A stretch of 45,247 nucleotides of DNA from Streptosporangiaceae bacterium (GTDB lineage Bacteria > Actinomycetota > Actinomycetes > Streptosporangiales > Streptosporangiaceae): contig JASHPR010000309.1 in assembly GCA_030038015.1 (NCBI GenBank), forward strand, positions 1 to 45,247, read 5' to 3'. The translations under genes were made by a program, and so were the position numbers. Shown here in pieces: positions 1 through 45,247 of this stretch. Positions within the stretch are counted from its first letter, which is position 1. Each line of letters starts with the position of its first letter. The notes beneath the pieces are model-generated. The model worked only from the letters and a program-made list of their open reading frames with translations, did no database searches and had not been told where the DNA came from.

Positions 1-1707
1 GCGCTGGCACGCGCTCTTCACAGGCACGGGGTGACCGAGGCATTCGGCCAGAGCATCCCTTCGGCATTCTTCCTCGCCGCGCCACGGCACGGGATCCGCC
101 AGATCAGCTACCGCACGGAGAACGCCGGCGGCGCAATGGCCGACGGGTATGCCCGGGCATCCAACCGGATTACCGTCGTCGGAGCCCAGAATGGGCCCGC
201 AGCGACTTTGCTCGTGCCACCGTTCGCCGAAGCGCTCAAGGCATCGATACCCGTGGTCGGGCTTGTACAGGACGTGCCAACAGCCTCGAGGGATCGCAAC
301 GCGTTCCAAGAGCTCGATCACTTCGAGCTGTTCCGGGGCTGCACCAAGTGGGTGAGGCAAATCGCCGACCCAGGACGCGTCGACGACTACGTGGACATGG
401 CGTTCACGGCCGCGGGATCGGGACGGCCAGGCCCCGCTGTGCTGCTGCTGCCCAAGGACGTTCTGTCCCGGGAAGTCCCAGACGCTTCCGGCAGTCCGGC
501 TAACCGGACGGTGAACCTCGGGCGGTTTCCGCTGGACCGGCCCCGACCCGATGCGGCAGCGGTCCGCGCCGCCGCTAAGCTGCTTGCGTCTGCTGCCCGT
601 CCGCTCGTGATAGCCGGCGGCGGAGTGCACCTATCCGATGCTTCAGCGACGCTGAGCAGGCTGCAAGAGACAGCCGCGCTGCCAGTGGCGACGACCACGA
701 TGGGCAAGGGCGCGGTCGACGAGCGGCATCCGCTATCCGTCGGGGTGATCGGGTCGTTCATGGCCCCAGCCAGCCCAGGCCATCACCTCAGACAGCTCGT
801 CCAGTCGGCCGACGTCGTGCTGCTCGCCGGAACCCGCACCAACGAGAACGGCACAGACGCCTGGCGGCTGCTTCCCGCGTCCGCCCGGTACATCTCGATC
901 GACATCGACGGCACCGAGGTGAACCGGAACTACGACGCTATCCGCCTTGTCGGCGACGCCAGAGCGGCACTGGACGACCTGCAGACCGAACTCGGGCACA
1001 TGGACCTCTCGCACCGGTTCAAGCATGCCGATGAGGTGGCCGCAATCATCGCGCGCGGACGGGCAGGATATGCAGCGGATGCGGGACCGCTGGTGACGTC
1101 AGAGCAGTCGCCGCTGAGGCCTGAGCGAGTGATGGCGGAGCTGGACGGTCTGCTGTCGGATGAGGCCGTGGTTGTTGCCGACGCGAGTTACTCCACGATC
1201 TGGATGGCCTGCCACCTGCGTGGGCGCCGCGCCGGCCAGCGGTTCATCTCGCCGCGCGGATTGGCGGGGCTCGGCTGGGGGCTCCCGATGGCGCTTGGTG
1301 CTAAGGCCGCGCGGCCCGATGCCCCCGTCATCTGCATCACCGGCGATGGCGGGTTCGGCCACGTGTGGGCGGAGCTGGAGACCGCGGTGCGCGAGAGCCT
1401 CCCGGTGACGGTGATCGTCCTGAACAACTCGATCCTCGGCTTCCAGAAGCACGCCGAGCTGTACAACTTCGGCGCCTACACCTCAGCCATCAGATTCCGG
1501 CCGGTCGACCACACAGCCATCGCCCGGGCGGTGGGCGCCAATGCCATCCGTGTTGAGACAGCCGCGGATATTCGGCCAGCTCTTGAGAAGGCCCTGGCCG
1601 CCGGCACCGTAACAGTGCTCGACGTGGTGACTGACCCAGACGCCTACCCGCCAATCACAGCCTGGTCCGGCCACGAAGACGTCCTGCTTGAGAGGGTGCA
1701 TGCCTGA
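1..1707 (+). CDS. Thiamine-diphosphate-dependent enzyme, acetolactate-synthase-like (5' partial)
   Basis: The reading frame is open from base 1, and the residues before the GTG at 31 (ALARALHRHG) match the usual N-terminus of this family, so the true start lies left of the window. The three-domain ThDP-enzyme layout is visible: an N-terminal PYR domain with the activating Glu in a YRTENAGGAMADGYARA-type stretch, a central domain, and a C-terminal PP domain with GDGGFG followed about 25 residues later by NN (cofactor-binding GDG-NN motif). The family decarboxylates or ligates 2-oxo acids; the exact substrate cannot be read from sequence. It could equally be a benzoylformate-decarboxylase-like or sulfoacetaldehyde-type enzyme. 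It ends at TGA 1705-1707 with no coupled downstream gene. Confidence 0.85.
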   Translation, partial: ALARALHRHGVTEAFGQSIPSAFFLAAPRHGIRQISYRTENAGGAMADGYARASNRITVVGAQNGPAATLLVPPFAEALKASIPVVGLVQDVPTASRDRNAFQELDHFELFRGCTKWVRQIADPGRVDDYVDMAFTAAGSGRPGPAVLLLPKDVLSREVPDASGSPANRTVNLGRFPLDRPRPDAAAVRAAAKLLASAARPLVIAGGGVHLSDASATLSRLQETAALPVATTTMGKGAVDERHPLSVGVIGSFMAPASPGHHLRQLVQSADVVLLAGTRTNENGTDAWRLLPASARYISIDIDGTEVNRNYDAIRLVGDARAALDDLQTELGHMDLSHRFKHADEVAAIIARGRAGYAADAGPLVTSEQSPLRPERVMAELDGLLSDEAVVVADASYSTIWMACHLRGRRAGQRFISPRGLAGLGWGLPMALGAKAARPDAPVICITGDGGFGHVWAELETAVRESLPVTVIVLNNSILGFQKHAELYNFGAYTSAIRFRPVDHTAIARAVGANAIRVETAADIRPALEKALAAGTVTVLDVVTDPDAYPPITAWSGHEDVLLERVHA

Positions 1708-1810
1708 GCGCGCGCGGACGTCGCGGCGTCGTCAACGCCTACACGCCAGGCATTTCGCAGGTTCATGCCCGAGCTCCTTTTGCGAGCCGCAGGACCACGT
1801 CCCTTCCCCA

Positions 1811-2095
1811 TCAAGATCCTCCGCTGACGAGCGCCGTGTCGGCAACGTCGAGGGCAGCCTAGCGTTACCCGCTGGAAGCTGTCAGCCACGTAGCCCTGCG
1901 CGTGCCGAAAGGACCTCTGCTAGGCCTGTCAGCATCCGCGTTGTGTACCCCTCCGCTGCGTCCCTATTTCTGTTCTGACCTGCTGTCCTTCCACTACTCC
2001 TGACTTTCCTCTTAACGATCTTCACTCTTTCTCCCTCATCCTTGATCCTCAGCGTCAGTCAGCCAGCACACCGATTCGCTGCTAGTGATCATGGT
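1811..2095 (+). repeat. Dispersed repeat, copy A
   Basis: Copy A of a repeat seen three times in the window, all in the same orientation (B 3749-4006, C 24231-24395). A and B align from TCAAGAYCCTCCGCTGACG through CTGACCTGCTGT and a pyrimidine-rich stretch to CAGCCAGCACAC. A and C align closely over their right ~165 bp and stay aligned to GTGATCATGGT. In copy C that last segment is the start of a relaxase fragment, so A is probably a relic of the same element's upstream region. The T/C-rich core is unusually AT-rich for this DNA. Confidence 0.8.
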
Positions 2096-2292
2096 TGATG
2101 CAGCAGAACCGAGGTCAATAACACAGCCCTGGGCCAAGGGGAGGGCAGCTGGTTCCAGCAGAGTATGAAAGAACGGACCGCGCACACCGCGGTGGATGTC
2201 GGCCAGGAGATCCCAGGCGTTGAACCAGGCCGGCCAGAAGTCAGGTGCGCGGCGGGCGGCTGCATCGCTGCCGGATGACCGGCGCCGGTTGT

Positions 2293-2970
2293 TTACTCGA
2301 ACTGGCGCAGCCCCTGCCAGGCAGGCTGCTGCTCGAAGTCGAAGTACCGCGTTCGCTGGATGACAAGCCGGCCCGCGCCGGTTAGCTCGCCGCATATCGT
2401 GCCGCGGTGCAGGCGCACGGCGCAGTAGTGACGCGGCGCGATCGCGGCCGCCTTGGCGTGTACGCGGTCGCTGTGCCAGGCCCGCGGCACCTCGCGCGTT
2501 CCGAAGAGCACCAGGTTGCCATGCTGAGCCGGGGCGATCTCGGCGTTGTAGTAGCCCAGCAGCCCCACCGGCGCGTAGCGCCCCAGCCTGGCTACCACGT
2601 CGGCCTCTAGCTGGTAGATCGCGGAATGGTCCATACCGGGGCGCTGATCACCGAAGAACCCGACCACCGTGACGTCCTGTGCGATACGCAGGGCGGGCGC
2701 ATTGGGCACCACCAGCCAGTGGCGGCAGCCAGCGCGCGTGTACTTGAGTATCTCGACCGACGTCCGCCCGGCTGGCCAGGACCGGGCCTCACGCCGGAGG
2801 CGCTGCAGCATCCGGCCCATGACTTCGGCATCTGCCAGGGTGCGCTCGGGATCGGTGAAGGGGCGCGCAGGCAGCCTTTCCTGAGCCCTGAGCAACTCAT
2901 AGCGCTGCACGACCCGACCGCAGGACGCGGGCACTAAGTGAGGCAACGGCCCGGGCTCGGCGCATGTCAC
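2293..2970 (-). CDS. Conserved hypothetical protein, unrecognised family
   Basis: About 225 codons from a GTG at 2970. The protein from about residue 55 has the even, folded-looking composition of a real soluble protein and a coherent sequence (WLVVPNAP, VTVVGFFG, HGNLVLFGTREVP, RTRYFDFEQQ); no signal peptide or membrane segment is visible. The first ~50 residues are poorer and may be upstream of the true start; in-frame Met codons near residues 50 and 54 are alternatives and none has a strong ribosome site. I do not recognise the family and assign no function. It is isolated between repeat copy A and the TfoX-N gene, on the minus strand. A partly degraded gene is possible. Confidence 0.5.
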   Translation of the reverse strand: MTCAEPGPLPHLVPASCGRVVQRYELLRAQERLPARPFTDPERTLADAEVMGRMLQRLRREARSWPAGRTSVEILKYTRAGCRHWLVVPNAPALRIAQDVTVVGFFGDQRPGMDHSAIYQLEADVVARLGRYAPVGLLGYYNAEIAPAQHGNLVLFGTREVPRAWHSDRVHAKAAAIAPRHYCAVRLHRGTICGELTGAGRLVIQRTRYFDFEQQPAWQGLRQFE

Positions 2971-3155
2971 GCGCTGCCGTCACCGAGATGGCTCATCTTC
3001 CTCCGCGCCGTAGAACAGCCGGCGGTTTAACAGGAGTGAGCCGATGGCCAGGAGTGCTGGCATAGGCGAGAACCGCGTTGACCTGCCTCGTCGCGCCGCG
3101 AACGGGAGCGACGCGATGCAGCCGGACGGCTGTTGACCGGCGCTCCGGTGGGCTT

Positions 3156-3488
3156 CTACTTGGACGGCAGCGAGCGCGCGTACCCGGTGCCGATCTCGAC
3201 CCACGGGGCTAGCTGGTCGTCGGTCCGCAGGTCATTGGAACTGACCTGCAACCATCCGGGCATGTCCCGGCCTCGCATGTTCATCAGCGTGGCCTTCGTC
3301 GTCGCCACCAGGGCGTCTGACTGGGCGGGATCGACGCGGACCATGGCGCCACCCTGGCTGCTGGCGGCGATGGCCATGTTGCCAGAGATGAGGAAGGCGA
3401 GCCCGCCGAACATCTTCTTCTCGGTCAGGTCGGGATCGCTGCCGATGAGCTGCCGGATACGCCCGGCGAGCTCGTGGTCGTAGGCCAT
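3156..3488 (-). CDS. TfoX N-terminal domain protein
   Basis: A 110-residue protein starting at ATG 3488 (MAYDHELAGRIRQ), the usual start of stand-alone TfoX-N proteins; the frame runs 31 codons further upstream, but that part is Arg/Ala-rich and unlike the family. It shows the family hallmarks KKMFGGLAFLISGNMAIAAS and a C-terminal region ending in a MNMRGRDMPGWLQV-type segment. TfoX/Sxy was named for competence regulation in Haemophilus and E. coli, but single-domain actinobacterial members have no established role, so only the family is claimed. It stands alone between the hypothetical gene and repeat copy B. Confidence 0.8.
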   Translation of the reverse strand: MAYDHELAGRIRQLIGSDPDLTEKKMFGGLAFLISGNMAIAASSQGGAMVRVDPAQSDALVATTKATLMNMRGRDMPGWLQVSSNDLRTDDQLAPWVEIGTGYARSLPSK

Positions 3489-3748
3489 GGCGACGATCGT
3501 ACCGACCGCAGGCCTCGCGGCCTCGACTTCCTGCGGCGCGAATCCGTGCGCGCGACGTGCGCGGGCATGTCCGGCCTCCACCGCATGTACGACTTTGCCG
3601 CCTTGTGTCTGCCCTGGTCAGCCGTCTGTTCAGCTGCTGTTACCGCTGTAGCCGATCTTGCTACCGCTGATCTTGGTCCCGGGCTCCTGCATTCTGATCT
3701 TGCTCTGCTGCCCATCACACCAGAGCACTGGCGAGCGAGCGCGGCCGA

Positions 3749-4006
3749 TCAAGACCCTCCGCTGACGTGAGCCGCGTCGGCAACGTAGAGGGCGGCCGAG
3801 GTTACCGTACGGAAGCTGTCAGCCTCGTGGTCCTGCGCGTGCCGAAACGACCTGTGTCATGCCTGTCGGTTCGCGTTGTGTACCCCTTCAATTCGCGCTC
3901 ATTTCGGCTCTGACCTGCTGTTCTTGTACCACCTCCGGCCTTCCTCTTAGCGATCTTCCTTCCATCTCGCTCATCCTTGATCCTCAGCGTCATTCAGCCA
4001 GCACAC
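3749..4006 (+). repeat. Dispersed repeat, copy B
   Basis: Second copy of the repeat described at 1811-2095, more diverged. It shares CCTCCGCTGACG, GGAAGCTGTCAGCC, CCTGCGCGTGCCGAAA, CGCGTTGTGTACCCC, CTGACCTGCTGT and CATCCTTGATCCTCAGCGTC with copy A. It loses similarity after CCAGCACAC and lacks the GTGATCATGGT end present in A and C. Confidence 0.75.
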
Positions 4007-4712
4007 CTGACCATCAAGATGATCAAGGCGGCGGACCGGACGGTTGCAGAGCGGTGCTCCGGCGGGCTTTTAGTTAGAAGGCACGCCCGGCAGGTCGCTG
4101 CATTATGCCAGACGTGGCTTGACGTGCTGTTTCACTTTCCCGATGAAGGCTGGGCGTGGCCTGAGGTAGCCCAATATCAGCCATCGGTGGCTCCCCGGGT
4201 GTGGCTCCCGAGGGCTTTGCTGCTTCGCTGGTGTTCGAATGTTCGAAGATGGTATCGATGGGCAAGTACCTCCCGTCACCGTCTGCTGGTGATGACCGCG
4301 TGCAGCTGGGCGCATCGCATCAGTTCCTGCTCGTATGCCAGGCCGTGGAAACTATGGCGTCGACCCTGACGTCGAGGTCATCATTCGCCCGATGACTGGG
4401 CCGCGGAGCGAGACACGCAGCTGGAGACCGCGGTCAGGCTCGCGCTGGAAGCTGTGAAGCAGCAGCCCGCGGCATGGCCTCCTGACCCGCGCCTCAGGCC
4501 ATCCAAGCGTCGGCCGCCGCTGCCGCCGCGCGCCGAGGCCGACATGGCCTAGCTGTGCAGCCGGATCCGGCAGGCGCTGCGGTACTGAGCCTGTTCCCCA
4601 GCGACCTCGCCCCGAGCAGGAAGCCCTCGCAGCGCGTGCCTCACCGTCTAGCGAAGTGAGACCGGCTCCTCTATCGTGACGGAAAAGGATCTTCTGCCGC
4701 GGGGAGACTGCG
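4007..4712 (+). other. Gene-poor stretch with one short ORF remnant
   Basis: No convincing full gene is seen in these 700 bases. A 60-codon open stretch at 4370-4552 on the plus strand reads as a plausible protein tail (SPDDWAAERDTQLETAVRLA, then Pro/Arg-rich to a TAG), but it has no start codon or family match I recognise. The rest looks like decayed sequence next to repeat copy B. A purine-rich ribosome site for the amidase lies at 4701-4706. Confidence 0.4.
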
Positions 4713-6245
4713 TTGCCTGTGGATCGTCCTGACTTTGCGGCGCTTGACCAGGTGTCACGGCACTATGGCCTGGCCCTGTCACCGGCTGAAGTGGCGTCCT
4801 TCGGGCCTGCCGTGGACGGCCTGCTGCGGTCGTGGGACGCGGTCGAGCGGCTCTACTGCGAGCAGGGGTCACATCCCCCGGACCGGGCCTGGAAGCGGCC
4901 AGCCGAGGCCGATAACCCGCTCGGGGCCTGGTATGTGACCACCTCGATCACCGAGCACGAAGGCGGCCCGCTCGCAGGCCGTTCGGTCGCCATCAAGGAC
5001 AACACGGCCGTCGCCGGGGTACCGATGATGAACGGGTCGTCGACGCTGGAGGGTTTCGTTCCCGCCCACGACGCGACGGTCGTGAGCAGGCTGCTCGACG
5101 CCGGGGCGACGATTGCCGGCAAGGCGGTCTGCGAGGAGTTGTGCTTTTCCGGAGGATCTCACACGTCACGGACGGGGCCGGTGCGCAATCCGTGGGACAC
5201 GACGCGGTCGGCGGGCGGCTCGTCCAGTGGCAGTGCCGCCTTGCTGGCGTCCGGGGCGGTCGATATTGCCACCGGCGGCGACCAGGGCGGATCGATCCGG
5301 ATTCCGGCCGCGTACTGCGGAGTGGTCGGGCACAAGCCGACCCACGGGCTGGTCCCATACACCGGGGCTTTCCCGGTCGAGCTGACAATCGATCACCTGG
5401 GGCCGATGGCGCGCACCGTCGCGGACGTGGCGCTTACGCTGGCCGTGATGGCCGGGCCGGACGGGCTCGACCCGCGTCAGCCCAGCGCCGTCAGCATCCC
5501 GGACTACGTCGCCGAGCTGGGCCGGGGCGCCGACGGGCTGCGGCTGGGCGTGGTCGCCGAGGGCTTTGGCCGGGACAACTCCGATCCGGCCGTGGATGCC
5601 ACGGTGCGGGCGGCGGTTGAGACGCTGGCGCGCGCCGGGATGAGCGCTGAAGAGGTGTCGATCCCGTGGCACCTGCACGGCAGCCCGATCCTGGACGTGA
5701 TCGCCACCGAGGGCCCGACCGCGCAGATGGTCGACGGCAGCTGGTACGGGATGAACTGGCAGGGCCGCTATGAGCCGGACCTGATCGACCATTACGGCGG
5801 CAGGTGGCGCAGCGATCCCGCCGCGTTGTCCGAGCTCGTCAAGCTGGTCCTGCTCGCCGGCAGCTACGCGGTCGATCGCTATCACGGCAGGTATTACGCG
5901 ATGGCGCGTGAACTCGCGCCGCGGTTGCGCGCTGCCTACGACCAGGCCCTGGCCCGGTTTGACGTGCTCGTCATGCCTACACTGCCGCTCCGCGCGACCC
6001 TGCTGCCCGGCCCGGACGCGCCGCCGGAGGAGAGCCTGGCCCGGGGGTTCCAGATGGCCGAGAACACCGCGCCCTTCGATGTCAGCGGGCACCCGGCCTG
6101 CTCGGTTCCAGCCGGTCTGGCCGATGGGCTGCCAGTCGGGATGATGATCATCGGAAGGCGTTTCGACGACGCCACCGTGCTGCGCGTAGCGCATGCCTTT
6201 GAGCAGCTGGTCGGGGGATTCCCGGCGCCGCCGGCCGCAACCTGA
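4713..6245 (+). CDS. Amidase-signature family amidase
   Basis: A 510-residue amidase-signature enzyme that hydrolyses an amide to acid and ammonia. The Ser-cisSer-Lys triad is present: Lys95 (SVAIKDN), Ser170 (GGSSSGS) and Ser194 (GGDQGGSIRIP), with the 75 and 24 residue spacing known from fatty acid amide hydrolase. The GGDQGGSIRIPAAYCGVVGHK stretch and the length resemble nitrile-hydratase-associated amidases (about 520 residues), but no nitrile hydratase gene is nearby, so the substrate is unknown. The TTG at 4713 is chosen because GGGGAG at 4701-4706 is placed six bases before it; a GTG at 4719 is the alternative. No signal peptide, so cytoplasmic. It may supply ammonia from amides taken up by a neighbouring permease (inference). 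Confidence 0.9.
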   Translation: MPVDRPDFAALDQVSRHYGLALSPAEVASFGPAVDGLLRSWDAVERLYCEQGSHPPDRAWKRPAEADNPLGAWYVTTSITEHEGGPLAGRSVAIKDNTAVAGVPMMNGSSTLEGFVPAHDATVVSRLLDAGATIAGKAVCEELCFSGGSHTSRTGPVRNPWDTTRSAGGSSSGSAALLASGAVDIATGGDQGGSIRIPAAYCGVVGHKPTHGLVPYTGAFPVELTIDHLGPMARTVADVALTLAVMAGPDGLDPRQPSAVSIPDYVAELGRGADGLRLGVVAEGFGRDNSDPAVDATVRAAVETLARAGMSAEEVSIPWHLHGSPILDVIATEGPTAQMVDGSWYGMNWQGRYEPDLIDHYGGRWRSDPAALSELVKLVLLAGSYAVDRYHGRYYAMARELAPRLRAAYDQALARFDVLVMPTLPLRATLLPGPDAPPEESLARGFQMAENTAPFDVSGHPACSVPAGLADGLPVGMMIIGRRFDDATVLRVAHAFEQLVGGFPAPPAAT

Positions 6246-6250
6246 CAAGT

Positions 6251-6490
6251 GTCCTGGCGAACGCCCGTGGCGAGCGCACGCAGACCATCAACCAGGCCCG
6301 CGCCCTGGTCGTGACCGGCCCAGACGACATCTGCACCCGGTTCGCCCGGCATACGCCCGCGGGCCTGGTCGCCGAGCTTGCCGCGCAGTGGCCCCGGCGC
6401 GGCGACACTATGGGCTATGCCACTGGTATCGCGTTACGTGAGCTAGGCCGGCGCGCGGAATTCCTCGACGCCCACCTTGCCCGAGTGGCA
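6251..6490 (+). pseudogene. IS110-family transposase fragment
   Basis: An open frame of about 80 codons starting just after the amidase stop reads VLANARGERTQTINQARALV, then TGPDD, and ALRELGRRAEFLDAH. This matches the inter-domain region of IS110-family transposases (the QLxALLVTAPD and ALRxLARR segments) upstream of the serine motif domain. Neither the N-terminal DEDD catalytic domain nor the C-terminal domain is present, and similarity ends near 6490. It is a scrap, not a functional element; no terminal repeats are seen. Confidence 0.65.
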
Positions 6491-6504
6491 TTTCCAGTGG
6501 CAGA

Positions 6505-7989
6505 TCACGACTGCGGTGCCGCGTCCGAGGACGAGGCGTGCCGTGGAGGCGTGTCGGCGGCGGTGAGGATCTCATGGGTCTCGCCGATGCGCGCGACCCT
6601 ATCCGGGAGTACTTTGCGCAGTACGGCGTAGAGAATCAATGCGGCTACGACAATCGCGCCGAATGCATAAAGCCAGGCGCTCAATGGGTAGGCGGGTAGC
6701 GGCACGAAGGAGTAGTAGAAGACCAAGCCCATAATGAAGACGCTGACGATGCCTAGTAGGGCGGTGCCAGGGTTGAGGATCCCCTGGCGGTAGGCCCAGA
6801 CCACGGCGGCTGCCCCAACTAGCAGGTACATCAGCGTGAAGCAGTAGCCGCAGAACGTTCCGGTGAGCCCGAACGCGGTCGTCGCGTTGGCTCGTGAGGC
6901 GTAAACGTAAAGGCAGAGAATTGCCCAGATCAGGGAAATGCTGATGATGGCGATGTTGGGTGACTTGAACTTCTCGCTGGTCCTGCTGAAGACTTTGGGC
7001 AGCAGCCCGTCTCTGGACATGCTGAGAAAGACACGTGACCCGTAGACGATCCAGGCGGTCATGGCTGCAAACCAGCTACAGGACAGCCCCAGCAGGACGA
7101 TATTCCCGAGCCAGGAGACGCCGTTGTGGCTGGCCAGCACGCTGAGGGGTGCGCTTTGCTGCGCAAAGTTCAGCTTGAGGCTTTCGAATCCGAGGACTTG
7201 GACGTAAGCGTTGATCACGAAGAAGAGCCCCACTACCACCACCGCGCCGATCAGCGCAAGGGGAACCGCCCGGCGCGGTTGCTTTGATTCCAGGCCCAGT
7301 GTTGCCGAGCTTTCAAATCCGCCGAAAGCGAGGACCAGGAACACCACTCCCAGGACTGTGCCGTGGAGCGTTGTGCCGCTGAGGTGGAGCTGCGGCTGGT
7401 CGAAAACGCTGTGGCTCTTGCTGAGTATGACCACGAGCAGCACCATGATAATGGTCATGGAGATACCTTCGATAATCAGGAAGAGGCCAGTGGAGAAGCG
7501 GATATGCAAGTAGGCTAGGATCGAGATGACGGCAATGCCCGCAATCTCAATCGCGAAAACACCTCCGACTGAAGCGTGTGCTATGCCGGTCCCGGCGAGG
7601 AACCCGGCGAAGGCTTGCCCAAAGCCGATGGCCTCGAAGGGCCCTACGATGACGAACAGAGCGATCATCACCGCGCCGACTACGAAGCCCGCCCAGCGTC
7701 CGAGGCCTGAGCTGATGAAGGTATAGGTACCGCCTGCAGTCGCATAGCGGCGAGCGAGCACTGAGATGCTTGCGCCGACCGCGAGCAATCCGACAGAGGC
7801 GATAACCACGGTCAGCCAGGCGCCGCGGGCAGCGTCAGCGAAGGCCAGTGGGATCAGCGAAACTGCGCCGATCGTGGGCCCGATGCCGGCTACCGATTGC
7901 CCTACCAGGCGGAGGTTGTTGAGGACGCTGCGATGCAGGCCGATGTCTTGGGTAGCGTCGAGGCGGTCGGTGCCAGCTTCGGTGGTCAT
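6505..7989 (-). CDS. APC-family amino acid/amine permease
   Basis: A 494-residue protein with about 12 hydrophobic membrane segments, typical of the amino acid-polyamine-organocation family (usual length 450-550). The N-terminal LRLVGQSVAGIGPTIGAVSL segment corresponds to the broken helix 1 that binds substrate in this fold, and FGGFESSATLGLES corresponds to helix 6 with the following conserved Glu. The start ATG at 7987-7989 has GGAGAA seven bases upstream. It probably imports an amino acid or amine by proton symport. Its substrate cannot be assigned. It is convergent with the amidase, and a broken relative lies just upstream, which suggests a duplicated uptake locus. Confidence 0.88.
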   Translation of the reverse strand: MTTEAGTDRLDATQDIGLHRSVLNNLRLVGQSVAGIGPTIGAVSLIPLAFADAARGAWLTVVIASVGLLAVGASISVLARRYATAGGTYTFISSGLGRWAGFVVGAVMIALFVIVGPFEAIGFGQAFAGFLAGTGIAHASVGGVFAIEIAGIAVISILAYLHIRFSTGLFLIIEGISMTIIMVLLVVILSKSHSVFDQPQLHLSGTTLHGTVLGVVFLVLAFGGFESSATLGLESKQPRRAVPLALIGAVVVVGLFFVINAYVQVLGFESLKLNFAQQSAPLSVLASHNGVSWLGNIVLLGLSCSWFAAMTAWIVYGSRVFLSMSRDGLLPKVFSRTSEKFKSPNIAIISISLIWAILCLYVYASRANATTAFGLTGTFCGYCFTLMYLLVGAAAVVWAYRQGILNPGTALLGIVSVFIMGLVFYYSFVPLPAYPLSAWLYAFGAIVVAALILYAVLRKVLPDRVARIGETHEILTAADTPPRHASSSDAAPQS

Positions 7990-8130
7990 GTGAGTTCTCC
8001 TTCGGCTTTAGGGATGGCGGCGCGCACCTGGGTGGTTTGCGCTGATCAGGCAGCGCGCAGCCGTGCGTGGGCGCCGCCCATCCACGGAGCATCGGGCCGG
8101 ACACATTTGGGCATCCGCGCGACGATCGTG

Positions 8131-8579
8131 TGAGGAATCTGAGCGCCGCTCGCGGAATGACGCGCGACCGAGCTTCGGTCTCCTCCGCCATGTCCGTCGT
8201 CATCTGCAGACCCGTGTACGGCCACGACCCGAACAGCACCGCGGCAAGCGCGATGGCGACGAACGATTATCCGGGCGGCAACCCACCGCTGTGCACCAGG
8301 ACGCCCACCGGCTGGTGGCGGTCCATGACGAGCAGCACCAACGTGAGCACAAGCATGCCCGCTACTTCCGCGATCGCGCCGATCGTCGCCATGGCTGCGG
8401 GCAGTCGCACGCCGATGAGGTTGGTGATCGCGCAGAGGACAACGAATCCGATGACGATGATCTGCCCGACCGTGAAAGTGGCGTCGAGCGAAGCGATGAA
8501 CGAGGCGATGCCGTAGGCCACGGCGCCGGCGATCGCGATCTGCCACTCGGCGTAGAGCCAGCCGGTGAGGTGCGCTCAT
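8131..8579 (-). pseudogene. Broken APC permease remnant with internal stop
   Basis: The minus strand encodes the middle of an APC permease (bacterial GABA/choline-type) in a single frame: HLTGWLYAEWQIAIAGAVAY, a helix ending FTVGQIIVIGFVVLC, then NLIGVRL and a DRHQPVGVLVHSGGLPPG stretch. A TAA at 8267-8269 follows, and the same frame continues with SFVAIALAAVLFGSWPYTGL, then QMTTDMAEETEARSRVIPRAALR. The stop replaces a codon in a position that normally encodes a Tyr-like residue. The N-terminal ~250 residues are deleted, because ATG 8579 with a GGAGGAGG site is out of frame with the helices, and the C-terminus is lost after about 8131. Length, stop and frame break all argue for a dead gene. 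Confidence 0.78.
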
Positions 8580-8650
8580 GCCTGCCTCCTCCGGGCGGCC
8601 GCTTCCCCAAGCCGGGTGGCGAGGCAGACCAAGCCCAATCGGCTGACGTA

Positions 8651-8679
8651 GATATACCATCATGTGGCATAGTCCACAA
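8651..8679 (-). promoter_or_regulatory. Candidate promoter with overlapping dyad, upstream of broken permease
   Basis: On the minus strand, TTGTGG (8679-8674) and TATATC (8656-8651) are separated by 17 bases, a good sigma-70-type spacing. The inverted repeat TGTGG-N6-CCACA (8663-8667 with 8674-8678) overlaps the -35 and spacer, as expected for a GntR-type repressor site. It points at ATG 8579 of the broken permease. Confidence 0.45.
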
Positions 8680-8710
8680 GACCTATGCGGGTGGGCCGAC
8701 GCCTGGACGG

Positions 8711-9460
8711 TCACGGTCGGCCAGGCTGGCCCCGCCCTGGCCGCTCTGAAGGAGGTGGCCCGCTCGGGCGGCAAGGTTGTTCGCCGTCTTGATGGACGCC
8801 GCCTGTAATCAGGGCCTCGCTGGCATCCCGGCCGGTGAGCGCTTGGATCAGCCAGGCCGCATCACCTCGGGGTGGCCGAACCCGGAGAGCCCGACCCGCC
8901 GGCCGTCCAGGGCGATGGTCGCGGGGTAGCCCGGGCAGGTCGATGTGGCCGAGCATCCGGGCCAGGTCGGTGTCGTTGACGTGGTCGCGCTCATCAGCCT
9001 GGTGGATAGCCTCTCCGCGGATCCAGTTCGCCGTCCCGGTACAGCCGGGCGTGCGCGTCGGATAGCCCGGCCACCGATCGTCGACGAGCGCGGCGGCGGC
9101 CTCGGCCAGTGCAGTCGCTCATCACCTGGTAGAACAGGCCGATCGCCCTGCATGGCGCGGGCGATGGTCCGCGCATCGAGCCCGCCGCTGCCCGGGCGGC
9201 CGGGCCGGGTCCTGGTCCAGCCATACAGGAACATCCGGAAAACCGGGGCAACGGCCCGCAGCTCGTGGCCAGGCCCACCAGGGCACAGGGAGACCTGCCC
9301 GCCCGATCATTACGCTCGAGGCGACCCGTTGACGGTAGAGCACCGGGGGCTGAACGACCGCTCCGGGATTTGACAAGGGAACCCTCGTGGCGCCCCTGAT
9401 CTGGCCATGCGGGCAGGTCACAAGCCTGCCCGATCAGCGCCAAGCCTACGGGCATCGTCC
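8711..9460 (-). pseudogene. Decayed coding sequence of unknown family
   Basis: No intact gene. Joining minus-strand frames gives protein-like pieces in order: IGLFYQVMSD, DAHARLYRDGELDPR, DERDHVNDTDLARMLGHIDL, GYPATIALDGRRVGLSGFGH and LIQALTGRDASEALITGG. Frame changes separate them, so this looks like one gene broken by several indels. I do not recognise the family. Its neighbourhood of IS scraps suggests an accessory or mobile origin, which is inference only. Confidence 0.4.
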
Positions 9461-9607
9461 CTAGTCAAATCCCTGTACACCGCCGGGATGCCGCACTTCA
9501 GGTCATCGCGGCCACGTTCCGCCGCGTCCTCAGCAACGCCCACCCCGACCGGACCCGTTGAGGCCAGAGAGGGGATAAGGGTAAGGGCCTGCGCCGTGAC
9601 GGCATGC

Positions 9608-9637
9608 TTGACAGCCTCTTCCCGCTAAGCCAATACT
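9608..9637 (+). promoter_or_regulatory. Candidate promoter of the amine operon
   Basis: A perfect TTGACA at 9608-9613, an 18-base spacer and AATACT at 9632-9637 (4 of 6 match to TATAAT). The predicted start near 9644 leaves a leader of about 37 bases before the first gene. The dyad GCCA-N4-TGGC (9629-9640) covers the -10 box and could be an operator for the downstream GntR regulator. Confidence 0.45.
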
Positions 9638-9680
9638 GGCCTAAGACATCGATCCAAATTCTGCAACTTTAGCTTCTGGC

Positions 9681-11216
9681 GTGCCGATGACGGTGTTGCA
9701 CTGGCTCGACGCTGTGTCGGCCGCCCAGGCCACGCGGCCGGCGTTGCTGTTCGAGGACGAGGTCTGGACCTATCAGCGCTTGTGGGCCAAGACGAGGAAG
9801 GCCGCGGCGGCGGTGCAACGGCAACCTGGCTTCGTACCGGGTGCCCGCATCGGGCTGCTGGGCGACAACGAGCCGTCGTATCTCGTGGCCTACCTGGGGA
9901 TACTGCGTGCCGGTGGCGTTGTGGTCCCGCTCAATCCGCGCAACCGGATCGATGAGCTGCGCATTCAGCTCGATCTGGTGCGCGCGGCGTGGTGTATGGT
10001 CGACGATCGCGGATCGCCGCAGGCGTCGGAGCTGGCGCAGACCCACACGGTCCGGACGCTGGCCGAGCTGGGGGACCACGGACACGTCGTGCGAAGCATC
10101 CCGCCGGCCCCATCAGACCATGCGCTCGTCCTGCTAACGAGCGGCAGCACCGGTGCACCAAAAGGCGTCGTCCATACCCACGGCTCGCTTGTGCATGCTG
10201 GGCTGAGTCTGCTCAAGGCTCTTCCGTTCTCCCACGACGACATCAGCATCGCTTTCCTGCCGTTTTTCGCGTCGGTCCCCGAGCACGCGCTACCGGTCCT
10301 GATGAGTGGCGGGGCGTTGCTGATCCTGCGCCGCTTCGACGAGGCCACGGTGTTGGAGACCTGTAAACGCGCGACGACCCTCGCAGCCGTCCCGACGCTC
10401 ATCCGGCGGCTCCTCGAGGTCGGTGGCGCCGACCAGCTTGGGACCCTTCGCTGGGTCTCGTTCGCGTCGGAGCCAATGCCGCCGAACGTTCTGGACCGGT
10501 GGTGGCGCGAGCTCCCGCACGTCGACGCGTATCAGTACTACGGGATGACAGAGCTGCTGCCGATCACGCACGCGGGGCCAGAGCTCCAGCGTATGGCGCC
10601 TGGCACGGTCGGCGTCGCATATCCCACCTCCTCCGTGAGGATCGTTGACGAAGATCTCCGGACGCTGGGACCCGGTGAGGACGGCGAGGTCGTCTGCGCC
10701 AGCCCCGCCCGGATGCTCAAGTACCTCGACGACCTGGGCGCAACGCATCAGGCGCTGACGAAGGACGGCGCCATGCGGACAGGCGATCTCGGTCGGCTCG
10801 ACGAGCGGGGCCGCCTGTTTCTCACCGGCAGGCTCAAGGAGCTCATCATCAGCGGGGGGCACAACGTCGCGCCGGCGGAGATCGAGGCCGTCGCCTGCAT
10901 GCACCCGGATGTGGCCGCGGCCGCGGTCGTGGGAATACCGGACGAGCGGTGGGGTGAGACGCCGGTGGTCGTCGCGGTATCCGCTCGCGGTCGTGTGATC
11001 AGCCCGGAGCAGGTCCTGATCCATTGCGCTGCTCATCTGAGCAGCTATAAGCGTCCGTCCGCGGCCGCGGTCGTCGACGACCTTCCGGTCACCGGCATCG
11101 GTAAGTCCGCAAAGTCGCTGATTCGCGAGGCGATCATGGCCGGTGAGCTCGAGGTCGTCCGGCGTCGGCCTTCGGCTCAGCCGGTGGACGTGGGAAACGA
11201 GACCTTGACCGCATGA
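9681..11216 (+). CDS. AMP-forming acyl-CoA synthetase / ligase
   Basis: A 511-residue ANL-superfamily enzyme. Motifs in order: P-loop-like TSGSTGAPKG (153-162), YYGMTE (286-291), TGDLGRLDERGR (367-378), the hinge region GRLKELIISGGHNVAPAEIE (383-402) and a C-terminal PVTGIGKSAK with the catalytic Lys at 475 or 478. The family activates a carboxylate with ATP and usually transfers it to CoA. It heads a tightly packed operon and overlaps the frame of the next gene. With the ThDP enzyme at 16820 it could make and cleave a 2-hydroxyacyl-CoA, an inference from gene content only. GTG 9681 or ATG 9687 could start it; neither has a clear ribosome site. Confidence 0.88.
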   Translation: MPMTVLHWLDAVSAAQATRPALLFEDEVWTYQRLWAKTRKAAAAVQRQPGFVPGARIGLLGDNEPSYLVAYLGILRAGGVVVPLNPRNRIDELRIQLDLVRAAWCMVDDRGSPQASELAQTHTVRTLAELGDHGHVVRSIPPAPSDHALVLLTSGSTGAPKGVVHTHGSLVHAGLSLLKALPFSHDDISIAFLPFFASVPEHALPVLMSGGALLILRRFDEATVLETCKRATTLAAVPTLIRRLLEVGGADQLGTLRWVSFASEPMPPNVLDRWWRELPHVDAYQYYGMTELLPITHAGPELQRMAPGTVGVAYPTSSVRIVDEDLRTLGPGEDGEVVCASPARMLKYLDDLGATHQALTKDGAMRTGDLGRLDERGRLFLTGRLKELIISGGHNVAPAEIEAVACMHPDVAAAAVVGIPDERWGETPVVVAVSARGRVISPEQVLIHCAAHLSSYKRPSAAAVVDDLPVTGIGKSAKSLIREAIMAGELEVVRRRPSAQPVDVGNETLTA

Positions 11217-11233
11217 CCCGAGAGGAGACCGAC

Positions 11234-12631
11234 ATGCAGAGCCACGCTACGGCGGGAGAGGATCTCGCCACGGCGAACGGACGCCCATCGCACGCATCCA
11301 TACTCGACGAGCTGCGGAGCGTCGGCGTCGATACGCTGATCATCGGCGCGGCGGACCTCAACTGCGAGCTGCGGGCCAAGCGGTTCGAGATCGACCTTTT
11401 CTCACGGGAGGAGGTCGAGGTGGCCTTCAGCGACTATGTCTTCAGCGCCGACATCGCCGAGGAGCTAATGACTCCGCGGCCGAGCTACAAGGGGTACTTC
11501 CCGACCGCGGCGAGCGGGCTGCCGGACGTGTACGTGCGGCCTGACTGGGAGCAACTCCGCATCTTGCCGTGGGACCCGAAGTGCGCGCTGGTGATCGGTG
11601 ACTTCTTCACCCACGACGGAGACGAACTCAAGATCGCGCCGCGAGGGGTGCTGCGGCGCGTCGTCGAGCGGCTGCGCTCGCTCGGGTACGAGCCGATGGC
11701 CGGCTCTGAGTACGAATTCTTCGTCTTCCGCGGCGATCCAGAGACGGCCAGGGAGAACCCGGCGTCGCTCGTCCCGCTCAGCACGGGGCGCGCCTACGGC
11801 CACGGACGCGGCGCGGCGGACGAGAATGCGCTCGGCGTCGTACGCCGGATGATCAACGCCGCCGGTATTCCGGTCGAAGCGGCCAACCCCGAGGCTGCGG
11901 CAGGGCAGAGCGAGATCACGATCCGCTACTCGGATGCGATGACGGCTGCCGACCGCGCCTTCCTCTACAAGCAGTTCGTCAGCGAGCTGCTGGCTCGGGA
12001 GGGGCTCATAGCGTCCTTCATCGCAAAGCTCGACCCCAACGGCTACGGGTCGAGTGGCCACGTGCACATGAGCCTTCGCGATCGCGCCGGCCAGCAGGCG
12101 ATGCTCGACGACTTCGGCGAGCTTTCGCGGATCGCGCAAAACGCGATCGGCGGCTACCTCACGACGATGAGGGACTTCACCGCGTGCTACGCCCCCGTCA
12201 TCAACTCGTATCGCCGGTACCAGATGCCCTACGCCTTCGCAGGCGACACCGTCGCCTGGGGATTCGACAACCGCACGTGCGGACTGCGCGCCATCCAGAC
12301 CACGCCTGGCTCCACGCGCCTGGAGAGCAGGACACCCGGCGCGGACATGAATCCCTACATCGCGCTCGCGGCCTTGTTCGCGGGCATCGGCCACGGCATC
12401 GAGCGGGACCTCGACGCGCCGGCGCCGATCGTCGGCGACGCGTACAACGCTGCCGGCATCGCGCGAGTCCCCAACGATCTCTACGCCGCGACGGAGCTTC
12501 TCGCGCACAGCACCGTCGCGCGCGACTGGCTCGGCGACGAGTTCGTCGACTTCTACGTTGAGACACGCTTCTGGGAGGCCGAGCAGCACCGCCTCGCCAT
12601 GACCGACTGGGAGCTGAGGCGGTACCTGTGA
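11234..12631 (+). CDS. Glutamine-synthetase-like gamma-glutamyl-amine ligase
   Basis: A 465-residue glutamine synthetase fold protein. Visible motifs: GSEYEFF (metal-binding Glu), PEAAAGQSEI, GHVHMS (ammonia/metal site), NSYRRYQMP, the W..DNR segment and RLESRTPGADMNPYIALAAL. In catabolic clusters such as PuuA (putrescine), IpuC (isopropylamine) and AtdA1 (aniline), such proteins ligate glutamate to an amine using ATP. The adjacent C26 hydrolase and aldehyde dehydrogenase give the same gene set, so a catabolic role fits better than ammonia assimilation. ATG 11234 is chosen because AGAGGAGA lies just ahead at 11221-11228; an ATG at 11213 overlapping the previous stop would add seven residues. 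Confidence 0.85.
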   Translation: MQSHATAGEDLATANGRPSHASILDELRSVGVDTLIIGAADLNCELRAKRFEIDLFSREEVEVAFSDYVFSADIAEELMTPRPSYKGYFPTAASGLPDVYVRPDWEQLRILPWDPKCALVIGDFFTHDGDELKIAPRGVLRRVVERLRSLGYEPMAGSEYEFFVFRGDPETARENPASLVPLSTGRAYGHGRGAADENALGVVRRMINAAGIPVEAANPEAAAGQSEITIRYSDAMTAADRAFLYKQFVSELLAREGLIASFIAKLDPNGYGSSGHVHMSLRDRAGQQAMLDDFGELSRIAQNAIGGYLTTMRDFTACYAPVINSYRRYQMPYAFAGDTVAWGFDNRTCGLRAIQTTPGSTRLESRTPGADMNPYIALAALFAGIGHGIERDLDAPAPIVGDAYNAAGIARVPNDLYAATELLAHSTVARDWLGDEFVDFYVETRFWEAEQHRLAMTDWELRRYL

Positions 12632-13413
12632 CGGGGCAGCGACTGAACGGGCGAACCGCGCTCGTCACCGGCGCCGGATCGGGGAACGGGGCGGCCATCG
12701 CCTTGCGCCTGCGCAGCGACGGCGCGGCCGTATGGCTCCTCGACCGTGACCCCGATGGGCTGGAGCGCACCCTCAAGGCATGGCCGGAGGATCTCCGCCA
12801 CGACGCGCACCAGGTCGTGGCCGACATCACCGACGACGACGCGATCACCGACGTCTTCGGCAGGCTGGACTCCCTCGACGTGCTGGTCAACAATGCCGGC
12901 ATCGTGGACCCCGGCACGTTCCCGGAGCTCGGGATCGACGCCTTCAACCGCGTGCTGGACGTGAACCTCCTGGGGGCGTACCGCTGTACTCGTGCCGCAC
13001 ACGAGTTGCTGCGTGCGAGCGGACGGGGCCGCGTGGTGAACATCACGTCGATGGAAGCGCACTACCTCCTCGCCACGGGCGGGCATGTGCAGCCGCACTA
13101 CAACGCGTCGAAGGCGGCCCTTGACCTACTGACGAAGGCGCTCGCCTACGAGATGGCGCCCTTCGGGGTGCGCGTGAATGCCATCGCGCCCGGGGTCATC
13201 GAAACGCCGTTCACAAAGGGCTCTCTCGCCAAGGAGGAGATCTCGAGCTGGATCGTCGGCTGCGTCCCGGCCGGGCGCATCGGCCAGCCGGAGGACATTG
13301 CGGCCGTCGCGTCATTCCTCGCGTCCGACGACGCGGACTACGTCACGGGCGTCTCGATCCCGGTCGACGGCGGTCTCACCCTCGGCTGGTTCCGAGGACG
13401 TGGTGGCGCATGA
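12628..13413 (+). CDS. SDR-family oxidoreductase
   Basis: A 261-residue classical short-chain dehydrogenase/reductase. It has the NAD(P) motif TGAGSGNG near residue 16, an acidic LLDRDP after strand 2 (favouring NAD), VLVNNAG, the catalytic Ser region NITSMEAHYL and YNASKAAL with the Tyr-x3-Lys pair, then PGVIETPF. The GTG start at 12628 overlaps the previous stop (GTGA), and its own stop overlaps the next start (ATGA), so translation is coupled. In the proposed pathway it would oxidise the alcohol made by the R2lox-type oxidase to an aldehyde for the dehydrogenase two genes later. This step is inferred from gene order. Confidence 0.9.
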   Translation: MTGQRLNGRTALVTGAGSGNGAAIALRLRSDGAAVWLLDRDPDGLERTLKAWPEDLRHDAHQVVADITDDDAITDVFGRLDSLDVLVNNAGIVDPGTFPELGIDAFNRVLDVNLLGAYRCTRAAHELLRASGRGRVVNITSMEAHYLLATGGHVQPHYNASKAALDLLTKALAYEMAPFGVRVNAIAPGVIETPFTKGSLAKEEISSWIVGCVPAGRIGQPEDIAAVASFLASDDADYVTGVSIPVDGGLTLGWFRGRGGA

Positions 13414-14123
13414 CCATTCCCGTGATCGGGATCAGCACCTACTCCGTGCATGCGGACTGGAGAGCCTGGAAGGGCGACGCCGCTTTGACGCCGCGCACGT
13501 ACATGAACTGCGTCATCCGCTCGGGCGGCATCCCACTCCTCCTCCCGAACGTGTTGCCGCAAGAGGCCGCGATCGACGCGCTGCTCAACCGCGTTGACGG
13601 CGTCGTACTGATCGGCGGTGAGGACATGTGCGGGGTGTGGAGTGGGCGGGAGGAGGCGGACTCCCAGCACGCTGGGCACTGCGACGAGCGCGACAGCTTC
13701 GAGGTCGCGCTGGCGCGCCGGGCCTGGGAGCGCGACGTCCCGCTGCTCGGCATCTGCCGCGGCGCGCAGGTGCTCAACGTCTCCCGCGGAGGAACGCTCA
13801 TCGAAGATCTGCCGATGGCCGGCGCCTCCCGGGAGCATCTCACCGAGCGAGGGACGTTCAACCTGCACGAGGTCGACCTGAGCAGCGGCAGCCTCGCCGA
13901 GCGCATGTACGGGACGACCGCCCGGGTGCCATCGCACCACCATCAGGCGGTCGATCGCGCGGGCGAAGGGCTGACGGTCACAGGACGTGCCCGCGACGAG
14001 GTCGTCGAGGTAATCGAAGGGCCGGAACGCCGGTTCGCCATCGGCGTGCAATGGCACCCGGAGGAAGGTGAGGACATGATCCTCTTCGAGGAGCTGGTCA
14101 AGGCCGCCGGGGTGCTGGCATGA
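13410..14123 (+). CDS. Class I amidotransferase-fold (C26) gamma-glutamyl hydrolase, PuuD/IpuF-like
   Basis: A 237-residue stand-alone class I glutamine-amidotransferase-like hydrolase. The nucleophile is Cys116 in LGICRGAQVLNV, with His216 and Glu218 in QWHPEE; PSHHHQAV near 175 is the family's substrate-pocket segment. Relatives PuuD (gamma-glutamyl-GABA hydrolase) and the isopropylamine-pathway hydrolase remove the glutamyl group added by a GS-like ligase. It overlaps its neighbours by four bases on both sides, next to the GS-like gene, which supports a role in deprotecting the oxidised glutamyl-amide. There is no synthetase domain, so it is not a biosynthetic amidotransferase subunit. Confidence 0.88.
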   Translation: MTIPVIGISTYSVHADWRAWKGDAALTPRTYMNCVIRSGGIPLLLPNVLPQEAAIDALLNRVDGVVLIGGEDMCGVWSGREEADSQHAGHCDERDSFEVALARRAWERDVPLLGICRGAQVLNVSRGGTLIEDLPMAGASREHLTERGTFNLHEVDLSSGSLAERMYGTTARVPSHHHQAVDRAGEGLTVTGRARDEVVEVIEGPERRFAIGVQWHPEEGEDMILFEELVKAAGVLA

Positions 14124-15505
14124 CCACCGTCACCGAGATGCTCGAGGTGATCGAGCCCGCCACGGGCGACGTGCTCGACGCCCTCCCGACGGTGGCGGTC
14201 AGCGAGCTCGACGCTCGCGTGCATCGTGCCGCGGCGGCGGCAGGCGAATGGCAGGCGCTCTCCCTGGATGACCGAGCTGCGTCACTTCTCGCAGTGGCAG
14301 CTGCGGTCGAGCGCGACGCAGAGGAGCTGGCCCGCCTCGAAAGCCGCAACGTCGGCAAGCCGATCCGCGAGGCGCGAGGCGAGGTTGCGCTCGCGTCCCG
14401 GACCTTCCGCTACTACGCCGGTGCCCTCGACAAGCACCTCGGGCAGACGTTCCCCACCTCCGACGGCGCGCTGCACTACACCGAGCGGCGGCCGTTCGGT
14501 GTCGTGGGAGCGATCGTGCCATGGAACTTTCCGCTCGTGCTCGCATCGTGGAAGATCGCTCCGGCGCTCGCCGCCGGCAATGCGATCATCGTCAAGCCGG
14601 CGGCCCTCACGCCGATGACAGCGCTCGCATTGGCGCGCATTTGCATCGAGGCGGGCCTCCCGCCTGACCTTGTGCAGACGCTTGTCGGCGCCGGCGGGTC
14701 GATCGGACGGGCGATCGTCGACCACCCGGCGATCCGGAAGATCTCCTTCACGGGCTCGACCGAGGTTGGCCGGGAGATCTACCAGCGCGCCGCCGCGCAC
14801 CTCAAGCGGCTCACGCTCGAGCTCGGTGGCAAGGCACCGAACGTGATCTTCGCTGATGCGGACCTGAACCGAGCGCTCGACGCCGCCATCGATGCGTGCT
14901 TTGCGAATGCTGGCCAGGACTGCTGCTCTCGGGCGCGGATCCTGGTGGAGCGCCCCATCCACGAAGTGGCTCTCGCGCGGCTCGCGGAGCGCATCGCGGG
15001 GATGGTCGTCGGCGACCCACTCGACGACCGGACCGAGATGGGCCCGCTCGTGTCGGCCCACCAGCGCTCGACGGCACTCGGCTATGTCAGCGGATCCCGC
15101 GCCGCCGGCGCGCGCGTTGTGTGCGGTGGTGAGGCACTCGACCGGGAGGGCTGGTTCATGACGCCGGCTTTGCTGGCGGACGTGACGTCCGAGATGCCGG
15201 TGGTGCGCGAGGAGGTGTTCGGGCCCGTCGCGGCGCTGCAGCCGTTCGACGACGAAGCCCACGCGATCGCCTTGGCGAACGACACGGACTACGGGCTGTC
15301 GGCATCGGTGTGGACGAGTGACGCAGGGCGTGCAGTGCGGGTCGCGCGGCAGATCGAGTCGGGCGTCGTCAGCGTGAACACGAACAGCTCCGTGCACCTG
15401 ACTGCGCCGTTCGGCGGGATGAAAGCTTCAGGGCTGGGGCGCGAGCTGGGGATGGAAGCGCTCGACGCGTACACCGAACTGAAGACGACATATCAGGCAG
15501 TCTGA
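14120..15505 (+). CDS. NAD(P)-dependent aldehyde dehydrogenase
   Basis: A 461-residue aldehyde dehydrogenase of normal length. It carries Asn136 in PWNFP, the general base Glu234 in LELGGK, FTGSTEVG for the cofactor and the catalytic Cys268 in NAGQDCCS, which unusually is followed by a second Cys. The C-terminal EEVFGPV and GGMKASGLGRELG motifs are intact. It is translationally coupled to the C26 hydrolase. As in the putrescine (PuuC) set, it probably oxidises a gamma-glutamylated or free amino-aldehyde to the acid. Exact substrate unknown. Confidence 0.92.
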   Translation: MTTVTEMLEVIEPATGDVLDALPTVAVSELDARVHRAAAAAGEWQALSLDDRAASLLAVAAAVERDAEELARLESRNVGKPIREARGEVALASRTFRYYAGALDKHLGQTFPTSDGALHYTERRPFGVVGAIVPWNFPLVLASWKIAPALAAGNAIIVKPAALTPMTALALARICIEAGLPPDLVQTLVGAGGSIGRAIVDHPAIRKISFTGSTEVGREIYQRAAAHLKRLTLELGGKAPNVIFADADLNRALDAAIDACFANAGQDCCSRARILVERPIHEVALARLAERIAGMVVGDPLDDRTEMGPLVSAHQRSTALGYVSGSRAAGARVVCGGEALDREGWFMTPALLADVTSEMPVVREEVFGPVAALQPFDDEAHAIALANDTDYGLSASVWTSDAGRAVRVARQIESGVVSVNTNSSVHLTAPFGGMKASGLGRELGMEALDAYTELKTTYQAV

Positions 15506-15520
15506 GATGGAGAGGAACCG

Positions 15521-16489
15521 ATGACCACCGAGCTGGAGGAGCTCAAGCGCTCAGAGAAGTACTTCAACTTCACGCGGGAGATGATGCAGGGCGACATCTA
15601 CCGCAAGTACGAGAAGGCCATCAGGCGGATCTGGAATCCTGTGGACTTCGACTACACGCAGGACGCGGAGGACTGGAAGACGCTCGCAGAGTCCGACCGG
15701 AGGGCGCTCCTGGGCGTGACGATCCGCTTCTTCGCCGGCGAGCAGATCGTGGCGCGGGACGTAGTGCCGATGTTCGTGGCCGCCCGCGCGCTGGGCCGCT
15801 ACGACTGGGTGATGTTCCTGGGGACATTCGCGATGGAGGAGGCCAAGCACGCGGACTTCCTCGCCCACTGGCACAGCAAGGTCGTGGGGATCCTCGAGCC
15901 GCACGAGGTCGCGCCATACTTCCTCAGCCGCGGCAAGACCGTGGATCCGACCGGGCGCTTCGAGATCAAGGAGGTCGCCCACGAGGGCCTTCCCGCCTAC
16001 GCGCGCGCGCTCGAGAGCGCGGTCCACGACGGCGACAGCTACGAGATCAAGCGGCGCTTCATCCGCTATCTCACGCTCTACTGCGGGTTCGTCGAGGGTG
16101 TGCTGTCGATGCCCTCCTACGAGATCGTCGTCGACTCGTGCAAGCACTGGGGAAAGTTTCCCACCCTCCGGCAGGGCTTCCGCCACATCCTCGCCGACGA
16201 GGGCCGCCACATCACCTTCGGGACGAAAGCGATCCAGCTGATGCTCGCGGAGCATCCCGAGCTCGAGCGCGAGGTGCACGAGACCTTCGACGAGTTCCGC
16301 GGCTCCATTGTCGGCCTCGTCGAGTACCAGAAGACGATGGCGCACCTGGACCTAGAGAAATACCAGGTGCAGAAGGCGCGCCACTACCGCAACCGCTGTC
16401 GTGAGATGGGTGTCACCCCCGACGAGACGCTCGTCGAGCAGATCCTCGATCCCGAGATCGATTTCGTCGTCGGGGTGGTGGCCGGTTGA
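15521..16489 (+). CDS. R2-like ligand-binding oxidase (R2lox-type) di-metal protein
   Basis: A 322-residue ferritin-like protein related to the small subunit of class I ribonucleotide reductase. All six metal ligands of R2lox are present with conserved spacing: Glu74 (GEQIV), Glu107 and His110 (EEAKH), Glu192 (VEGVL), Glu227 and His230 (DEGRH). Val77 and Tyr187 sit three residues after the first Glu and five before the fourth, the positions of the Val-Tyr ether cross-link known in the Mycobacterium and Geobacillus proteins. R2lox proteins bind Mn/Fe and a long-chain ligand, and their reaction in the cell is unknown. Here the gene lies inside an amine operon, 15 bases after the aldehyde dehydrogenase, with GGAGAGG before its ATG. 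It may hydroxylate a glutamylated amine (inference). Confidence 0.85.
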   Translation: MTTELEELKRSEKYFNFTREMMQGDIYRKYEKAIRRIWNPVDFDYTQDAEDWKTLAESDRRALLGVTIRFFAGEQIVARDVVPMFVAARALGRYDWVMFLGTFAMEEAKHADFLAHWHSKVVGILEPHEVAPYFLSRGKTVDPTGRFEIKEVAHEGLPAYARALESAVHDGDSYEIKRRFIRYLTLYCGFVEGVLSMPSYEIVVDSCKHWGKFPTLRQGFRHILADEGRHITFGTKAIQLMLAEHPELEREVHETFDEFRGSIVGLVEYQKTMAHLDLEKYQVQKARHYRNRCREMGVTPDETLVEQILDPEIDFVVGVVAG

Positions 16490-16503
16490 TGGAGAGGCGG
16501 ACG

Positions 16504-16671
16504 GTGGGCAAGAAGCGTTATGTCTGCCTGGAGGCAGGCTGCGAGGCGGTGATCGAGGCAGCTGGCGAGGATTCGCTCGTCGAGGCGGTACAGGCGCACA
16601 TGTCAGAGGCGCATAACACCTTCGAGCTCGAGGACGTGATCCTCGCCAACGCCGTCGACGATCAGCGGTGA
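16504..16671 (+). CDS. Small DUF1059-like protein
   Basis: A 55-residue protein from GTG 16504, chosen because GGAGAGG at 16491-16497 lies six bases ahead, the same layout as before the R2lox gene. An ATG at 16489, overlapping the R2lox stop, would add five residues. It reads MGKKRYVCLEAGCEAVIEA with a Cys pair five residues apart and an HMSEAH segment, the pattern of DUF1059 proteins (YxCxxxGC...H...H), which suggests a small metal site. The family has no known function. Its place between the oxidase and a ferredoxin hints at a role with them, for example as metal or redox accessory (inference). Confidence 0.7.
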   Translation: MGKKRYVCLEAGCEAVIEAAGEDSLVEAVQAHMSEAHNTFELEDVILANAVDDQR

Positions 16672-16677
16672 GATCGC

Positions 16678-16833
16678 ATGCCGTACGTGATCGTCGAGCC
16701 GTGCATCGGCTCGACGAACGCCTGCTGCGCGCAGGTCTGCCCGGTCGAGGCGTGCCTCGCCGACAGCGACGTCCCGGTGGACTGGGAGCGCTACATCGCC
16801 GAGAACGCGAGGTACTTTAATGCACCGACGTAA
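16678..16833 (+). CDS. 51-residue ferredoxin, shortened
   Basis: A 51-residue ORF from ATG 16678 with GGTGAG five bases ahead. It begins MPYVIVEPCIGSTNACCAQV and ends with a PVDWERYIAENARYF-type segment. The start matches the first cluster region of seven- or eight-iron ferredoxins (Cys9, Cys16/17, Cys21) and the end matches the extreme C-terminus of longer family members (about 80-110 residues). The usual middle, with the CxxCxxC second-cluster ligands, is absent, as if the protein had recombined between two CPV-x-x-C motifs. Cys9, 16, 17, 21 and 26 remain, enough for one cluster in principle. It could serve as electron donor to the R2lox-type oxidase, or be a non-functional deletion product. 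Its stop overlaps the next gene by 14 bases. Confidence 0.65.
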   Translation: MPYVIVEPCIGSTNACCAQVCPVEACLADSDVPVDWERYIAENARYFNAPT

Positions 16834-18559
16834 CGGGAGCGTGGCGCACGCCATTGCGGTCTTTCTGAAGCAGCAGGGCATCGAGCGAGTCTTCAGTCTG
16901 CCCGGCGGCCACATGAAGCCGATTTGGGACGAGCTCGCGCACGAGGGCGTGCGCATCGTCACGGCCAGGCACGAGTGCGCCGCCGTCCATATGGCGCAGG
17001 CCGAGGCCGACCTGACGGGGCGGCTCGCCGTCGCGATCGTGACCACGGGACCTGGGCTCACCAACGCCGTCACCGGTATGGGCTGCGCGTATGCAGCTCG
17101 ATCGCCGGTGCTCGTCATCTCCACGCGGCCGCCACGTCCGCAGCAGGGCATGGGCGCGCTGGAGGAGATCGACCAGCCTGCGATCGTCGCGCCAGTGTGC
17201 CGGGGGGTCGAAGTCGTATCCCATGCCCGTCACGTCGTGCCGCGCCTGGACCTTGCTGTCAGCACCGCGTTGGGCGACAACGGCCCGCCGGGTCCAGTAT
17301 GTATCGAGTTTCCCACCGACCTCCTGGCCGAGGCGCTGCCGCCGCCGTACGCCGGCCACGCGGCGTGGTCGCGACGCACGCGCGCGATGCGGCCGCCCCT
17401 GCCCGAGACGGTGCACCGGGCCGCCGAGCTGGTGCGCAACAGCCGGCGGCCACTCATCATCTCCGGCCGGGCCGTGCTCGAGTGCCGCGACGCAGTCGTC
17501 CGCTTCGCGGAGAGCTCTGGCGCGGTCTATCTCGACACGCGCGCGAGCCGGGCTAATCTATCGGCGCGGATCCCGTCGTACGCTCCGGCGCTGCGTGCAC
17601 GCGTCATCGCCGAGGCCGACCTCGTGATCACTGCCGGTCGCGTGCTCGACTTCGAGCTCGCCTATGGCTCACCAGCGATCTTCCGGCAGGCCGAGGCCTT
17701 CTTGCGCATCGGCCGTGATGCCGACGAGGTGACCACCAACCGGCGCGGCGACGTGGAGCTGCGCGCGGACGTCGGACTCGCCTTGGAGGCACTCGTCGAC
17801 GCCGGAGCGGCTCCCGCTGACCCGGACCGCGACTGGCTCGAGGAGATCCAGGCGGAGAACGCACGCAAATCCGCGCTCTTCCAGCAGGGGCTCCGTTCAC
17901 ACCCACCCGACGAGCACGGCCGGATGCACCCCTACTCGATGATCGCGGCGGTCAACGACTTCATCTGCGACGACTCCGTCATCATCGCCGACGGGGGCGA
18001 CATCCTCTCGTGGGCGCGCACGGCTCTCCGCGCTCCCATGTACCTCGACCTGGGGCCGTTCGGTTGTCTCGGCGTCGGCGTGCCGTTCGCCGTCTCCGCG
18101 GCGCTGAACTTCCCGGGGCGCCGCGTCATCGCTGTCGTCGGCGACGGTGCGCTCGGCTTCAACGTTATGGAACTCGAGACCGCAGTGCGCGAGGGCGCGC
18201 GGGTGGTGGTCGTCGTCGCCAACAATCGGGCGTGGAACATCGAACGTGCTGACCAGATCGTCAACTACGACGGCCGCGTTGTCGGCACCGCGCTCACGGA
18301 CTGCGACTTCGCCGCCGTCGCGCGTGGACTGGGCGCTTATGGCGAGCGCGTGGAACGTCCCGAGGACCTCGCTCCCGCGATTGAGCGCGCACTGGCGCGA
18401 GCGCCGGCCGTCGTCGACGTCTTCGTCAGCGGCGAGCCGCTGTCGGCCGACACCCGGAGCGGCCTCGCAGTCGTCCCGCCCCTGCAGGCCCTGGTGGCGT
18501 GGGACCAGGCCGAGAACGAATGGCTCCAACAACACGAACCCCTGAGAGGATTGGCATGA
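16820..18559 (+). CDS. Thiamine-diphosphate-dependent lyase/decarboxylase
   Basis: A 579-residue three-domain ThDP enzyme. The activating Glu is residue 52 (ARHECAAVHMA), and GDGALGFNVMELETAVREG followed by VVVANNRAW is the GDG-NN cofactor motif. The family includes acetolactate synthase, benzoylformate decarboxylase, oxalyl-CoA decarboxylase and 2-hydroxyacyl-CoA lyase. Which one applies cannot be read from sequence, but a ligase in the same operon makes a 2-hydroxyacyl-CoA lyase attractive (inference). ATG 16820 lies inside the ferredoxin's last codons with GCGAGGT just ahead; a GTG at 16841 is the alternative. It differs clearly from the ThDP enzyme at the left edge. Confidence 0.87.
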   Translation: MHRRNGSVAHAIAVFLKQQGIERVFSLPGGHMKPIWDELAHEGVRIVTARHECAAVHMAQAEADLTGRLAVAIVTTGPGLTNAVTGMGCAYAARSPVLVISTRPPRPQQGMGALEEIDQPAIVAPVCRGVEVVSHARHVVPRLDLAVSTALGDNGPPGPVCIEFPTDLLAEALPPPYAGHAAWSRRTRAMRPPLPETVHRAAELVRNSRRPLIISGRAVLECRDAVVRFAESSGAVYLDTRASRANLSARIPSYAPALRARVIAEADLVITAGRVLDFELAYGSPAIFRQAEAFLRIGRDADEVTTNRRGDVELRADVGLALEALVDAGAAPADPDRDWLEEIQAENARKSALFQQGLRSHPPDEHGRMHPYSMIAAVNDFICDDSVIIADGGDILSWARTALRAPMYLDLGPFGCLGVGVPFAVSAALNFPGRRVIAVVGDGALGFNVMELETAVREGARVVVVVANNRAWNIERADQIVNYDGRVVGTALTDCDFAAVARGLGAYGERVERPEDLAPAIERALARAPAVVDVFVSGEPLSADTRSGLAVVPPLQALVAWDQAENEWLQQHEPLRGLA

Positions 18560-18948
18560 GCGTCACCATCCATCAGCTGGAGCACCGAGAGGCTCCGCGC
18601 GGTTACAGCGAGGCGGCCAGCGGCAGCGGGATCCTTGCTGTGGCGGGGCAGCTCCCAGCGCACGAGCTGCTCCAGGCAGAGGCAGGGTTCGCCGAGCAGT
18701 TCGTTTCGGCTCTGCGGCGGTTCGTGGAGGTCGTCGAGTCCTCCGGCGCGGCCAGGACCGACATCCTCCTCATGCGGATCTATGTCACCAGCGTGACGGA
18801 GTACACCGGATCGCTGCGCGAGTTCGGGCGCGATTACAAGGAAGCCCTCGGCGGCCAGTACCCCGCCGTCACGCTCGTCGAGGTGAGCGGGCTGATCGAC
18901 CCTCGCGCCAAAGTGGAGATCGAAGGCCTCGCGTCGGTGCCAGGCTGA
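18556..18948 (+). CDS. RidA/YjgF/UK114-family protein
   Basis: A 130-residue RidA-family protein starting at ATG 18556, which overlaps the preceding stop (ATGA) and has GAGAGGA at 18544-18550. The C-terminal IDPRAKVEIEGLA carries the conserved Arg that in RidA enzymes contacts the substrate carboxylate. RidA proteins hydrolyse reactive enamine/imine intermediates made by PLP enzymes; many pathway-specific paralogues exist. Here it closes the ten-gene operon and may remove imines formed during amine oxidation or by the dialkylglycine-decarboxylase-like enzyme nearby (inference). Confidence 0.88.
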   Translation: MSVTIHQLEHREAPRGYSEAASGSGILAVAGQLPAHELLQAEAGFAEQFVSALRRFVEVVESSGAARTDILLMRIYVTSVTEYTGSLREFGRDYKEALGGQYPAVTLVEVSGLIDPRAKVEIEGLASVPG

Positions 18949-18997
18949 CCGGACGTTATTGGCATAGGAGGATGTGCCGATCTGCGGGTCAGTGGCT

Positions 18998-19999
18998 ATG
19001 CTGGTCCGGGTGAGCGCAATCCGGCTGCGGCATCCCTCCGACGTCCCGATCTACAAGCAGATCCTCGGCCACATCAGATACATGATCGAAGCGGGACAGC
19101 TTGCGGATGGCGACCGCTTGCCGAGCAGCCGCCTGCTCGCGGACAACCTGCATGTAAACCGGAACACGGTGGCGCGGGCGTACCGGGATCTGCGCGACCA
19201 GGGTCTCGTGGAGTCACGCAAGCGCAGTGGCATGGTTGTCACGGGAGCTGTGGCGGCCCGGCGGCAGGGGGCGGCGCGCGACCAAGCCCGCTCGGTCATC
19301 GAGTCTGCCGCCCGCAGGTGCATCTCCTTGGGCCTGTCGGCCGAGGAGGTCTACTCCTTGGCCTTCCACTTCGCCACGCACGCGGAGGACGCGAAGCTCC
19401 AAGTATCGTTCGTCGAGTGCAACACCGAACGTTCCAACTACTTCGCGAAGGAGCTCTCCGACCGACTGGGGTTGCCCGTCAAGCCGCTCGTGCTGGGGGA
19501 ATTCGATGCCAGCGCGGAGCGGCCTGATCTGGTGCTCACGACGTTCTTTCACCTCGCTGAGGTCCGCCGGCTGATGCGCCGCACCGGATGCGACGTGGTG
19601 GCGATCGTGGTCGCTCCCCACGTGCAGACCCTCGTGCAGATTGCCGCCGTCCCAAAGGACCGGCGCGTTGGCATCCTCTACTCGACGGAGCACCAGGCGG
19701 AAGGCATCCGGGACTCGCTGGTGCAGTCCGGCCTCTCGAACATCGAGGTGCTCCACGGCTCCGACGACGAATCTCTTGAGAGCGTCGACGTGGTCATCGT
19801 GCCTAGCGAGATGCCGGAGCTGCGCGACGAGCTCGATGGTCGCGTCAAGGTGATCGAGTTCGGCAACGTTCTTGACGAGGCGTCGACCCGTATGGTCTCG
19901 GCGGTCGTTGACGAGCTGCGCGACAGCAAAGCCAACGGATCGGCCGCCGGGAACACGCCGCACGACGGCTTCGAGCTGTTCAGCCTCCCGGTTGGCTGA
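18998..19999 (+). CDS. GntR-family transcriptional regulator with a large ligand-binding-like C-terminus
   Basis: An N-terminal winged helix-turn-helix of the GntR family (VPIYKQILGHIRYMIEAGQL, LPSSRLLADNLHVNRNTVAR, AYRDLRDQGLVESR) is followed by about 230 residues that are not a PLP-enzyme (MocR) or FCD domain. This C-terminus reads like an alternating alpha/beta ligand-binding domain (VSFVECNTERSNYF, LVLTTFFHLAEV, VAIVVAPHV, VGILYSTEHQ). It lies 50-odd bases after RidA and is the likely local regulator of the operon. The start is uncertain: GTG 18974, ATG 18998 and GTG 19010 are in frame; AGGAGG at 18966-18971 is too near the first. The gene end overlaps the convergent hydrolase by 20 bases. 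Confidence 0.82.
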   Translation: MLVRVSAIRLRHPSDVPIYKQILGHIRYMIEAGQLADGDRLPSSRLLADNLHVNRNTVARAYRDLRDQGLVESRKRSGMVVTGAVAARRQGAARDQARSVIESAARRCISLGLSAEEVYSLAFHFATHAEDAKLQVSFVECNTERSNYFAKELSDRLGLPVKPLVLGEFDASAERPDLVLTTFFHLAEVRRLMRRTGCDVVAIVVAPHVQTLVQIAAVPKDRRVGILYSTEHQAEGIRDSLVQSGLSNIEVLHGSDDESLESVDVVIVPSEMPELRDELDGRVKVIEFGNVLDEASTRMVSAVVDELRDSKANGSAAGNTPHDGFELFSLPVG

Positions 20000-20816
20000 A
20001 CGCCGCCAGGACAGCGGCCGCGGTCGCTGCCGGGTCCTCGAGGTGCGGCCAGTGACCGACGTGCGAAAGCATGATCTGCTTCACTCCTCGAGGGAAGTAC
20101 TCGCTGAAGTCAGGGTGGCAGGCGGGGCTAATGCACCCGTCCTGCCCACCGTGGAGGATCGTCGTCGGCACCGGGACTATCGGCCGAGCGGCCGGCGCCT
20201 CAAGGTTCGCTCGGTAATAGGCGCAGACCGCCTCTATCACCCCCGGCCGTTTGAGAACGCCGAGGACGTCAGGCCATTCGATCCAGTGGAAGCCGGGTGA
20301 CCAGTCCTGAACCAGTGCGGTGAGCCACTCGTCCCTGCGAGCGACCTCCGGCGCGTTCTGAACGTAGGCGAGGAAGACCGCGTACCACGCACTCCGCTGC
20401 TCGCGGAACGCGGAGTGCCGGATCGCGTAGCCACTCGGATGCGGCACTGCAAGCGACACGAGGTGAACGAACCGGTCTGGGTGGTCGGCTGCCAGCGGGA
20501 AGGCCAATTCGGCACCCCAGTTATGGCCGACGTACCGGACCGCTTCGAGGTCCAGCGCGTCGAGAAGCGCGATCAGGTCGGCACCGACTGCTCCCGCGCC
20601 GTAGTCGCCGTCGGGTGCCGGTGCCGACGGGTGATATCCGGGGAGCGCCGGGCACAGGCAACGGAAACCGTGGGCGGCGATCCTCTCAGCGAACGGCAAA
20701 AGGCCAAGGGGGTGGTCCGGGAAGCCATGGACGAGGACCACTGGCTCGCCTACGCCCACCTCCCAGACCGCGAGCTCCGCCCGGGCTTGTACAACGCGCT
20801 GGCACACCTGTGACAT
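19980..20816 (-). CDS. Alpha/beta hydrolase, epoxide-hydrolase/dehalogenase-like, with Asn at the nucleophile position
   Basis: A 278-residue alpha/beta hydrolase from ATG 20816; the frame extends 46 codons upstream into the neighbour's end, but that part is Arg/Ser-rich and not family-like. It has the HGFPDHP oxyanion motif, an HGGQDGCISP segment with the acidic residue and a C-terminal SHVGHWPHLEDP with the catalytic His. The nucleophile elbow is GHNWGA with Asn99 (codon AAC) where epoxide hydrolases and haloalkane dehalogenases have Asp (GHDWGA). It may be inactive, may act by another route, or the Asn may deamidate. It follows the class III aminotransferase-like gene by 37 bases, so they are probably cotranscribed. 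Confidence 0.8.
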   Translation of the reverse strand: MSQVCQRVVQARAELAVWEVGVGEPVVLVHGFPDHPLGLLPFAERIAAHGFRCLCPALPGYHPSAPAPDGDYGAGAVGADLIALLDALDLEAVRYVGHNWGAELAFPLAADHPDRFVHLVSLAVPHPSGYAIRHSAFREQRSAWYAVFLAYVQNAPEVARRDEWLTALVQDWSPGFHWIEWPDVLGVLKRPGVIEAVCAYYRANLEAPAARPIVPVPTTILHGGQDGCISPACHPDFSEYFPRGVKQIMLSHVGHWPHLEDPAATAAAVLAAFSQPGG

Positions 20817-20853
20817 AGACGAAACGATATGTCCTACGGCGACAGGACAAGCC

Positions 20854-22173
20854 TCAGGTGGATGTCGCCGCGTGGAGGCGAGACCCACCGACCGGCCGCG
20901 CATCGGCGAGGGCGCGGTCGAGGATCTCGAGCCCGACTTCGAGATCCGCCTCACTGATCGTCAGGGGTGGCGCGAGGCGCAGAACGCTGCCGAGCGCGGG
21001 GAACTTCACGATGTTGACGTTCAAGCCGAGCTCAAGGCAGCGCTGCGTCACCGCCGTTCCCAAGACAGGGTCTGGCACGCGCGTGTCACGGTCCTGCACC
21101 AGCTCGAGACCAAGCATCAACCCGGCTCCGCGGACGTCGCCTACCTGCTCGTGCCGCCTGCGGAGTTCCTCCAAGCCGGTGCGCAGACGGCTGCCGAGCT
21201 CGGCCGCTCGCTCTGCGAGCCGCTGGTCGACGACGGTCTGCAGCACTGCCCGGCCGATGGCCGCCGGCAGCGGATCCGCCACATGAGAGGTGAAGTGCAG
21301 GAAGCCCTTTTCGAAGGCGTCCTGCTCGATCTCGGCCGACGTGATCGTCGCCGAGAGAGGGAGCCCGCCACCCAGCGTCTTCGATAGCGTGAGGATGTCC
21401 GGGATGACGTCCTCCCCCTCGAACGCGAACATCCGACCGACCCGGCCGAGCCCGGTCTGTGCTTCGTCCAGGATCAGCAGCATGCCGCGTTCGTTGCAGT
21501 GCCGGCGGAGCGCCGCCAGGTAGCCGGGCGGCAACGGCACGATGCCGCCAACGCTAAGAACTGGTTCGGCGATCACTGCGGCCGGCGCGCCGGTCGACTG
21601 GGCATCCGCAAGCTCCATGCCCACCTCGAGACAGGTGAAGTCGCAGCGGTCGCGGCAGTGCCGTACTGGGCACCGGTAGGCATTCGGTGTTGGCAACACC
21701 ATGCTCCCCGGCATCGCCGGCCCATAGCCGCGATGGCCGGCACTGTACGTACTCGATGCCGCCCCGGCGGTCATGCCGTGCCAGGAACCGGTGAACGCGA
21801 GAACCTCGTGGCCGCCCGTGTGGAGTTTCGAGAGTCGCAGGGCGGCTTCGTTGGCCTCGCCACCGGTCGACAGGAACATCGCCCGCGATAGCGTCGGAGG
21901 AAGGACGGCCATCAGCTCGCGGGCCAAGTCGAGGACATCCGTCCCGATGAAGCCGCTGTAGAGGTGGACGAGGCGAGACCCCGCATCCTGCATCGCCGCA
22001 AGGATCGCTGGATGGCTGTGCCCGAGCGTCGCGCACATTTGCCCCGATGTGAAGTCGAGGATGCGGCGACCTTCAGTCGTCGTCAGCCAGCTTCCTTCGG
22101 CCCGCTCGATCACGACATCCGCGAACTCGCCACCGTACCGGATGAGCATTTCCCGTCCATCGTGCATGCTCAC
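20854..22173 (-). CDS. 2,2-dialkylglycine-decarboxylase-like PLP enzyme (class III aminotransferase)
   Basis: A 439-residue fold-type I PLP enzyme. It resembles Burkholderia 2,2-dialkylglycine decarboxylase: Gln45 in FTSGQMCATLGHSHPAI (Gln52 there), Trp131 in SWHGMT (Trp138), Asp236 in LDEAQTG, the PLP Lys265 in TLSKTLGGG (Lys272), and an Arg in LRLAPPLT (Arg406). That enzyme decarboxylates alpha,alpha-dialkyl amino acids such as 2-aminoisobutyrate to a ketone while transferring the amino group to pyruvate. An ordinary omega-transaminase function is the alternative. A four-Cys stretch lies near residues 168-181. The GTG at 22173 or an ATG at 22167 starts it; a candidate promoter would begin transcripts about at 22167. 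Confidence 0.83.
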   Translation of the reverse strand: MSMHDGREMLIRYGGEFADVVIERAEGSWLTTTEGRRILDFTSGQMCATLGHSHPAILAAMQDAGSRLVHLYSGFIGTDVLDLARELMAVLPPTLSRAMFLSTGGEANEAALRLSKLHTGGHEVLAFTGSWHGMTAGAASSTYSAGHRGYGPAMPGSMVLPTPNAYRCPVRHCRDRCDFTCLEVGMELADAQSTGAPAAVIAEPVLSVGGIVPLPPGYLAALRRHCNERGMLLILDEAQTGLGRVGRMFAFEGEDVIPDILTLSKTLGGGLPLSATITSAEIEQDAFEKGFLHFTSHVADPLPAAIGRAVLQTVVDQRLAERAAELGSRLRTGLEELRRRHEQVGDVRGAGLMLGLELVQDRDTRVPDPVLGTAVTQRCLELGLNVNIVKFPALGSVLRLAPPLTISEADLEVGLEILDRALADARPVGGSRLHAATST

Positions 22174-22225
22174 ATGTCAGCAGCAGAGGTCTCACATGTC
22201 AATAGACTGGCTGATCAGCATGTGA
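22169..22225 (-). promoter_or_regulatory. Candidate promoter and repeated operator of the dialkylglycine-decarboxylase-like gene
   Basis: On the minus strand a perfect TTGACA (22202-22197) is followed after 17 bases by TGACAT (22179-22174), giving a transcript start near ATG 22167 and hence a possible leaderless mRNA. The 11-base direct repeat CTCACATGTCA occurs at 22169-22179 and 22191-22201, 22 bases apart (two helical turns), and CATGTGA (22219-22225) is a third, inverted half. These look like sites for a regulator such as the GntR protein encoded divergently. Confidence 0.45.
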
Positions 22226-22229
22226 TAGA

Positions 22230-23320
22230 CGATAGAAAAATTTATTTCATTCTGCGATGATCGTGACATGCGTGTTGCCCCGCTGGCCTTGCGGCCGGGT
22301 GATGAGAATGAACTCCGGCGCATGGCGGCCTCCCAGCGCGGTGATGGCGGGATGGCCCGCCGGGCGCGGATCGTGTTGCTGGCCGCCGAGGGCCGACCGC
22401 ACAGCGAGGTCGCCCAGCGGGCGGGGACCTCGGTGCCGACGGTTCGGCAGTGGCGGTCCCGGTATGCCGGCGGCGGGATCGAGGCGCTGAGGGATCTGCC
22501 CCGCCCCGGACGGCCGAAGACGCTGGATAAGACGGAGATCCTGGTCCGGACGCTGGAGCCGCCGCCGCGCCGGCTGGGGGTGACGCACTGGTCGTCGCGG
22601 CTGCTGGCCACCGACCTCGGCATCTCCTCCGCCAGCGTGGTCGAGGCCTGGCAGGACTGGGGGCTGCAACCCTGGCGGCAGCAGAGCCTCAAGTTCTCCA
22701 CCGAGCCGCAACTGGAGGCCAAGCTCGCCGACGTGGTGGGCTTGTACCTCCATCCCCCTGACAACGCCGTAGTCGTCTGCATAGACGAGAAGTCCCAGGT
22801 GCAGGCGCTGGACCAGACCCAGCTGATCCTGCCCATGCTGCCCGAGCGGGCCACCCACGACCACATCCGGCATGGCGTCACCACGCTGCTCGCCGCCCTG
22901 GAGATGGCCACCGGGCAGGTGGTGGACGCCTGCTATCCCCGCCACCGGCACCAGGAGTTCCTACGCTTCCTGAAGAAGGTGGCCGCCGCCTGGCCCGGGC
23001 GTGAGCTGCATGTCGTGTGCGACAACGATGTCACCCACAAGCATCCGGCCATCAGGGACTGGCTGGCCGCCAGCCCGCGCGTCACCCTGCACTTCACCCC
23101 CACCGGATGCTCGTGGCTGAACATGGTGGAAGCGTTCTTCTCGATCATCACCCGCCAAGCCATCCGCCGCGGCACCTTGCGCTCCGTCAAGGACCTGACC
23201 GCCAAGATCGGCGCCTTCATCGACGGCTGGAACCAGCAATGCCAGCCATTTGCGTGGACTAAACCAGCCGATGAACTGCCGACCAACATCAGCAAGAAAG
23301 AAACTTCCCGAGCGGAACAC
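22230..23320 (+). mobile_element. IS630-family insertion, boundaries approximate
   Basis: The transposase coding part and its short flanks give about 1.1 kb, normal for IS630. The AT-rich left flank (AATTTATTTCATTCTGC, from about 22238) and the inverse of the right flank (AAGTTTCTTTCTTGCTGATG, up to about 23310) are imperfectly similar and may be terminal repeats. IS630 elements insert at TA; TA lies at 22229-22230 and at 23321-23322, but the ends are not proven. It sits in the divergent space between the PLP enzyme and a GntR gene. Confidence 0.5.
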
Positions 23321-24016
23321 TACGTGCGTGAAGACCCAACCAGCCTGGGCGAGATCGCGTACAGCCGGGTCCGCCATGCCATCGTCCGGCTCGAGCTACC
23401 GCCGGGCGCGCCGGTCTCGGAGCAGCAGCTTGTCGAGGAATACGGCCTGACGAAGGCCTCCGTCCGTGCGGCGCTTGCTCGCCTGCGGGTGCACGGCCTC
23501 GTGCAGTTGGCACCTCGGCGCGCCCATGTTGTAACCGCCGTGACGCTGCGAGACGTGCGCGAGGTGTACGAGCTGCGGCTCGCGATCGAGCCGCTGGCGG
23601 CGGAGTCCGCGGCGGGACGGATGACTGCCCGGGATCTGCAGCGGCTTCGCGAGCTAACCTCCGATCCGCCCGATCTTGAAGACTCCGTCTCGGTGGACCG
23701 CTTCCTCATCGCCAACCGAGCGGTTCACGTGGGTGTCGCGGCCGCGTCCGGGAACCAGCGCTTGGAGCGCATCGTCTCCCAGTTGCTCGACGACAGCGAG
23801 CGCGTCATCCTGCTCGCGGTGCGCGCGGGCGCCGGCCATCACGGCCGCCGCGTCCACGAGGAGCACCGCGCGCTGATCGCCGCGTTGGAAGCGGCCGACA
23901 AGAAGGCCGCGCGCGCGGTGATGGCCGCCGCGATCGGCGGTTTTCGCGACGAGCTCGTAGATGCACTGATGAACTCCGAGCGGATGTCTCATATCGCCCT
24001 GCACCCCGCTGACTGA
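22268..24016 (+). CDS. IS630 transposase fused in frame to a GntR/FCD regulator
   Basis: One uninterrupted 582-codon frame. Residues 1-~350 are an IS630 transposase: N-terminal helix-turn-helix (RIVLLAAEGRPHSEVAQRAG), then the catalytic triad Asp173 (CIDEKSQ), Asp252 (CDNDVTHKHP) and Glu288 (SWLNMVEAFFSIITRQAIRR). The usual end of such proteins (PFAWTKPADEL, KKETSRAEH) is present but has no stop. Residues 353-582 are a complete FadR-type regulator: GntR helix-turn-helix (IAYSRVRHAIV, VSEQQLVEEYGLTKASVRAA) and an FCD ligand domain (LRDVREVYELRLAIEPLAAE). GTG at codon 353 (23324) with AGCGGA upstream could start the regulator alone. Either a fusion protein, a separate regulator, or both may be made. 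The regulator probably served the divergent PLP-enzyme gene. Confidence 0.82.
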   Translation: MRVAPLALRPGDENELRRMAASQRGDGGMARRARIVLLAAEGRPHSEVAQRAGTSVPTVRQWRSRYAGGGIEALRDLPRPGRPKTLDKTEILVRTLEPPPRRLGVTHWSSRLLATDLGISSASVVEAWQDWGLQPWRQQSLKFSTEPQLEAKLADVVGLYLHPPDNAVVVCIDEKSQVQALDQTQLILPMLPERATHDHIRHGVTTLLAALEMATGQVVDACYPRHRHQEFLRFLKKVAAAWPGRELHVVCDNDVTHKHPAIRDWLAASPRVTLHFTPTGCSWLNMVEAFFSIITRQAIRRGTLRSVKDLTAKIGAFIDGWNQQCQPFAWTKPADELPTNISKKETSRAEHYVREDPTSLGEIAYSRVRHAIVRLELPPGAPVSEQQLVEEYGLTKASVRAALARLRVHGLVQLAPRRAHVVTAVTLRDVREVYELRLAIEPLAAESAAGRMTARDLQRLRELTSDPPDLEDSVSVDRFLIANRAVHVGVAAASGNQRLERIVSQLLDDSERVILLAVRAGAGHHGRRVHEEHRALIAALEAADKKAARAVMAAAIGGFRDELVDALMNSERMSHIALHPAD

Positions 24017-24106
24017 GTGCACGGCCGCGGCCCTCGACGGCGGGGTGGCCGGGGCCGTCGCATGGCCAACCGGGGCTGGCGCCGAGAACGACGGCCAGGG
24101 CCTGCT

Positions 24107-24146
24107 GCCAGCAACAGCGGCGGCTAGCGCCTCCGCTGTTGCTGGC
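24107..24146 (+). terminator. Perfect 14-bp inverted repeat after the GntR gene
   Basis: GCCAGCAACAGCGG (24107-24120) pairs perfectly with CCGCTGTTGCTGGC (24133-24146) around a 12-base loop, about 90 bases after the regulator's stop. The stem is strong, but no T-run follows, so it may be a GC-type terminator, an RNA-stabilising hairpin or a binding site. Confidence 0.5.
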
Positions 24147-24230
24147 CCGGGATCAGGTGCCGGTCTCAGAGCCTGGTGGATGAGGCGGGTGGCGCCGGTG
24201 ACAATGCCTCAACTTCTCTGGCGCAGGACA

Positions 24231-24395
24231 GGCATCCGCGTTGTGAACGCCTCCACCCTGCTCCTATTTCCGTTCTGACCTGCTGTTCTTCCAGTACTCC
24301 TGACTTTCCTCTTAACGATCTTCACTCTTTCTCCCTCATCCTTGAGACTCAGCGTCAGTCAGCCAGCACACCGATGCACTCCTAGTGATCATGGT
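24231..24395 (+). repeat. Dispersed repeat, copy C, leading into relaxase fragment
   Basis: Nearly matches copy A (1931-2095) across GCATCCGCGTTGTG, TTCTGACCTGCTGT, the pyrimidine-rich core and GTCAGTCAGCCAGCACACCG to GTGATCATGGT. The GTG 24385 and ATG 24391 in that last segment begin the relaxase fragment. This ties the repeat to the upstream region of a conjugative-element gene. Confidence 0.8.
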
Positions 24396-24700
24396 CGGTT
24401 CAGTGAAGACCAAGATCGCCAGCTGGGGCGATGCCGGGAAGGAGGGAAGCCTGGTGGCCGGGATCGTCAGCATCAGCAAGGGCAAGGACCCCGAGTACTA
24501 CACCCAGGCTTCCAAGGGCCCGGAGTACTACAGCGCGGGTGCTGGCATCGACGGGCTGGAGCCGGAAGGTACCTGGACCGGCGACGGCTGCCGTGAGCTG
24601 GGCCTTCGGGTCGGAATGCCTATAGATAAAGGTGTCTTCCTGCGGCTGTTCAGCGAGCACACCGACCCGCGAGACGGGCGTCGGCTCGGCCGGGCGATGC
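24391..24700 (+). pseudogene. MobF (TrwC/TraA-type) relaxase N-terminal fragment
   Basis: From ATG 24391 the frame reads MVGSVKTKIA, then IVSISKGKDPEYYTQASKGP, EYYSAGAG, then GTWTGDGC, RELGLRVGMPIDKGVFLRLF and SEHTDPRDGRRLGR. This is the typical N-terminus of MobF relaxases (SISKG..P.YYT, EYYxGxGE..GxWxGxGA..LGL), which nick DNA at oriT for conjugation. It lacks the HxH metal site, the rest of the relaxase and the helicase domain, and breaks into an ISAs1 fragment near 24700. A dead remnant of a plasmid or integrative conjugative element. Confidence 0.75.
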
Positions 24701-24914
24701 CGGGGCCCAGTCGCTCACCGCGGTCGGCGAATGGGTCGCCGACGCCCCGCCGCAGGTCCTGGCCGCGCCCGGGGTCAGGCATGATCCGCTGACCGGCCGG
24801 TTCCAGCCGCCGGATGAGGCCACCATCCGCCGGGTCCTGGAATCCGTGGACGCTGCTGCGCTCGACGCCGCGGCAGGGTCCTGGCTCGCCGGGCGGCTGC
24901 AAGCCAGTGACCAG
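24693..24914 (+). pseudogene. ISAs1-family transposase N-terminal fragment
   Basis: In the frame starting GGC 24693 the sequence reads SLTAVGEWVADAPPQVLAAP, GVRHDPLTGRF, PPDEATIRRVLESVDAAALD and GSWLAGRLQA. This matches the N-terminal associated domain of ISAs1-type DDE transposases of actinomycetes. The catalytic domain is missing. It is joined directly to the relaxase fragment, in a different frame. Confidence 0.7.
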
Positions 24915-24958
24915 CGGCCGCCGCGCAGGACGGGGAGCCGGGGCTCGGGGTGTGCAGG

Positions 24959-25085
24959 TCAGGCGGGGATGGGCAGTTCCCGTAGCCGGGCCAGGACCTC
25001 GGGGAGCAGGCTGTGGCCGGGCGGCAGCCGCAGGATCAGGCGGCGGGCGTGGCGGACCAGCCGGCCGGGGACGGCGATCAGCCGA
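24959..25085 (-). pseudogene. IS1380-family transposase C-terminal fragment
   Basis: The minus strand reads RLIAVPGRLVRHARRLILRL, PPGHSLLPEVLARLRELPIP, A, then TGA at 24961-24959. This is the usual end of IS1380-type transposases (PGRLVR..RR..LRLP...P....L...LR.LP). Only about 41 codons remain. Confidence 0.6.
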
Positions 25086-25147
25086 CCACTGCCGCCAGCT
25101 CAGGGACCTGTACTGAGCACACCCCAGCCCGCTCGCTCGCTCGCCTC

Positions 25148-25324
25148 GCGCGGCGTGACGGGATCGAAGCCGAGTTCATCGAGCCGATGCGGCACTTCGC
25201 CGACTGCCTGGCCGGAACGGCCTCCCCGGAGACCAGCTTCGACGACGGCTTCTGCAATGTCGTCGTCGTGCACGCCATCAGGCGGAACCTGAACGAGAAA
25301 CGGCCGATTGAGCTGGCGCCCTGA
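25148..25324 (+). pseudogene. Gfo/Idh/MocA oxidoreductase C-terminal fragment
   Basis: The last ~58 codons of a plus-strand frame read EFIEPMRHFADCLAGTASPE, TSFDDGF, VVVVHAIRRNLNEKRPIEL, then stop. This matches the C-terminal end of Gfo/Idh/MocA NAD-dependent sugar/inositol dehydrogenases (FIEPLxxFxxAVxxGxxPxxSFxDGxxxxxVxxAI). The Rossmann domain is absent; sequence upstream is IS debris. It may once have belonged to the sugar/polyol operon that starts on the other strand. Confidence 0.55.
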
Positions 25325-25430
25325 CCGGTGCGCCGGGCTGTGGGCCACGAGACCGGACCGGGGCATGGGACCGAAGCCACGCGGTTGGAAGAGACTCACC
25401 TGGTGGCTGGCTATCTCTGCCGGAACTGGC

Positions 25431-26249
25431 TCACGAAGTCAGACCCATATCGGATTGGTCGTGCTCAGGTGACGTCAGTGATGCGCTCATGCAGGCCGCG
25501 ATGTTGGCCAGGCTCACGTACCCGTGGACGGGCATCCCGGTCTGATTGGTGAGCACGCTGACATCCTGACCGCCCGGATCTCCGAGGTTTGACACGATGA
25601 GTACGGCTCCGGTCATGTCCTCATGCTGTGTATAGGCGCTCAGCGTGACGATGCAGCCGATCTTCGCCCCAGTGGCAGCGAGCAGGCCGTTCCTGGAATC
25701 CTCAATGACCACTGTCTCGGCAGCAGGTGTTCCAAGTTCCCGCAATGCGAGCAAGTAGATGTCGGGCGACGGTTTCTTCCGCGGAATGACGTCGCCCGCG
25801 AACTTCGAGAACCGCGCGGCCAGGTCGGTACCGACCGCCACCTCCAGCACGGCCCGAACCGAGTCCATGGCGGAGGTGGACGCCACCGCCAATTGCCAGC
25901 CCGCCGCCGCGGCGGCACGGGCGATGCGACCCACTCCCGGCCGGGGCGCAATCGCGCCGGACCGCACCATGGCTGCGAAGATCTCGGTTTTGCGTCGGTG
26001 CCAGCGCGCGACGAGCTCCGCCTGCGCGGCGGCGTCGGAGGGCAGGCCGGCGGCCCGGACGAACTCGGGCGTCAGCAGGCTTTGCATCCGCTCCTTGCCG
26101 CCGCCGATCTGCAGGCGGTGGCCGTACTCCTGCTGTGACCACCGTACCGGCAGGCCGAACTCGGCGAATGTCTGGTTGAAGGCCGGTAGATGCCCGTCTC
26201 GCTCGGTGTCGGCGAGCACGCCGTCGCAATCGAAGATGAGCGCTACCAC
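25431..26249 (-). CDS. HAD-superfamily phosphatase (CbbY/phosphoglycolate-phosphatase-like)
   Basis: A 272-residue HAD hydrolase. Motif I is DCDGVLADTE with the nucleophile Asp7 and acid Asp9; motif II is VASTSAMDSV, and PRKKPSPDIY and VIEDSRNG are motifs III and IV. A helical cap between residues 20 and 90 includes the family's GGGKERM stretch. Such proteins dephosphorylate small sugar or polyol phosphates or act as beta-phosphoglucomutase-like mutases. About 50 extra residues at the C-terminus lack family similarity. GTG 26249 overlaps the aldolase stop, so the two are coupled. It is the last gene of the seven-gene operon. Confidence 0.88.
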   Translation of the reverse strand: MVALIFDCDGVLADTERDGHLPAFNQTFAEFGLPVRWSQQEYGHRLQIGGGKERMQSLLTPEFVRAAGLPSDAAAQAELVARWHRRKTEIFAAMVRSGAIAPRPGVGRIARAAAAAGWQLAVASTSAMDSVRAVLEVAVGTDLAARFSKFAGDVIPRKKPSPDIYLLALRELGTPAAETVVIEDSRNGLLAATGAKIGCIVTLSAYTQHEDMTGAVLIVSNLGDPGGQDVSVLTNQTGMPVHGYVSLANIAACMSASLTSPEHDQSDMGLTS

Positions 26250-27091
26250 GCCCGTCCCTCACCGCCGAGTCGGCGGATGTGATCCAGTGCCATGTCCTGC
26301 ACCGCGCCGTGGACGAAGCGGGCCAGTTCGGGCGGGTCATACACGTGTGGAAAACGGCCGATGTAGTCCTTGTGCGCGTCGATATACGCGATCTTGAGCG
26401 CGGTCGAGATGTTGACCTTCGCGCAGCCGCGGCTGATCAGGTCGTCGAACTGTGCCTGCGACATGCCGGTGCCACCATGCAGCGCGATCGGCACACCCAC
26501 CTTCTCGACGATCGCCGTCACCCGATCACCGTCCAGCGATGGTTCGCTGTGATAGAGCCCGTGCGCGTTGCCGATCGCCGGCGCGAAGCAGTCCACCTTG
26601 GTGGACTGGATGAAGGAGACCGCGTCCTCCACCGAGTACGGCTGGTCAGCCTCGCCAGGTCCTTCCTCCACCCGCCCTATGGCCTCGAGTTCGCCCTCCA
26701 CGTCCACCCCGGCCGCGTGCGCTTCAGCAACGACGGCGCCAGTTTGTGCCGTGTTCTCCTGGACATTGAGGGCGGAGCCGTCGAAAAGCACCGAGTTCCA
26801 GCCGCAGGCGATGCACTCGCTGATGACCTTGCGGTCCGGGCAGTGGTCCAGGTGGAGGCTGACGGGCACCGCCAGCCCGGCCGCCATCTCACGGAACGCG
26901 TTCGCCAGGATTGCGGCCCCCTCCCAGCGCACGGTCTTCACCGAGGTCTGGATGATCACCGGCGCTTTTGCGCATGCCGCGGCGTCGAGCACGGCGCGCA
27001 TGGTCAGGTTGTTGACGATGTTGAAGGCCGCGACGCCGTACCGGTGCTCGAACGCGTCAGTGAGGATCTCCCGCAGCGCGACAATGGGCAC
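26243..27091 (-). CDS. Class II (zinc) fructose/tagatose-bisphosphate-aldolase-like protein
   Basis: A 282-residue class II aldolase of normal length. It shows AFNIVN, the metal and catalytic region SLHLDHCPD, the second-shell WNSVLFDGSAL, EGELEAIG, GNAHGLYHSEP with a zinc His, and ALHGGTGM with the third His and phosphate-binding Gly/Thr. The family cleaves or condenses ketose-phosphate with dihydroxyacetone phosphate. Members in operons with a kinase and a flavin dehydrogenase often act in polyol or modified-sugar catabolism; this operon has both. GTG 27091 is the start. The substrate is not assignable from sequence. Confidence 0.88.
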   Translation of the reverse strand: MPIVALREILTDAFEHRYGVAAFNIVNNLTMRAVLDAAACAKAPVIIQTSVKTVRWEGAAILANAFREMAAGLAVPVSLHLDHCPDRKVISECIACGWNSVLFDGSALNVQENTAQTGAVVAEAHAAGVDVEGELEAIGRVEEGPGEADQPYSVEDAVSFIQSTKVDCFAPAIGNAHGLYHSEPSLDGDRVTAIVEKVGVPIALHGGTGMSQAQFDDLISRGCAKVNISTALKIAYIDAHKDYIGRFPHVYDPPELARFVHGAVQDMALDHIRRLGGEGRAW

Positions 27092-27097
27092 GCCAGG

Positions 27098-27313
27098 TCA
27101 CCGGCCCGAAGCCCGGCCGGACGTCATCCGCCCGGCCATGAAGGCCGCCATAAGCATCGCGCCGGCCGCCATCAACAGCGGCAGGTCGGCTGGCTCGAGC
27201 CTGACCTCAGAGCGCCACGCGCCCATGGCCGCCTCAATGACCGGGCCGTCGCGCTCCACTCGCGCGCCGGTCAGGCGGACAGGGAACGTGCCAACGGGGG
27301 ATAGGACGCGCAT
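27098..27313 (-). CDS. Small protein of unknown function, in the kinase/aldolase operon
   Basis: A 71-residue ORF starting at an ATG at 27313 (MRVLSPVGTFPVRLTGARVE); upstream Mets at 27328 and 27391 are in frame. The C-terminal half contains a hydrophobic stretch (LPLLMAAGAMLMAAFMAG) that may be a short amphipathic helix. There is no Cys, so it is not the small [2Fe-2S] subunit found in related multi-subunit flavin dehydrogenases. It lies between the aldolase and flavoprotein with gaps of 6 and 11 bases, which supports it as real. It may be an accessory subunit. No family recognised. Confidence 0.55.
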   Translation of the reverse strand: MRVLSPVGTFPVRLTGARVERDGPVIEAAMGAWRSEVRLEPADLPLLMAAGAMLMAAFMAGRMTSGRASGR

Positions 27314-27324
27314 CTGACTGCCCC

Positions 27325-28248
27325 TCATCTCGTGCTTGCCGGAGGCGCTGCGAGTCGGCTGGACCCCAGCGCCGCCATCACCTGGCTGCATGTCGCCGCG
27401 GCCGAGGCACCGGCCGGCTGCTCCCCCCGGTTCTCGCCGTCGGGCTGGCAGAAGAACACGCCATCGCGCTCGCTGATGGCGCCCTCGATATTGCGCATCG
27501 GCCGCATGTCGGCCGCCAGGATCAGCGCATCGATCGGGATTCGAAACGACCCGCTGTCGTGCTGGACCGATCCGCCCTCGGCGCGTCGCACGTCCTCGGC
27601 GCCTCCTGGCGCGGCCTCAGCGTCGGGCTGGCTCGCCGCGCCCTCCCCGTTGCGGCGCAGCACCGCGACCTCCGCCCGCGCCGTTCCGTGCACACTCGCA
27701 ACCCGGTACCCGGTAAACACCCTCACGCCCGTCGGCACTTCCGTCTGAGCCGCGGTTCCGGCGGGAAGCGCCATCGTTACCTCCGACGCGCCTGCCAACA
27801 GCTGCACCTTCGCGCAGTGAACGGCGAACGCGCCGGATCCGGCGATCAGCGGCCTGTGCCCGAGGAGCACTCCGGCCTGGGTGAGGTGCATCGCCGCCGA
27901 ACCCGGCAGTACGCCCGCGCACCGGTCACCTGCGATCCCCAGCTCGGCTCTCGTCGCCGGGCGGGATCCGGTGGCCACGATGAGCGCGTCGCATGGCAGC
28001 ATTGCCCTGCCGTCCACCCCGAGAATCTCCACGCCGACGCCGTCGTACTGAACCGCTAGCGTCCCCAGGACGAAACGGGCGCCCGCCCGCCGAGCAGCCT
28101 TGGCCAGCCGCCCGGCCGAGGGTTCCGGCTCCTGACCTCCCGGATGCGGCAGCCGCTCGACGACAGTGACCGAGACGCCGGCCGATGCCAGTTCCGCCGC
28201 GCACATCAGGCCACGCTGCCCGGACCCGGCGATAACGACCCTAGACAT
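27325..28248 (-). CDS. FAD/NAD(P)-binding oxidoreductase, GlpB/opine-oxidase-A-like subunit
   Basis: A 307-residue flavoprotein starting at ATG 28248 (MSRVVIAGSGQRG). The FAD dinucleotide motif GSGQRG and a following Glu (VVERLPHPGG) are at the N-terminus; an LIVATGSRP motif near residue 100 and an inner GSGAFAVHCAKV strand give the second nucleotide site. It overlaps the preceding DAO-type gene by eight bases. Pairs of a DAO-type subunit and a second FAD subunit are known in GlpAB, opine oxidases and hydrogen cyanide synthase, so this is probably the partner subunit passing electrons to an acceptor. It is shorter than usual (about 400), lacking part of the C-terminus. Confidence 0.78.
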   Translation of the reverse strand: MSRVVIAGSGQRGLMCAAELASAGVSVTVVERLPHPGGQEPEPSAGRLAKAARRAGARFVLGTLAVQYDGVGVEILGVDGRAMLPCDALIVATGSRPATRAELGIAGDRCAGVLPGSAAMHLTQAGVLLGHRPLIAGSGAFAVHCAKVQLLAGASEVTMALPAGTAAQTEVPTGVRVFTGYRVASVHGTARAEVAVLRRNGEGAASQPDAEAAPGGAEDVRRAEGGSVQHDSGSFRIPIDALILAADMRPMRNIEGAISERDGVFFCQPDGENRGEQPAGASAAATCSQVMAALGSSRLAAPPASTR

Positions 28249-29683
28249 GGCGGGCCCGCCCAACGCCGAGCGTCGAGCCAGGCTCGCCGAACGGCAGCTC
28301 CCAGGCCTCCCCGCCGAGGTACAGGGAGGCGATGAACGAGACGCCGGACAGGCACGCCGACCCCTGGCAGCGTCCCCAGGTCGCGTGCGTCCGCTTAGCA
28401 ATGCCGGCGATGGAGCGAGCCGGCAGCGGGGAACTCAGTGCCCGGTGAATGTCCGCGGCGGTCACCTTCTCGCACGCGCACACGACGGTTCGCCCGAGCG
28501 GACTGGCCGCGGCGAGCTCGCAGTCCAGCGTGTCCGAGAATGGCAACGGGGCGTCCAGGCTGGCCGTGAACGAGGCCTTCGGCGGCCGGTCGAACCCAGC
28601 TTCCTGAAGCAACCCAAGCACGTAATCGGCGATGCCGAGCGACCCGGAAACCCCGGTGGAGCGAATGCCGGCCACCTGGATCACGTTGCGCATGACGGCC
28701 GACCGCTCGATCCGGTAGGTCCGCTCGGAATGCGGCCGCAGCCCGGAGAACGACTTGATGACGTACCGTTCGTCGATGCCGGGCATGAGCGTCCGGCATT
28801 CTCGCAGCACGCCTGCCAGCACGTCCGCGCTCGTCGACCGGTCGTGCTTGTTGTCCAGGTCCTCGGCGGTGGGCCCGAGCAGGCAGGTCCCGTGCGCGGT
28901 CGGAATCACCATGATCCCGTGCGTCCGCTCGGTGGGCATCATGGTCAGGATGCGTGGCACCCTCCGGCCGAACTCGCGGTCCAGCAGCAGCCACTCGCCG
29001 CGGCGCGCGATGATCTCGAAGTCCTCACAGCCCAGGCTGCGCGACACGGTATCGGCGCCGAGACCGGCCGCGTTCACCACGAACCGCGGCCGCAGGACGG
29101 CTCCGGGCGTGCGGACCTCGACCACCTCGTCGCCAGAGGCAATCGCATCCAGCAACGGCGCGGAGAAGTGGAACCGTACGCCGTTGGTCGCCGCCAGCTC
29201 CCCGTACCCGATGGTCAGCCGGATCGAGTCGATGACCCCCTCCACCGGCACCTCGACCCCGCCCGCCGAGTCCGGGTTGGCGTGGGGAGCGGCGGCCACT
29301 ACGTCCTCGGCGCTCAGCGCGCGGGCCTTGACCCCATTAGCCTCGGCATTGCGTACCAGCTCGGGTATCCGCTCGGCATCCTCCTGCGTGCGCGCGATCG
29401 CGACGGTCCCGCACCGCCGGAACGGCACGCCAAGCCGTCGGCAGACGTCCTCCCAGCGCGGGCTGGACGCGCAGACGAGCTGTGCTTCCAGGCTGCCGGC
29501 CGGCAGCGTCCAGCCCGAGGCGGTGATCCCGCTGTTCGACTTAGAGGTCTCGTCCGCGATGTCATGCCGCCGGTCGATGACCGCGACCTTAGCGTCGAAC
29601 TCGCTGAGGCGACACGCGATGGCAGATCCGACTACGCCCGCGCCCACAACCAAGACATCGACATCGGACACTGGATTGTTCAC
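28241..29683 (-). CDS. FAD-dependent dehydrogenase with BFD-type [2Fe-2S] domain (GlpA-like)
   Basis: A 480-residue DAO-superfamily flavoprotein. The N-terminal GAGVVGSAIACRLSEF binds FAD; LPAGSLEAQL, GIMVIPTAHGTCLLGPT and GIRSTGVSGSLGIADYV are characteristic of GlpA-like enzymes. The C-terminal ~90 residues form a BFD-like [2Fe-2S] domain with Cys pairs in VCACEKV and GRCQGSACL. GlpA oxidises glycerol 3-phosphate; here the substrate is more likely a phosphorylated polyol or amino alcohol made by the upstream kinase (inference). GTG 29683 overlaps the kinase stop (GTGA) and has GGGGAG upstream. Confidence 0.86.
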   Translation of the reverse strand: MNNPVSDVDVLVVGAGVVGSAIACRLSEFDAKVAVIDRRHDIADETSKSNSGITASGWTLPAGSLEAQLVCASSPRWEDVCRRLGVPFRRCGTVAIARTQEDAERIPELVRNAEANGVKARALSAEDVVAAAPHANPDSAGGVEVPVEGVIDSIRLTIGYGELAATNGVRFHFSAPLLDAIASGDEVVEVRTPGAVLRPRFVVNAAGLGADTVSRSLGCEDFEIIARRGEWLLLDREFGRRVPRILTMMPTERTHGIMVIPTAHGTCLLGPTAEDLDNKHDRSTSADVLAGVLRECRTLMPGIDERYVIKSFSGLRPHSERTYRIERSAVMRNVIQVAGIRSTGVSGSLGIADYVLGLLQEAGFDRPPKASFTASLDAPLPFSDTLDCELAAASPLGRTVVCACEKVTAADIHRALSSPLPARSIAGIAKRTHATWGRCQGSACLSGVSFIASLYLGGEAWELPFGEPGSTLGVGRARHV

Positions 29684-30633
29684 TGGGCTCCGCTCCCCGC
29701 AAGCCCGCCTTGGTCTGGGCCTCCTGCGGTGCTTGGCACAGCTTCCAGCAAGTCCATGGCCGAGCGGAACTCCCCGCCCGAGGCCGCGGCGCGCATCTTC
29801 GCGAACTGCTCGGCCGCGTACTGGCAGAAGTCGAAGTCCAGATCGCTGATGGCCTGCTGCAGCACCGACCACATCGCCTCGCGGAACGCCGACATGAACC
29901 GCAGCAAGCGGACGGCCGCTGCCGCGCGCTCATCCGACGCGCCGTAATACAGCCGCACCAGCTCCTGGTCCTCCTCGGCGCTGAGGCCATGGTTGACCGA
30001 GAAGTTCGCAAGGTCGAACCGCGGATCACTCATGCCGGCGTACTCCCAGTCGACCAGGAACAGGCGGCCATCGAGGTCGACGAAATTGGCGGTGAGCAGA
30101 TCGCCGTGGCACGGAGCGGTCATCGCGAAGCCGACCGCCTGCCTGATCCGGTCGGCGATCGGCCGGGCCCACGCATAGCCGTCGCCTGGATCGGCGCCCC
30201 GGGCGACCGCGTTATTCAGGTAGAAGTCGACGACAGCGAACGGGTCGATCGTGCCGGGGATGGCCGGCCCCTGGTGCAGCGCGCGGAGCGTCTGAGCGAC
30301 TCGGGCCAGCATCCAGGGCGAATGCATCTGCTCCGGGATGACCTGCTGACCGGGCAGAAACCGCGTCACCAGGTACCCTTCGCGTGGCATCGACCGGATG
30401 AGCTCCGGCCCGATGCCCAGCTCGGCGGCCATCGACGTAGCCTCCTGCTCGTTCGCCCTGTCGATCGCGAGCAGCTCCGCGTCCTGGCCGAACAGCCGGA
30501 TGACGTAGGTGCCGTCCGGCGCACTAGCCTTGTAGTTGACGTTGGTGATCCCGCCCGGCAGCTCCTCCAGCACTACGGCGGAGCCGGGCCACAGCTGGGC
30601 GGCGACGCGATGAGCGTCGGCGGCAGACGCCAC
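29680..30633 (-). CDS. APH/choline-kinase-like phosphotransferase
   Basis: A 317-residue kinase-like protein. GGITNVNYKAS is the N-lobe ATP loop, VIRLFGQDAE supplies the conserved nucleotide-binding strand, and CHGDLLTANF with LVDWEYAGMSDPRFDLANF gives the catalytic HGD loop and the metal-binding Asp. This matches LicA-type choline/ethanolamine kinases and other members of the APH fold. It probably phosphorylates a small alcohol or amino alcohol brought in by the permease encoded one base upstream (stop/start TAGTG). The next gene is a GlpA-like dehydrogenase, so the order is uptake, phosphorylation, oxidation, aldol cleavage, dephosphorylation. Confidence 0.88.
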   Translation of the reverse strand: MASAADAHRVAAQLWPGSAVVLEELPGGITNVNYKASAPDGTYVIRLFGQDAELLAIDRANEQEATSMAAELGIGPELIRSMPREGYLVTRFLPGQQVIPEQMHSPWMLARVAQTLRALHQGPAIPGTIDPFAVVDFYLNNAVARGADPGDGYAWARPIADRIRQAVGFAMTAPCHGDLLTANFVDLDGRLFLVDWEYAGMSDPRFDLANFSVNHGLSAEEDQELVRLYYGASDERAAAAVRLLRFMSAFREAMWSVLQQAISDLDFDFCQYAAEQFAKMRAAASGGEFRSAMDLLEAVPSTAGGPDQGGLAGSGAQ

Positions 30634-32258
30634 TAGCCGAGCCTCGGATCATGCTCGTGCAACTCGGGGTCGCGTGGGAGCGGCACGGCGTCAGCCGTGG
30701 CTGCGATCATGTCGGGATCGCCGGTCTCGAGTTCCTCGAAGGAAGCCTGGCGGACCGGCCCGCGGAACCAGTGCCGGGCGGATATCAGCCACCAGCCGCC
30801 GAACAGGGCGAGCGCAGCGATCAGGGTCAGCGGCGCGTAGTTCACGACCGTCCAGGTGAATCCGGTGCGGAATGGGATTCCCGTCGGCGTGACCGGCATG
30901 ATGAACAGGATCGTGATGATCACGATCCAGGCGAGCGCGATCGAATCGATCCAGCGGTAGTGCTTGCCGAGCGTCCACGCGCCCGCCTCGAACCGGCGGC
31001 CCAGCCTCATCCGCAGGAAGATCGGCAGCGCGTAGGCGCCGTAGAGCGCGATCACAGTGATCGACGTGGCGACGAGGTATCCGATCGTGGCGTCTGCGAA
31101 GGTCGGCAGCATCCAGAAGATGTCGAAGACTACCACGAGCCAGATCGCGTAAATCGGTGCCCGACGCCTGTTGAGGCGGTGCCACAAGTGATGGCCGGGC
31201 ACGGCCTTGTCCCGGGAAAGTGCCCAGATGATCCGCGATGACGCCGTGATCCCGGCGGTATCACAGAAGAACTGGGCTGCAACGACGATGAACAGCAAGA
31301 ACTCGGCCCACTTCGTGCCAAGCGCGGTCTGCCAGATGTACTGCACGTCGAAGGCCCCGGCGCTCAGCGTGCCGTTCACGTTCGGGACCGCGAAGGTCAG
31401 CGCCAGCAGCAGGATCCACCCGAAGACGCCGGAAATCGCTACAGAAGTCCACACACCGCGGGCGGCTTTGCGGGACGCACCGGTGGTCTCCTCGCTCATG
31501 TGCGCGGAAGCGTCGTAACCGCCGATCGTGTACTGGGCCTGCAGGAGGCCGATGCCGATGACGAACCAGAAAAGCAGCGAGCTGAAACCGTGCCCGCCGA
31601 AGCCAGACGCATTGATCGTCTTGGTGAATACGAACGCGAACGACTGGTGATGCGTCGGGATGGCCAGCAGCACGACAGCCAAGATGATCACACCGATCAT
31701 GTGCCACCAGGCTGACAAATTATTGATGATCCTGACCGGCGAGATGCCGAAACTGTTGATAATCCCGCCCACGACCAGGATTACCGCGTAGAACAAGAAG
31801 ATCGTGCCGTTCGTGGTGTGCACCACGCCGGGGAACCACAGGTTTCCTAGTGCCACCGCGAAAACGGCAGCGCCCCATCCGACAGCTGCCACCGCAATGG
31901 TGAATCCGACAATGTTGAGCCAGCCCGTAAACCAACCCCAGGCGGGACTGCCGAGCTTGGAAGCCCAGTAGTACAGGCCGCCCGCAGTAGGCATCGCCGA
32001 GGCCAGCTCCGCCATGGCCAGCGCCACGAACAGGCACATGATGGAGACGAACGGCCAGCCCCAGGACATGATGATCGGCCCACCGTTGGCGAAACCGATG
32101 TAATAGGACGTGAGCGTTCCAGCAAGAATCGAGATGATCGTGAATGAGATTGCGAAATTAGTAAAGCCGCTGAGCCTGCGCCGGAGTTCTTGCGCATAGC
32201 CCATCCGGTGGAGGAGCTGCTCGTCCGTGAGGTCCGCTAGCCGCCGCGTATCGCTCAC
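30633..32258 (-). CDS. APC-family permease (amine/choline/GABA type)
   Basis: A 541-residue permease with about 12 membrane segments, similar to the bacterial GABA/choline-type APC branch. NFAISFTIISILAGTLTSYY is the N-terminal substrate helix region, AELASAMPTAGGLYYWASKL is the family signature, and QYTIGGYDASAHMSEETTGA matches the helix 6-7 region. GTG 32258 is preferred because GGAGGAGG lies six bases ahead; the frame continues 20 codons upstream. It is the first gene of a seven-gene operon divergent from a LysR regulator, so it probably imports the operon's substrate. Confidence 0.9.
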   Translation of the reverse strand: MSDTRRLADLTDEQLLHRMGYAQELRRRLSGFTNFAISFTIISILAGTLTSYYIGFANGGPIIMSWGWPFVSIMCLFVALAMAELASAMPTAGGLYYWASKLGSPAWGWFTGWLNIVGFTIAVAAVGWGAAVFAVALGNLWFPGVVHTTNGTIFLFYAVILVVGGIINSFGISPVRIINNLSAWWHMIGVIILAVVLLAIPTHHQSFAFVFTKTINASGFGGHGFSSLLFWFVIGIGLLQAQYTIGGYDASAHMSEETTGASRKAARGVWTSVAISGVFGWILLLALTFAVPNVNGTLSAGAFDVQYIWQTALGTKWAEFLLFIVVAAQFFCDTAGITASSRIIWALSRDKAVPGHHLWHRLNRRRAPIYAIWLVVVFDIFWMLPTFADATIGYLVATSITVIALYGAYALPIFLRMRLGRRFEAGAWTLGKHYRWIDSIALAWIVIITILFIMPVTPTGIPFRTGFTWTVVNYAPLTLIAALALFGGWWLISARHWFRGPVRQASFEELETGDPDMIAATADAVPLPRDPELHEHDPRLG

Positions 32259-32372
32259 CGTGGTCCTCCTCCCAGGGCTGGTGGCCGTAGGATCGCATGG
32301 TCCATGTAAGGTGGTCAATGGGTCACGACCGACAAGATTTCATATATGCAATGTCGATAACTCCGGCCCCGG

Positions 32373-32389
32373 TATCGGAAGAAACGATA
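32373..32389. promoter_or_regulatory. LysR-type binding dyad
   Basis: TATCG-N7-CGATA, 17 bases, a typical LysR dyad (T-N11-A type), in the 379-base divergent space between the permease operon (start 32258) and the LysR gene (start 32638). A further CGATA half lies at 32355-32359. The rest of this gap has no gene. Confidence 0.55.
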
Positions 32390-32637
32390 AGCCAAGAAAG
32401 ACGGCCAGAATTAGCTAGCGCAACGTTGCCGCGTCGGCGGCTGGCCCAGCGCCACGTTCAGCATGCCTGCCATGCCGATACCCGCTCGCGGCCGCCCGGC
32501 TCGCGGGCCTCCGATTCGGCCCTGCTCGCGGCGCGCTTGCCCTTGCCTGCGCCGCGTCCACGCCCCGAGGCAGCTTCTCCGCTCGACATCGGGAGTAGCC
32601 TGAGGCCTGGACGCTTCAGAGAAGAGGACTCAACTCA

Positions 32638-33612
32638 ATGGCATCCCTCGGCGACCTGTGGGACACAACACGGATGCGCCTGCTCATTGAGCTGGAACGG
32701 CACGAGAGCCTTTCCGAGGCCGCCCGCGCCATCGGAATAGGCCAGCCCGCAGCCAGCGAGCACCTGCGCCTCCTGGAAATCGCGGTCGGCCAACGCCTCA
32801 CCGAGCGTAAAGGTCGCGGTCTTAAGCTCACCGAACTCGGCCGACTTCTTTCCTCACACGCCGCTCAAGCCCTTGCCTGCCTGGAGGGCGCACAAGCGGA
32901 AATCGATGCCCAGGCCGGAATGCGCTCCGGAACGCTGCGCATCGCAGCGTCCTCGGTCCCTGGCGGCTCGATCGTGCCACCCGCCCTGGCAGCGTTCTCT
33001 GCTGAGTTCCCGGGGATCTCCGTCGACTTCCAGATCAGCTCGACACAACAGGTGCTGGACTGGCTCGTGTCCGGGCGCGTCCACCTCGCCGTGATCTGCG
33101 TCGACCCAGCGGATCCTAAGATCGCGACCGAGCCTGTCCTGGATGACGAGATCGTCGGCGTGGCCATGCCGGGCCTAGTACCGGTGGTCGACGGAGTCGC
33201 CGAGCCTGCCGGGCTCGGCTCCCTGACACTCCTGCTGCAGGAAAGCGGTTCGAACACACGCCGCTTCGTGCTCGAGGACCTACCACGCTACGGCACCAAG
33301 TGGACGACGGTGTGGCAGCTCGGCTCGGCCGAGGCGGTCAAGCAATGCGCGCGCGCAGGCCTTGGCGTGGCCTTCTTGTCGAAGCACACGCTCGTGGGGG
33401 AACTCCAGCGAGGTGAGCTCACCACCTTCCGCCTTGCTGGGATCGCCCCGCTGGTCGGCTACATCTCTGTGGCTCGCATGGCGGCGGTGCCGCTCGGACC
33501 TGCTGAGCGCCATTTCGTGCAGACCCTGGTCAGGATCAGCGCAGAGCAACCGTCGCTCGTCCAGATCCACATGGTGAGTTCCAGCTCTGTGCGGGAGATA
33601 CACGCATCGTAG
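32638..33612 (+). CDS. LysR-family transcriptional regulator
   Basis: A 324-residue LysR regulator. The N-terminal helix-turn-helix (LLIELERHESLSEAARAIGI, QPAASEHLRLLEIAVGQRLT) is followed by the linker helix and a periplasmic-binding-protein-like effector domain from about residue 95 (GTLRIAASSVPGGSIVPPAL). ATG 32638 has AAGAGGA upstream. It is divergent from the seven-gene minus-strand operon, the usual arrangement for LysR activators, and the TATCG-N7-CGATA dyad lies between them. The inducer is probably the operon's substrate or an intermediate (inference). Confidence 0.9.
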   Translation: MASLGDLWDTTRMRLLIELERHESLSEAARAIGIGQPAASEHLRLLEIAVGQRLTERKGRGLKLTELGRLLSSHAAQALACLEGAQAEIDAQAGMRSGTLRIAASSVPGGSIVPPALAAFSAEFPGISVDFQISSTQQVLDWLVSGRVHLAVICVDPADPKIATEPVLDDEIVGVAMPGLVPVVDGVAEPAGLGSLTLLLQESGSNTRRFVLEDLPRYGTKWTTVWQLGSAEAVKQCARAGLGVAFLSKHTLVGELQRGELTTFRLAGIAPLVGYISVARMAAVPLGPAERHFVQTLVRISAEQPSLVQIHMVSSSSVREIHAS

Positions 33613-33743
33613 CTTCCGGACAGCTCGCGGCTGGTCCAGCAACTGCCCGTTCTTCGAAGAGAACGACGCGTTAGCCACGGTCGCCGAATTCGCAGCGGAG
33701 CCGCGCTGACATCCATAGGGCCGTTGGCAGGCCGTTCCGACCG

Positions 33744-34592
33744 CTATCGCAGGACATCGGTGACGGGGAAGCGGTCACTCAGGCGGCTGAGGAAGCACCG
33801 GAATCCGGGAGGCAGGTCGCCTAGCTCGACCGCGAACGACAGCGGTGTCAGCGAGATGCGCCCGGCCCGCAGCGCGCCGATGTCGGTCCCGAGCGAGCCG
33901 TCAGCCTCGGGGATGAGCTCATCTGGCTCGCCGAACAAGTAGAGCCAGTGCACGTCTTGGTCGTCTGCCCAGTCTGGCAGCGAGGCCCGCGGCCAGTCCC
34001 GCCGTCCGGCCCGGGTCAGCACAGTGGCTGTCCCGGTGCGGAAGGTGGGGTAGTTGACGCTGAGCACCACGGGCTCGCTGGGGCGGGCCTCGACCACGGA
34101 TCGGGCCAGGTCGGCACCGTGGCTGGCTGCGAAGCCAAAGTCGTAAGCGAGCCCGCGGCCGGCGAGATCCTCTTGGTAGTTGACTGAGAAGCTGCCCGTC
34201 GGCGTCTGCTGGGATAGGCAGACCGCCGACGTGCCCAGGACGGCTGCTTCTAGAGCCGCCCCCACAGTCCCCGAGTAGGTCACGTCATCGGCCAGGTTCG
34301 CGCCGTGGTTGATGCCGCTGACCACCAGATCAGCGTCGGCGGCCAAGCCGCCGAGGAGCCCCACCCGCACGCAGTCCGTAGGTGTCCCGTCGCAACGGTA
34401 GATGGGGTGCTGGCCTCCAGCGACCCTGGTGACGCCCACCGGCCTGCTGAATGTGCACTTGCGCGCGAACCCGCTGCAGTCCGACTCCGGCGCGATTGTG
34501 ATCACGCTAGTGCTGAAGGCGGTCAGCGTGGAACGGATGGCCAGGATCCCCTCGGCATCCACTCCATCGTCGTTGGTCAGCAGGACCCGCAC
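33744..34592 (-). CDS. SurE-family 5'/3'-nucleotidase
   Basis: A 282-residue SurE protein. The N-terminal RVLLTNDDGVDAEG is the diagnostic metal-binding motif with the paired Asp, followed by GTPTDCVRVGLL, SGINHGANLADDVTYSGTVG and AALEAAVLG. SurE removes phosphate from nucleoside monophosphates and some other phosphoesters in stationary phase. The length is near the family norm (about 250-280). It starts at GTG 34592 and is divergent from the GntR/UTRA gene. A link to the neighbouring catabolic genes is not evident. Confidence 0.9.
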   Translation of the reverse strand: MRVLLTNDDGVDAEGILAIRSTLTAFSTSVITIAPESDCSGFARKCTFSRPVGVTRVAGGQHPIYRCDGTPTDCVRVGLLGGLAADADLVVSGINHGANLADDVTYSGTVGAALEAAVLGTSAVCLSQQTPTGSFSVNYQEDLAGRGLAYDFGFAASHGADLARSVVEARPSEPVVLSVNYPTFRTGTATVLTRAGRRDWPRASLPDWADDQDVHWLYLFGEPDELIPEADGSLGTDIGALRAGRISLTPLSFAVELGDLPPGFRCFLSRLSDRFPVTDVLR

Positions 34593-34666
34593 GGCGGCCT
34601 CCCCGGAGCGGTGGGTGTCGCGCGCCAGATTGTCAGCGCAGTGCGCGGGGCGTCTATGGTTGCGTT

Positions 34667-35467
34667 ATGGGTGCCCAACAGGCCGACGCTGGTGTCGGCG
34701 CGGGGATCGATCACGGCAGGACGATCCGCGATTCCGTAGAACGCAAGATCCGTGGGCTGATCTCCTCCGGGGAGCTGGGCGAAGACGGGCGGCTGCCAAC
34801 CGAGCGGGAACTCGCGGCGCAGCTGGGGGTCAGCCGGACGACTGTGCGGCAGGTGCTCGACCGGCTGGAGCACGCGGGGTCTGTGCACCGCCGCCGTGGC
34901 CGCAGTGGCGGGACCTTCGCCACCCGCAGGCGCGTGGACATCGACTTCGGCTACCTGGCGGGGATACCGGCCTACCTGCGGGCCCAGGGGTTCCGGCCGG
35001 GTGCTCACGTGGTCTCCACGCGGATCATCCCTCCTGACCAGGCCACGGCGGACGCGCTGGGCATCGTGGGTGACGCGCTGGTGTATGAGGTCGTCCGGGT
35101 CAGGCTGGCCGATGAGGTCCGCATCTCCCTTGAGCACGTGCGGATTCCTGTCACCCTGGCACCGGACCTGCTGGCCCAGCCGCTCGATGACAGTATCTAT
35201 GAGCTGCTGTGCGAGAAGTATGGGGTGGTGTGCGTCAAGGCCGTCGAGCGGATGGTCGCGGTACTGGCCGACGATGATCAGTCCAGCCTGCTCGGCATCA
35301 AGGTCGGGGATCCGCTGATGGCGATCGAGCGAATCACCTATGACGTCGACGGCAAGCCGATCGAGTACTCGACCGACCTGTTCCGGGGGGACAAGACCCG
35401 CGTGATCGCTTATGCCTACGGCGCGGGCCAGGTGGCCGATGCCGGCCGCGTCGGCACCAGCGACTAG
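34667..35467 (+). CDS. GntR/HutC-type regulator with UTRA domain
   Basis: A 266-residue regulator. Residues 18-85 are the GntR winged helix (KIRGLISSGELGEDGRLPTE, RELAAQLGVSRTTVRQVLDR), and the C-terminal ~165 residues fit the UTRA effector domain (AYLRAQGFRPG, YEVVRVRLADEVRISLEHVR, IPVTL, MAIERITYDVDGKPIEYS). The ATG at 34667 has no ribosome site but is preceded by TATGGT (34655-34660) and TTGTCA (34630-34635), consistent with a leaderless transcript. It lies beside the amine module, whose three promoters carry a common TGG-N5-CCA dyad, and is the best candidate to bind it (inference). Confidence 0.88.
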   Translation: MGAQQADAGVGAGIDHGRTIRDSVERKIRGLISSGELGEDGRLPTERELAAQLGVSRTTVRQVLDRLEHAGSVHRRRGRSGGTFATRRRVDIDFGYLAGIPAYLRAQGFRPGAHVVSTRIIPPDQATADALGIVGDALVYEVVRVRLADEVRISLEHVRIPVTLAPDLLAQPLDDSIYELLCEKYGVVCVKAVERMVAVLADDDQSSLLGIKVGDPLMAIERITYDVDGKPIEYSTDLFRGDKTRVIAYAYGAGQVADAGRVGTSD

Positions 35468-35484
35468 AGACGGCACCGTCCGCC

Positions 35485-37944
35485 TCAGGCCCGGATCCGG
35501 GCGCCTGCCGGGTCGAAGGGCGGCCGCAGCGACAGATCGGCGTCGTACCGATCGCCGCCGATGGCGACCTGGTAGCGGCCCTGCCCGAGCCACTCGCGGT
35601 CGGCCTTGCCGCCGTCGCGGCGCTCCACGTAGCCGAGCAGCACGATCCGCCCCAGGGTGTGGCCGAACGCGGCCGAGCTGACGAAGCCCACGGGCTCGCC
35701 GTCGCGGAGCAGCAGCTCCCCGCCCCACGCATAGGCTCGCGGGTCGGCCACCACGAAGCTGGCCAGGCGGCGGGTGACGCCCTCCTTGCGCTGCCGCTCG
35801 ACGGCCTCGCGCCCGCGGAACGGTATGCCGCTGCCGAGCTTGCACGCGAACGCCAGCCCGGCCTCGACCGGGGTCGTGTCCGGGCTCAGCTCACGCCCGA
35901 ACGCGCGGTACCCCTTCTCCATTCGCAGCGACTCGATGGCGTAGTAGCCGGCCAGCCTAGGTGCCAAGACTGCGCCCGGGTCGGTGAGCCGCTCGAAGGC
36001 CGCCACCGCTGTCTCGCTGGGCACATAGAGCTCCCAGCCCAGTTCACCCACGTAGGTCAGCCTTGTGGCGCGGACGGTCAGTCCGGCCAGATCGACCTCG
36101 CGACTATGCCCGAACGGGAACGCCTCGGCGGAGAAGTCGTCGGCCGACAGGCCGCTCAGCAGAGTGCGCGACCGCGGGCCCATCACGCTCAGCACCGCGT
36201 AGGCGGATGTGACATCGAAGAACTCGGCCCGCAGGCCCGCCGGAGCGCCGCGGCGCAGCACGTCGAGGTCGTGCACGGCCTGAGCACTGCTGGTGACCAG
36301 CAGGTACTCATTCCACCGGATGCGGGTCACGGTGACATCGGCCTCGTAGCCGCCGCGGTCGTTGAGCAAGGCCGTATAGACCGTGCGGCCGACCGGAACG
36401 CCGACGTCGTTGGAGCACAGGTACTGAAGGGCAGCCTCGGCGTCGGGCCCGCGGACGGCGATCTTGGAGAACGAGGTCTGGTCAAAGAGCGCGACGTCGC
36501 CCCGGGCCGCCAGGTGCTCGGCACCGCTGTGCGGGAACCAATTCTGGCGGCCCCAGCCGTACTCCACGACGGGCTTGGTGCCGGCTGGGGCGAACCAGTT
36601 CGCCCGCTCCCAGCCCATTTTCGTGCCGAAGCATGCACCCTGCGCCTCCAGCAGGTGGTGCACCGGGGACCTGCGCACCCCGCGGGCACTCTCCGGTTCC
36701 CGGTTCGGCCAGGCCATCGCGAAATGCAGCCCGACGATCTCCTGCACCCGCTGGCGCAACCAGCGCTTGTTGCCCTGCGACGGGGTGAACCGGCGGATGT
36801 CGACCGGGCTCAGATCCAGGTCAGGCTCGCCGGCGACGATCCAGCGGGCAAGCGCGCTGCCCGCGCCGCCCGCAAACGCGATCCCCGATGAGTTGAAGCC
36901 CGCGGCGACGAAGTAGTTGTCCAGCTCGGGGGCGGCGCCCAGGATGAAGTTGTGGTCCGGGGTGAAGCTCTCCGGGCCGTTGTAGAACTTCTTCACGCCG
37001 GCATCCGCCAGTGCCGGCACCCGGTGGACGGCGTTGCGCATCAGGATGTCGAACTGGTTCCAGTCCTCGGGCAGGAGCTGGAACTCGAACGGCTCGGGGA
37101 TCTCATCGGAGGCCACCCAGGGCTTGGCGTCCGGCTCGAAGCCGCCCATCAGCAGGCCACGGACCTCTTCCTTGAAGTAGGTGTACCCGTCCGGATCGCG
37201 GAGCGTGGGAGTGGACCGGTCTAGCCCGTCGATGGCCTCGGTGACGATGTAGTAGTGCTCCGCGGAGTAGAGCGGCACGGTCACGCCCACCTGCTCAGCG
37301 AGCAGCTTGGCCCACTGCCCGCCGCAGTTCACCACGACCTCGCACTCGATGTCGCCGCGGGCGGTCTGCACGGATGTCACCCGGCCGCGGTCCCGGGCAA
37401 ATCCGGTGACCTTGGTGCGTTCGAGGACGCGGACGCCGAGGTTCCGCGCACCCCGGGCCAGAGCCTGGGTGACGTCGGACGGATTGGCCTTGGCGTCGTT
37501 CGGTAGCCAGACCGCTCCCACCAGGTCAGAGCTTTCCATCAGCGGCCACTTGGCAGCGGCCTCGGCCACAGAGATCACGTGCGTCTCCACGCCCTGGGCC
37601 TGCGCCATGTCGACCGTGCGAAGCAGCTGCACCATGCGGTCGCCGGAGGCGGCCACCCACAGGGCGCCGCTGGGGTTCCATCCGGTGCCGAGGCCGACCA
37701 TCGACTCCAGGTTCGCGTAGAGCTCACTGCTCTCCAGCATCAGCCGGGTGAGTGACGGGTGGGTGCGCAGCTGCCCGATGACCCCGGCTGCATGCCAGGT
37801 TGTGCCGCACGAGAGCTGTCCCTGCTCGAGCAGGACGACGTCCCTCCATCCCAGCCTGGCCAGGTGATAGGCCACGCTGCAGCCGACCACCCCGCCGCCG
37901 ACGATGACGACCTGGGCCCGCTGCGGGACGTCGTTGCTGGGCAT
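35485..37944 (-). CDS. Dimethylglycine/sarcosine dehydrogenase-like flavoprotein with GcvT domains
   Basis: An 819-residue protein starting at ATG 37944, 46 codons inside the open frame, with GGAAGG upstream. The N-terminal DAO domain has GGGVVGCSVAYHLARLG and CGTTWHAAG, where His51 matches the His that covalently holds FAD in dimethylglycine and sarcosine dehydrogenases. The C-terminal ~400 residues match the folate-binding GcvT and GcvT-C domains (YVGELGWELYVP, RGREAVERQRKEG, SAAFGHTLGRIVLLGYV). The family oxidatively demethylates N-methyl amines and hands the one-carbon unit to tetrahydrofolate. Divergent from the permease/kinase/SDR genes; the dyad at 37995-38011 lies in its promoter region. 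Confidence 0.9.
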   Translation of the reverse strand: MPSNDVPQRAQVVIVGGGVVGCSVAYHLARLGWRDVVLLEQGQLSCGTTWHAAGVIGQLRTHPSLTRLMLESSELYANLESMVGLGTGWNPSGALWVAASGDRMVQLLRTVDMAQAQGVETHVISVAEAAAKWPLMESSDLVGAVWLPNDAKANPSDVTQALARGARNLGVRVLERTKVTGFARDRGRVTSVQTARGDIECEVVVNCGGQWAKLLAEQVGVTVPLYSAEHYYIVTEAIDGLDRSTPTLRDPDGYTYFKEEVRGLLMGGFEPDAKPWVASDEIPEPFEFQLLPEDWNQFDILMRNAVHRVPALADAGVKKFYNGPESFTPDHNFILGAAPELDNYFVAAGFNSSGIAFAGGAGSALARWIVAGEPDLDLSPVDIRRFTPSQGNKRWLRQRVQEIVGLHFAMAWPNREPESARGVRRSPVHHLLEAQGACFGTKMGWERANWFAPAGTKPVVEYGWGRQNWFPHSGAEHLAARGDVALFDQTSFSKIAVRGPDAEAALQYLCSNDVGVPVGRTVYTALLNDRGGYEADVTVTRIRWNEYLLVTSSAQAVHDLDVLRRGAPAGLRAEFFDVTSAYAVLSVMGPRSRTLLSGLSADDFSAEAFPFGHSREVDLAGLTVRATRLTYVGELGWELYVPSETAVAAFERLTDPGAVLAPRLAGYYAIESLRMEKGYRAFGRELSPDTTPVEAGLAFACKLGSGIPFRGREAVERQRKEGVTRRLASFVVADPRAYAWGGELLLRDGEPVGFVSSAAFGHTLGRIVLLGYVERRDGGKADREWLGQGRYQVAIGGDRYDADLSLRPPFDPAGARIRA

Positions 37945-37994
37945 CCTTAGCCTTCCGCTGTTGCCGCGTGCGCCGCTCGCACCGTGTGGGAGAA

Positions 37995-38011
37995 ATTTGG
38001 GCGCACCATAT
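37995..38011. promoter_or_regulatory. Dyad operator 1 (TGG-N5-CCA type)
   Basis: ATTTGG-N5-CCATAT, about 50 bases upstream of the dehydrogenase start at 37944. It shares 13 of 14 bases (ATTTGGGCGYACCA) with the inverse of the site at 42738-42754. A separate short dyad, GCCAGA-N5-TCTGGC, is at 38043-38059. Confidence 0.5.
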
Positions 38012-38139
38012 CGGGCCAGCTTAGCTGGGGCCTGCGGTGTCCGCCAGATACCGTCTGGCCTGCCAGGAACTGTGTGTCTCAAGCCTTGTCAGCCTGGCTC
38101 GATCTACGTTAGAGTGCGCCAAAAGTCGTCTGGTCTGCC

Positions 38140-38156
38140 AAATGGACCACCCAATT
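38140..38156. promoter_or_regulatory. Dyad operator 2 (TGG-N5-CCA type)
   Basis: AAATGG-N5-CCAATT, 23 bases before the permease GTG at 38180, a position suited to repression. Same arrangement as operators 1 and 3. Confidence 0.5.
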
Positions 38157-38179
38157 AACGAGAAGGGACGGTCCAGCAG

Positions 38180-39694
38180 GTGGGAACTGTCGAGACCACA
38201 GAGCCGTCCGTCCCGACGGCCGGAAAGCTCACCCGGGCGCTCACCGCACTGACCAACGGGGCGCTGACGTTCGCCGGCGTGGGAGTGTTCGCCGGGCTCT
38301 TCTCCCTCTACGGGTTCTCCATCTCCGGCGTGGGCGGGGCGGAGTTCTGGGGCTGGCCGCTCGTGGCGATCAGCGTCGGCGCCATGGTGCTGGTGATCGC
38401 CGAGCTCGCCTCGAAGTACCCATTCGCCGGCAGCATGTACCAGTGGCCGACGATCCTCGCGGGCAAGCGCGTTGGCTGGTGGATGGGCTGGGTGTACGCC
38501 GGGGCCTTGTTCCCGCTCATGACGGCCTATTACGCCAGCCTCCCGGTGCTGATCCATCCGCTGTTCAACCTGGCGCCGAGCTTCAGAACCGATGAGATCA
38601 TCATCGTTGTCGCCGCTGTTGTCGCCGTGCTGTGGAACGTCGTGCGGATCGGGATACTCGGGCGCATCGCACAGTGGGCCATGGTGCTGGAGCTGTCCGT
38701 CGTCACGGTTGTCTGCCTGCTGACCTTCATCCTCGGGGTCAAGCATTTCGGCAACCTGACCCAGACTGCCACCGTGACCACGACCTCGTCCGGGGCCGCC
38801 GCGGTGGCGGCGCTGCACGGGCTGGGCAATGTCCTCCCGCTTTTCCTAGGCGCCGGGGTGTTCAACGCCCTCTGGGTGCTGTACACGTTCGAGAACGGCG
38901 GCACGCTCGGTGAGGAGACGATGGACGCCGGGCGCAACGCCCCGCGCGGGGTCATCGGCGCGTACATATTCGCGATCACGTGCGGGTTCCTGTTCCTGCT
39001 CACGCTGACCCCCTCGATCCCGGACATGAAGGCCGCGATGCTCGGCGGGGTGCCAGCGGAGAATGCCATCACCGCGCACCTGCCGACGGGCGTGTTCAAG
39101 CTCTTCCTCGTGGTGGTGTCGATTGGCCTGATCGTGGCCACGAACACGATGTTTACCGGGGCCGTGCGGCATATCTTCGGCATGGCCAGGGACGGGCAGG
39201 TTCCGTTCTCCCCGACGTTTGCGCGCACCCTCAAGGACGGGTCGCCGTGGACCGCGGTGCTGCTGATCGGCGCCCTGTCCCTCGTCCCTGTCTTCGTGTT
39301 CACGACAAAGACGTCATCGATCGTGGGTGGCGCCACCGCCGCCATGTACCTGGCGTACTTCCTGATCATGAGCGTGACGCTGATCTACAGGTTCCGGGGC
39401 TGGCCCAAGGTGAAGGGATGGTTCTCACTCGGCCGCTGGGGACTCGCCGTCAACATCGTGGCCGTGATCGGCACCGGCCTGACTGCCCTGAACCTGCTGT
39501 GGCCGCGCTCGTCCACCAACCCGACCTACAACCAGATCGCGGGCACCACAGGCGGCTTCTTCCTCAAGGACATACCGATGGCCTGGCTCATCATCGGGTT
39601 CCCGCTGCTGATCGGCGTATGCTTCTACGCGGCCCGTTCAAAGAGAATTCATGATCACCCGTTGGCGATCGACCAGTACCACCCCGAGCCCTGA
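38180..39694 (+). CDS. APC-family amino acid/amine permease
   Basis: A 504-residue protein with about 12 membrane segments. GALTFAGVGVFAGLFSLYGF is the substrate-helix region, VIAELASKYPFAGSMYQWP the family signature and ENGGTLGEETMDAGRNAPRG the segment after helix 6. It starts with a GTG at 38180. The stop is followed two bases later by the kinase ATG, and the SDR comes next, so uptake, phosphorylation and oxidation are in one operon. The third permease of this type in the window; substrate is likely an N-methylated or amino-alcohol compound (inference from neighbours). Confidence 0.9.
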   Translation: MGTVETTEPSVPTAGKLTRALTALTNGALTFAGVGVFAGLFSLYGFSISGVGGAEFWGWPLVAISVGAMVLVIAELASKYPFAGSMYQWPTILAGKRVGWWMGWVYAGALFPLMTAYYASLPVLIHPLFNLAPSFRTDEIIIVVAAVVAVLWNVVRIGILGRIAQWAMVLELSVVTVVCLLTFILGVKHFGNLTQTATVTTTSSGAAAVAALHGLGNVLPLFLGAGVFNALWVLYTFENGGTLGEETMDAGRNAPRGVIGAYIFAITCGFLFLLTLTPSIPDMKAAMLGGVPAENAITAHLPTGVFKLFLVVVSIGLIVATNTMFTGAVRHIFGMARDGQVPFSPTFARTLKDGSPWTAVLLIGALSLVPVFVFTTKTSSIVGGATAAMYLAYFLIMSVTLIYRFRGWPKVKGWFSLGRWGLAVNIVAVIGTGLTALNLLWPRSSTNPTYNQIAGTTGGFFLKDIPMAWLIIGFPLLIGVCFYAARSKRIHDHPLAIDQYHPEP

Positions 39695-39696
39695 CC

Positions 39697-40680
39697 ATGA
39701 CCACCGGCGGCAGTGAGCTGATCAGCACCGCTGATCAGCGGTTCGCCCCTCAGATGGAGCTGGTGGCAGCGCGGGCGGACGTCCTCTTCGGCCGCCGGCT
39801 GGAATGGAGCCAGCTGTTCGGTGGCCTGGCCCACGTCACCTACGCCGTTACGACAGAGCAGGGCGACCGGTTCGTGGTCAAATTCCTTACCCAGGAGATG
39901 GACGACTTCGGGCTGATGATCTCGATCGGCGACCTGATCGCGAACACGGCGGCCGCGGGGAAGTCCGGCGTCGGCGCCCGGGTTCTCCAAGCGTTCCCGG
40001 AGGTCCCGGCGATCGTCCTGGAGTACATCGATGGGCGGACGCTCGATACCCCGGATCTGTCCCGGGCGGATTACATCCCCCGGCTCGGGCGCGCGATCAG
40101 GGACCTGCACACGCAGGCCCCGCCGATGCGCAACTCGATCGTGATCTGGAAGTTCCTCGACGACTACCTGGAACTGCTGGACCGGCATAAGCTGACCAGC
40201 CCGCCGGGCCTGCTCGGCTGGCTGCCGACGGTGCGGGAGATTCAGGCGGCCCTGGCGGTGAACCAGCTTCCGGCCGTGCCGAGCAACAATGACTTGCTGG
40301 CAAAGAACATCATGGATGACGGCCGGATCCGCCTGATCGACTATGACTTCAGCGGCATGAACGACCCGATGTTCGATGTGGGCGACCTGGCCATGGAAGG
40401 GGACCACAACCCCGGGCAGGTGCGGGCGCTGTGCGATGCCTATTTCGGCGGCCATGACCCGGTCCAGTACGCCCGGGCCCGGCTGTTCGGCATCGCCGCA
40501 CAGTACACCTGGTCCCTGCTGTTCGTGGGGATGGACAAGCTGCTGAGCGACTCGCCGGCCGAGGCGTTCGACTACTGGCAGGAAGCAGTGTCGCGATGGG
40601 ACTGGACCAGGGCCAAGCTCGAGGACCCGTCGCTGGAGTCGCTGATCGCCGCGGCGAGTGCCCGGTCAGGGCCCGGCTAG
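39697..40680 (+). CDS. APH/choline-kinase-like phosphotransferase
   Basis: A 327-residue kinase-like protein. The ATP-binding N-lobe has FGGLAHVTYAV and FVVKFLTQEM; the C-lobe has SNNDLLAKNIM and LIDYDFSGMNDPMFDVGDLA. The catalytic loop is Asn-Asn-Asp in place of the usual His-x-Asp, but the catalytic Asp and the metal-binding Asp remain, so activity is possible. It begins two bases after the permease and is probably cotranscribed with it and the SDR. It resembles choline/ethanolamine kinases more than aminoglycoside kinases in its DPMFD segment; the substrate is unknown. Confidence 0.85.
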   Translation: MTTGGSELISTADQRFAPQMELVAARADVLFGRRLEWSQLFGGLAHVTYAVTTEQGDRFVVKFLTQEMDDFGLMISIGDLIANTAAAGKSGVGARVLQAFPEVPAIVLEYIDGRTLDTPDLSRADYIPRLGRAIRDLHTQAPPMRNSIVIWKFLDDYLELLDRHKLTSPPGLLGWLPTVREIQAALAVNQLPAVPSNNDLLAKNIMDDGRIRLIDYDFSGMNDPMFDVGDLAMEGDHNPGQVRALCDAYFGGHDPVQYARARLFGIAAQYTWSLLFVGMDKLLSDSPAEAFDYWQEAVSRWDWTRAKLEDPSLESLIAAASARSGPG

Positions 40681-40701
40681 CGCAGGCGCGAAGGAGGAGC
40701 C

Positions 40702-41451
40702 GTGGACAAGGTTGCGCTGGTCACCGGGGGCAGCAAGGGCATCGGCTACGCGTGCGCCGGGCGCCTGCTCGCCGACGGCTACGCCGTCGCCATCTGCGCC
40801 AGGAACTCCGGTGAGGTCGACGCCGCGGCCAGCAGGCTCGGCGATTCGGGGGAGGTTCTGGGCCTGCAGGCCGATGTCGGCTCGGTTGAGGACTGCAACG
40901 GCCTCGTGCCAGCGGTCGTGAGGCATTTCGGCCGCATTGACGTCCTGGTCAACAACGCCGGCGTCTACAGCCCGGTTCCATTCCTGGACTTCACCGCAGA
41001 CAGCTGGGACGCCTTGATGGACATCAATCTACGCGGCCCGGTGTTGCTCGGCGGCGCAGCCGGGCGGGCCATGCGCGACCAGGGCAGGGGCGGCCGGATC
41101 GTGAACATTGCTTCGACCAACGGCCAGATGTCCGAGGCAGAGTTCGCCCACTACAACGCATCGAAGGCGGCGCTCATCTCCCTGACCAAGTCGATGTCGG
41201 TGGAACTGGCTCCGCTGGGCATCCTGGTGAACGCCGTCGCGCCGGGCTGGGTGCTGACCCCGCTGAGCGAGCCGTTCGTCGGCACGCTCACCGAGGATGC
41301 GCTGGGCCGGATCAGCCCGCTGCGGCGGGTTGGCAGCGCGGCGGAAGTCGCCGGCGCGGTGTCGTTCCTCTGCGGGCCCGATGCGAGTTACATCACCGGC
41401 GCGACGGTCAACGTCGACGGGGGCCTGATCGCGATGCATCCCGCGATCTGA
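40702..41451 (+). CDS. SDR-family oxidoreductase
   Basis: A 249-residue classical SDR. TGGSKGIG binds the cofactor, AICARN after strand 2 suggests NADP, VLVNNAG is intact, NIASTNGQ supplies the catalytic Ser/Thr region and YNASKAAL the Tyr-x3-Lys pair; the C-terminus ends YITGATVNVDGG, as usual. GTG 40702 has a strong AAGGAGGAG site. Gap of 21 bases after the kinase. It probably oxidises a hydroxyl or reduces a carbonyl in the pathway fed by the permease. Confidence 0.9.
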   Translation: MDKVALVTGGSKGIGYACAGRLLADGYAVAICARNSGEVDAAASRLGDSGEVLGLQADVGSVEDCNGLVPAVVRHFGRIDVLVNNAGVYSPVPFLDFTADSWDALMDINLRGPVLLGGAAGRAMRDQGRGGRIVNIASTNGQMSEAEFAHYNASKAALISLTKSMSVELAPLGILVNAVAPGWVLTPLSEPFVGTLTEDALGRISPLRRVGSAAEVAGAVSFLCGPDASYITGATVNVDGGLIAMHPAI

Positions 41452-41466
41452 CCGCCATCGGTGCGG

Positions 41467-41489
41467 CGGCCGCTACGCCGCTGCGGCCG
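41467..41489. terminator. Possible bidirectional terminator hairpin
   Basis: CGGCCGC (41467-41473) pairs with GCGGCCG (41483-41489), loop of nine bases, exactly between the ends of the convergent SDR and DAO genes and overlapping the end of the latter. No T-run, so the role as terminator is tentative. Confidence 0.35.
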
Positions 41490-42726
41490 GCATGGGATAG
41501 TAGGTCTCGTAGACGGCCTGCGCCTCGCGCCTGGCGTCCTCGAATGACCAGGTCCGCGGCACGAACCGATCCGGGCTCAGGGACCGCACGTATGGCGATG
41601 GGTCGCCGCTCAGGCTCTCGACTAGGTGCAGGGCGAGCCCCGCCGACCCGGACACGCCATGGGCGTTGCAGCCGGCCGCGAGCGCCAGGCCTCGTACAGC
41701 GCTCACCGGGCCCACGATGAAGCGGCCGTCCGGGCTGAAGGTCGGCCATCCCTGGAAGGTCGCGGCGATGCCGGCTCCGGCCAGCGCGGGGACGAACGCG
41801 CTGAGGCTGCCGGCGAAACCGCCGAGCACGTCCCAGTCCGGCCGGGCGGCCAGCTCGGAGGGCACGCGCACCTCACGCGGATCGACGCTGGTGCCGTGAT
41901 TCTCAAAGCCGCCACACAGCACGCGGTTGCTTTCGCCGCGCGCGTAGACCTGCACCTCGGGAATGCGCAGGCACGGCAGGTTACCGTGCCAGCCGGCTAC
42001 CGGCTCGGTGACGAAGTACTCATGCAGCACCGGCACGATGGGCAGCTCGAGACCGGCCAGCCGGGCCAGCGCGGGCGACCACGGGCCGGCCGCGATGATG
42101 ACCTGCTCGGTGCGGCAGCTGCCACCCTCGGTCGAGACGGAGCGGACGGCTCCGCCGACGACCTCGATGTCCGTGACTGCTGTGTGCGTCGCGACCGTAA
42201 CCCCAAGATCCTTGGCCGCACGCACATAGGCCGTAACCAGGCTGTTCGGCTGCAGGTAGCCATCTGTAGGTGACCAGAGGGCCGCCTTGACTGAGCCCGT
42301 TCGCTCCAGCACGGGGTAAATGTCACGCAACTGTGCCGGGCTGAGGAACTCGACAGGCAGGCCGGTCACCGAGGCCGTGTCCGCGATCTGCTGCAGCTCT
42401 CGTACTGACGTCTCGGACAGCGCGAGCCGGACGGCACCGCACTCCTTATAGTCCATCGTGTAGCCGGTATCCCGCTCGAACGTGCGGTAAATCTCGGCGG
42501 CAACCATGGTCAGCCGGGCGCGCTCGACCGTAGGCCGCGCCTGCCCGACGAATCCGGCGGCCTGACTGCTCGTCGCCTCACACAGGCCGTGCCGCTCCAG
42601 GAGCTGAATATCTTGCCGCCCGTCACAGGCGAGGAAGAAAGCCACCGCCGCACCGATCGCGCCGCCGCCAATGATGGTGATCTCAGCATCACGAGGGCTG
42701 GACAGGACTGGCCACCTCCTGCCCAT
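41473..42726 (-). CDS. DAO-family FAD-dependent oxidase/dehydrogenase
   Basis: A 417-residue single-domain DAO-superfamily protein (sarcosine-oxidase/glycine-oxidase type). GGGAIGAAVAFFLA binds FAD, and CGAVRLALS, AAGPWSPALARLAGL and FSPDGRFIVGPV are family segments. The loop SSQAAGFVG has no His, so unlike the GcvT-bearing relative the flavin is probably not attached there. The ATG 42726 has no ribosome site, whereas an AGGAGGTGG lies inside the first codons and points to an in-frame CTG at 42705, giving MSSPRDAEITIIGGG. Likely substrate is a secondary or primary amine or amino acid. Convergent with the SDR. Confidence 0.85.
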   Translation of the reverse strand: MGRRWPVLSSPRDAEITIIGGGAIGAAVAFFLACDGRQDIQLLERHGLCEATSSQAAGFVGQARPTVERARLTMVAAEIYRTFERDTGYTMDYKECGAVRLALSETSVRELQQIADTASVTGLPVEFLSPAQLRDIYPVLERTGSVKAALWSPTDGYLQPNSLVTAYVRAAKDLGVTVATHTAVTDIEVVGGAVRSVSTEGGSCRTEQVIIAAGPWSPALARLAGLELPIVPVLHEYFVTEPVAGWHGNLPCLRIPEVQVYARGESNRVLCGGFENHGTSVDPREVRVPSELAARPDWDVLGGFAGSLSAFVPALAGAGIAATFQGWPTFSPDGRFIVGPVSAVRGLALAAGCNAHGVSGSAGLALHLVESLSGDPSPYVRSLSPDRFVPRTWSFEDARREAQAVYETYYPMPAAAA

Positions 42727-42737
42727 CCACAGCGGTT

Positions 42738-42754
42738 AATTGGTACGCCCAAAT
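42738..42754. promoter_or_regulatory. Dyad operator 3 (TGG-N5-CCA type)
   Basis: AATTGG-N5-CCAAAT, directly upstream of the DAO gene start. On the minus strand it reads ATTTGGGCGTACCAATT, nearly the sequence at operator 1; the GTTAATTGG end is the inverse of CCAATTAAC at operator 2. Confidence 0.5.
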
Positions 42755-42797
42755 CATAAAAGAAACCCAGCCTGACCGCCAGGGGCCGAGCGGTATC

Positions 42798-43844
42798 TCA
42801 GCCGAAGCGGCTGAGATACGGCTCGGCGATGGCACAGGTCTCCGCCGAGTACCCGTCCGCCCTCATCTTCGCAGCCAGTTCGGTGTCAGCCCGCAGTCCG
42901 GCGTAGGCGCTGAGCATTAGCCGCCGCAGCATGAGGAAAGTATCGATTTCCGCCTCGTCTTCCTTTGCCAACGGCTCGACTTCCCGGTAGCCGGTTACCC
43001 ACTTCTCGATCAGCTCCCGGACGTCGGCGCGGCCCTCGTTGAAGGTAAGGGCACAGGCCAGATCGTAGAGGTACCAGCTGAAGCCGCAGTCCTCGAAGTC
43101 GATGACAGTGATGCGCTCGCCGTTCACCAGCAGGTTCGCCAGCCGCAGATCGGCATGCACCAGGCCGAAGCGCGCAGGCCCGTCACCGAACTCCGACAGG
43201 CGCGACATCACAACGTCGGCCAGCCGGCGGGTCTGGCGACGCTCCTCGGCGTCTGTCACGCTGGCCTGCCAGGACCCCCAGTGCGGCCGGTCACCCAGAG
43301 TGGTGGCCAGATCCCAGCGCGGGCGCTGAAACCAGGCCGGGACCGACCAGGAGCGCGCATGCCTATGCAGCCGGGCGGTGATCGCGCCGAGCCGCGGGAA
43401 CCACGCTGCGAGCTGATCCTCAGCTGGCTCGCGCCCGGGCACGCAGCTGAACAGCACGCAGTAGCAGCTGTCGAGCGGCGGTTGGCGAACGACTTCCAGC
43501 ACTTGGCCGCCGCTGCGCGTAGGGATCACGCCGGGCACGAGCGCGGGTGACTCCTGCCGCAAAGCGTCCATCCAGGCCAGCTCGGAGTGGATCTCCACCG
43601 GCGGCCGGCCGCCCGGACGGTAGATGCGAAGCACGGCTGGGTCCGCAGCGTCCGCCTCGATCCGGAAGGTCCAGTTCTCGGTCAGCGGGTAGTGATGCAG
43701 GCGGCAGTCAGCGGAGATGCCGTAACGGTCGGCCGCCAGGCGGGCTATCTCTGCCATGTCCGCAACGCCGCCAGCGTCGACGTGGTCGATGACCTCCTGC
43801 CCGGCTCCGCTCACCCCATCCCTGCTTGACGGAGCACTGGTCAT
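42798..43844 (-). CDS. APH-family phosphotransferase
   Basis: A 348-residue kinase-like protein from ATG 43844, chosen for its GAGGTGAGG site; the frame extends 18 codons upstream. It has YPLTENWTFRIEA and AVLRIYRPGGRP in the N-lobe, VHADLRLANLLV with the catalytic Asp, and VIDFEDCGFSWYLYDLACAL with the metal-binding Asp. This HxD-x5-N pattern and the DFEDCG segment fit homoserine-kinase type II/HipA-like-unrelated APH proteins often linked to amino-alcohol or amino-acid catabolism. It is upstream of the DAO gene with a 70-base gap and may be cotranscribed or separate, as operator 3 lies in the gap. It is the third such kinase in the window. Confidence 0.85.
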   Translation of the reverse strand: MTSAPSSRDGVSGAGQEVIDHVDAGGVADMAEIARLAADRYGISADCRLHHYPLTENWTFRIEADAADPAVLRIYRPGGRPPVEIHSELAWMDALRQESPALVPGVIPTRSGGQVLEVVRQPPLDSCYCVLFSCVPGREPAEDQLAAWFPRLGAITARLHRHARSWSVPAWFQRPRWDLATTLGDRPHWGSWQASVTDAEERRQTRRLADVVMSRLSEFGDGPARFGLVHADLRLANLLVNGERITVIDFEDCGFSWYLYDLACALTFNEGRADVRELIEKWVTGYREVEPLAKEDEAEIDTFLMLRRLMLSAYAGLRADTELAAKMRADGYSAETCAIAEPYLSRFG

Positions 43845-43900
43845 CGTCAACCTCACCTCGTCGTGGCGGAATAGCCCTGCGCTCGTCTTAGCCGCCATCC

Positions 43901-43921
43901 AAGGTTAAAAGGGCGAACCTT
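43901..43921. promoter_or_regulatory. Inverted repeat upstream of APH gene
   Basis: AAGGTT-N9-AACCTT, a perfect six-base dyad 57 bases upstream of the kinase start, in an AT-richer patch than its surroundings. It may be an operator or small hairpin. No match to the TGG-N5-CCA sites. Confidence 0.35.
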
Positions 43922-44359
43922 TAGAGCGCAATGGTGAGGACCTGTCTGCCGACCGCAGGGCGAAGATGTCGCGCCCTGCCGCTCGGTCGGCGGGGGAGGG
44001 TGGCCACGATATGCGCACGGATACCGGCTTGAGCTCTCGCCACCCGCTGTCAGGCGCCCGCGCCGGAGGAGTCCAGTCAGCAGCCTTTGCCAAACTGCTC
44101 GGTAGCCAGTTCGAGGCTTCGAACAACATCGATCTTGATCGAGCCTACGAGCCAAGTTGGGAACCATCGGGCAAGCTGCCAGGAAAATCCCCGGGGGAGC
44201 CTGTGCCGTCATTTGCCCAGAAGACCATGCTTAGGGACTCTCGCAGGGACCTCGGGCCGCATGGCCGGTCTGATTTGGGACGAGGCGGCCCAATGGATGC
44301 AGCCCGGGGCGTAGGCAGCGGCGCTGGCCGGGTCTGCGGTATCTAGCAGACCGCCTAGG
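43922..44359. other. Intergenic stretch, no gene recognised
   Basis: An ORF can be drawn at 43966-44346 on the plus strand, but its composition is irregular and I see no family match. Nothing else is supported here. Confidence 0.3.
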
Positions 44360-44660
44360 CTAGTGCCCGATCACTGCGAATCGCCTGGCAGCGCTGTCGA
44401 GCTGAGCGATGATCTGCTCCTTGACCTCAGCATCCAGGGGGGTGTCGGGGCGGGTGATCAGCTCGCGGAGCACCGGCACCAGCGGTGCCAGGCTGCGCAG
44501 TTTCGGGCCCGTGGTGTGGATCAGGCCGACCGCGTTGTCGGTGAACGGAGGCCTTGATGACCCGGGCCGCCGGGCAGGCGGCCAGGCTGGCGGCGACATG
44601 CTCACGGTACTGCTCATGCGTGTCCCGGCCCGGCTGCCAAGCCGGGTTGGCGGGATGGGG
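44360..44660 (-). pseudogene. Frameshifted C-terminal fragment of an HD-domain phosphohydrolase
   Basis: Two adjoining minus-strand frames read WQPGRDTHEQYREHVAASLA, then ACPAARVIKAS and, in another frame, FTDNAVGLIHTTGPKLRSLA, PLVPVLRELITRPDTPLDAE, then VKEQIIAQLDSAARRFAVI to TAG 44362-44360. Together they match the C-terminal part of HD-domain (p)ppGpp-hydrolase-like proteins (RVxLIKxADFTDNAVGIHHTTGPK...APLVPVLRE). Two bases seem lost at the join (GACTTC expected, GTTC present near 44554). The HD motif itself is absent, so this is a remnant. Confidence 0.5.
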
Positions 44661-44922
44661 TCGCGGCGACGGCGCGTGCTTGACAGTGCAGCAGAACCGA
44701 GGTTTCGCACGCCGTTGACAGTAGGTGCGCTGGCCTGATACCGAGACAGGAGGTGCCAGGACTGCGTGACCGGCGGCAGAGTGTCAGGCCGGACCCAGGC
44801 CCGATCCTACGCCCACACCACCGCGAAACGTCGGAAGCAGGGCCGGAGCACTTACCCACAACCTCCCTGCCGATTATGAGCTGGTAACTCCCCTATTATC
44901 GGGATCGCCGGTACCGCTCAGA

Positions 44923-45247
44923 TCAACCATTCCGGAGTGCCTCTCGTGCTCTCCGTGGAGGTGGTGTCACGGGTACGTCCACGACAGGCCGGGTGGCCGG
45001 TGGGGCGCCAGGCCGGCCAGCGCCCCCGGCGTGGGAGTGGTCGCCGGTGCCGGCGGGCAGCGCCTGGGCGATGACCTCGGGCCGCTGATGTGCAGGCAGA
45101 CGGGTCGCCAGCGTCGGCGGTGGCGCCGAAGGTGAGTTCCCGAGCTTGTCGCGGACCTGGCCGGCAAGGGGGTCGTGCAGGTCGTCGAGGATGGCCAGGG
45201 CCTGCTGCCAGGCGCGGCGGGCTGACTCGTTATCCCCGGCTGCCTGG
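44923..45247 (-). CDS. C-terminal end of a probable TPR-containing regulator (5' partial)
   Basis: The frame is open from the window edge to TGA 44925-44923, 107 codons. It begins QAAGDNESARRAWQQALAIL, then DDLHDPLAGQVRDKL, the usual last tetratricopeptide repeat of actinobacterial SARP/AfsR-type or other TPR regulators (GDxxxARxAWxxALxILxxLxHPxAxxVRxKL). A Pro/Ala-rich tail of about 65 residues follows and lacks structure. The DNA-binding and ATPase parts, if any, are outside the window, so the subclass cannot be given. Confidence 0.6.
   Translation of the reverse strand, partial: QAAGDNESARRAWQQALAILDDLHDPLAGQVRDKLGNSPSAPPPTLATRLPAHQRPEVIAQALPAGTGDHSHAGGAGRPGAPPATRPVVDVPVTPPPRRAREALRNG

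What the first reader, a model, noticed from the sequence alone, without database searches (positions are those of the whole stretch)
15521..16489. R2lox protein keeps all metal ligands and the Val-Tyr cross-link pair
Glu74, Glu107, His110, Glu192, Glu227 and His230 match the six ligands, and Val77 and Tyr187 fall exactly where the cross-linked Val71/Tyr162 (Mycobacterium numbering) lie. The spacing between first and second Glu (33) and between Tyr and the fourth Glu (5) is the same. So this is a true R2lox rather than a generic ferritin-like or ribonucleotide-reductase R2 protein, and it comes with a pathway context.
Basis: partly seen in the sequence, partly recalled or inferred. Interest (0 to 1): 0.7.

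Follow-up and report, generated by a model that had tools for sequence, protein, structure and literature searches.

The report
R2lox oxidase in glutamylated-amine pathway
The window encodes a deeply divergent relative of R2lox, a metal enzyme whose natural job is disputed, sitting in an operon that otherwise matches a known route for breaking down alkylamines after tagging them with glutamate, which suggests concrete substrates to test.

Summary
The six ligand positions and the Val/Tyr pair align with GkR2loxI and are invariant in 23 of 23 full-length relatives. The AlphaFold model fits R2lox structures better than RNR R2 (Z 28.5-31.0 against 26.3 and below). It is not a standard R2lox: every curated R2lox cut-off is missed (best 157.9 bits, cut-off 194), and it lies in a separate clade with Thr/Ser where 17 of 17 outgroup rows have Ala. 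In 22 of 26 clade loci it is followed at once by a DUF1059-type protein, in 0 of 18 outgroup loci.

The operon is ligase-GS-SDR-C26-ALDH-R2lox-DUF1059-ferredoxin-like-HACL-RidA. GS, SDR, C26 and ALDH match three Ipu-type (isopropylamine) clusters at 35-50% identity; these carry P450-ferredoxin-reductase and no R2lox. Best reading: the R2lox-like protein hydroxylates a gamma-glutamyl-alkylamide in place of the P450. A neighbouring dialkylglycine decarboxylase and HACL hint at a tert-butyl-type amine. Against: a 63-69% P450 homologue elsewhere in the genome, clade loci with both enzymes, no reductase found in the window, no biochemistry.

The parts
9681..11216 (+). AMP-forming acyl-CoA ligase-like gene, first gene of the operon; overlaps GS by 4 bases
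   Evidence: PF00501 E 3e-67; no NCBIfam cut-off met among the 25 shown
11213..12631 (+). glutamine-synthetase-like gamma-glutamylamide synthetase, closest to Ipu-type enzymes
   Evidence: PF00120 277 bits; 40.8% to Microbacterium sp. YJN-G GS, 38.5% to annotated IpuC of P. aurescens TC1
12628..13413 (+). SDR dehydrogenase, closest in this genome to the SDR of Ipu clusters
   Evidence: 48.7% to the Microbacterium Ipu-cluster SDR; best of 47 SDR matches in the own genome with that query, 220.9 against 155.6 bits
13410..14123 (+). C26 (PuuD/IpuF-type) gamma-glutamyl hydrolase
   Evidence: PF07722 E 6.2e-55; 35-41% to C26 of three Ipu clusters
14120..15505 (+). aldehyde dehydrogenase
   Evidence: PF00171; 47-50% to an ALDH in each of three Ipu clusters
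15521..16489 (+). R2lox-like oxidase (the finding)
16489..16671 (+). 60-aa DUF1059 protein (C-x4-C...H-x4-H); its ATG overlaps the R2lox stop (TGATG)
   Evidence: PF06348 25.5 bits, cut-off 21.1; similar ORF directly after R2 in 22 of 26 clade loci, 0 of 18 outgroup loci
16678..16833 (+). 51-aa ferredoxin-like ORF with five Cys, FdxA-like but about half length; overlaps the HACL start
   Evidence: NCBIfam FdxA_Actino 28.6 bits, E 1.3e-6, cut-off 125 not met; no Pfam match; coordinates. Tentative gene
16820..18559 (+). ThDP-dependent 2-hydroxyacyl-CoA lyase (HACL), 2-hydroxyisobutyryl-CoA lyase type
   Evidence: NF058623 668.5 bits, cut-off 600; AcHACL 7pt1 E 1.4e-144
18553..18948 (+). RidA-type protein overlapping HACL (ORF listed from 18499; true start uncertain)
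   Evidence: PF01042 E 2e-15
18974..19999 (+). GntR-type regulator
   Evidence: PF00392 E 9.3e-16
20854..22173 (-). 2,2-dialkylglycine decarboxylase-type class III PLP enzyme; possible but unproven part of the same route
   Evidence: PDB search: DGD 473.9 bits against 226.5 for the next molecule type; alignment; no NCBIfam cut-off met among the 25 shown
6505..7989 (-). APC amino-acid/amine permease, divergent from the operon; possible uptake gene
   Evidence: PF13520 E 9.5e-29; only 24-26% to the Ipu permeases

Best explanation
The protein is the oxygenase of an Ipu-type alkylamine pathway. The GS-like enzyme joins an alkylamine to glutamate. The R2lox-like dimetal (Mn/Fe or Fe/Fe) enzyme activates O2 and hydroxylates a C-H bond of the gamma-glutamyl-alkylamide, the step done by a P450-ferredoxin-reductase system in known Ipu clusters. 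SDR and ALDH oxidise the alcohol to the acid, and the C26 hydrolase releases glutamate and an amino acid. DUF1059 and the ferredoxin-like ORF would serve metal loading or electron supply. Shown by sequence: clade, signature, gene order, family matches, DUF1059 linkage. Inferred: substrate, reaction, redox partners, and that R2lox (not the distant P450) does the hydroxylation. The most specific substrate guess is a tert-butyl-type amine: its amino acid product would be 2-aminoisobutyrate, the substrate class of the neighbouring dialkylglycine decarboxylase.
For: Operon with 4-base overlaps from ligase to ALDH, 15 bases from ALDH to R2, TGATG to DUF1059. GS, SDR, C26, ALDH match three Ipu clusters at 35-50%, with the same GS-SDR-C26 order in pTC2 and Microbacterium; the SDR is the best of 47 in the genome. 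Those clusters hold P450-Fd-FdR and no R2 homologue; the window holds no P450, Fd or FdR match at E < 1e-3. PMC6776027 (passages) assigns gamma-glutamyl-isopropylamide hydroxylation to the P450 system. Other clade loci lie near gamma-glutamylamide genes: GS in 7 of 27 loci; any of GS, C26 or Glx genes in 10 of 27 against 0 of 13 R2lox loci (Fisher p 0.016, loci not independent). In one lineage R2 is directly followed by a type III GS above its cut-off plus glutamate-synthase-like genes, with sarcosine-oxidase-like genes alongside. Thr/Ser at E192+4 in 23 of 23, Ala in 17 of 17 outgroup rows. GkR2loxI is reported to hydroxylate alkanes (PMC10867098, abstract and passages).
Against: No biochemistry. 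The genome holds a P450 63-69% identical to Ipu P450s on contig C57, without ferredoxin, reductase or other ipu genes in the stretch read; it could do this step. In L066, L073, L074 and L068 R2 and P450 occur together, so R2 is not simply a P450 substitute. In 17 of 27 clade loci no GS, C26 or Glx match was found (many contigs short). The complete operon was seen once; the nearest relatives (L065, L075; up to 67%) lie on 3-6 kb contigs that do not show it. No reductase was found in the window. HACL and the ligase have no assigned step in the amine scheme. The genome is a draft of 786 contigs with 6.87% estimated contamination.
Confidence: 0.5

Rival explanations
1. R2lox works on the second half of the operon: it hydroxylates an acid next to the carboxyl (or a tert-butyl carbon), the ligase makes the 2-hydroxyacyl-CoA and HACL cleaves it to formyl-CoA and an aldehyde or ketone, while GS-SDR-C26-ALDH handles an amino alcohol that needs no oxygenase.
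For: HACL is above its curated cut-off and next in line after R2-DUF1059-ferredoxin-like ORF. A Nonomuraea locus has GS-ALDH-SDR-C26 matches with no R2 or P450 match, so the four-gene module can exist without an oxygenase. Known R2lox proteins co-purify with long-chain fatty acids (PMC6060897, passages).
Against: HACL was not found at any other clade locus and the ligase only weakly in L064 (26 loci besides the window searched), whereas GS, C26 or Glx genes recur. R2 sits between the Ipu-type genes and HACL, so position alone does not decide.
Confidence: 0.17
2. The distant P450 hydroxylates the glutamylated amine, and R2lox does another oxidation in the same route, for example oxidative N-dealkylation of an N-methylated amine or of the amide, releasing aldehyde.
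For: P450 homologue of 63-69% on C57. R2 with two P450s and a GS in L066, L073, L074 and with one P450 and a C26 in L068. In L063 R2 lies between GMAS-like plus Glx genes and soxA/soxB-like genes with formate-THF ligase, a set resembling the N-methylglutamate route.
Against: The C57 P450 stands alone in the stretch read; the C41 operon itself has no P450.
Confidence: 0.2
3. It is an ordinary R2lox acting on fatty acids or alkanes that landed by chance in an amine operon.
For: Same fold and signature.
Against: Tight operon; separate clade with its own insert, neighbour gene and second-shell residue; all five curated R2lox cut-offs missed.
Confidence: 0.08
4. It is a ribonucleotide reductase R2 subunit.
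For: Pfam names the domain Ribonuc_red_sm.
Against: Glu and Tyr at the two positions where the host's own R2 has Asp and Phe; R2lox models and structures outrank RNR; a separate R2 with 266.9 bits exists on C205.
Confidence: 0.01

Closest known systems
R2lox (GkR2loxI 4hr0; MtR2lox 3ee4; SeR2lox 7qbp)
   Same: fold, six ligand positions, Val/Tyr cross-link positions, Tyr equivalent to Y175
   Different: 23-30% identity in structural alignment; about 20-residue insert between H110 and Y187; Thr/Ser for Ala171; conserved C-terminal tail; DUF1059 directly downstream; no curated cut-off met
Ipu isopropylamine clusters (P. aurescens TC1 pTC1/pTC2, Microbacterium sp. YJN-G)
   Same: GS, SDR, C26 hydrolase, ALDH; GS-SDR-C26 order in two of the three
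   Different: P450-ferredoxin-reductase absent, R2lox-DUF1059-ferredoxin-like ORF present; extra ligase, HACL, RidA
N-methylglutamate pathway (GmaS, MgsABC, Mgd; gene names recalled)
   Same: three clade loci carry R2 next to a GMAS-like type III GS and Glx/Mgs-like genes
   Different: not present in the window
Actinobacterial 2-hydroxyisobutyryl-CoA lyase cluster (A. chiangmaiensis)
   Same: HACL above cut-off
   Different: known cluster has HCL ligase and mpdBC (PMC7176365, passages); no R2lox mentioned in the text searched (0 hits for 'ferritin' and 'ribonucleotide reductase')

Membership tests
R2lox | Six ligands with Glu as first ligand | tested here: met
   23 of 23 clade rows
R2lox | Val and Tyr at the cross-link positions | tested here: met
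   V77, Y187, 23 of 23; Val also in the host RNR R2
R2lox | R2lox fold closer than RNR R2 | tested here: met
   27 R2lox rows Z 28.5-31.0, best RNR row 26.3; model pLDDT 91.6
R2lox | Score over the curated R2lox family cut-offs (NCBIfam) | tested here: not met
   best 157.9 bits, cut-off 194; the other four also missed
R2lox | Small Ala at E+4 that opens the ligand channel (A171) | tested here: not met
   Ser in the window, Thr in 22 of 23; role of A171 from PMC4118035 passages
R2lox | Groups with R2lox in a tree | tested here: inconclusive
   joined to actinobacterial R2lox at SH-aLRT 88 (quick method, long branches)
R2lox | Mn/Fe cofactor and formed Val-Tyr ether bond | not testable with these tools
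   needs protein
Ipu-type gamma-glutamyl-alkylamide pathway | GS-like, C26, SDR, ALDH homologues in one cluster | tested here: met
Ipu-type gamma-glutamyl-alkylamide pathway | P450-ferredoxin-reductase in the cluster | tested here: not met
   no match at E < 1e-3 in the window
DUF1059 (PF06348) | Gathering score (protein at 16489-16671) | tested here: met
   25.5 bits, cut-off 21.1
Ribonucleotide reductase R2 | Asp first ligand and Phe at the Y187 column, as in the host R2 | tested here: not met
   (class-wide rule recalled)
2,2-dialkylglycine decarboxylase (protein at 20854-22173) | Closest solved family, full length | tested here: met
   473.9 bits over 5-423; activity not testable here

The most novel reading that the evidence does not exclude
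A new R2lox-like clade forms, with a dedicated DUF1059 partner, a dimetal monooxygenase specialised for glutamate-tagged amines. In this window it hydroxylates a methyl group of gamma-glutamyl-tert-butylamide, so that tert-butylamine becomes 2-aminoisobutyrate and then acetone (DGD), with HACL taking a related 2-hydroxyisobutyryl-CoA branch.
Probability: 0.2. Interest if true: 0.85.

Novelty: new variant of a known kind. Interest (0 to 1): 0.66.

Why it matters
The physiological substrate of R2lox has been an open question (PMC6060897 and PMC4118035, passages); one recent paper proposes alkanes for one homologue (PMC10867098). A clade tied by operon structure to gamma-glutamylamide genes offers a short list of small, easily made substrates (gamma-glutamyl-isopropylamide, -tert-butylamide, -methylamide) and a candidate partner (DUF1059). 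If confirmed, it would show a dimetal R2 scaffold doing a job known from P450s and would give a function-linked context to a DUF.

Tried and rejected
RNR R2 was rejected. A simple 'P450 replaced' story was weakened by the C57 P450 and by loci with both enzymes. Measuring metal-site distances was not possible: the tool gave no coordinates, and ligand geometry was not checked. A BLAST look in the window for reductases and ferredoxins of known clusters gave nothing at E < 1e-3; the FdxA-like ORF itself reached only E 0.018 against Rhodococcus FdxA. Promoter/terminator scan: one -35/-10-like site at 9608-9637 upstream of the ligase, but 2 found against 0.9 expected by chance, so not used. A PDB sequence search with the DUF1059 protein gave only insignificant zinc-finger hits (best E 0.5). 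Literature: 'R2lox' gave 39 papers, 30 listed; R2lox with glutamine synthetase 1 paper, a structural-methods review; 'ligand-binding oxidase' with amine 1 paper, with looser terms, listed no R2lox paper; DUF1059 2 papers, one passage of one seen, on hydrogenase clusters; tert-butylamine degradation gave nothing relevant among 15 of 311 listed. Within these searches of an open-access library I found no report of R2lox with gamma-glutamylation or DUF1059. The original Ipu paper (PMC127573) is not held and is known to me only by citation and recall.

Full report
Observation. Window 15521-16489 (+) encodes 322 aa. Against solved structures the best match is GkR2loxI (E 3.1e-28), followed by other R2lox entries and then, far weaker, RNR R2. 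In a MAFFT alignment of 23 full-length clade members, 17 R2lox-like outgroup rows and one host RNR R2, the eight positions are invariant in the first two groups; the RNR R2 has Asp and Phe in place of E74 and Y187. The AlphaFold2 model (32-row alignment, pLDDT 91.6, pTM 0.89) matches 27 R2lox entries at Z 28.5-31.0 and RNR R2 entries at 26.3 or less. No coordinates were available, so the metal site itself was not measured.

Not a standard R2lox. The five NCBIfam R2lox models are the best five hits, but all are below cut-off (best 157.9 bits, cut-off 194); three other clade members also miss all five. Close relatives are rare: at E <= 1e-50, 1 of 345 genomes of the order (itself); in an even draw of the phylum, 10 of 396 genomes matched at 1e-20, and only this genome and one other had a close (63%) match. 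With a two-row profile at 1e-60, 20 of 399 genomes drawn from the class of that relative matched, 26 places. In a quick IQ-TREE tree of 46 rows the 28 clade rows form one group (SH-aLRT 100, stem 1.37), joined to actinobacterial R2lox at 88 (long branches are present, so the join is tentative). The clade has a conserved C-terminal tail, an insert before Y187, and 25 positions invariant in the clade and never seen in the outgroup rows, some of them gaps there. One is informative: at E192+4 the clade has Thr (22 of 23) or Ser (window), the outgroup Ala (17 of 17), the host RNR Phe. PMC4118035 (passages) says that this Ala (A171) in R2lox replaces Phe of class Ic R2 and opens the ligand channel. 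From memory, bacterial multicomponent monooxygenases carry Thr at the same spacing from the ligand; this was not tested.

A neighbour gene. It is DUF1059 (PF06348, 25.5 bits, cut-off 21.1) with a C-x4-C...H-x4-H pattern. The pattern occurs directly after R2 in 22 of 26 clade loci whose 3' end is present, and in 0 of 18 R2lox or RNR rows (L077 and the 5' piece of L053 were left out of the 26). Three of the 22 peptides were tested against Pfam and all three pass. The four exceptions are L063, L064, L076 and L068. Loci of one genus are over-represented, so these are not 22 independent events. A 51-aa ferredoxin-like ORF (16678-16833) follows in the window; its FdxA match is weak (28.6 bits, cut-off 125), so it is tentative. 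Two Rhodococcus R2lox clusters also carry fdxA and a flavin oxidoreductase.

The operon. From 9681 to 18948 the genes run on one strand with short overlaps or gaps: ligase, GS, SDR, C26, ALDH, R2lox, DUF1059, ferredoxin-like, HACL, RidA. tblastn of GS against 72,556 plasmids gave 87 records; the best was Microbacterium sp. YJN-G (40.8%), then the annotated IpuC of P. aurescens TC1 (38.5%). Fetched Ipu clusters read ipuC-SDR-amidotransferase-P450-ferredoxin-reductase on pTC2 and the same order in Microbacterium; pTC1 has SDR-amidotransferase-P450-ferredoxin-reductase-ipuC; each has an ALDH nearby. Window against cluster identities: GS 38-41%, SDR 46-49%, C26 35-41%, ALDH 47-50%. SDRs are common, so I asked the host genome with the Microbacterium SDR: of 47 matches the window gene is first with 220.9 bits, the next 155.6. 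The three Ipu clusters have no R2 homologue, and the window has no P450, ferredoxin or reductase match at E < 1e-3. [quoted passage not shown] The simplest reading is that the R2lox-like enzyme fills that slot.

Other clade loci. With tblastn of window, L063 and L066 proteins, GS was found in 7 of 27 clade loci, C26 in 2, Glx-type genes in 5, any of these in 10; in 13 R2lox loci none. Fisher p is 0.016 but flanks differ in length and loci are related; by lineage this is about five groups. The chance of a GS within 10 kb was taken as about 5.5% per lineage, my estimate from GS counts; 3 of 10 lineages then has p about 0.015. In L063 R2 is followed within about 70 bases by a type III GS above its cut-off (581 bits, cut-off 469.6), a class II amidotransferase and a glutamate-synthase-like protein, with soxA- and soxB-family proteins (below their cut-offs) and formate-THF ligase upstream on the other strand; its GS is closest to GMAS-type structures. 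L066, L073 and L074 carry GS, a permease and two P450s near R2, and L068 carries P450, ALDH, ADH, a class III aminotransferase and C26. Where P450s are present, R2 cannot be a mere replacement.

Substrate. On the other strand at 20854-22173 lies a protein whose best solved match is 2,2-dialkylglycine decarboxylase at 473.9 bits, the next molecule type at 226.5. HACL is of the 2-hydroxyisobutyryl-CoA lyase type. Established enzymology (DGD recalled; HACL from PMC7176365, passages) makes acetone the product of both from dimethyl substrates. That points to a tert-butyl-type amine, but only as a lead: DGD is not in the operon, and HACL has no step in that scheme.

Origin. The 10-19 kb stretch has an odd tetranucleotide profile inside the contig (0.916-0.925; 0.942 for 15-21.8 kb; 0.969-0.986 elsewhere). 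The operon correlates at 0.95-0.98 with stretches from the clade's other genomes and 0.915 with its own flanks, while a control flank does the reverse (0.985 own, 0.91-0.95 others). Microbacterium and pTC1 stretches also reach 0.95, and a second measure (z-scored) was less clear-cut. Horizontal acquisition fits; a chimeric contig is not excluded in a draft genome with 6.87% contamination.

Verdict. The finding is real and more interesting than stated: a new R2lox-like variant with a DUF1059 neighbour in an Ipu-type operon. Mechanism and substrate are inferences from context.

Noticed in passing
20854-22173 (-): Class III PLP enzyme is a 2,2-dialkylglycine decarboxylase by sequence (473.9 bits against 226.5 for the next type); such enzymes act on 2-aminoisobutyrate (recalled).
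   Followed up: partly
22268-24016 (+): One 582-aa ORF whose N-terminal part (31-320) is an IS630 transposase (240.7 bits); the rest reads by eye like a GntR/FadR-type regulator, so an apparent in-frame fusion next to the operon island.
   Followed up: no
10001-19309: Compositionally odd island resembling the genomes of the clade's other members, suggesting horizontal acquisition.
   Followed up: partly
L106 9344-10549 (own genome contig C57): Isolated P450 62.7-69.4% identical to Ipu P450s, with no Ipu partner genes in the 12.7 kb read.
   Followed up: partly
L063, L064, L076: R2lox-like gene directly before a GMAS-like GS and Glx/Mgs-like genes, in L063 with soxA/soxB-like genes and formate-THF ligase: an N-methylglutamate-like cluster in actinobacterial MAGs.
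   Followed up: partly
L016 8228-9232 (own genome contig C684): A second R2lox-like protein of the same genome, in another branch of the tree, with a TetR-like ORF just upstream (by eye).
   Followed up: no
L053 R2 gene: R2 gene interrupted by one in-frame TAA, with a Rieske oxygenase alpha subunit gene upstream.
   Followed up: no
28241-29872, 35485-38082, 41473-42726 (-): Three FAD-dependent (DAO) oxidoreductases, one fused to GCV_T domains, with amino-acid permeases nearby: more possible amine-catabolism genes in the window.
   Followed up: no

Follow-up and report, generated by a model that had tools for sequence, protein, structure and literature searches.

An IS630-type transposase and a complete regulator of the GntR family (FCD subfamily) are joined in a single open reading frame in a Streptosporangiaceae genome. 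The join probably goes back to an element that has no stop codon of its own: the transposase frame relies on the stop provided by its CTAG target, and a base other than G at that place lets it run into the neighboring gene. The element lies between the gene of the GntR/FCD regulator and a divergent class-III aminotransferase gene. As in most of its subgroup, the transposase frame lacks an own stop; its final codon (CAC) coincides with the end of the element, and it depends on the TAG of the CTAG target. With TAC (Tyr352) in place of that stop, the frame passes the putative start GTG 23324 into the intact regulator. In the course of events that we propose, the insertion would also have deprived the regulator of its promoter and leader, and the regulator would now be made from transcripts passing through the element. 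The expected products would be a chimera of ~64 kDa, a 25-kDa form that results from a restart at GTG 23324, or both. All coordinates are those of the window, i.e., the whole stretch of 45,247 nucleotides that was analyzed (Table 1).

Table 1. Coordinates of the fused frame, its parts and the adjacent features in the window
Feature	Position	Strand	Remarks
Class-III aminotransferase gene, divergent	20854..22173	-	Likely start ATG 22167
Two exact TCACATGTCA copies	22170-22179, 22192-22201	.	Spaced by 22 bp; putative operator
IS630-type element, ~1,099 bp	22222..23320	+	Right end certain, left tip (GTG 22222) probable only
Fused frame, IS630 transposase and GntR/FCD regulator	22268..24016	+	582 codons, ATG 22268 to TGA 24014-24016
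Transposase part	22268..23320	+	Residues 1-351; DDE = D173, D252, E288
CAC, last codon of the element (His351)	23318..23320	+	Where most relatives end
TAC, target TA plus C (Tyr352)	23321..23323	+	TAG stop in 53/62 relatives here
Complete GntR/FCD regulator	23324..24016	+	Domains, end-to-end alignment, start candidates

A transposase and a regulator in one frame

The fused frame is confirmed. A preliminary description of this DNA had reported a 582-codon frame with an intact DDE triad and an entire regulator, and it is borne out by the open reading frame itself, by Pfam and NCBIfam models and by the alignment of the triad. Not a single internal stop is found over the 582 amino acids, and the Pfam domains follow each other in the order HTH_29 (residues 32-87), DDE_3 (193-310), GntR (364-422) and FCD (432-555). 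The N-terminal part matches the NCBIfam model of IS630 family transposases (NF033545) with 240.7 bits, against a cut-off of 100, and the three catalytic residues could be located in the alignment with relatives. In the regulator part, PF00392 and PF07729 score above their cut-off. Seven FCD relatives align with this part from end to end. It also matches GntR proteins of solved structure (e.g., 7u5q, 7xp0 and McbR 4p9f), with which it shares a full-length winged helix and an FCD domain. Unlike these regulators, it has a 352-residue transposase in front of it in the frame that begins at 22268. Only one start candidate (ATG, GTG or TTG) precedes the winged helix, GTG 23324, which is the only plausible own start of the regulator; in its closest relative (L053, 39% identity by tblastn), the likely start is at about the same place. 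The predicted structure of the fused protein consists of two parts joined by low-confidence residues (321 to 361), in a model whose overall confidence is low (mean pLDDT, 63; pTM, 0.31) and whose underlying alignment comprised the loci without the plasmid rows.

A stop codon made by the landing site

In a few IS630-like elements (IS870, ISRf1 and ISAr1), the stop codon of the transposase is completed by the target on insertion. In the literature searched, no paper explicitly describes such stops for IS630. We drew relatives of the transposase from whole genomes and plasmids, and comparison of multi-copy pairs defined the ends of the element as TA-GTG...CAC-TA inside CTAG. To call the ends, the scan asked only for a TA flanking both of them and for G as the first base on the left. 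It yielded 62 distinct copies with both ends (L095, with a GGG tip and a mis-detected end, was excluded from 63), and in ten more rows the pair of ends was not recognized. All 62 have a C before the left TA and a G after the right one (C-TA-G). In 53 of them the right TA and the G next to it supply the TAG that ends the transposase (CAC-TAG), so that the stop lies in the target, as it does in IS870, ISRf1 and ISAr1; nine have an internal stop of their own, and none reads through. To judge from these copies, the coding frame of these IS630 elements normally gets its stop from the landing site. The missing stop at the usual transposase end, already noted in the preliminary description, is real and follows from the fact that in most relatives the stop lies outside the element. 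The closest relative found (61 to 62% identity) likewise ends CAC-TAG, matching window positions 23318-23323. Within the clade at at least 50% identity, the target stop is present in 12 of 16 copies, and the remaining 4 all belong to one genome. In the copies L064, L067, L069 and L070 (genome G435), a TAA inside the element, 16 bases from its end, makes the target stop dispensable, which is another solution within this clade. Others (L010, L015, L022 and L023) are longer, with 1,373 to 1,421 bp between the recognized ends, and their stops lie inside the element. The host genome itself holds a diverged IS630 copy (L040, G000:C712:6830-7864) at a normal CTAG site, with a target-made TAG stop.

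The window copy resembles the IS630 family (Tc1/mariner superfamily) in its transposase, in the right end of the TA-GTG...CAC-TA type, in size and in a frame that extends to the last base. If the 9 nt deleted from its transposase are added to its 1,099 bp, the length becomes 1,108, and nearly all copies of the close clade measure 1,108 to 1,123 bp (one copy, 1,146). Published work has established that IS630 prefers the TA of CTAG (Tenzen and Ohtsubo 1991, as cited in PMC2170065), and ISY100 duplicates the TA, with occasional imperfect products (PMC2170065). The window copy, however, differs on both sides. On the right it reads CAC-TA-C, with the TA at 23321-23322 and a C at 23323. Since this base is C and not G, TAC stands in place of TAG, and the frame, unclosed by the target, enters the regulator at GTG 23324. 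Thus, where IS870, ISRf1 and ISAr1 obtain a stop from the target, the window copy yields a fusion with a host gene. On the left, the best ungapped match of the terminal repeat to the right one is only 11 of 22. MAFFT places the left tip at GTG 22222 with a 2-nt gap, aligning CATGTG to the CTAGTG of relatives. The flank of this probable tip is AT (22220-22221), preceded by C, where TA would be expected. With TA-C on the right and C-AT on the left, the window copy has neither the CTAG target nor the TAG stop. Because the left flank lacks a clean TA, the two flanks show only in part the duplicated TA that a simple insertion would leave. The element may have inserted at a site other than CTAG, or at a canonical one whose TAG was afterwards changed to TAC by a point mutation, or the present state may stem from a later rearrangement. 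The preliminary description was right about the fused frame but had overlooked its cause, namely, the stop borrowed from CTAG and the C at 23323 instead of the G of the relatives.

The copy deviates precisely at the base that completes TAG at a canonical site. If this were a sequencing or assembly error (true G), the transposase would stop at TAG 23321-23323 and the regulator would start at GTG 23324. We know the junction from a single genome, a draft assembly split into 786 contigs, for which contamination is estimated at 6.87%. Nevertheless, the left flank is non-canonical too, which makes the copy unusual beyond one base, and the remaining frame is free of errors, so that we regard a base error as improbable. 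A deletion or a one-ended event could also have brought the element's right end together with a regulator gene that did not originally lie beside the aminotransferase gene. The absence of CTAG from both flanks and the mismatch of AT and TA as a target duplication fit such a rearrangement, and single-end insertions are common in vitro for ISY100 (PMC2170065). Besides, the readable upstream neighbors of the aminotransferase homologues are LysR (L044 and L052) or a transporter (L045), with no FCD gene. But the right tip and its TA are exactly preserved, with the regulator start one base beyond, and the signature of a second breakpoint was not found; we consider this origin unlikely.

Age of the junction and significance of the fusion

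Among the three frames that leave the element only the fused one is open (231 codons), the other two closing after 42 and 2 codons, and an in-frame join by itself is about a 1-in-3 chance event. The window transposase forms the longest branch of the tree and differs at four near-invariant residues, against 0 to 2 in relatives. A branch codon model (ten sequences, 335 codons) gave an omega of 0.130 for the window branch versus 0.097 elsewhere, a difference that is not significant for these ten sequences (2 x delta lnL, 1.0). Decay of the transposase, which the four departures had suggested, was not confirmed by this model. Through most of its evolution, ordinary purifying selection thus acted on the transposase, which makes it probable that the junction is recent, i.e., young relative to the element. 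As only 3% of single substitutions create a stop, an open frame is to be expected at a young junction and is no evidence for a selected fusion.

Neither a fused relative nor an empty site came up across 1,697 look-ups of genomes, a number that includes repeats, or in the collections of plasmids, phages and viral sequences. No record among 72,556 plasmids spans 80% of the fusion, phages and viral contigs gave no match, and the search of genome contigs returned four distant loci with the transposase only. Recurrence of the junction in related strains, suggested earlier as a check, was thus not seen in any of the genomes, plasmids, phages and viral contigs searched, and the conservation of the fused frame across lineages that would mark a domesticated fusion is absent from these collections. 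An empty site was found neither by DNA nor by protein in relatives, in the order, in the phylum or in 343 genomes of the family. Close orthologues of the regulator were likewise absent from the 343 host-family genomes, from the order sample (best, 43%) and from the phylum sample.

All this bears on the idea that the HTH domains of the transposase act as a second DNA-binding head on the FCD regulator, with the frame kept by selection. The frame is open throughout, the sole deletion in the catalytic region with respect to relatives is in frame (9 nt), and the four near-invariant departures could mean that catalytic constraint has loosened. However, the branch test detected no significant change of constraint, the open frame is what the low rate of stop-creating substitutions predicts, and every collection searched lacked a fused relative. 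We find a selected fusion very unlikely. Of the outcomes proposed in the preliminary description, each may apply (an extra DNA-binding head, control of the regulator by an IS promoter, or a neutral join with GTG 23324 as the regulator start), and nothing computed favors the extra head. A still bolder version, which we hold to be highly improbable, is that IS630/CTAG elements are latent gene-fusion devices and that this copy is a selected two-headed regulator of the neighboring aminotransferase gene. As their stop sits in the target, copies at non-CTAG sites would fuse to what lies downstream; if this were true, a copy at (or mutated to) such a site would fuse a DNA-binding transposase to any in-frame downstream sequence. 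By the stopless frame that we prefer, the chimera is most likely an unselected by-product, and on the evidence at hand a function as a fused regulator seems unlikely.

The case is a new example of a fusion between an insertion sequence and a host gene, with its cause explained. CSB-PiggyBac, too, unites a transposase and an entire host protein in one reading frame, and this fusion is described as conserved and expressed (PMC2268245). In contrast, the fusion in the window is known from the sequence of one genome, and the order of the parts and the mechanism are different. Since the stop is borrowed from the landing site, a different flanking base is enough to join a DNA-binding transposase to a host protein, and a common bacterial element can produce a clean in-frame fusion in one step. 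This offers a testable and searchable route to transposase-host fusions in bacteria. It is also a warning for annotation, as such long frames can conceal a separate regulator that starts at the junction.

The divergent promoter region and its surroundings

The element begins ~55 bp upstream of ATG 22167, the likely start of the aminotransferase gene, which agrees with the earlier placement of the insertion in the divergent promoter region. It lies directly before the regulator start and would separate the regulator from any upstream promoter. A scan of the region for sigma-70-type promoters found none, a result that says little for this kind of genome; with no such site, promoter capture could not be demonstrated. 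The two TCACATGTCA copies, which precede the aminotransferase gene, form a pair that the genome contains just once, and they may represent an operator. We discounted a third half-site resembling an operator, GCATGTGATA (22218-22227), because most of it overlaps the element's probable left tip. In the aminotransferase homologues L044 and L052, a divergent LysR-type gene apparently replaces the FCD gene, judging by translations inspected by eye. A second GntR-type gene is located at 18974-19999 (plus strand), just past an alpha/beta-hydrolase gene, so that two GntR genes flank the aminotransferase gene and its neighbor. On both sides (9681-20954 and 26243-43898), the window codes for glutamine-synthetase-like proteins, C26 peptidase, aldehyde dehydrogenase and TPP enzymes, together with amino-acid permeases, sarcosine-oxidase-like proteins and DAO proteins. 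These surroundings look like a region of amine or amino-acid catabolism.
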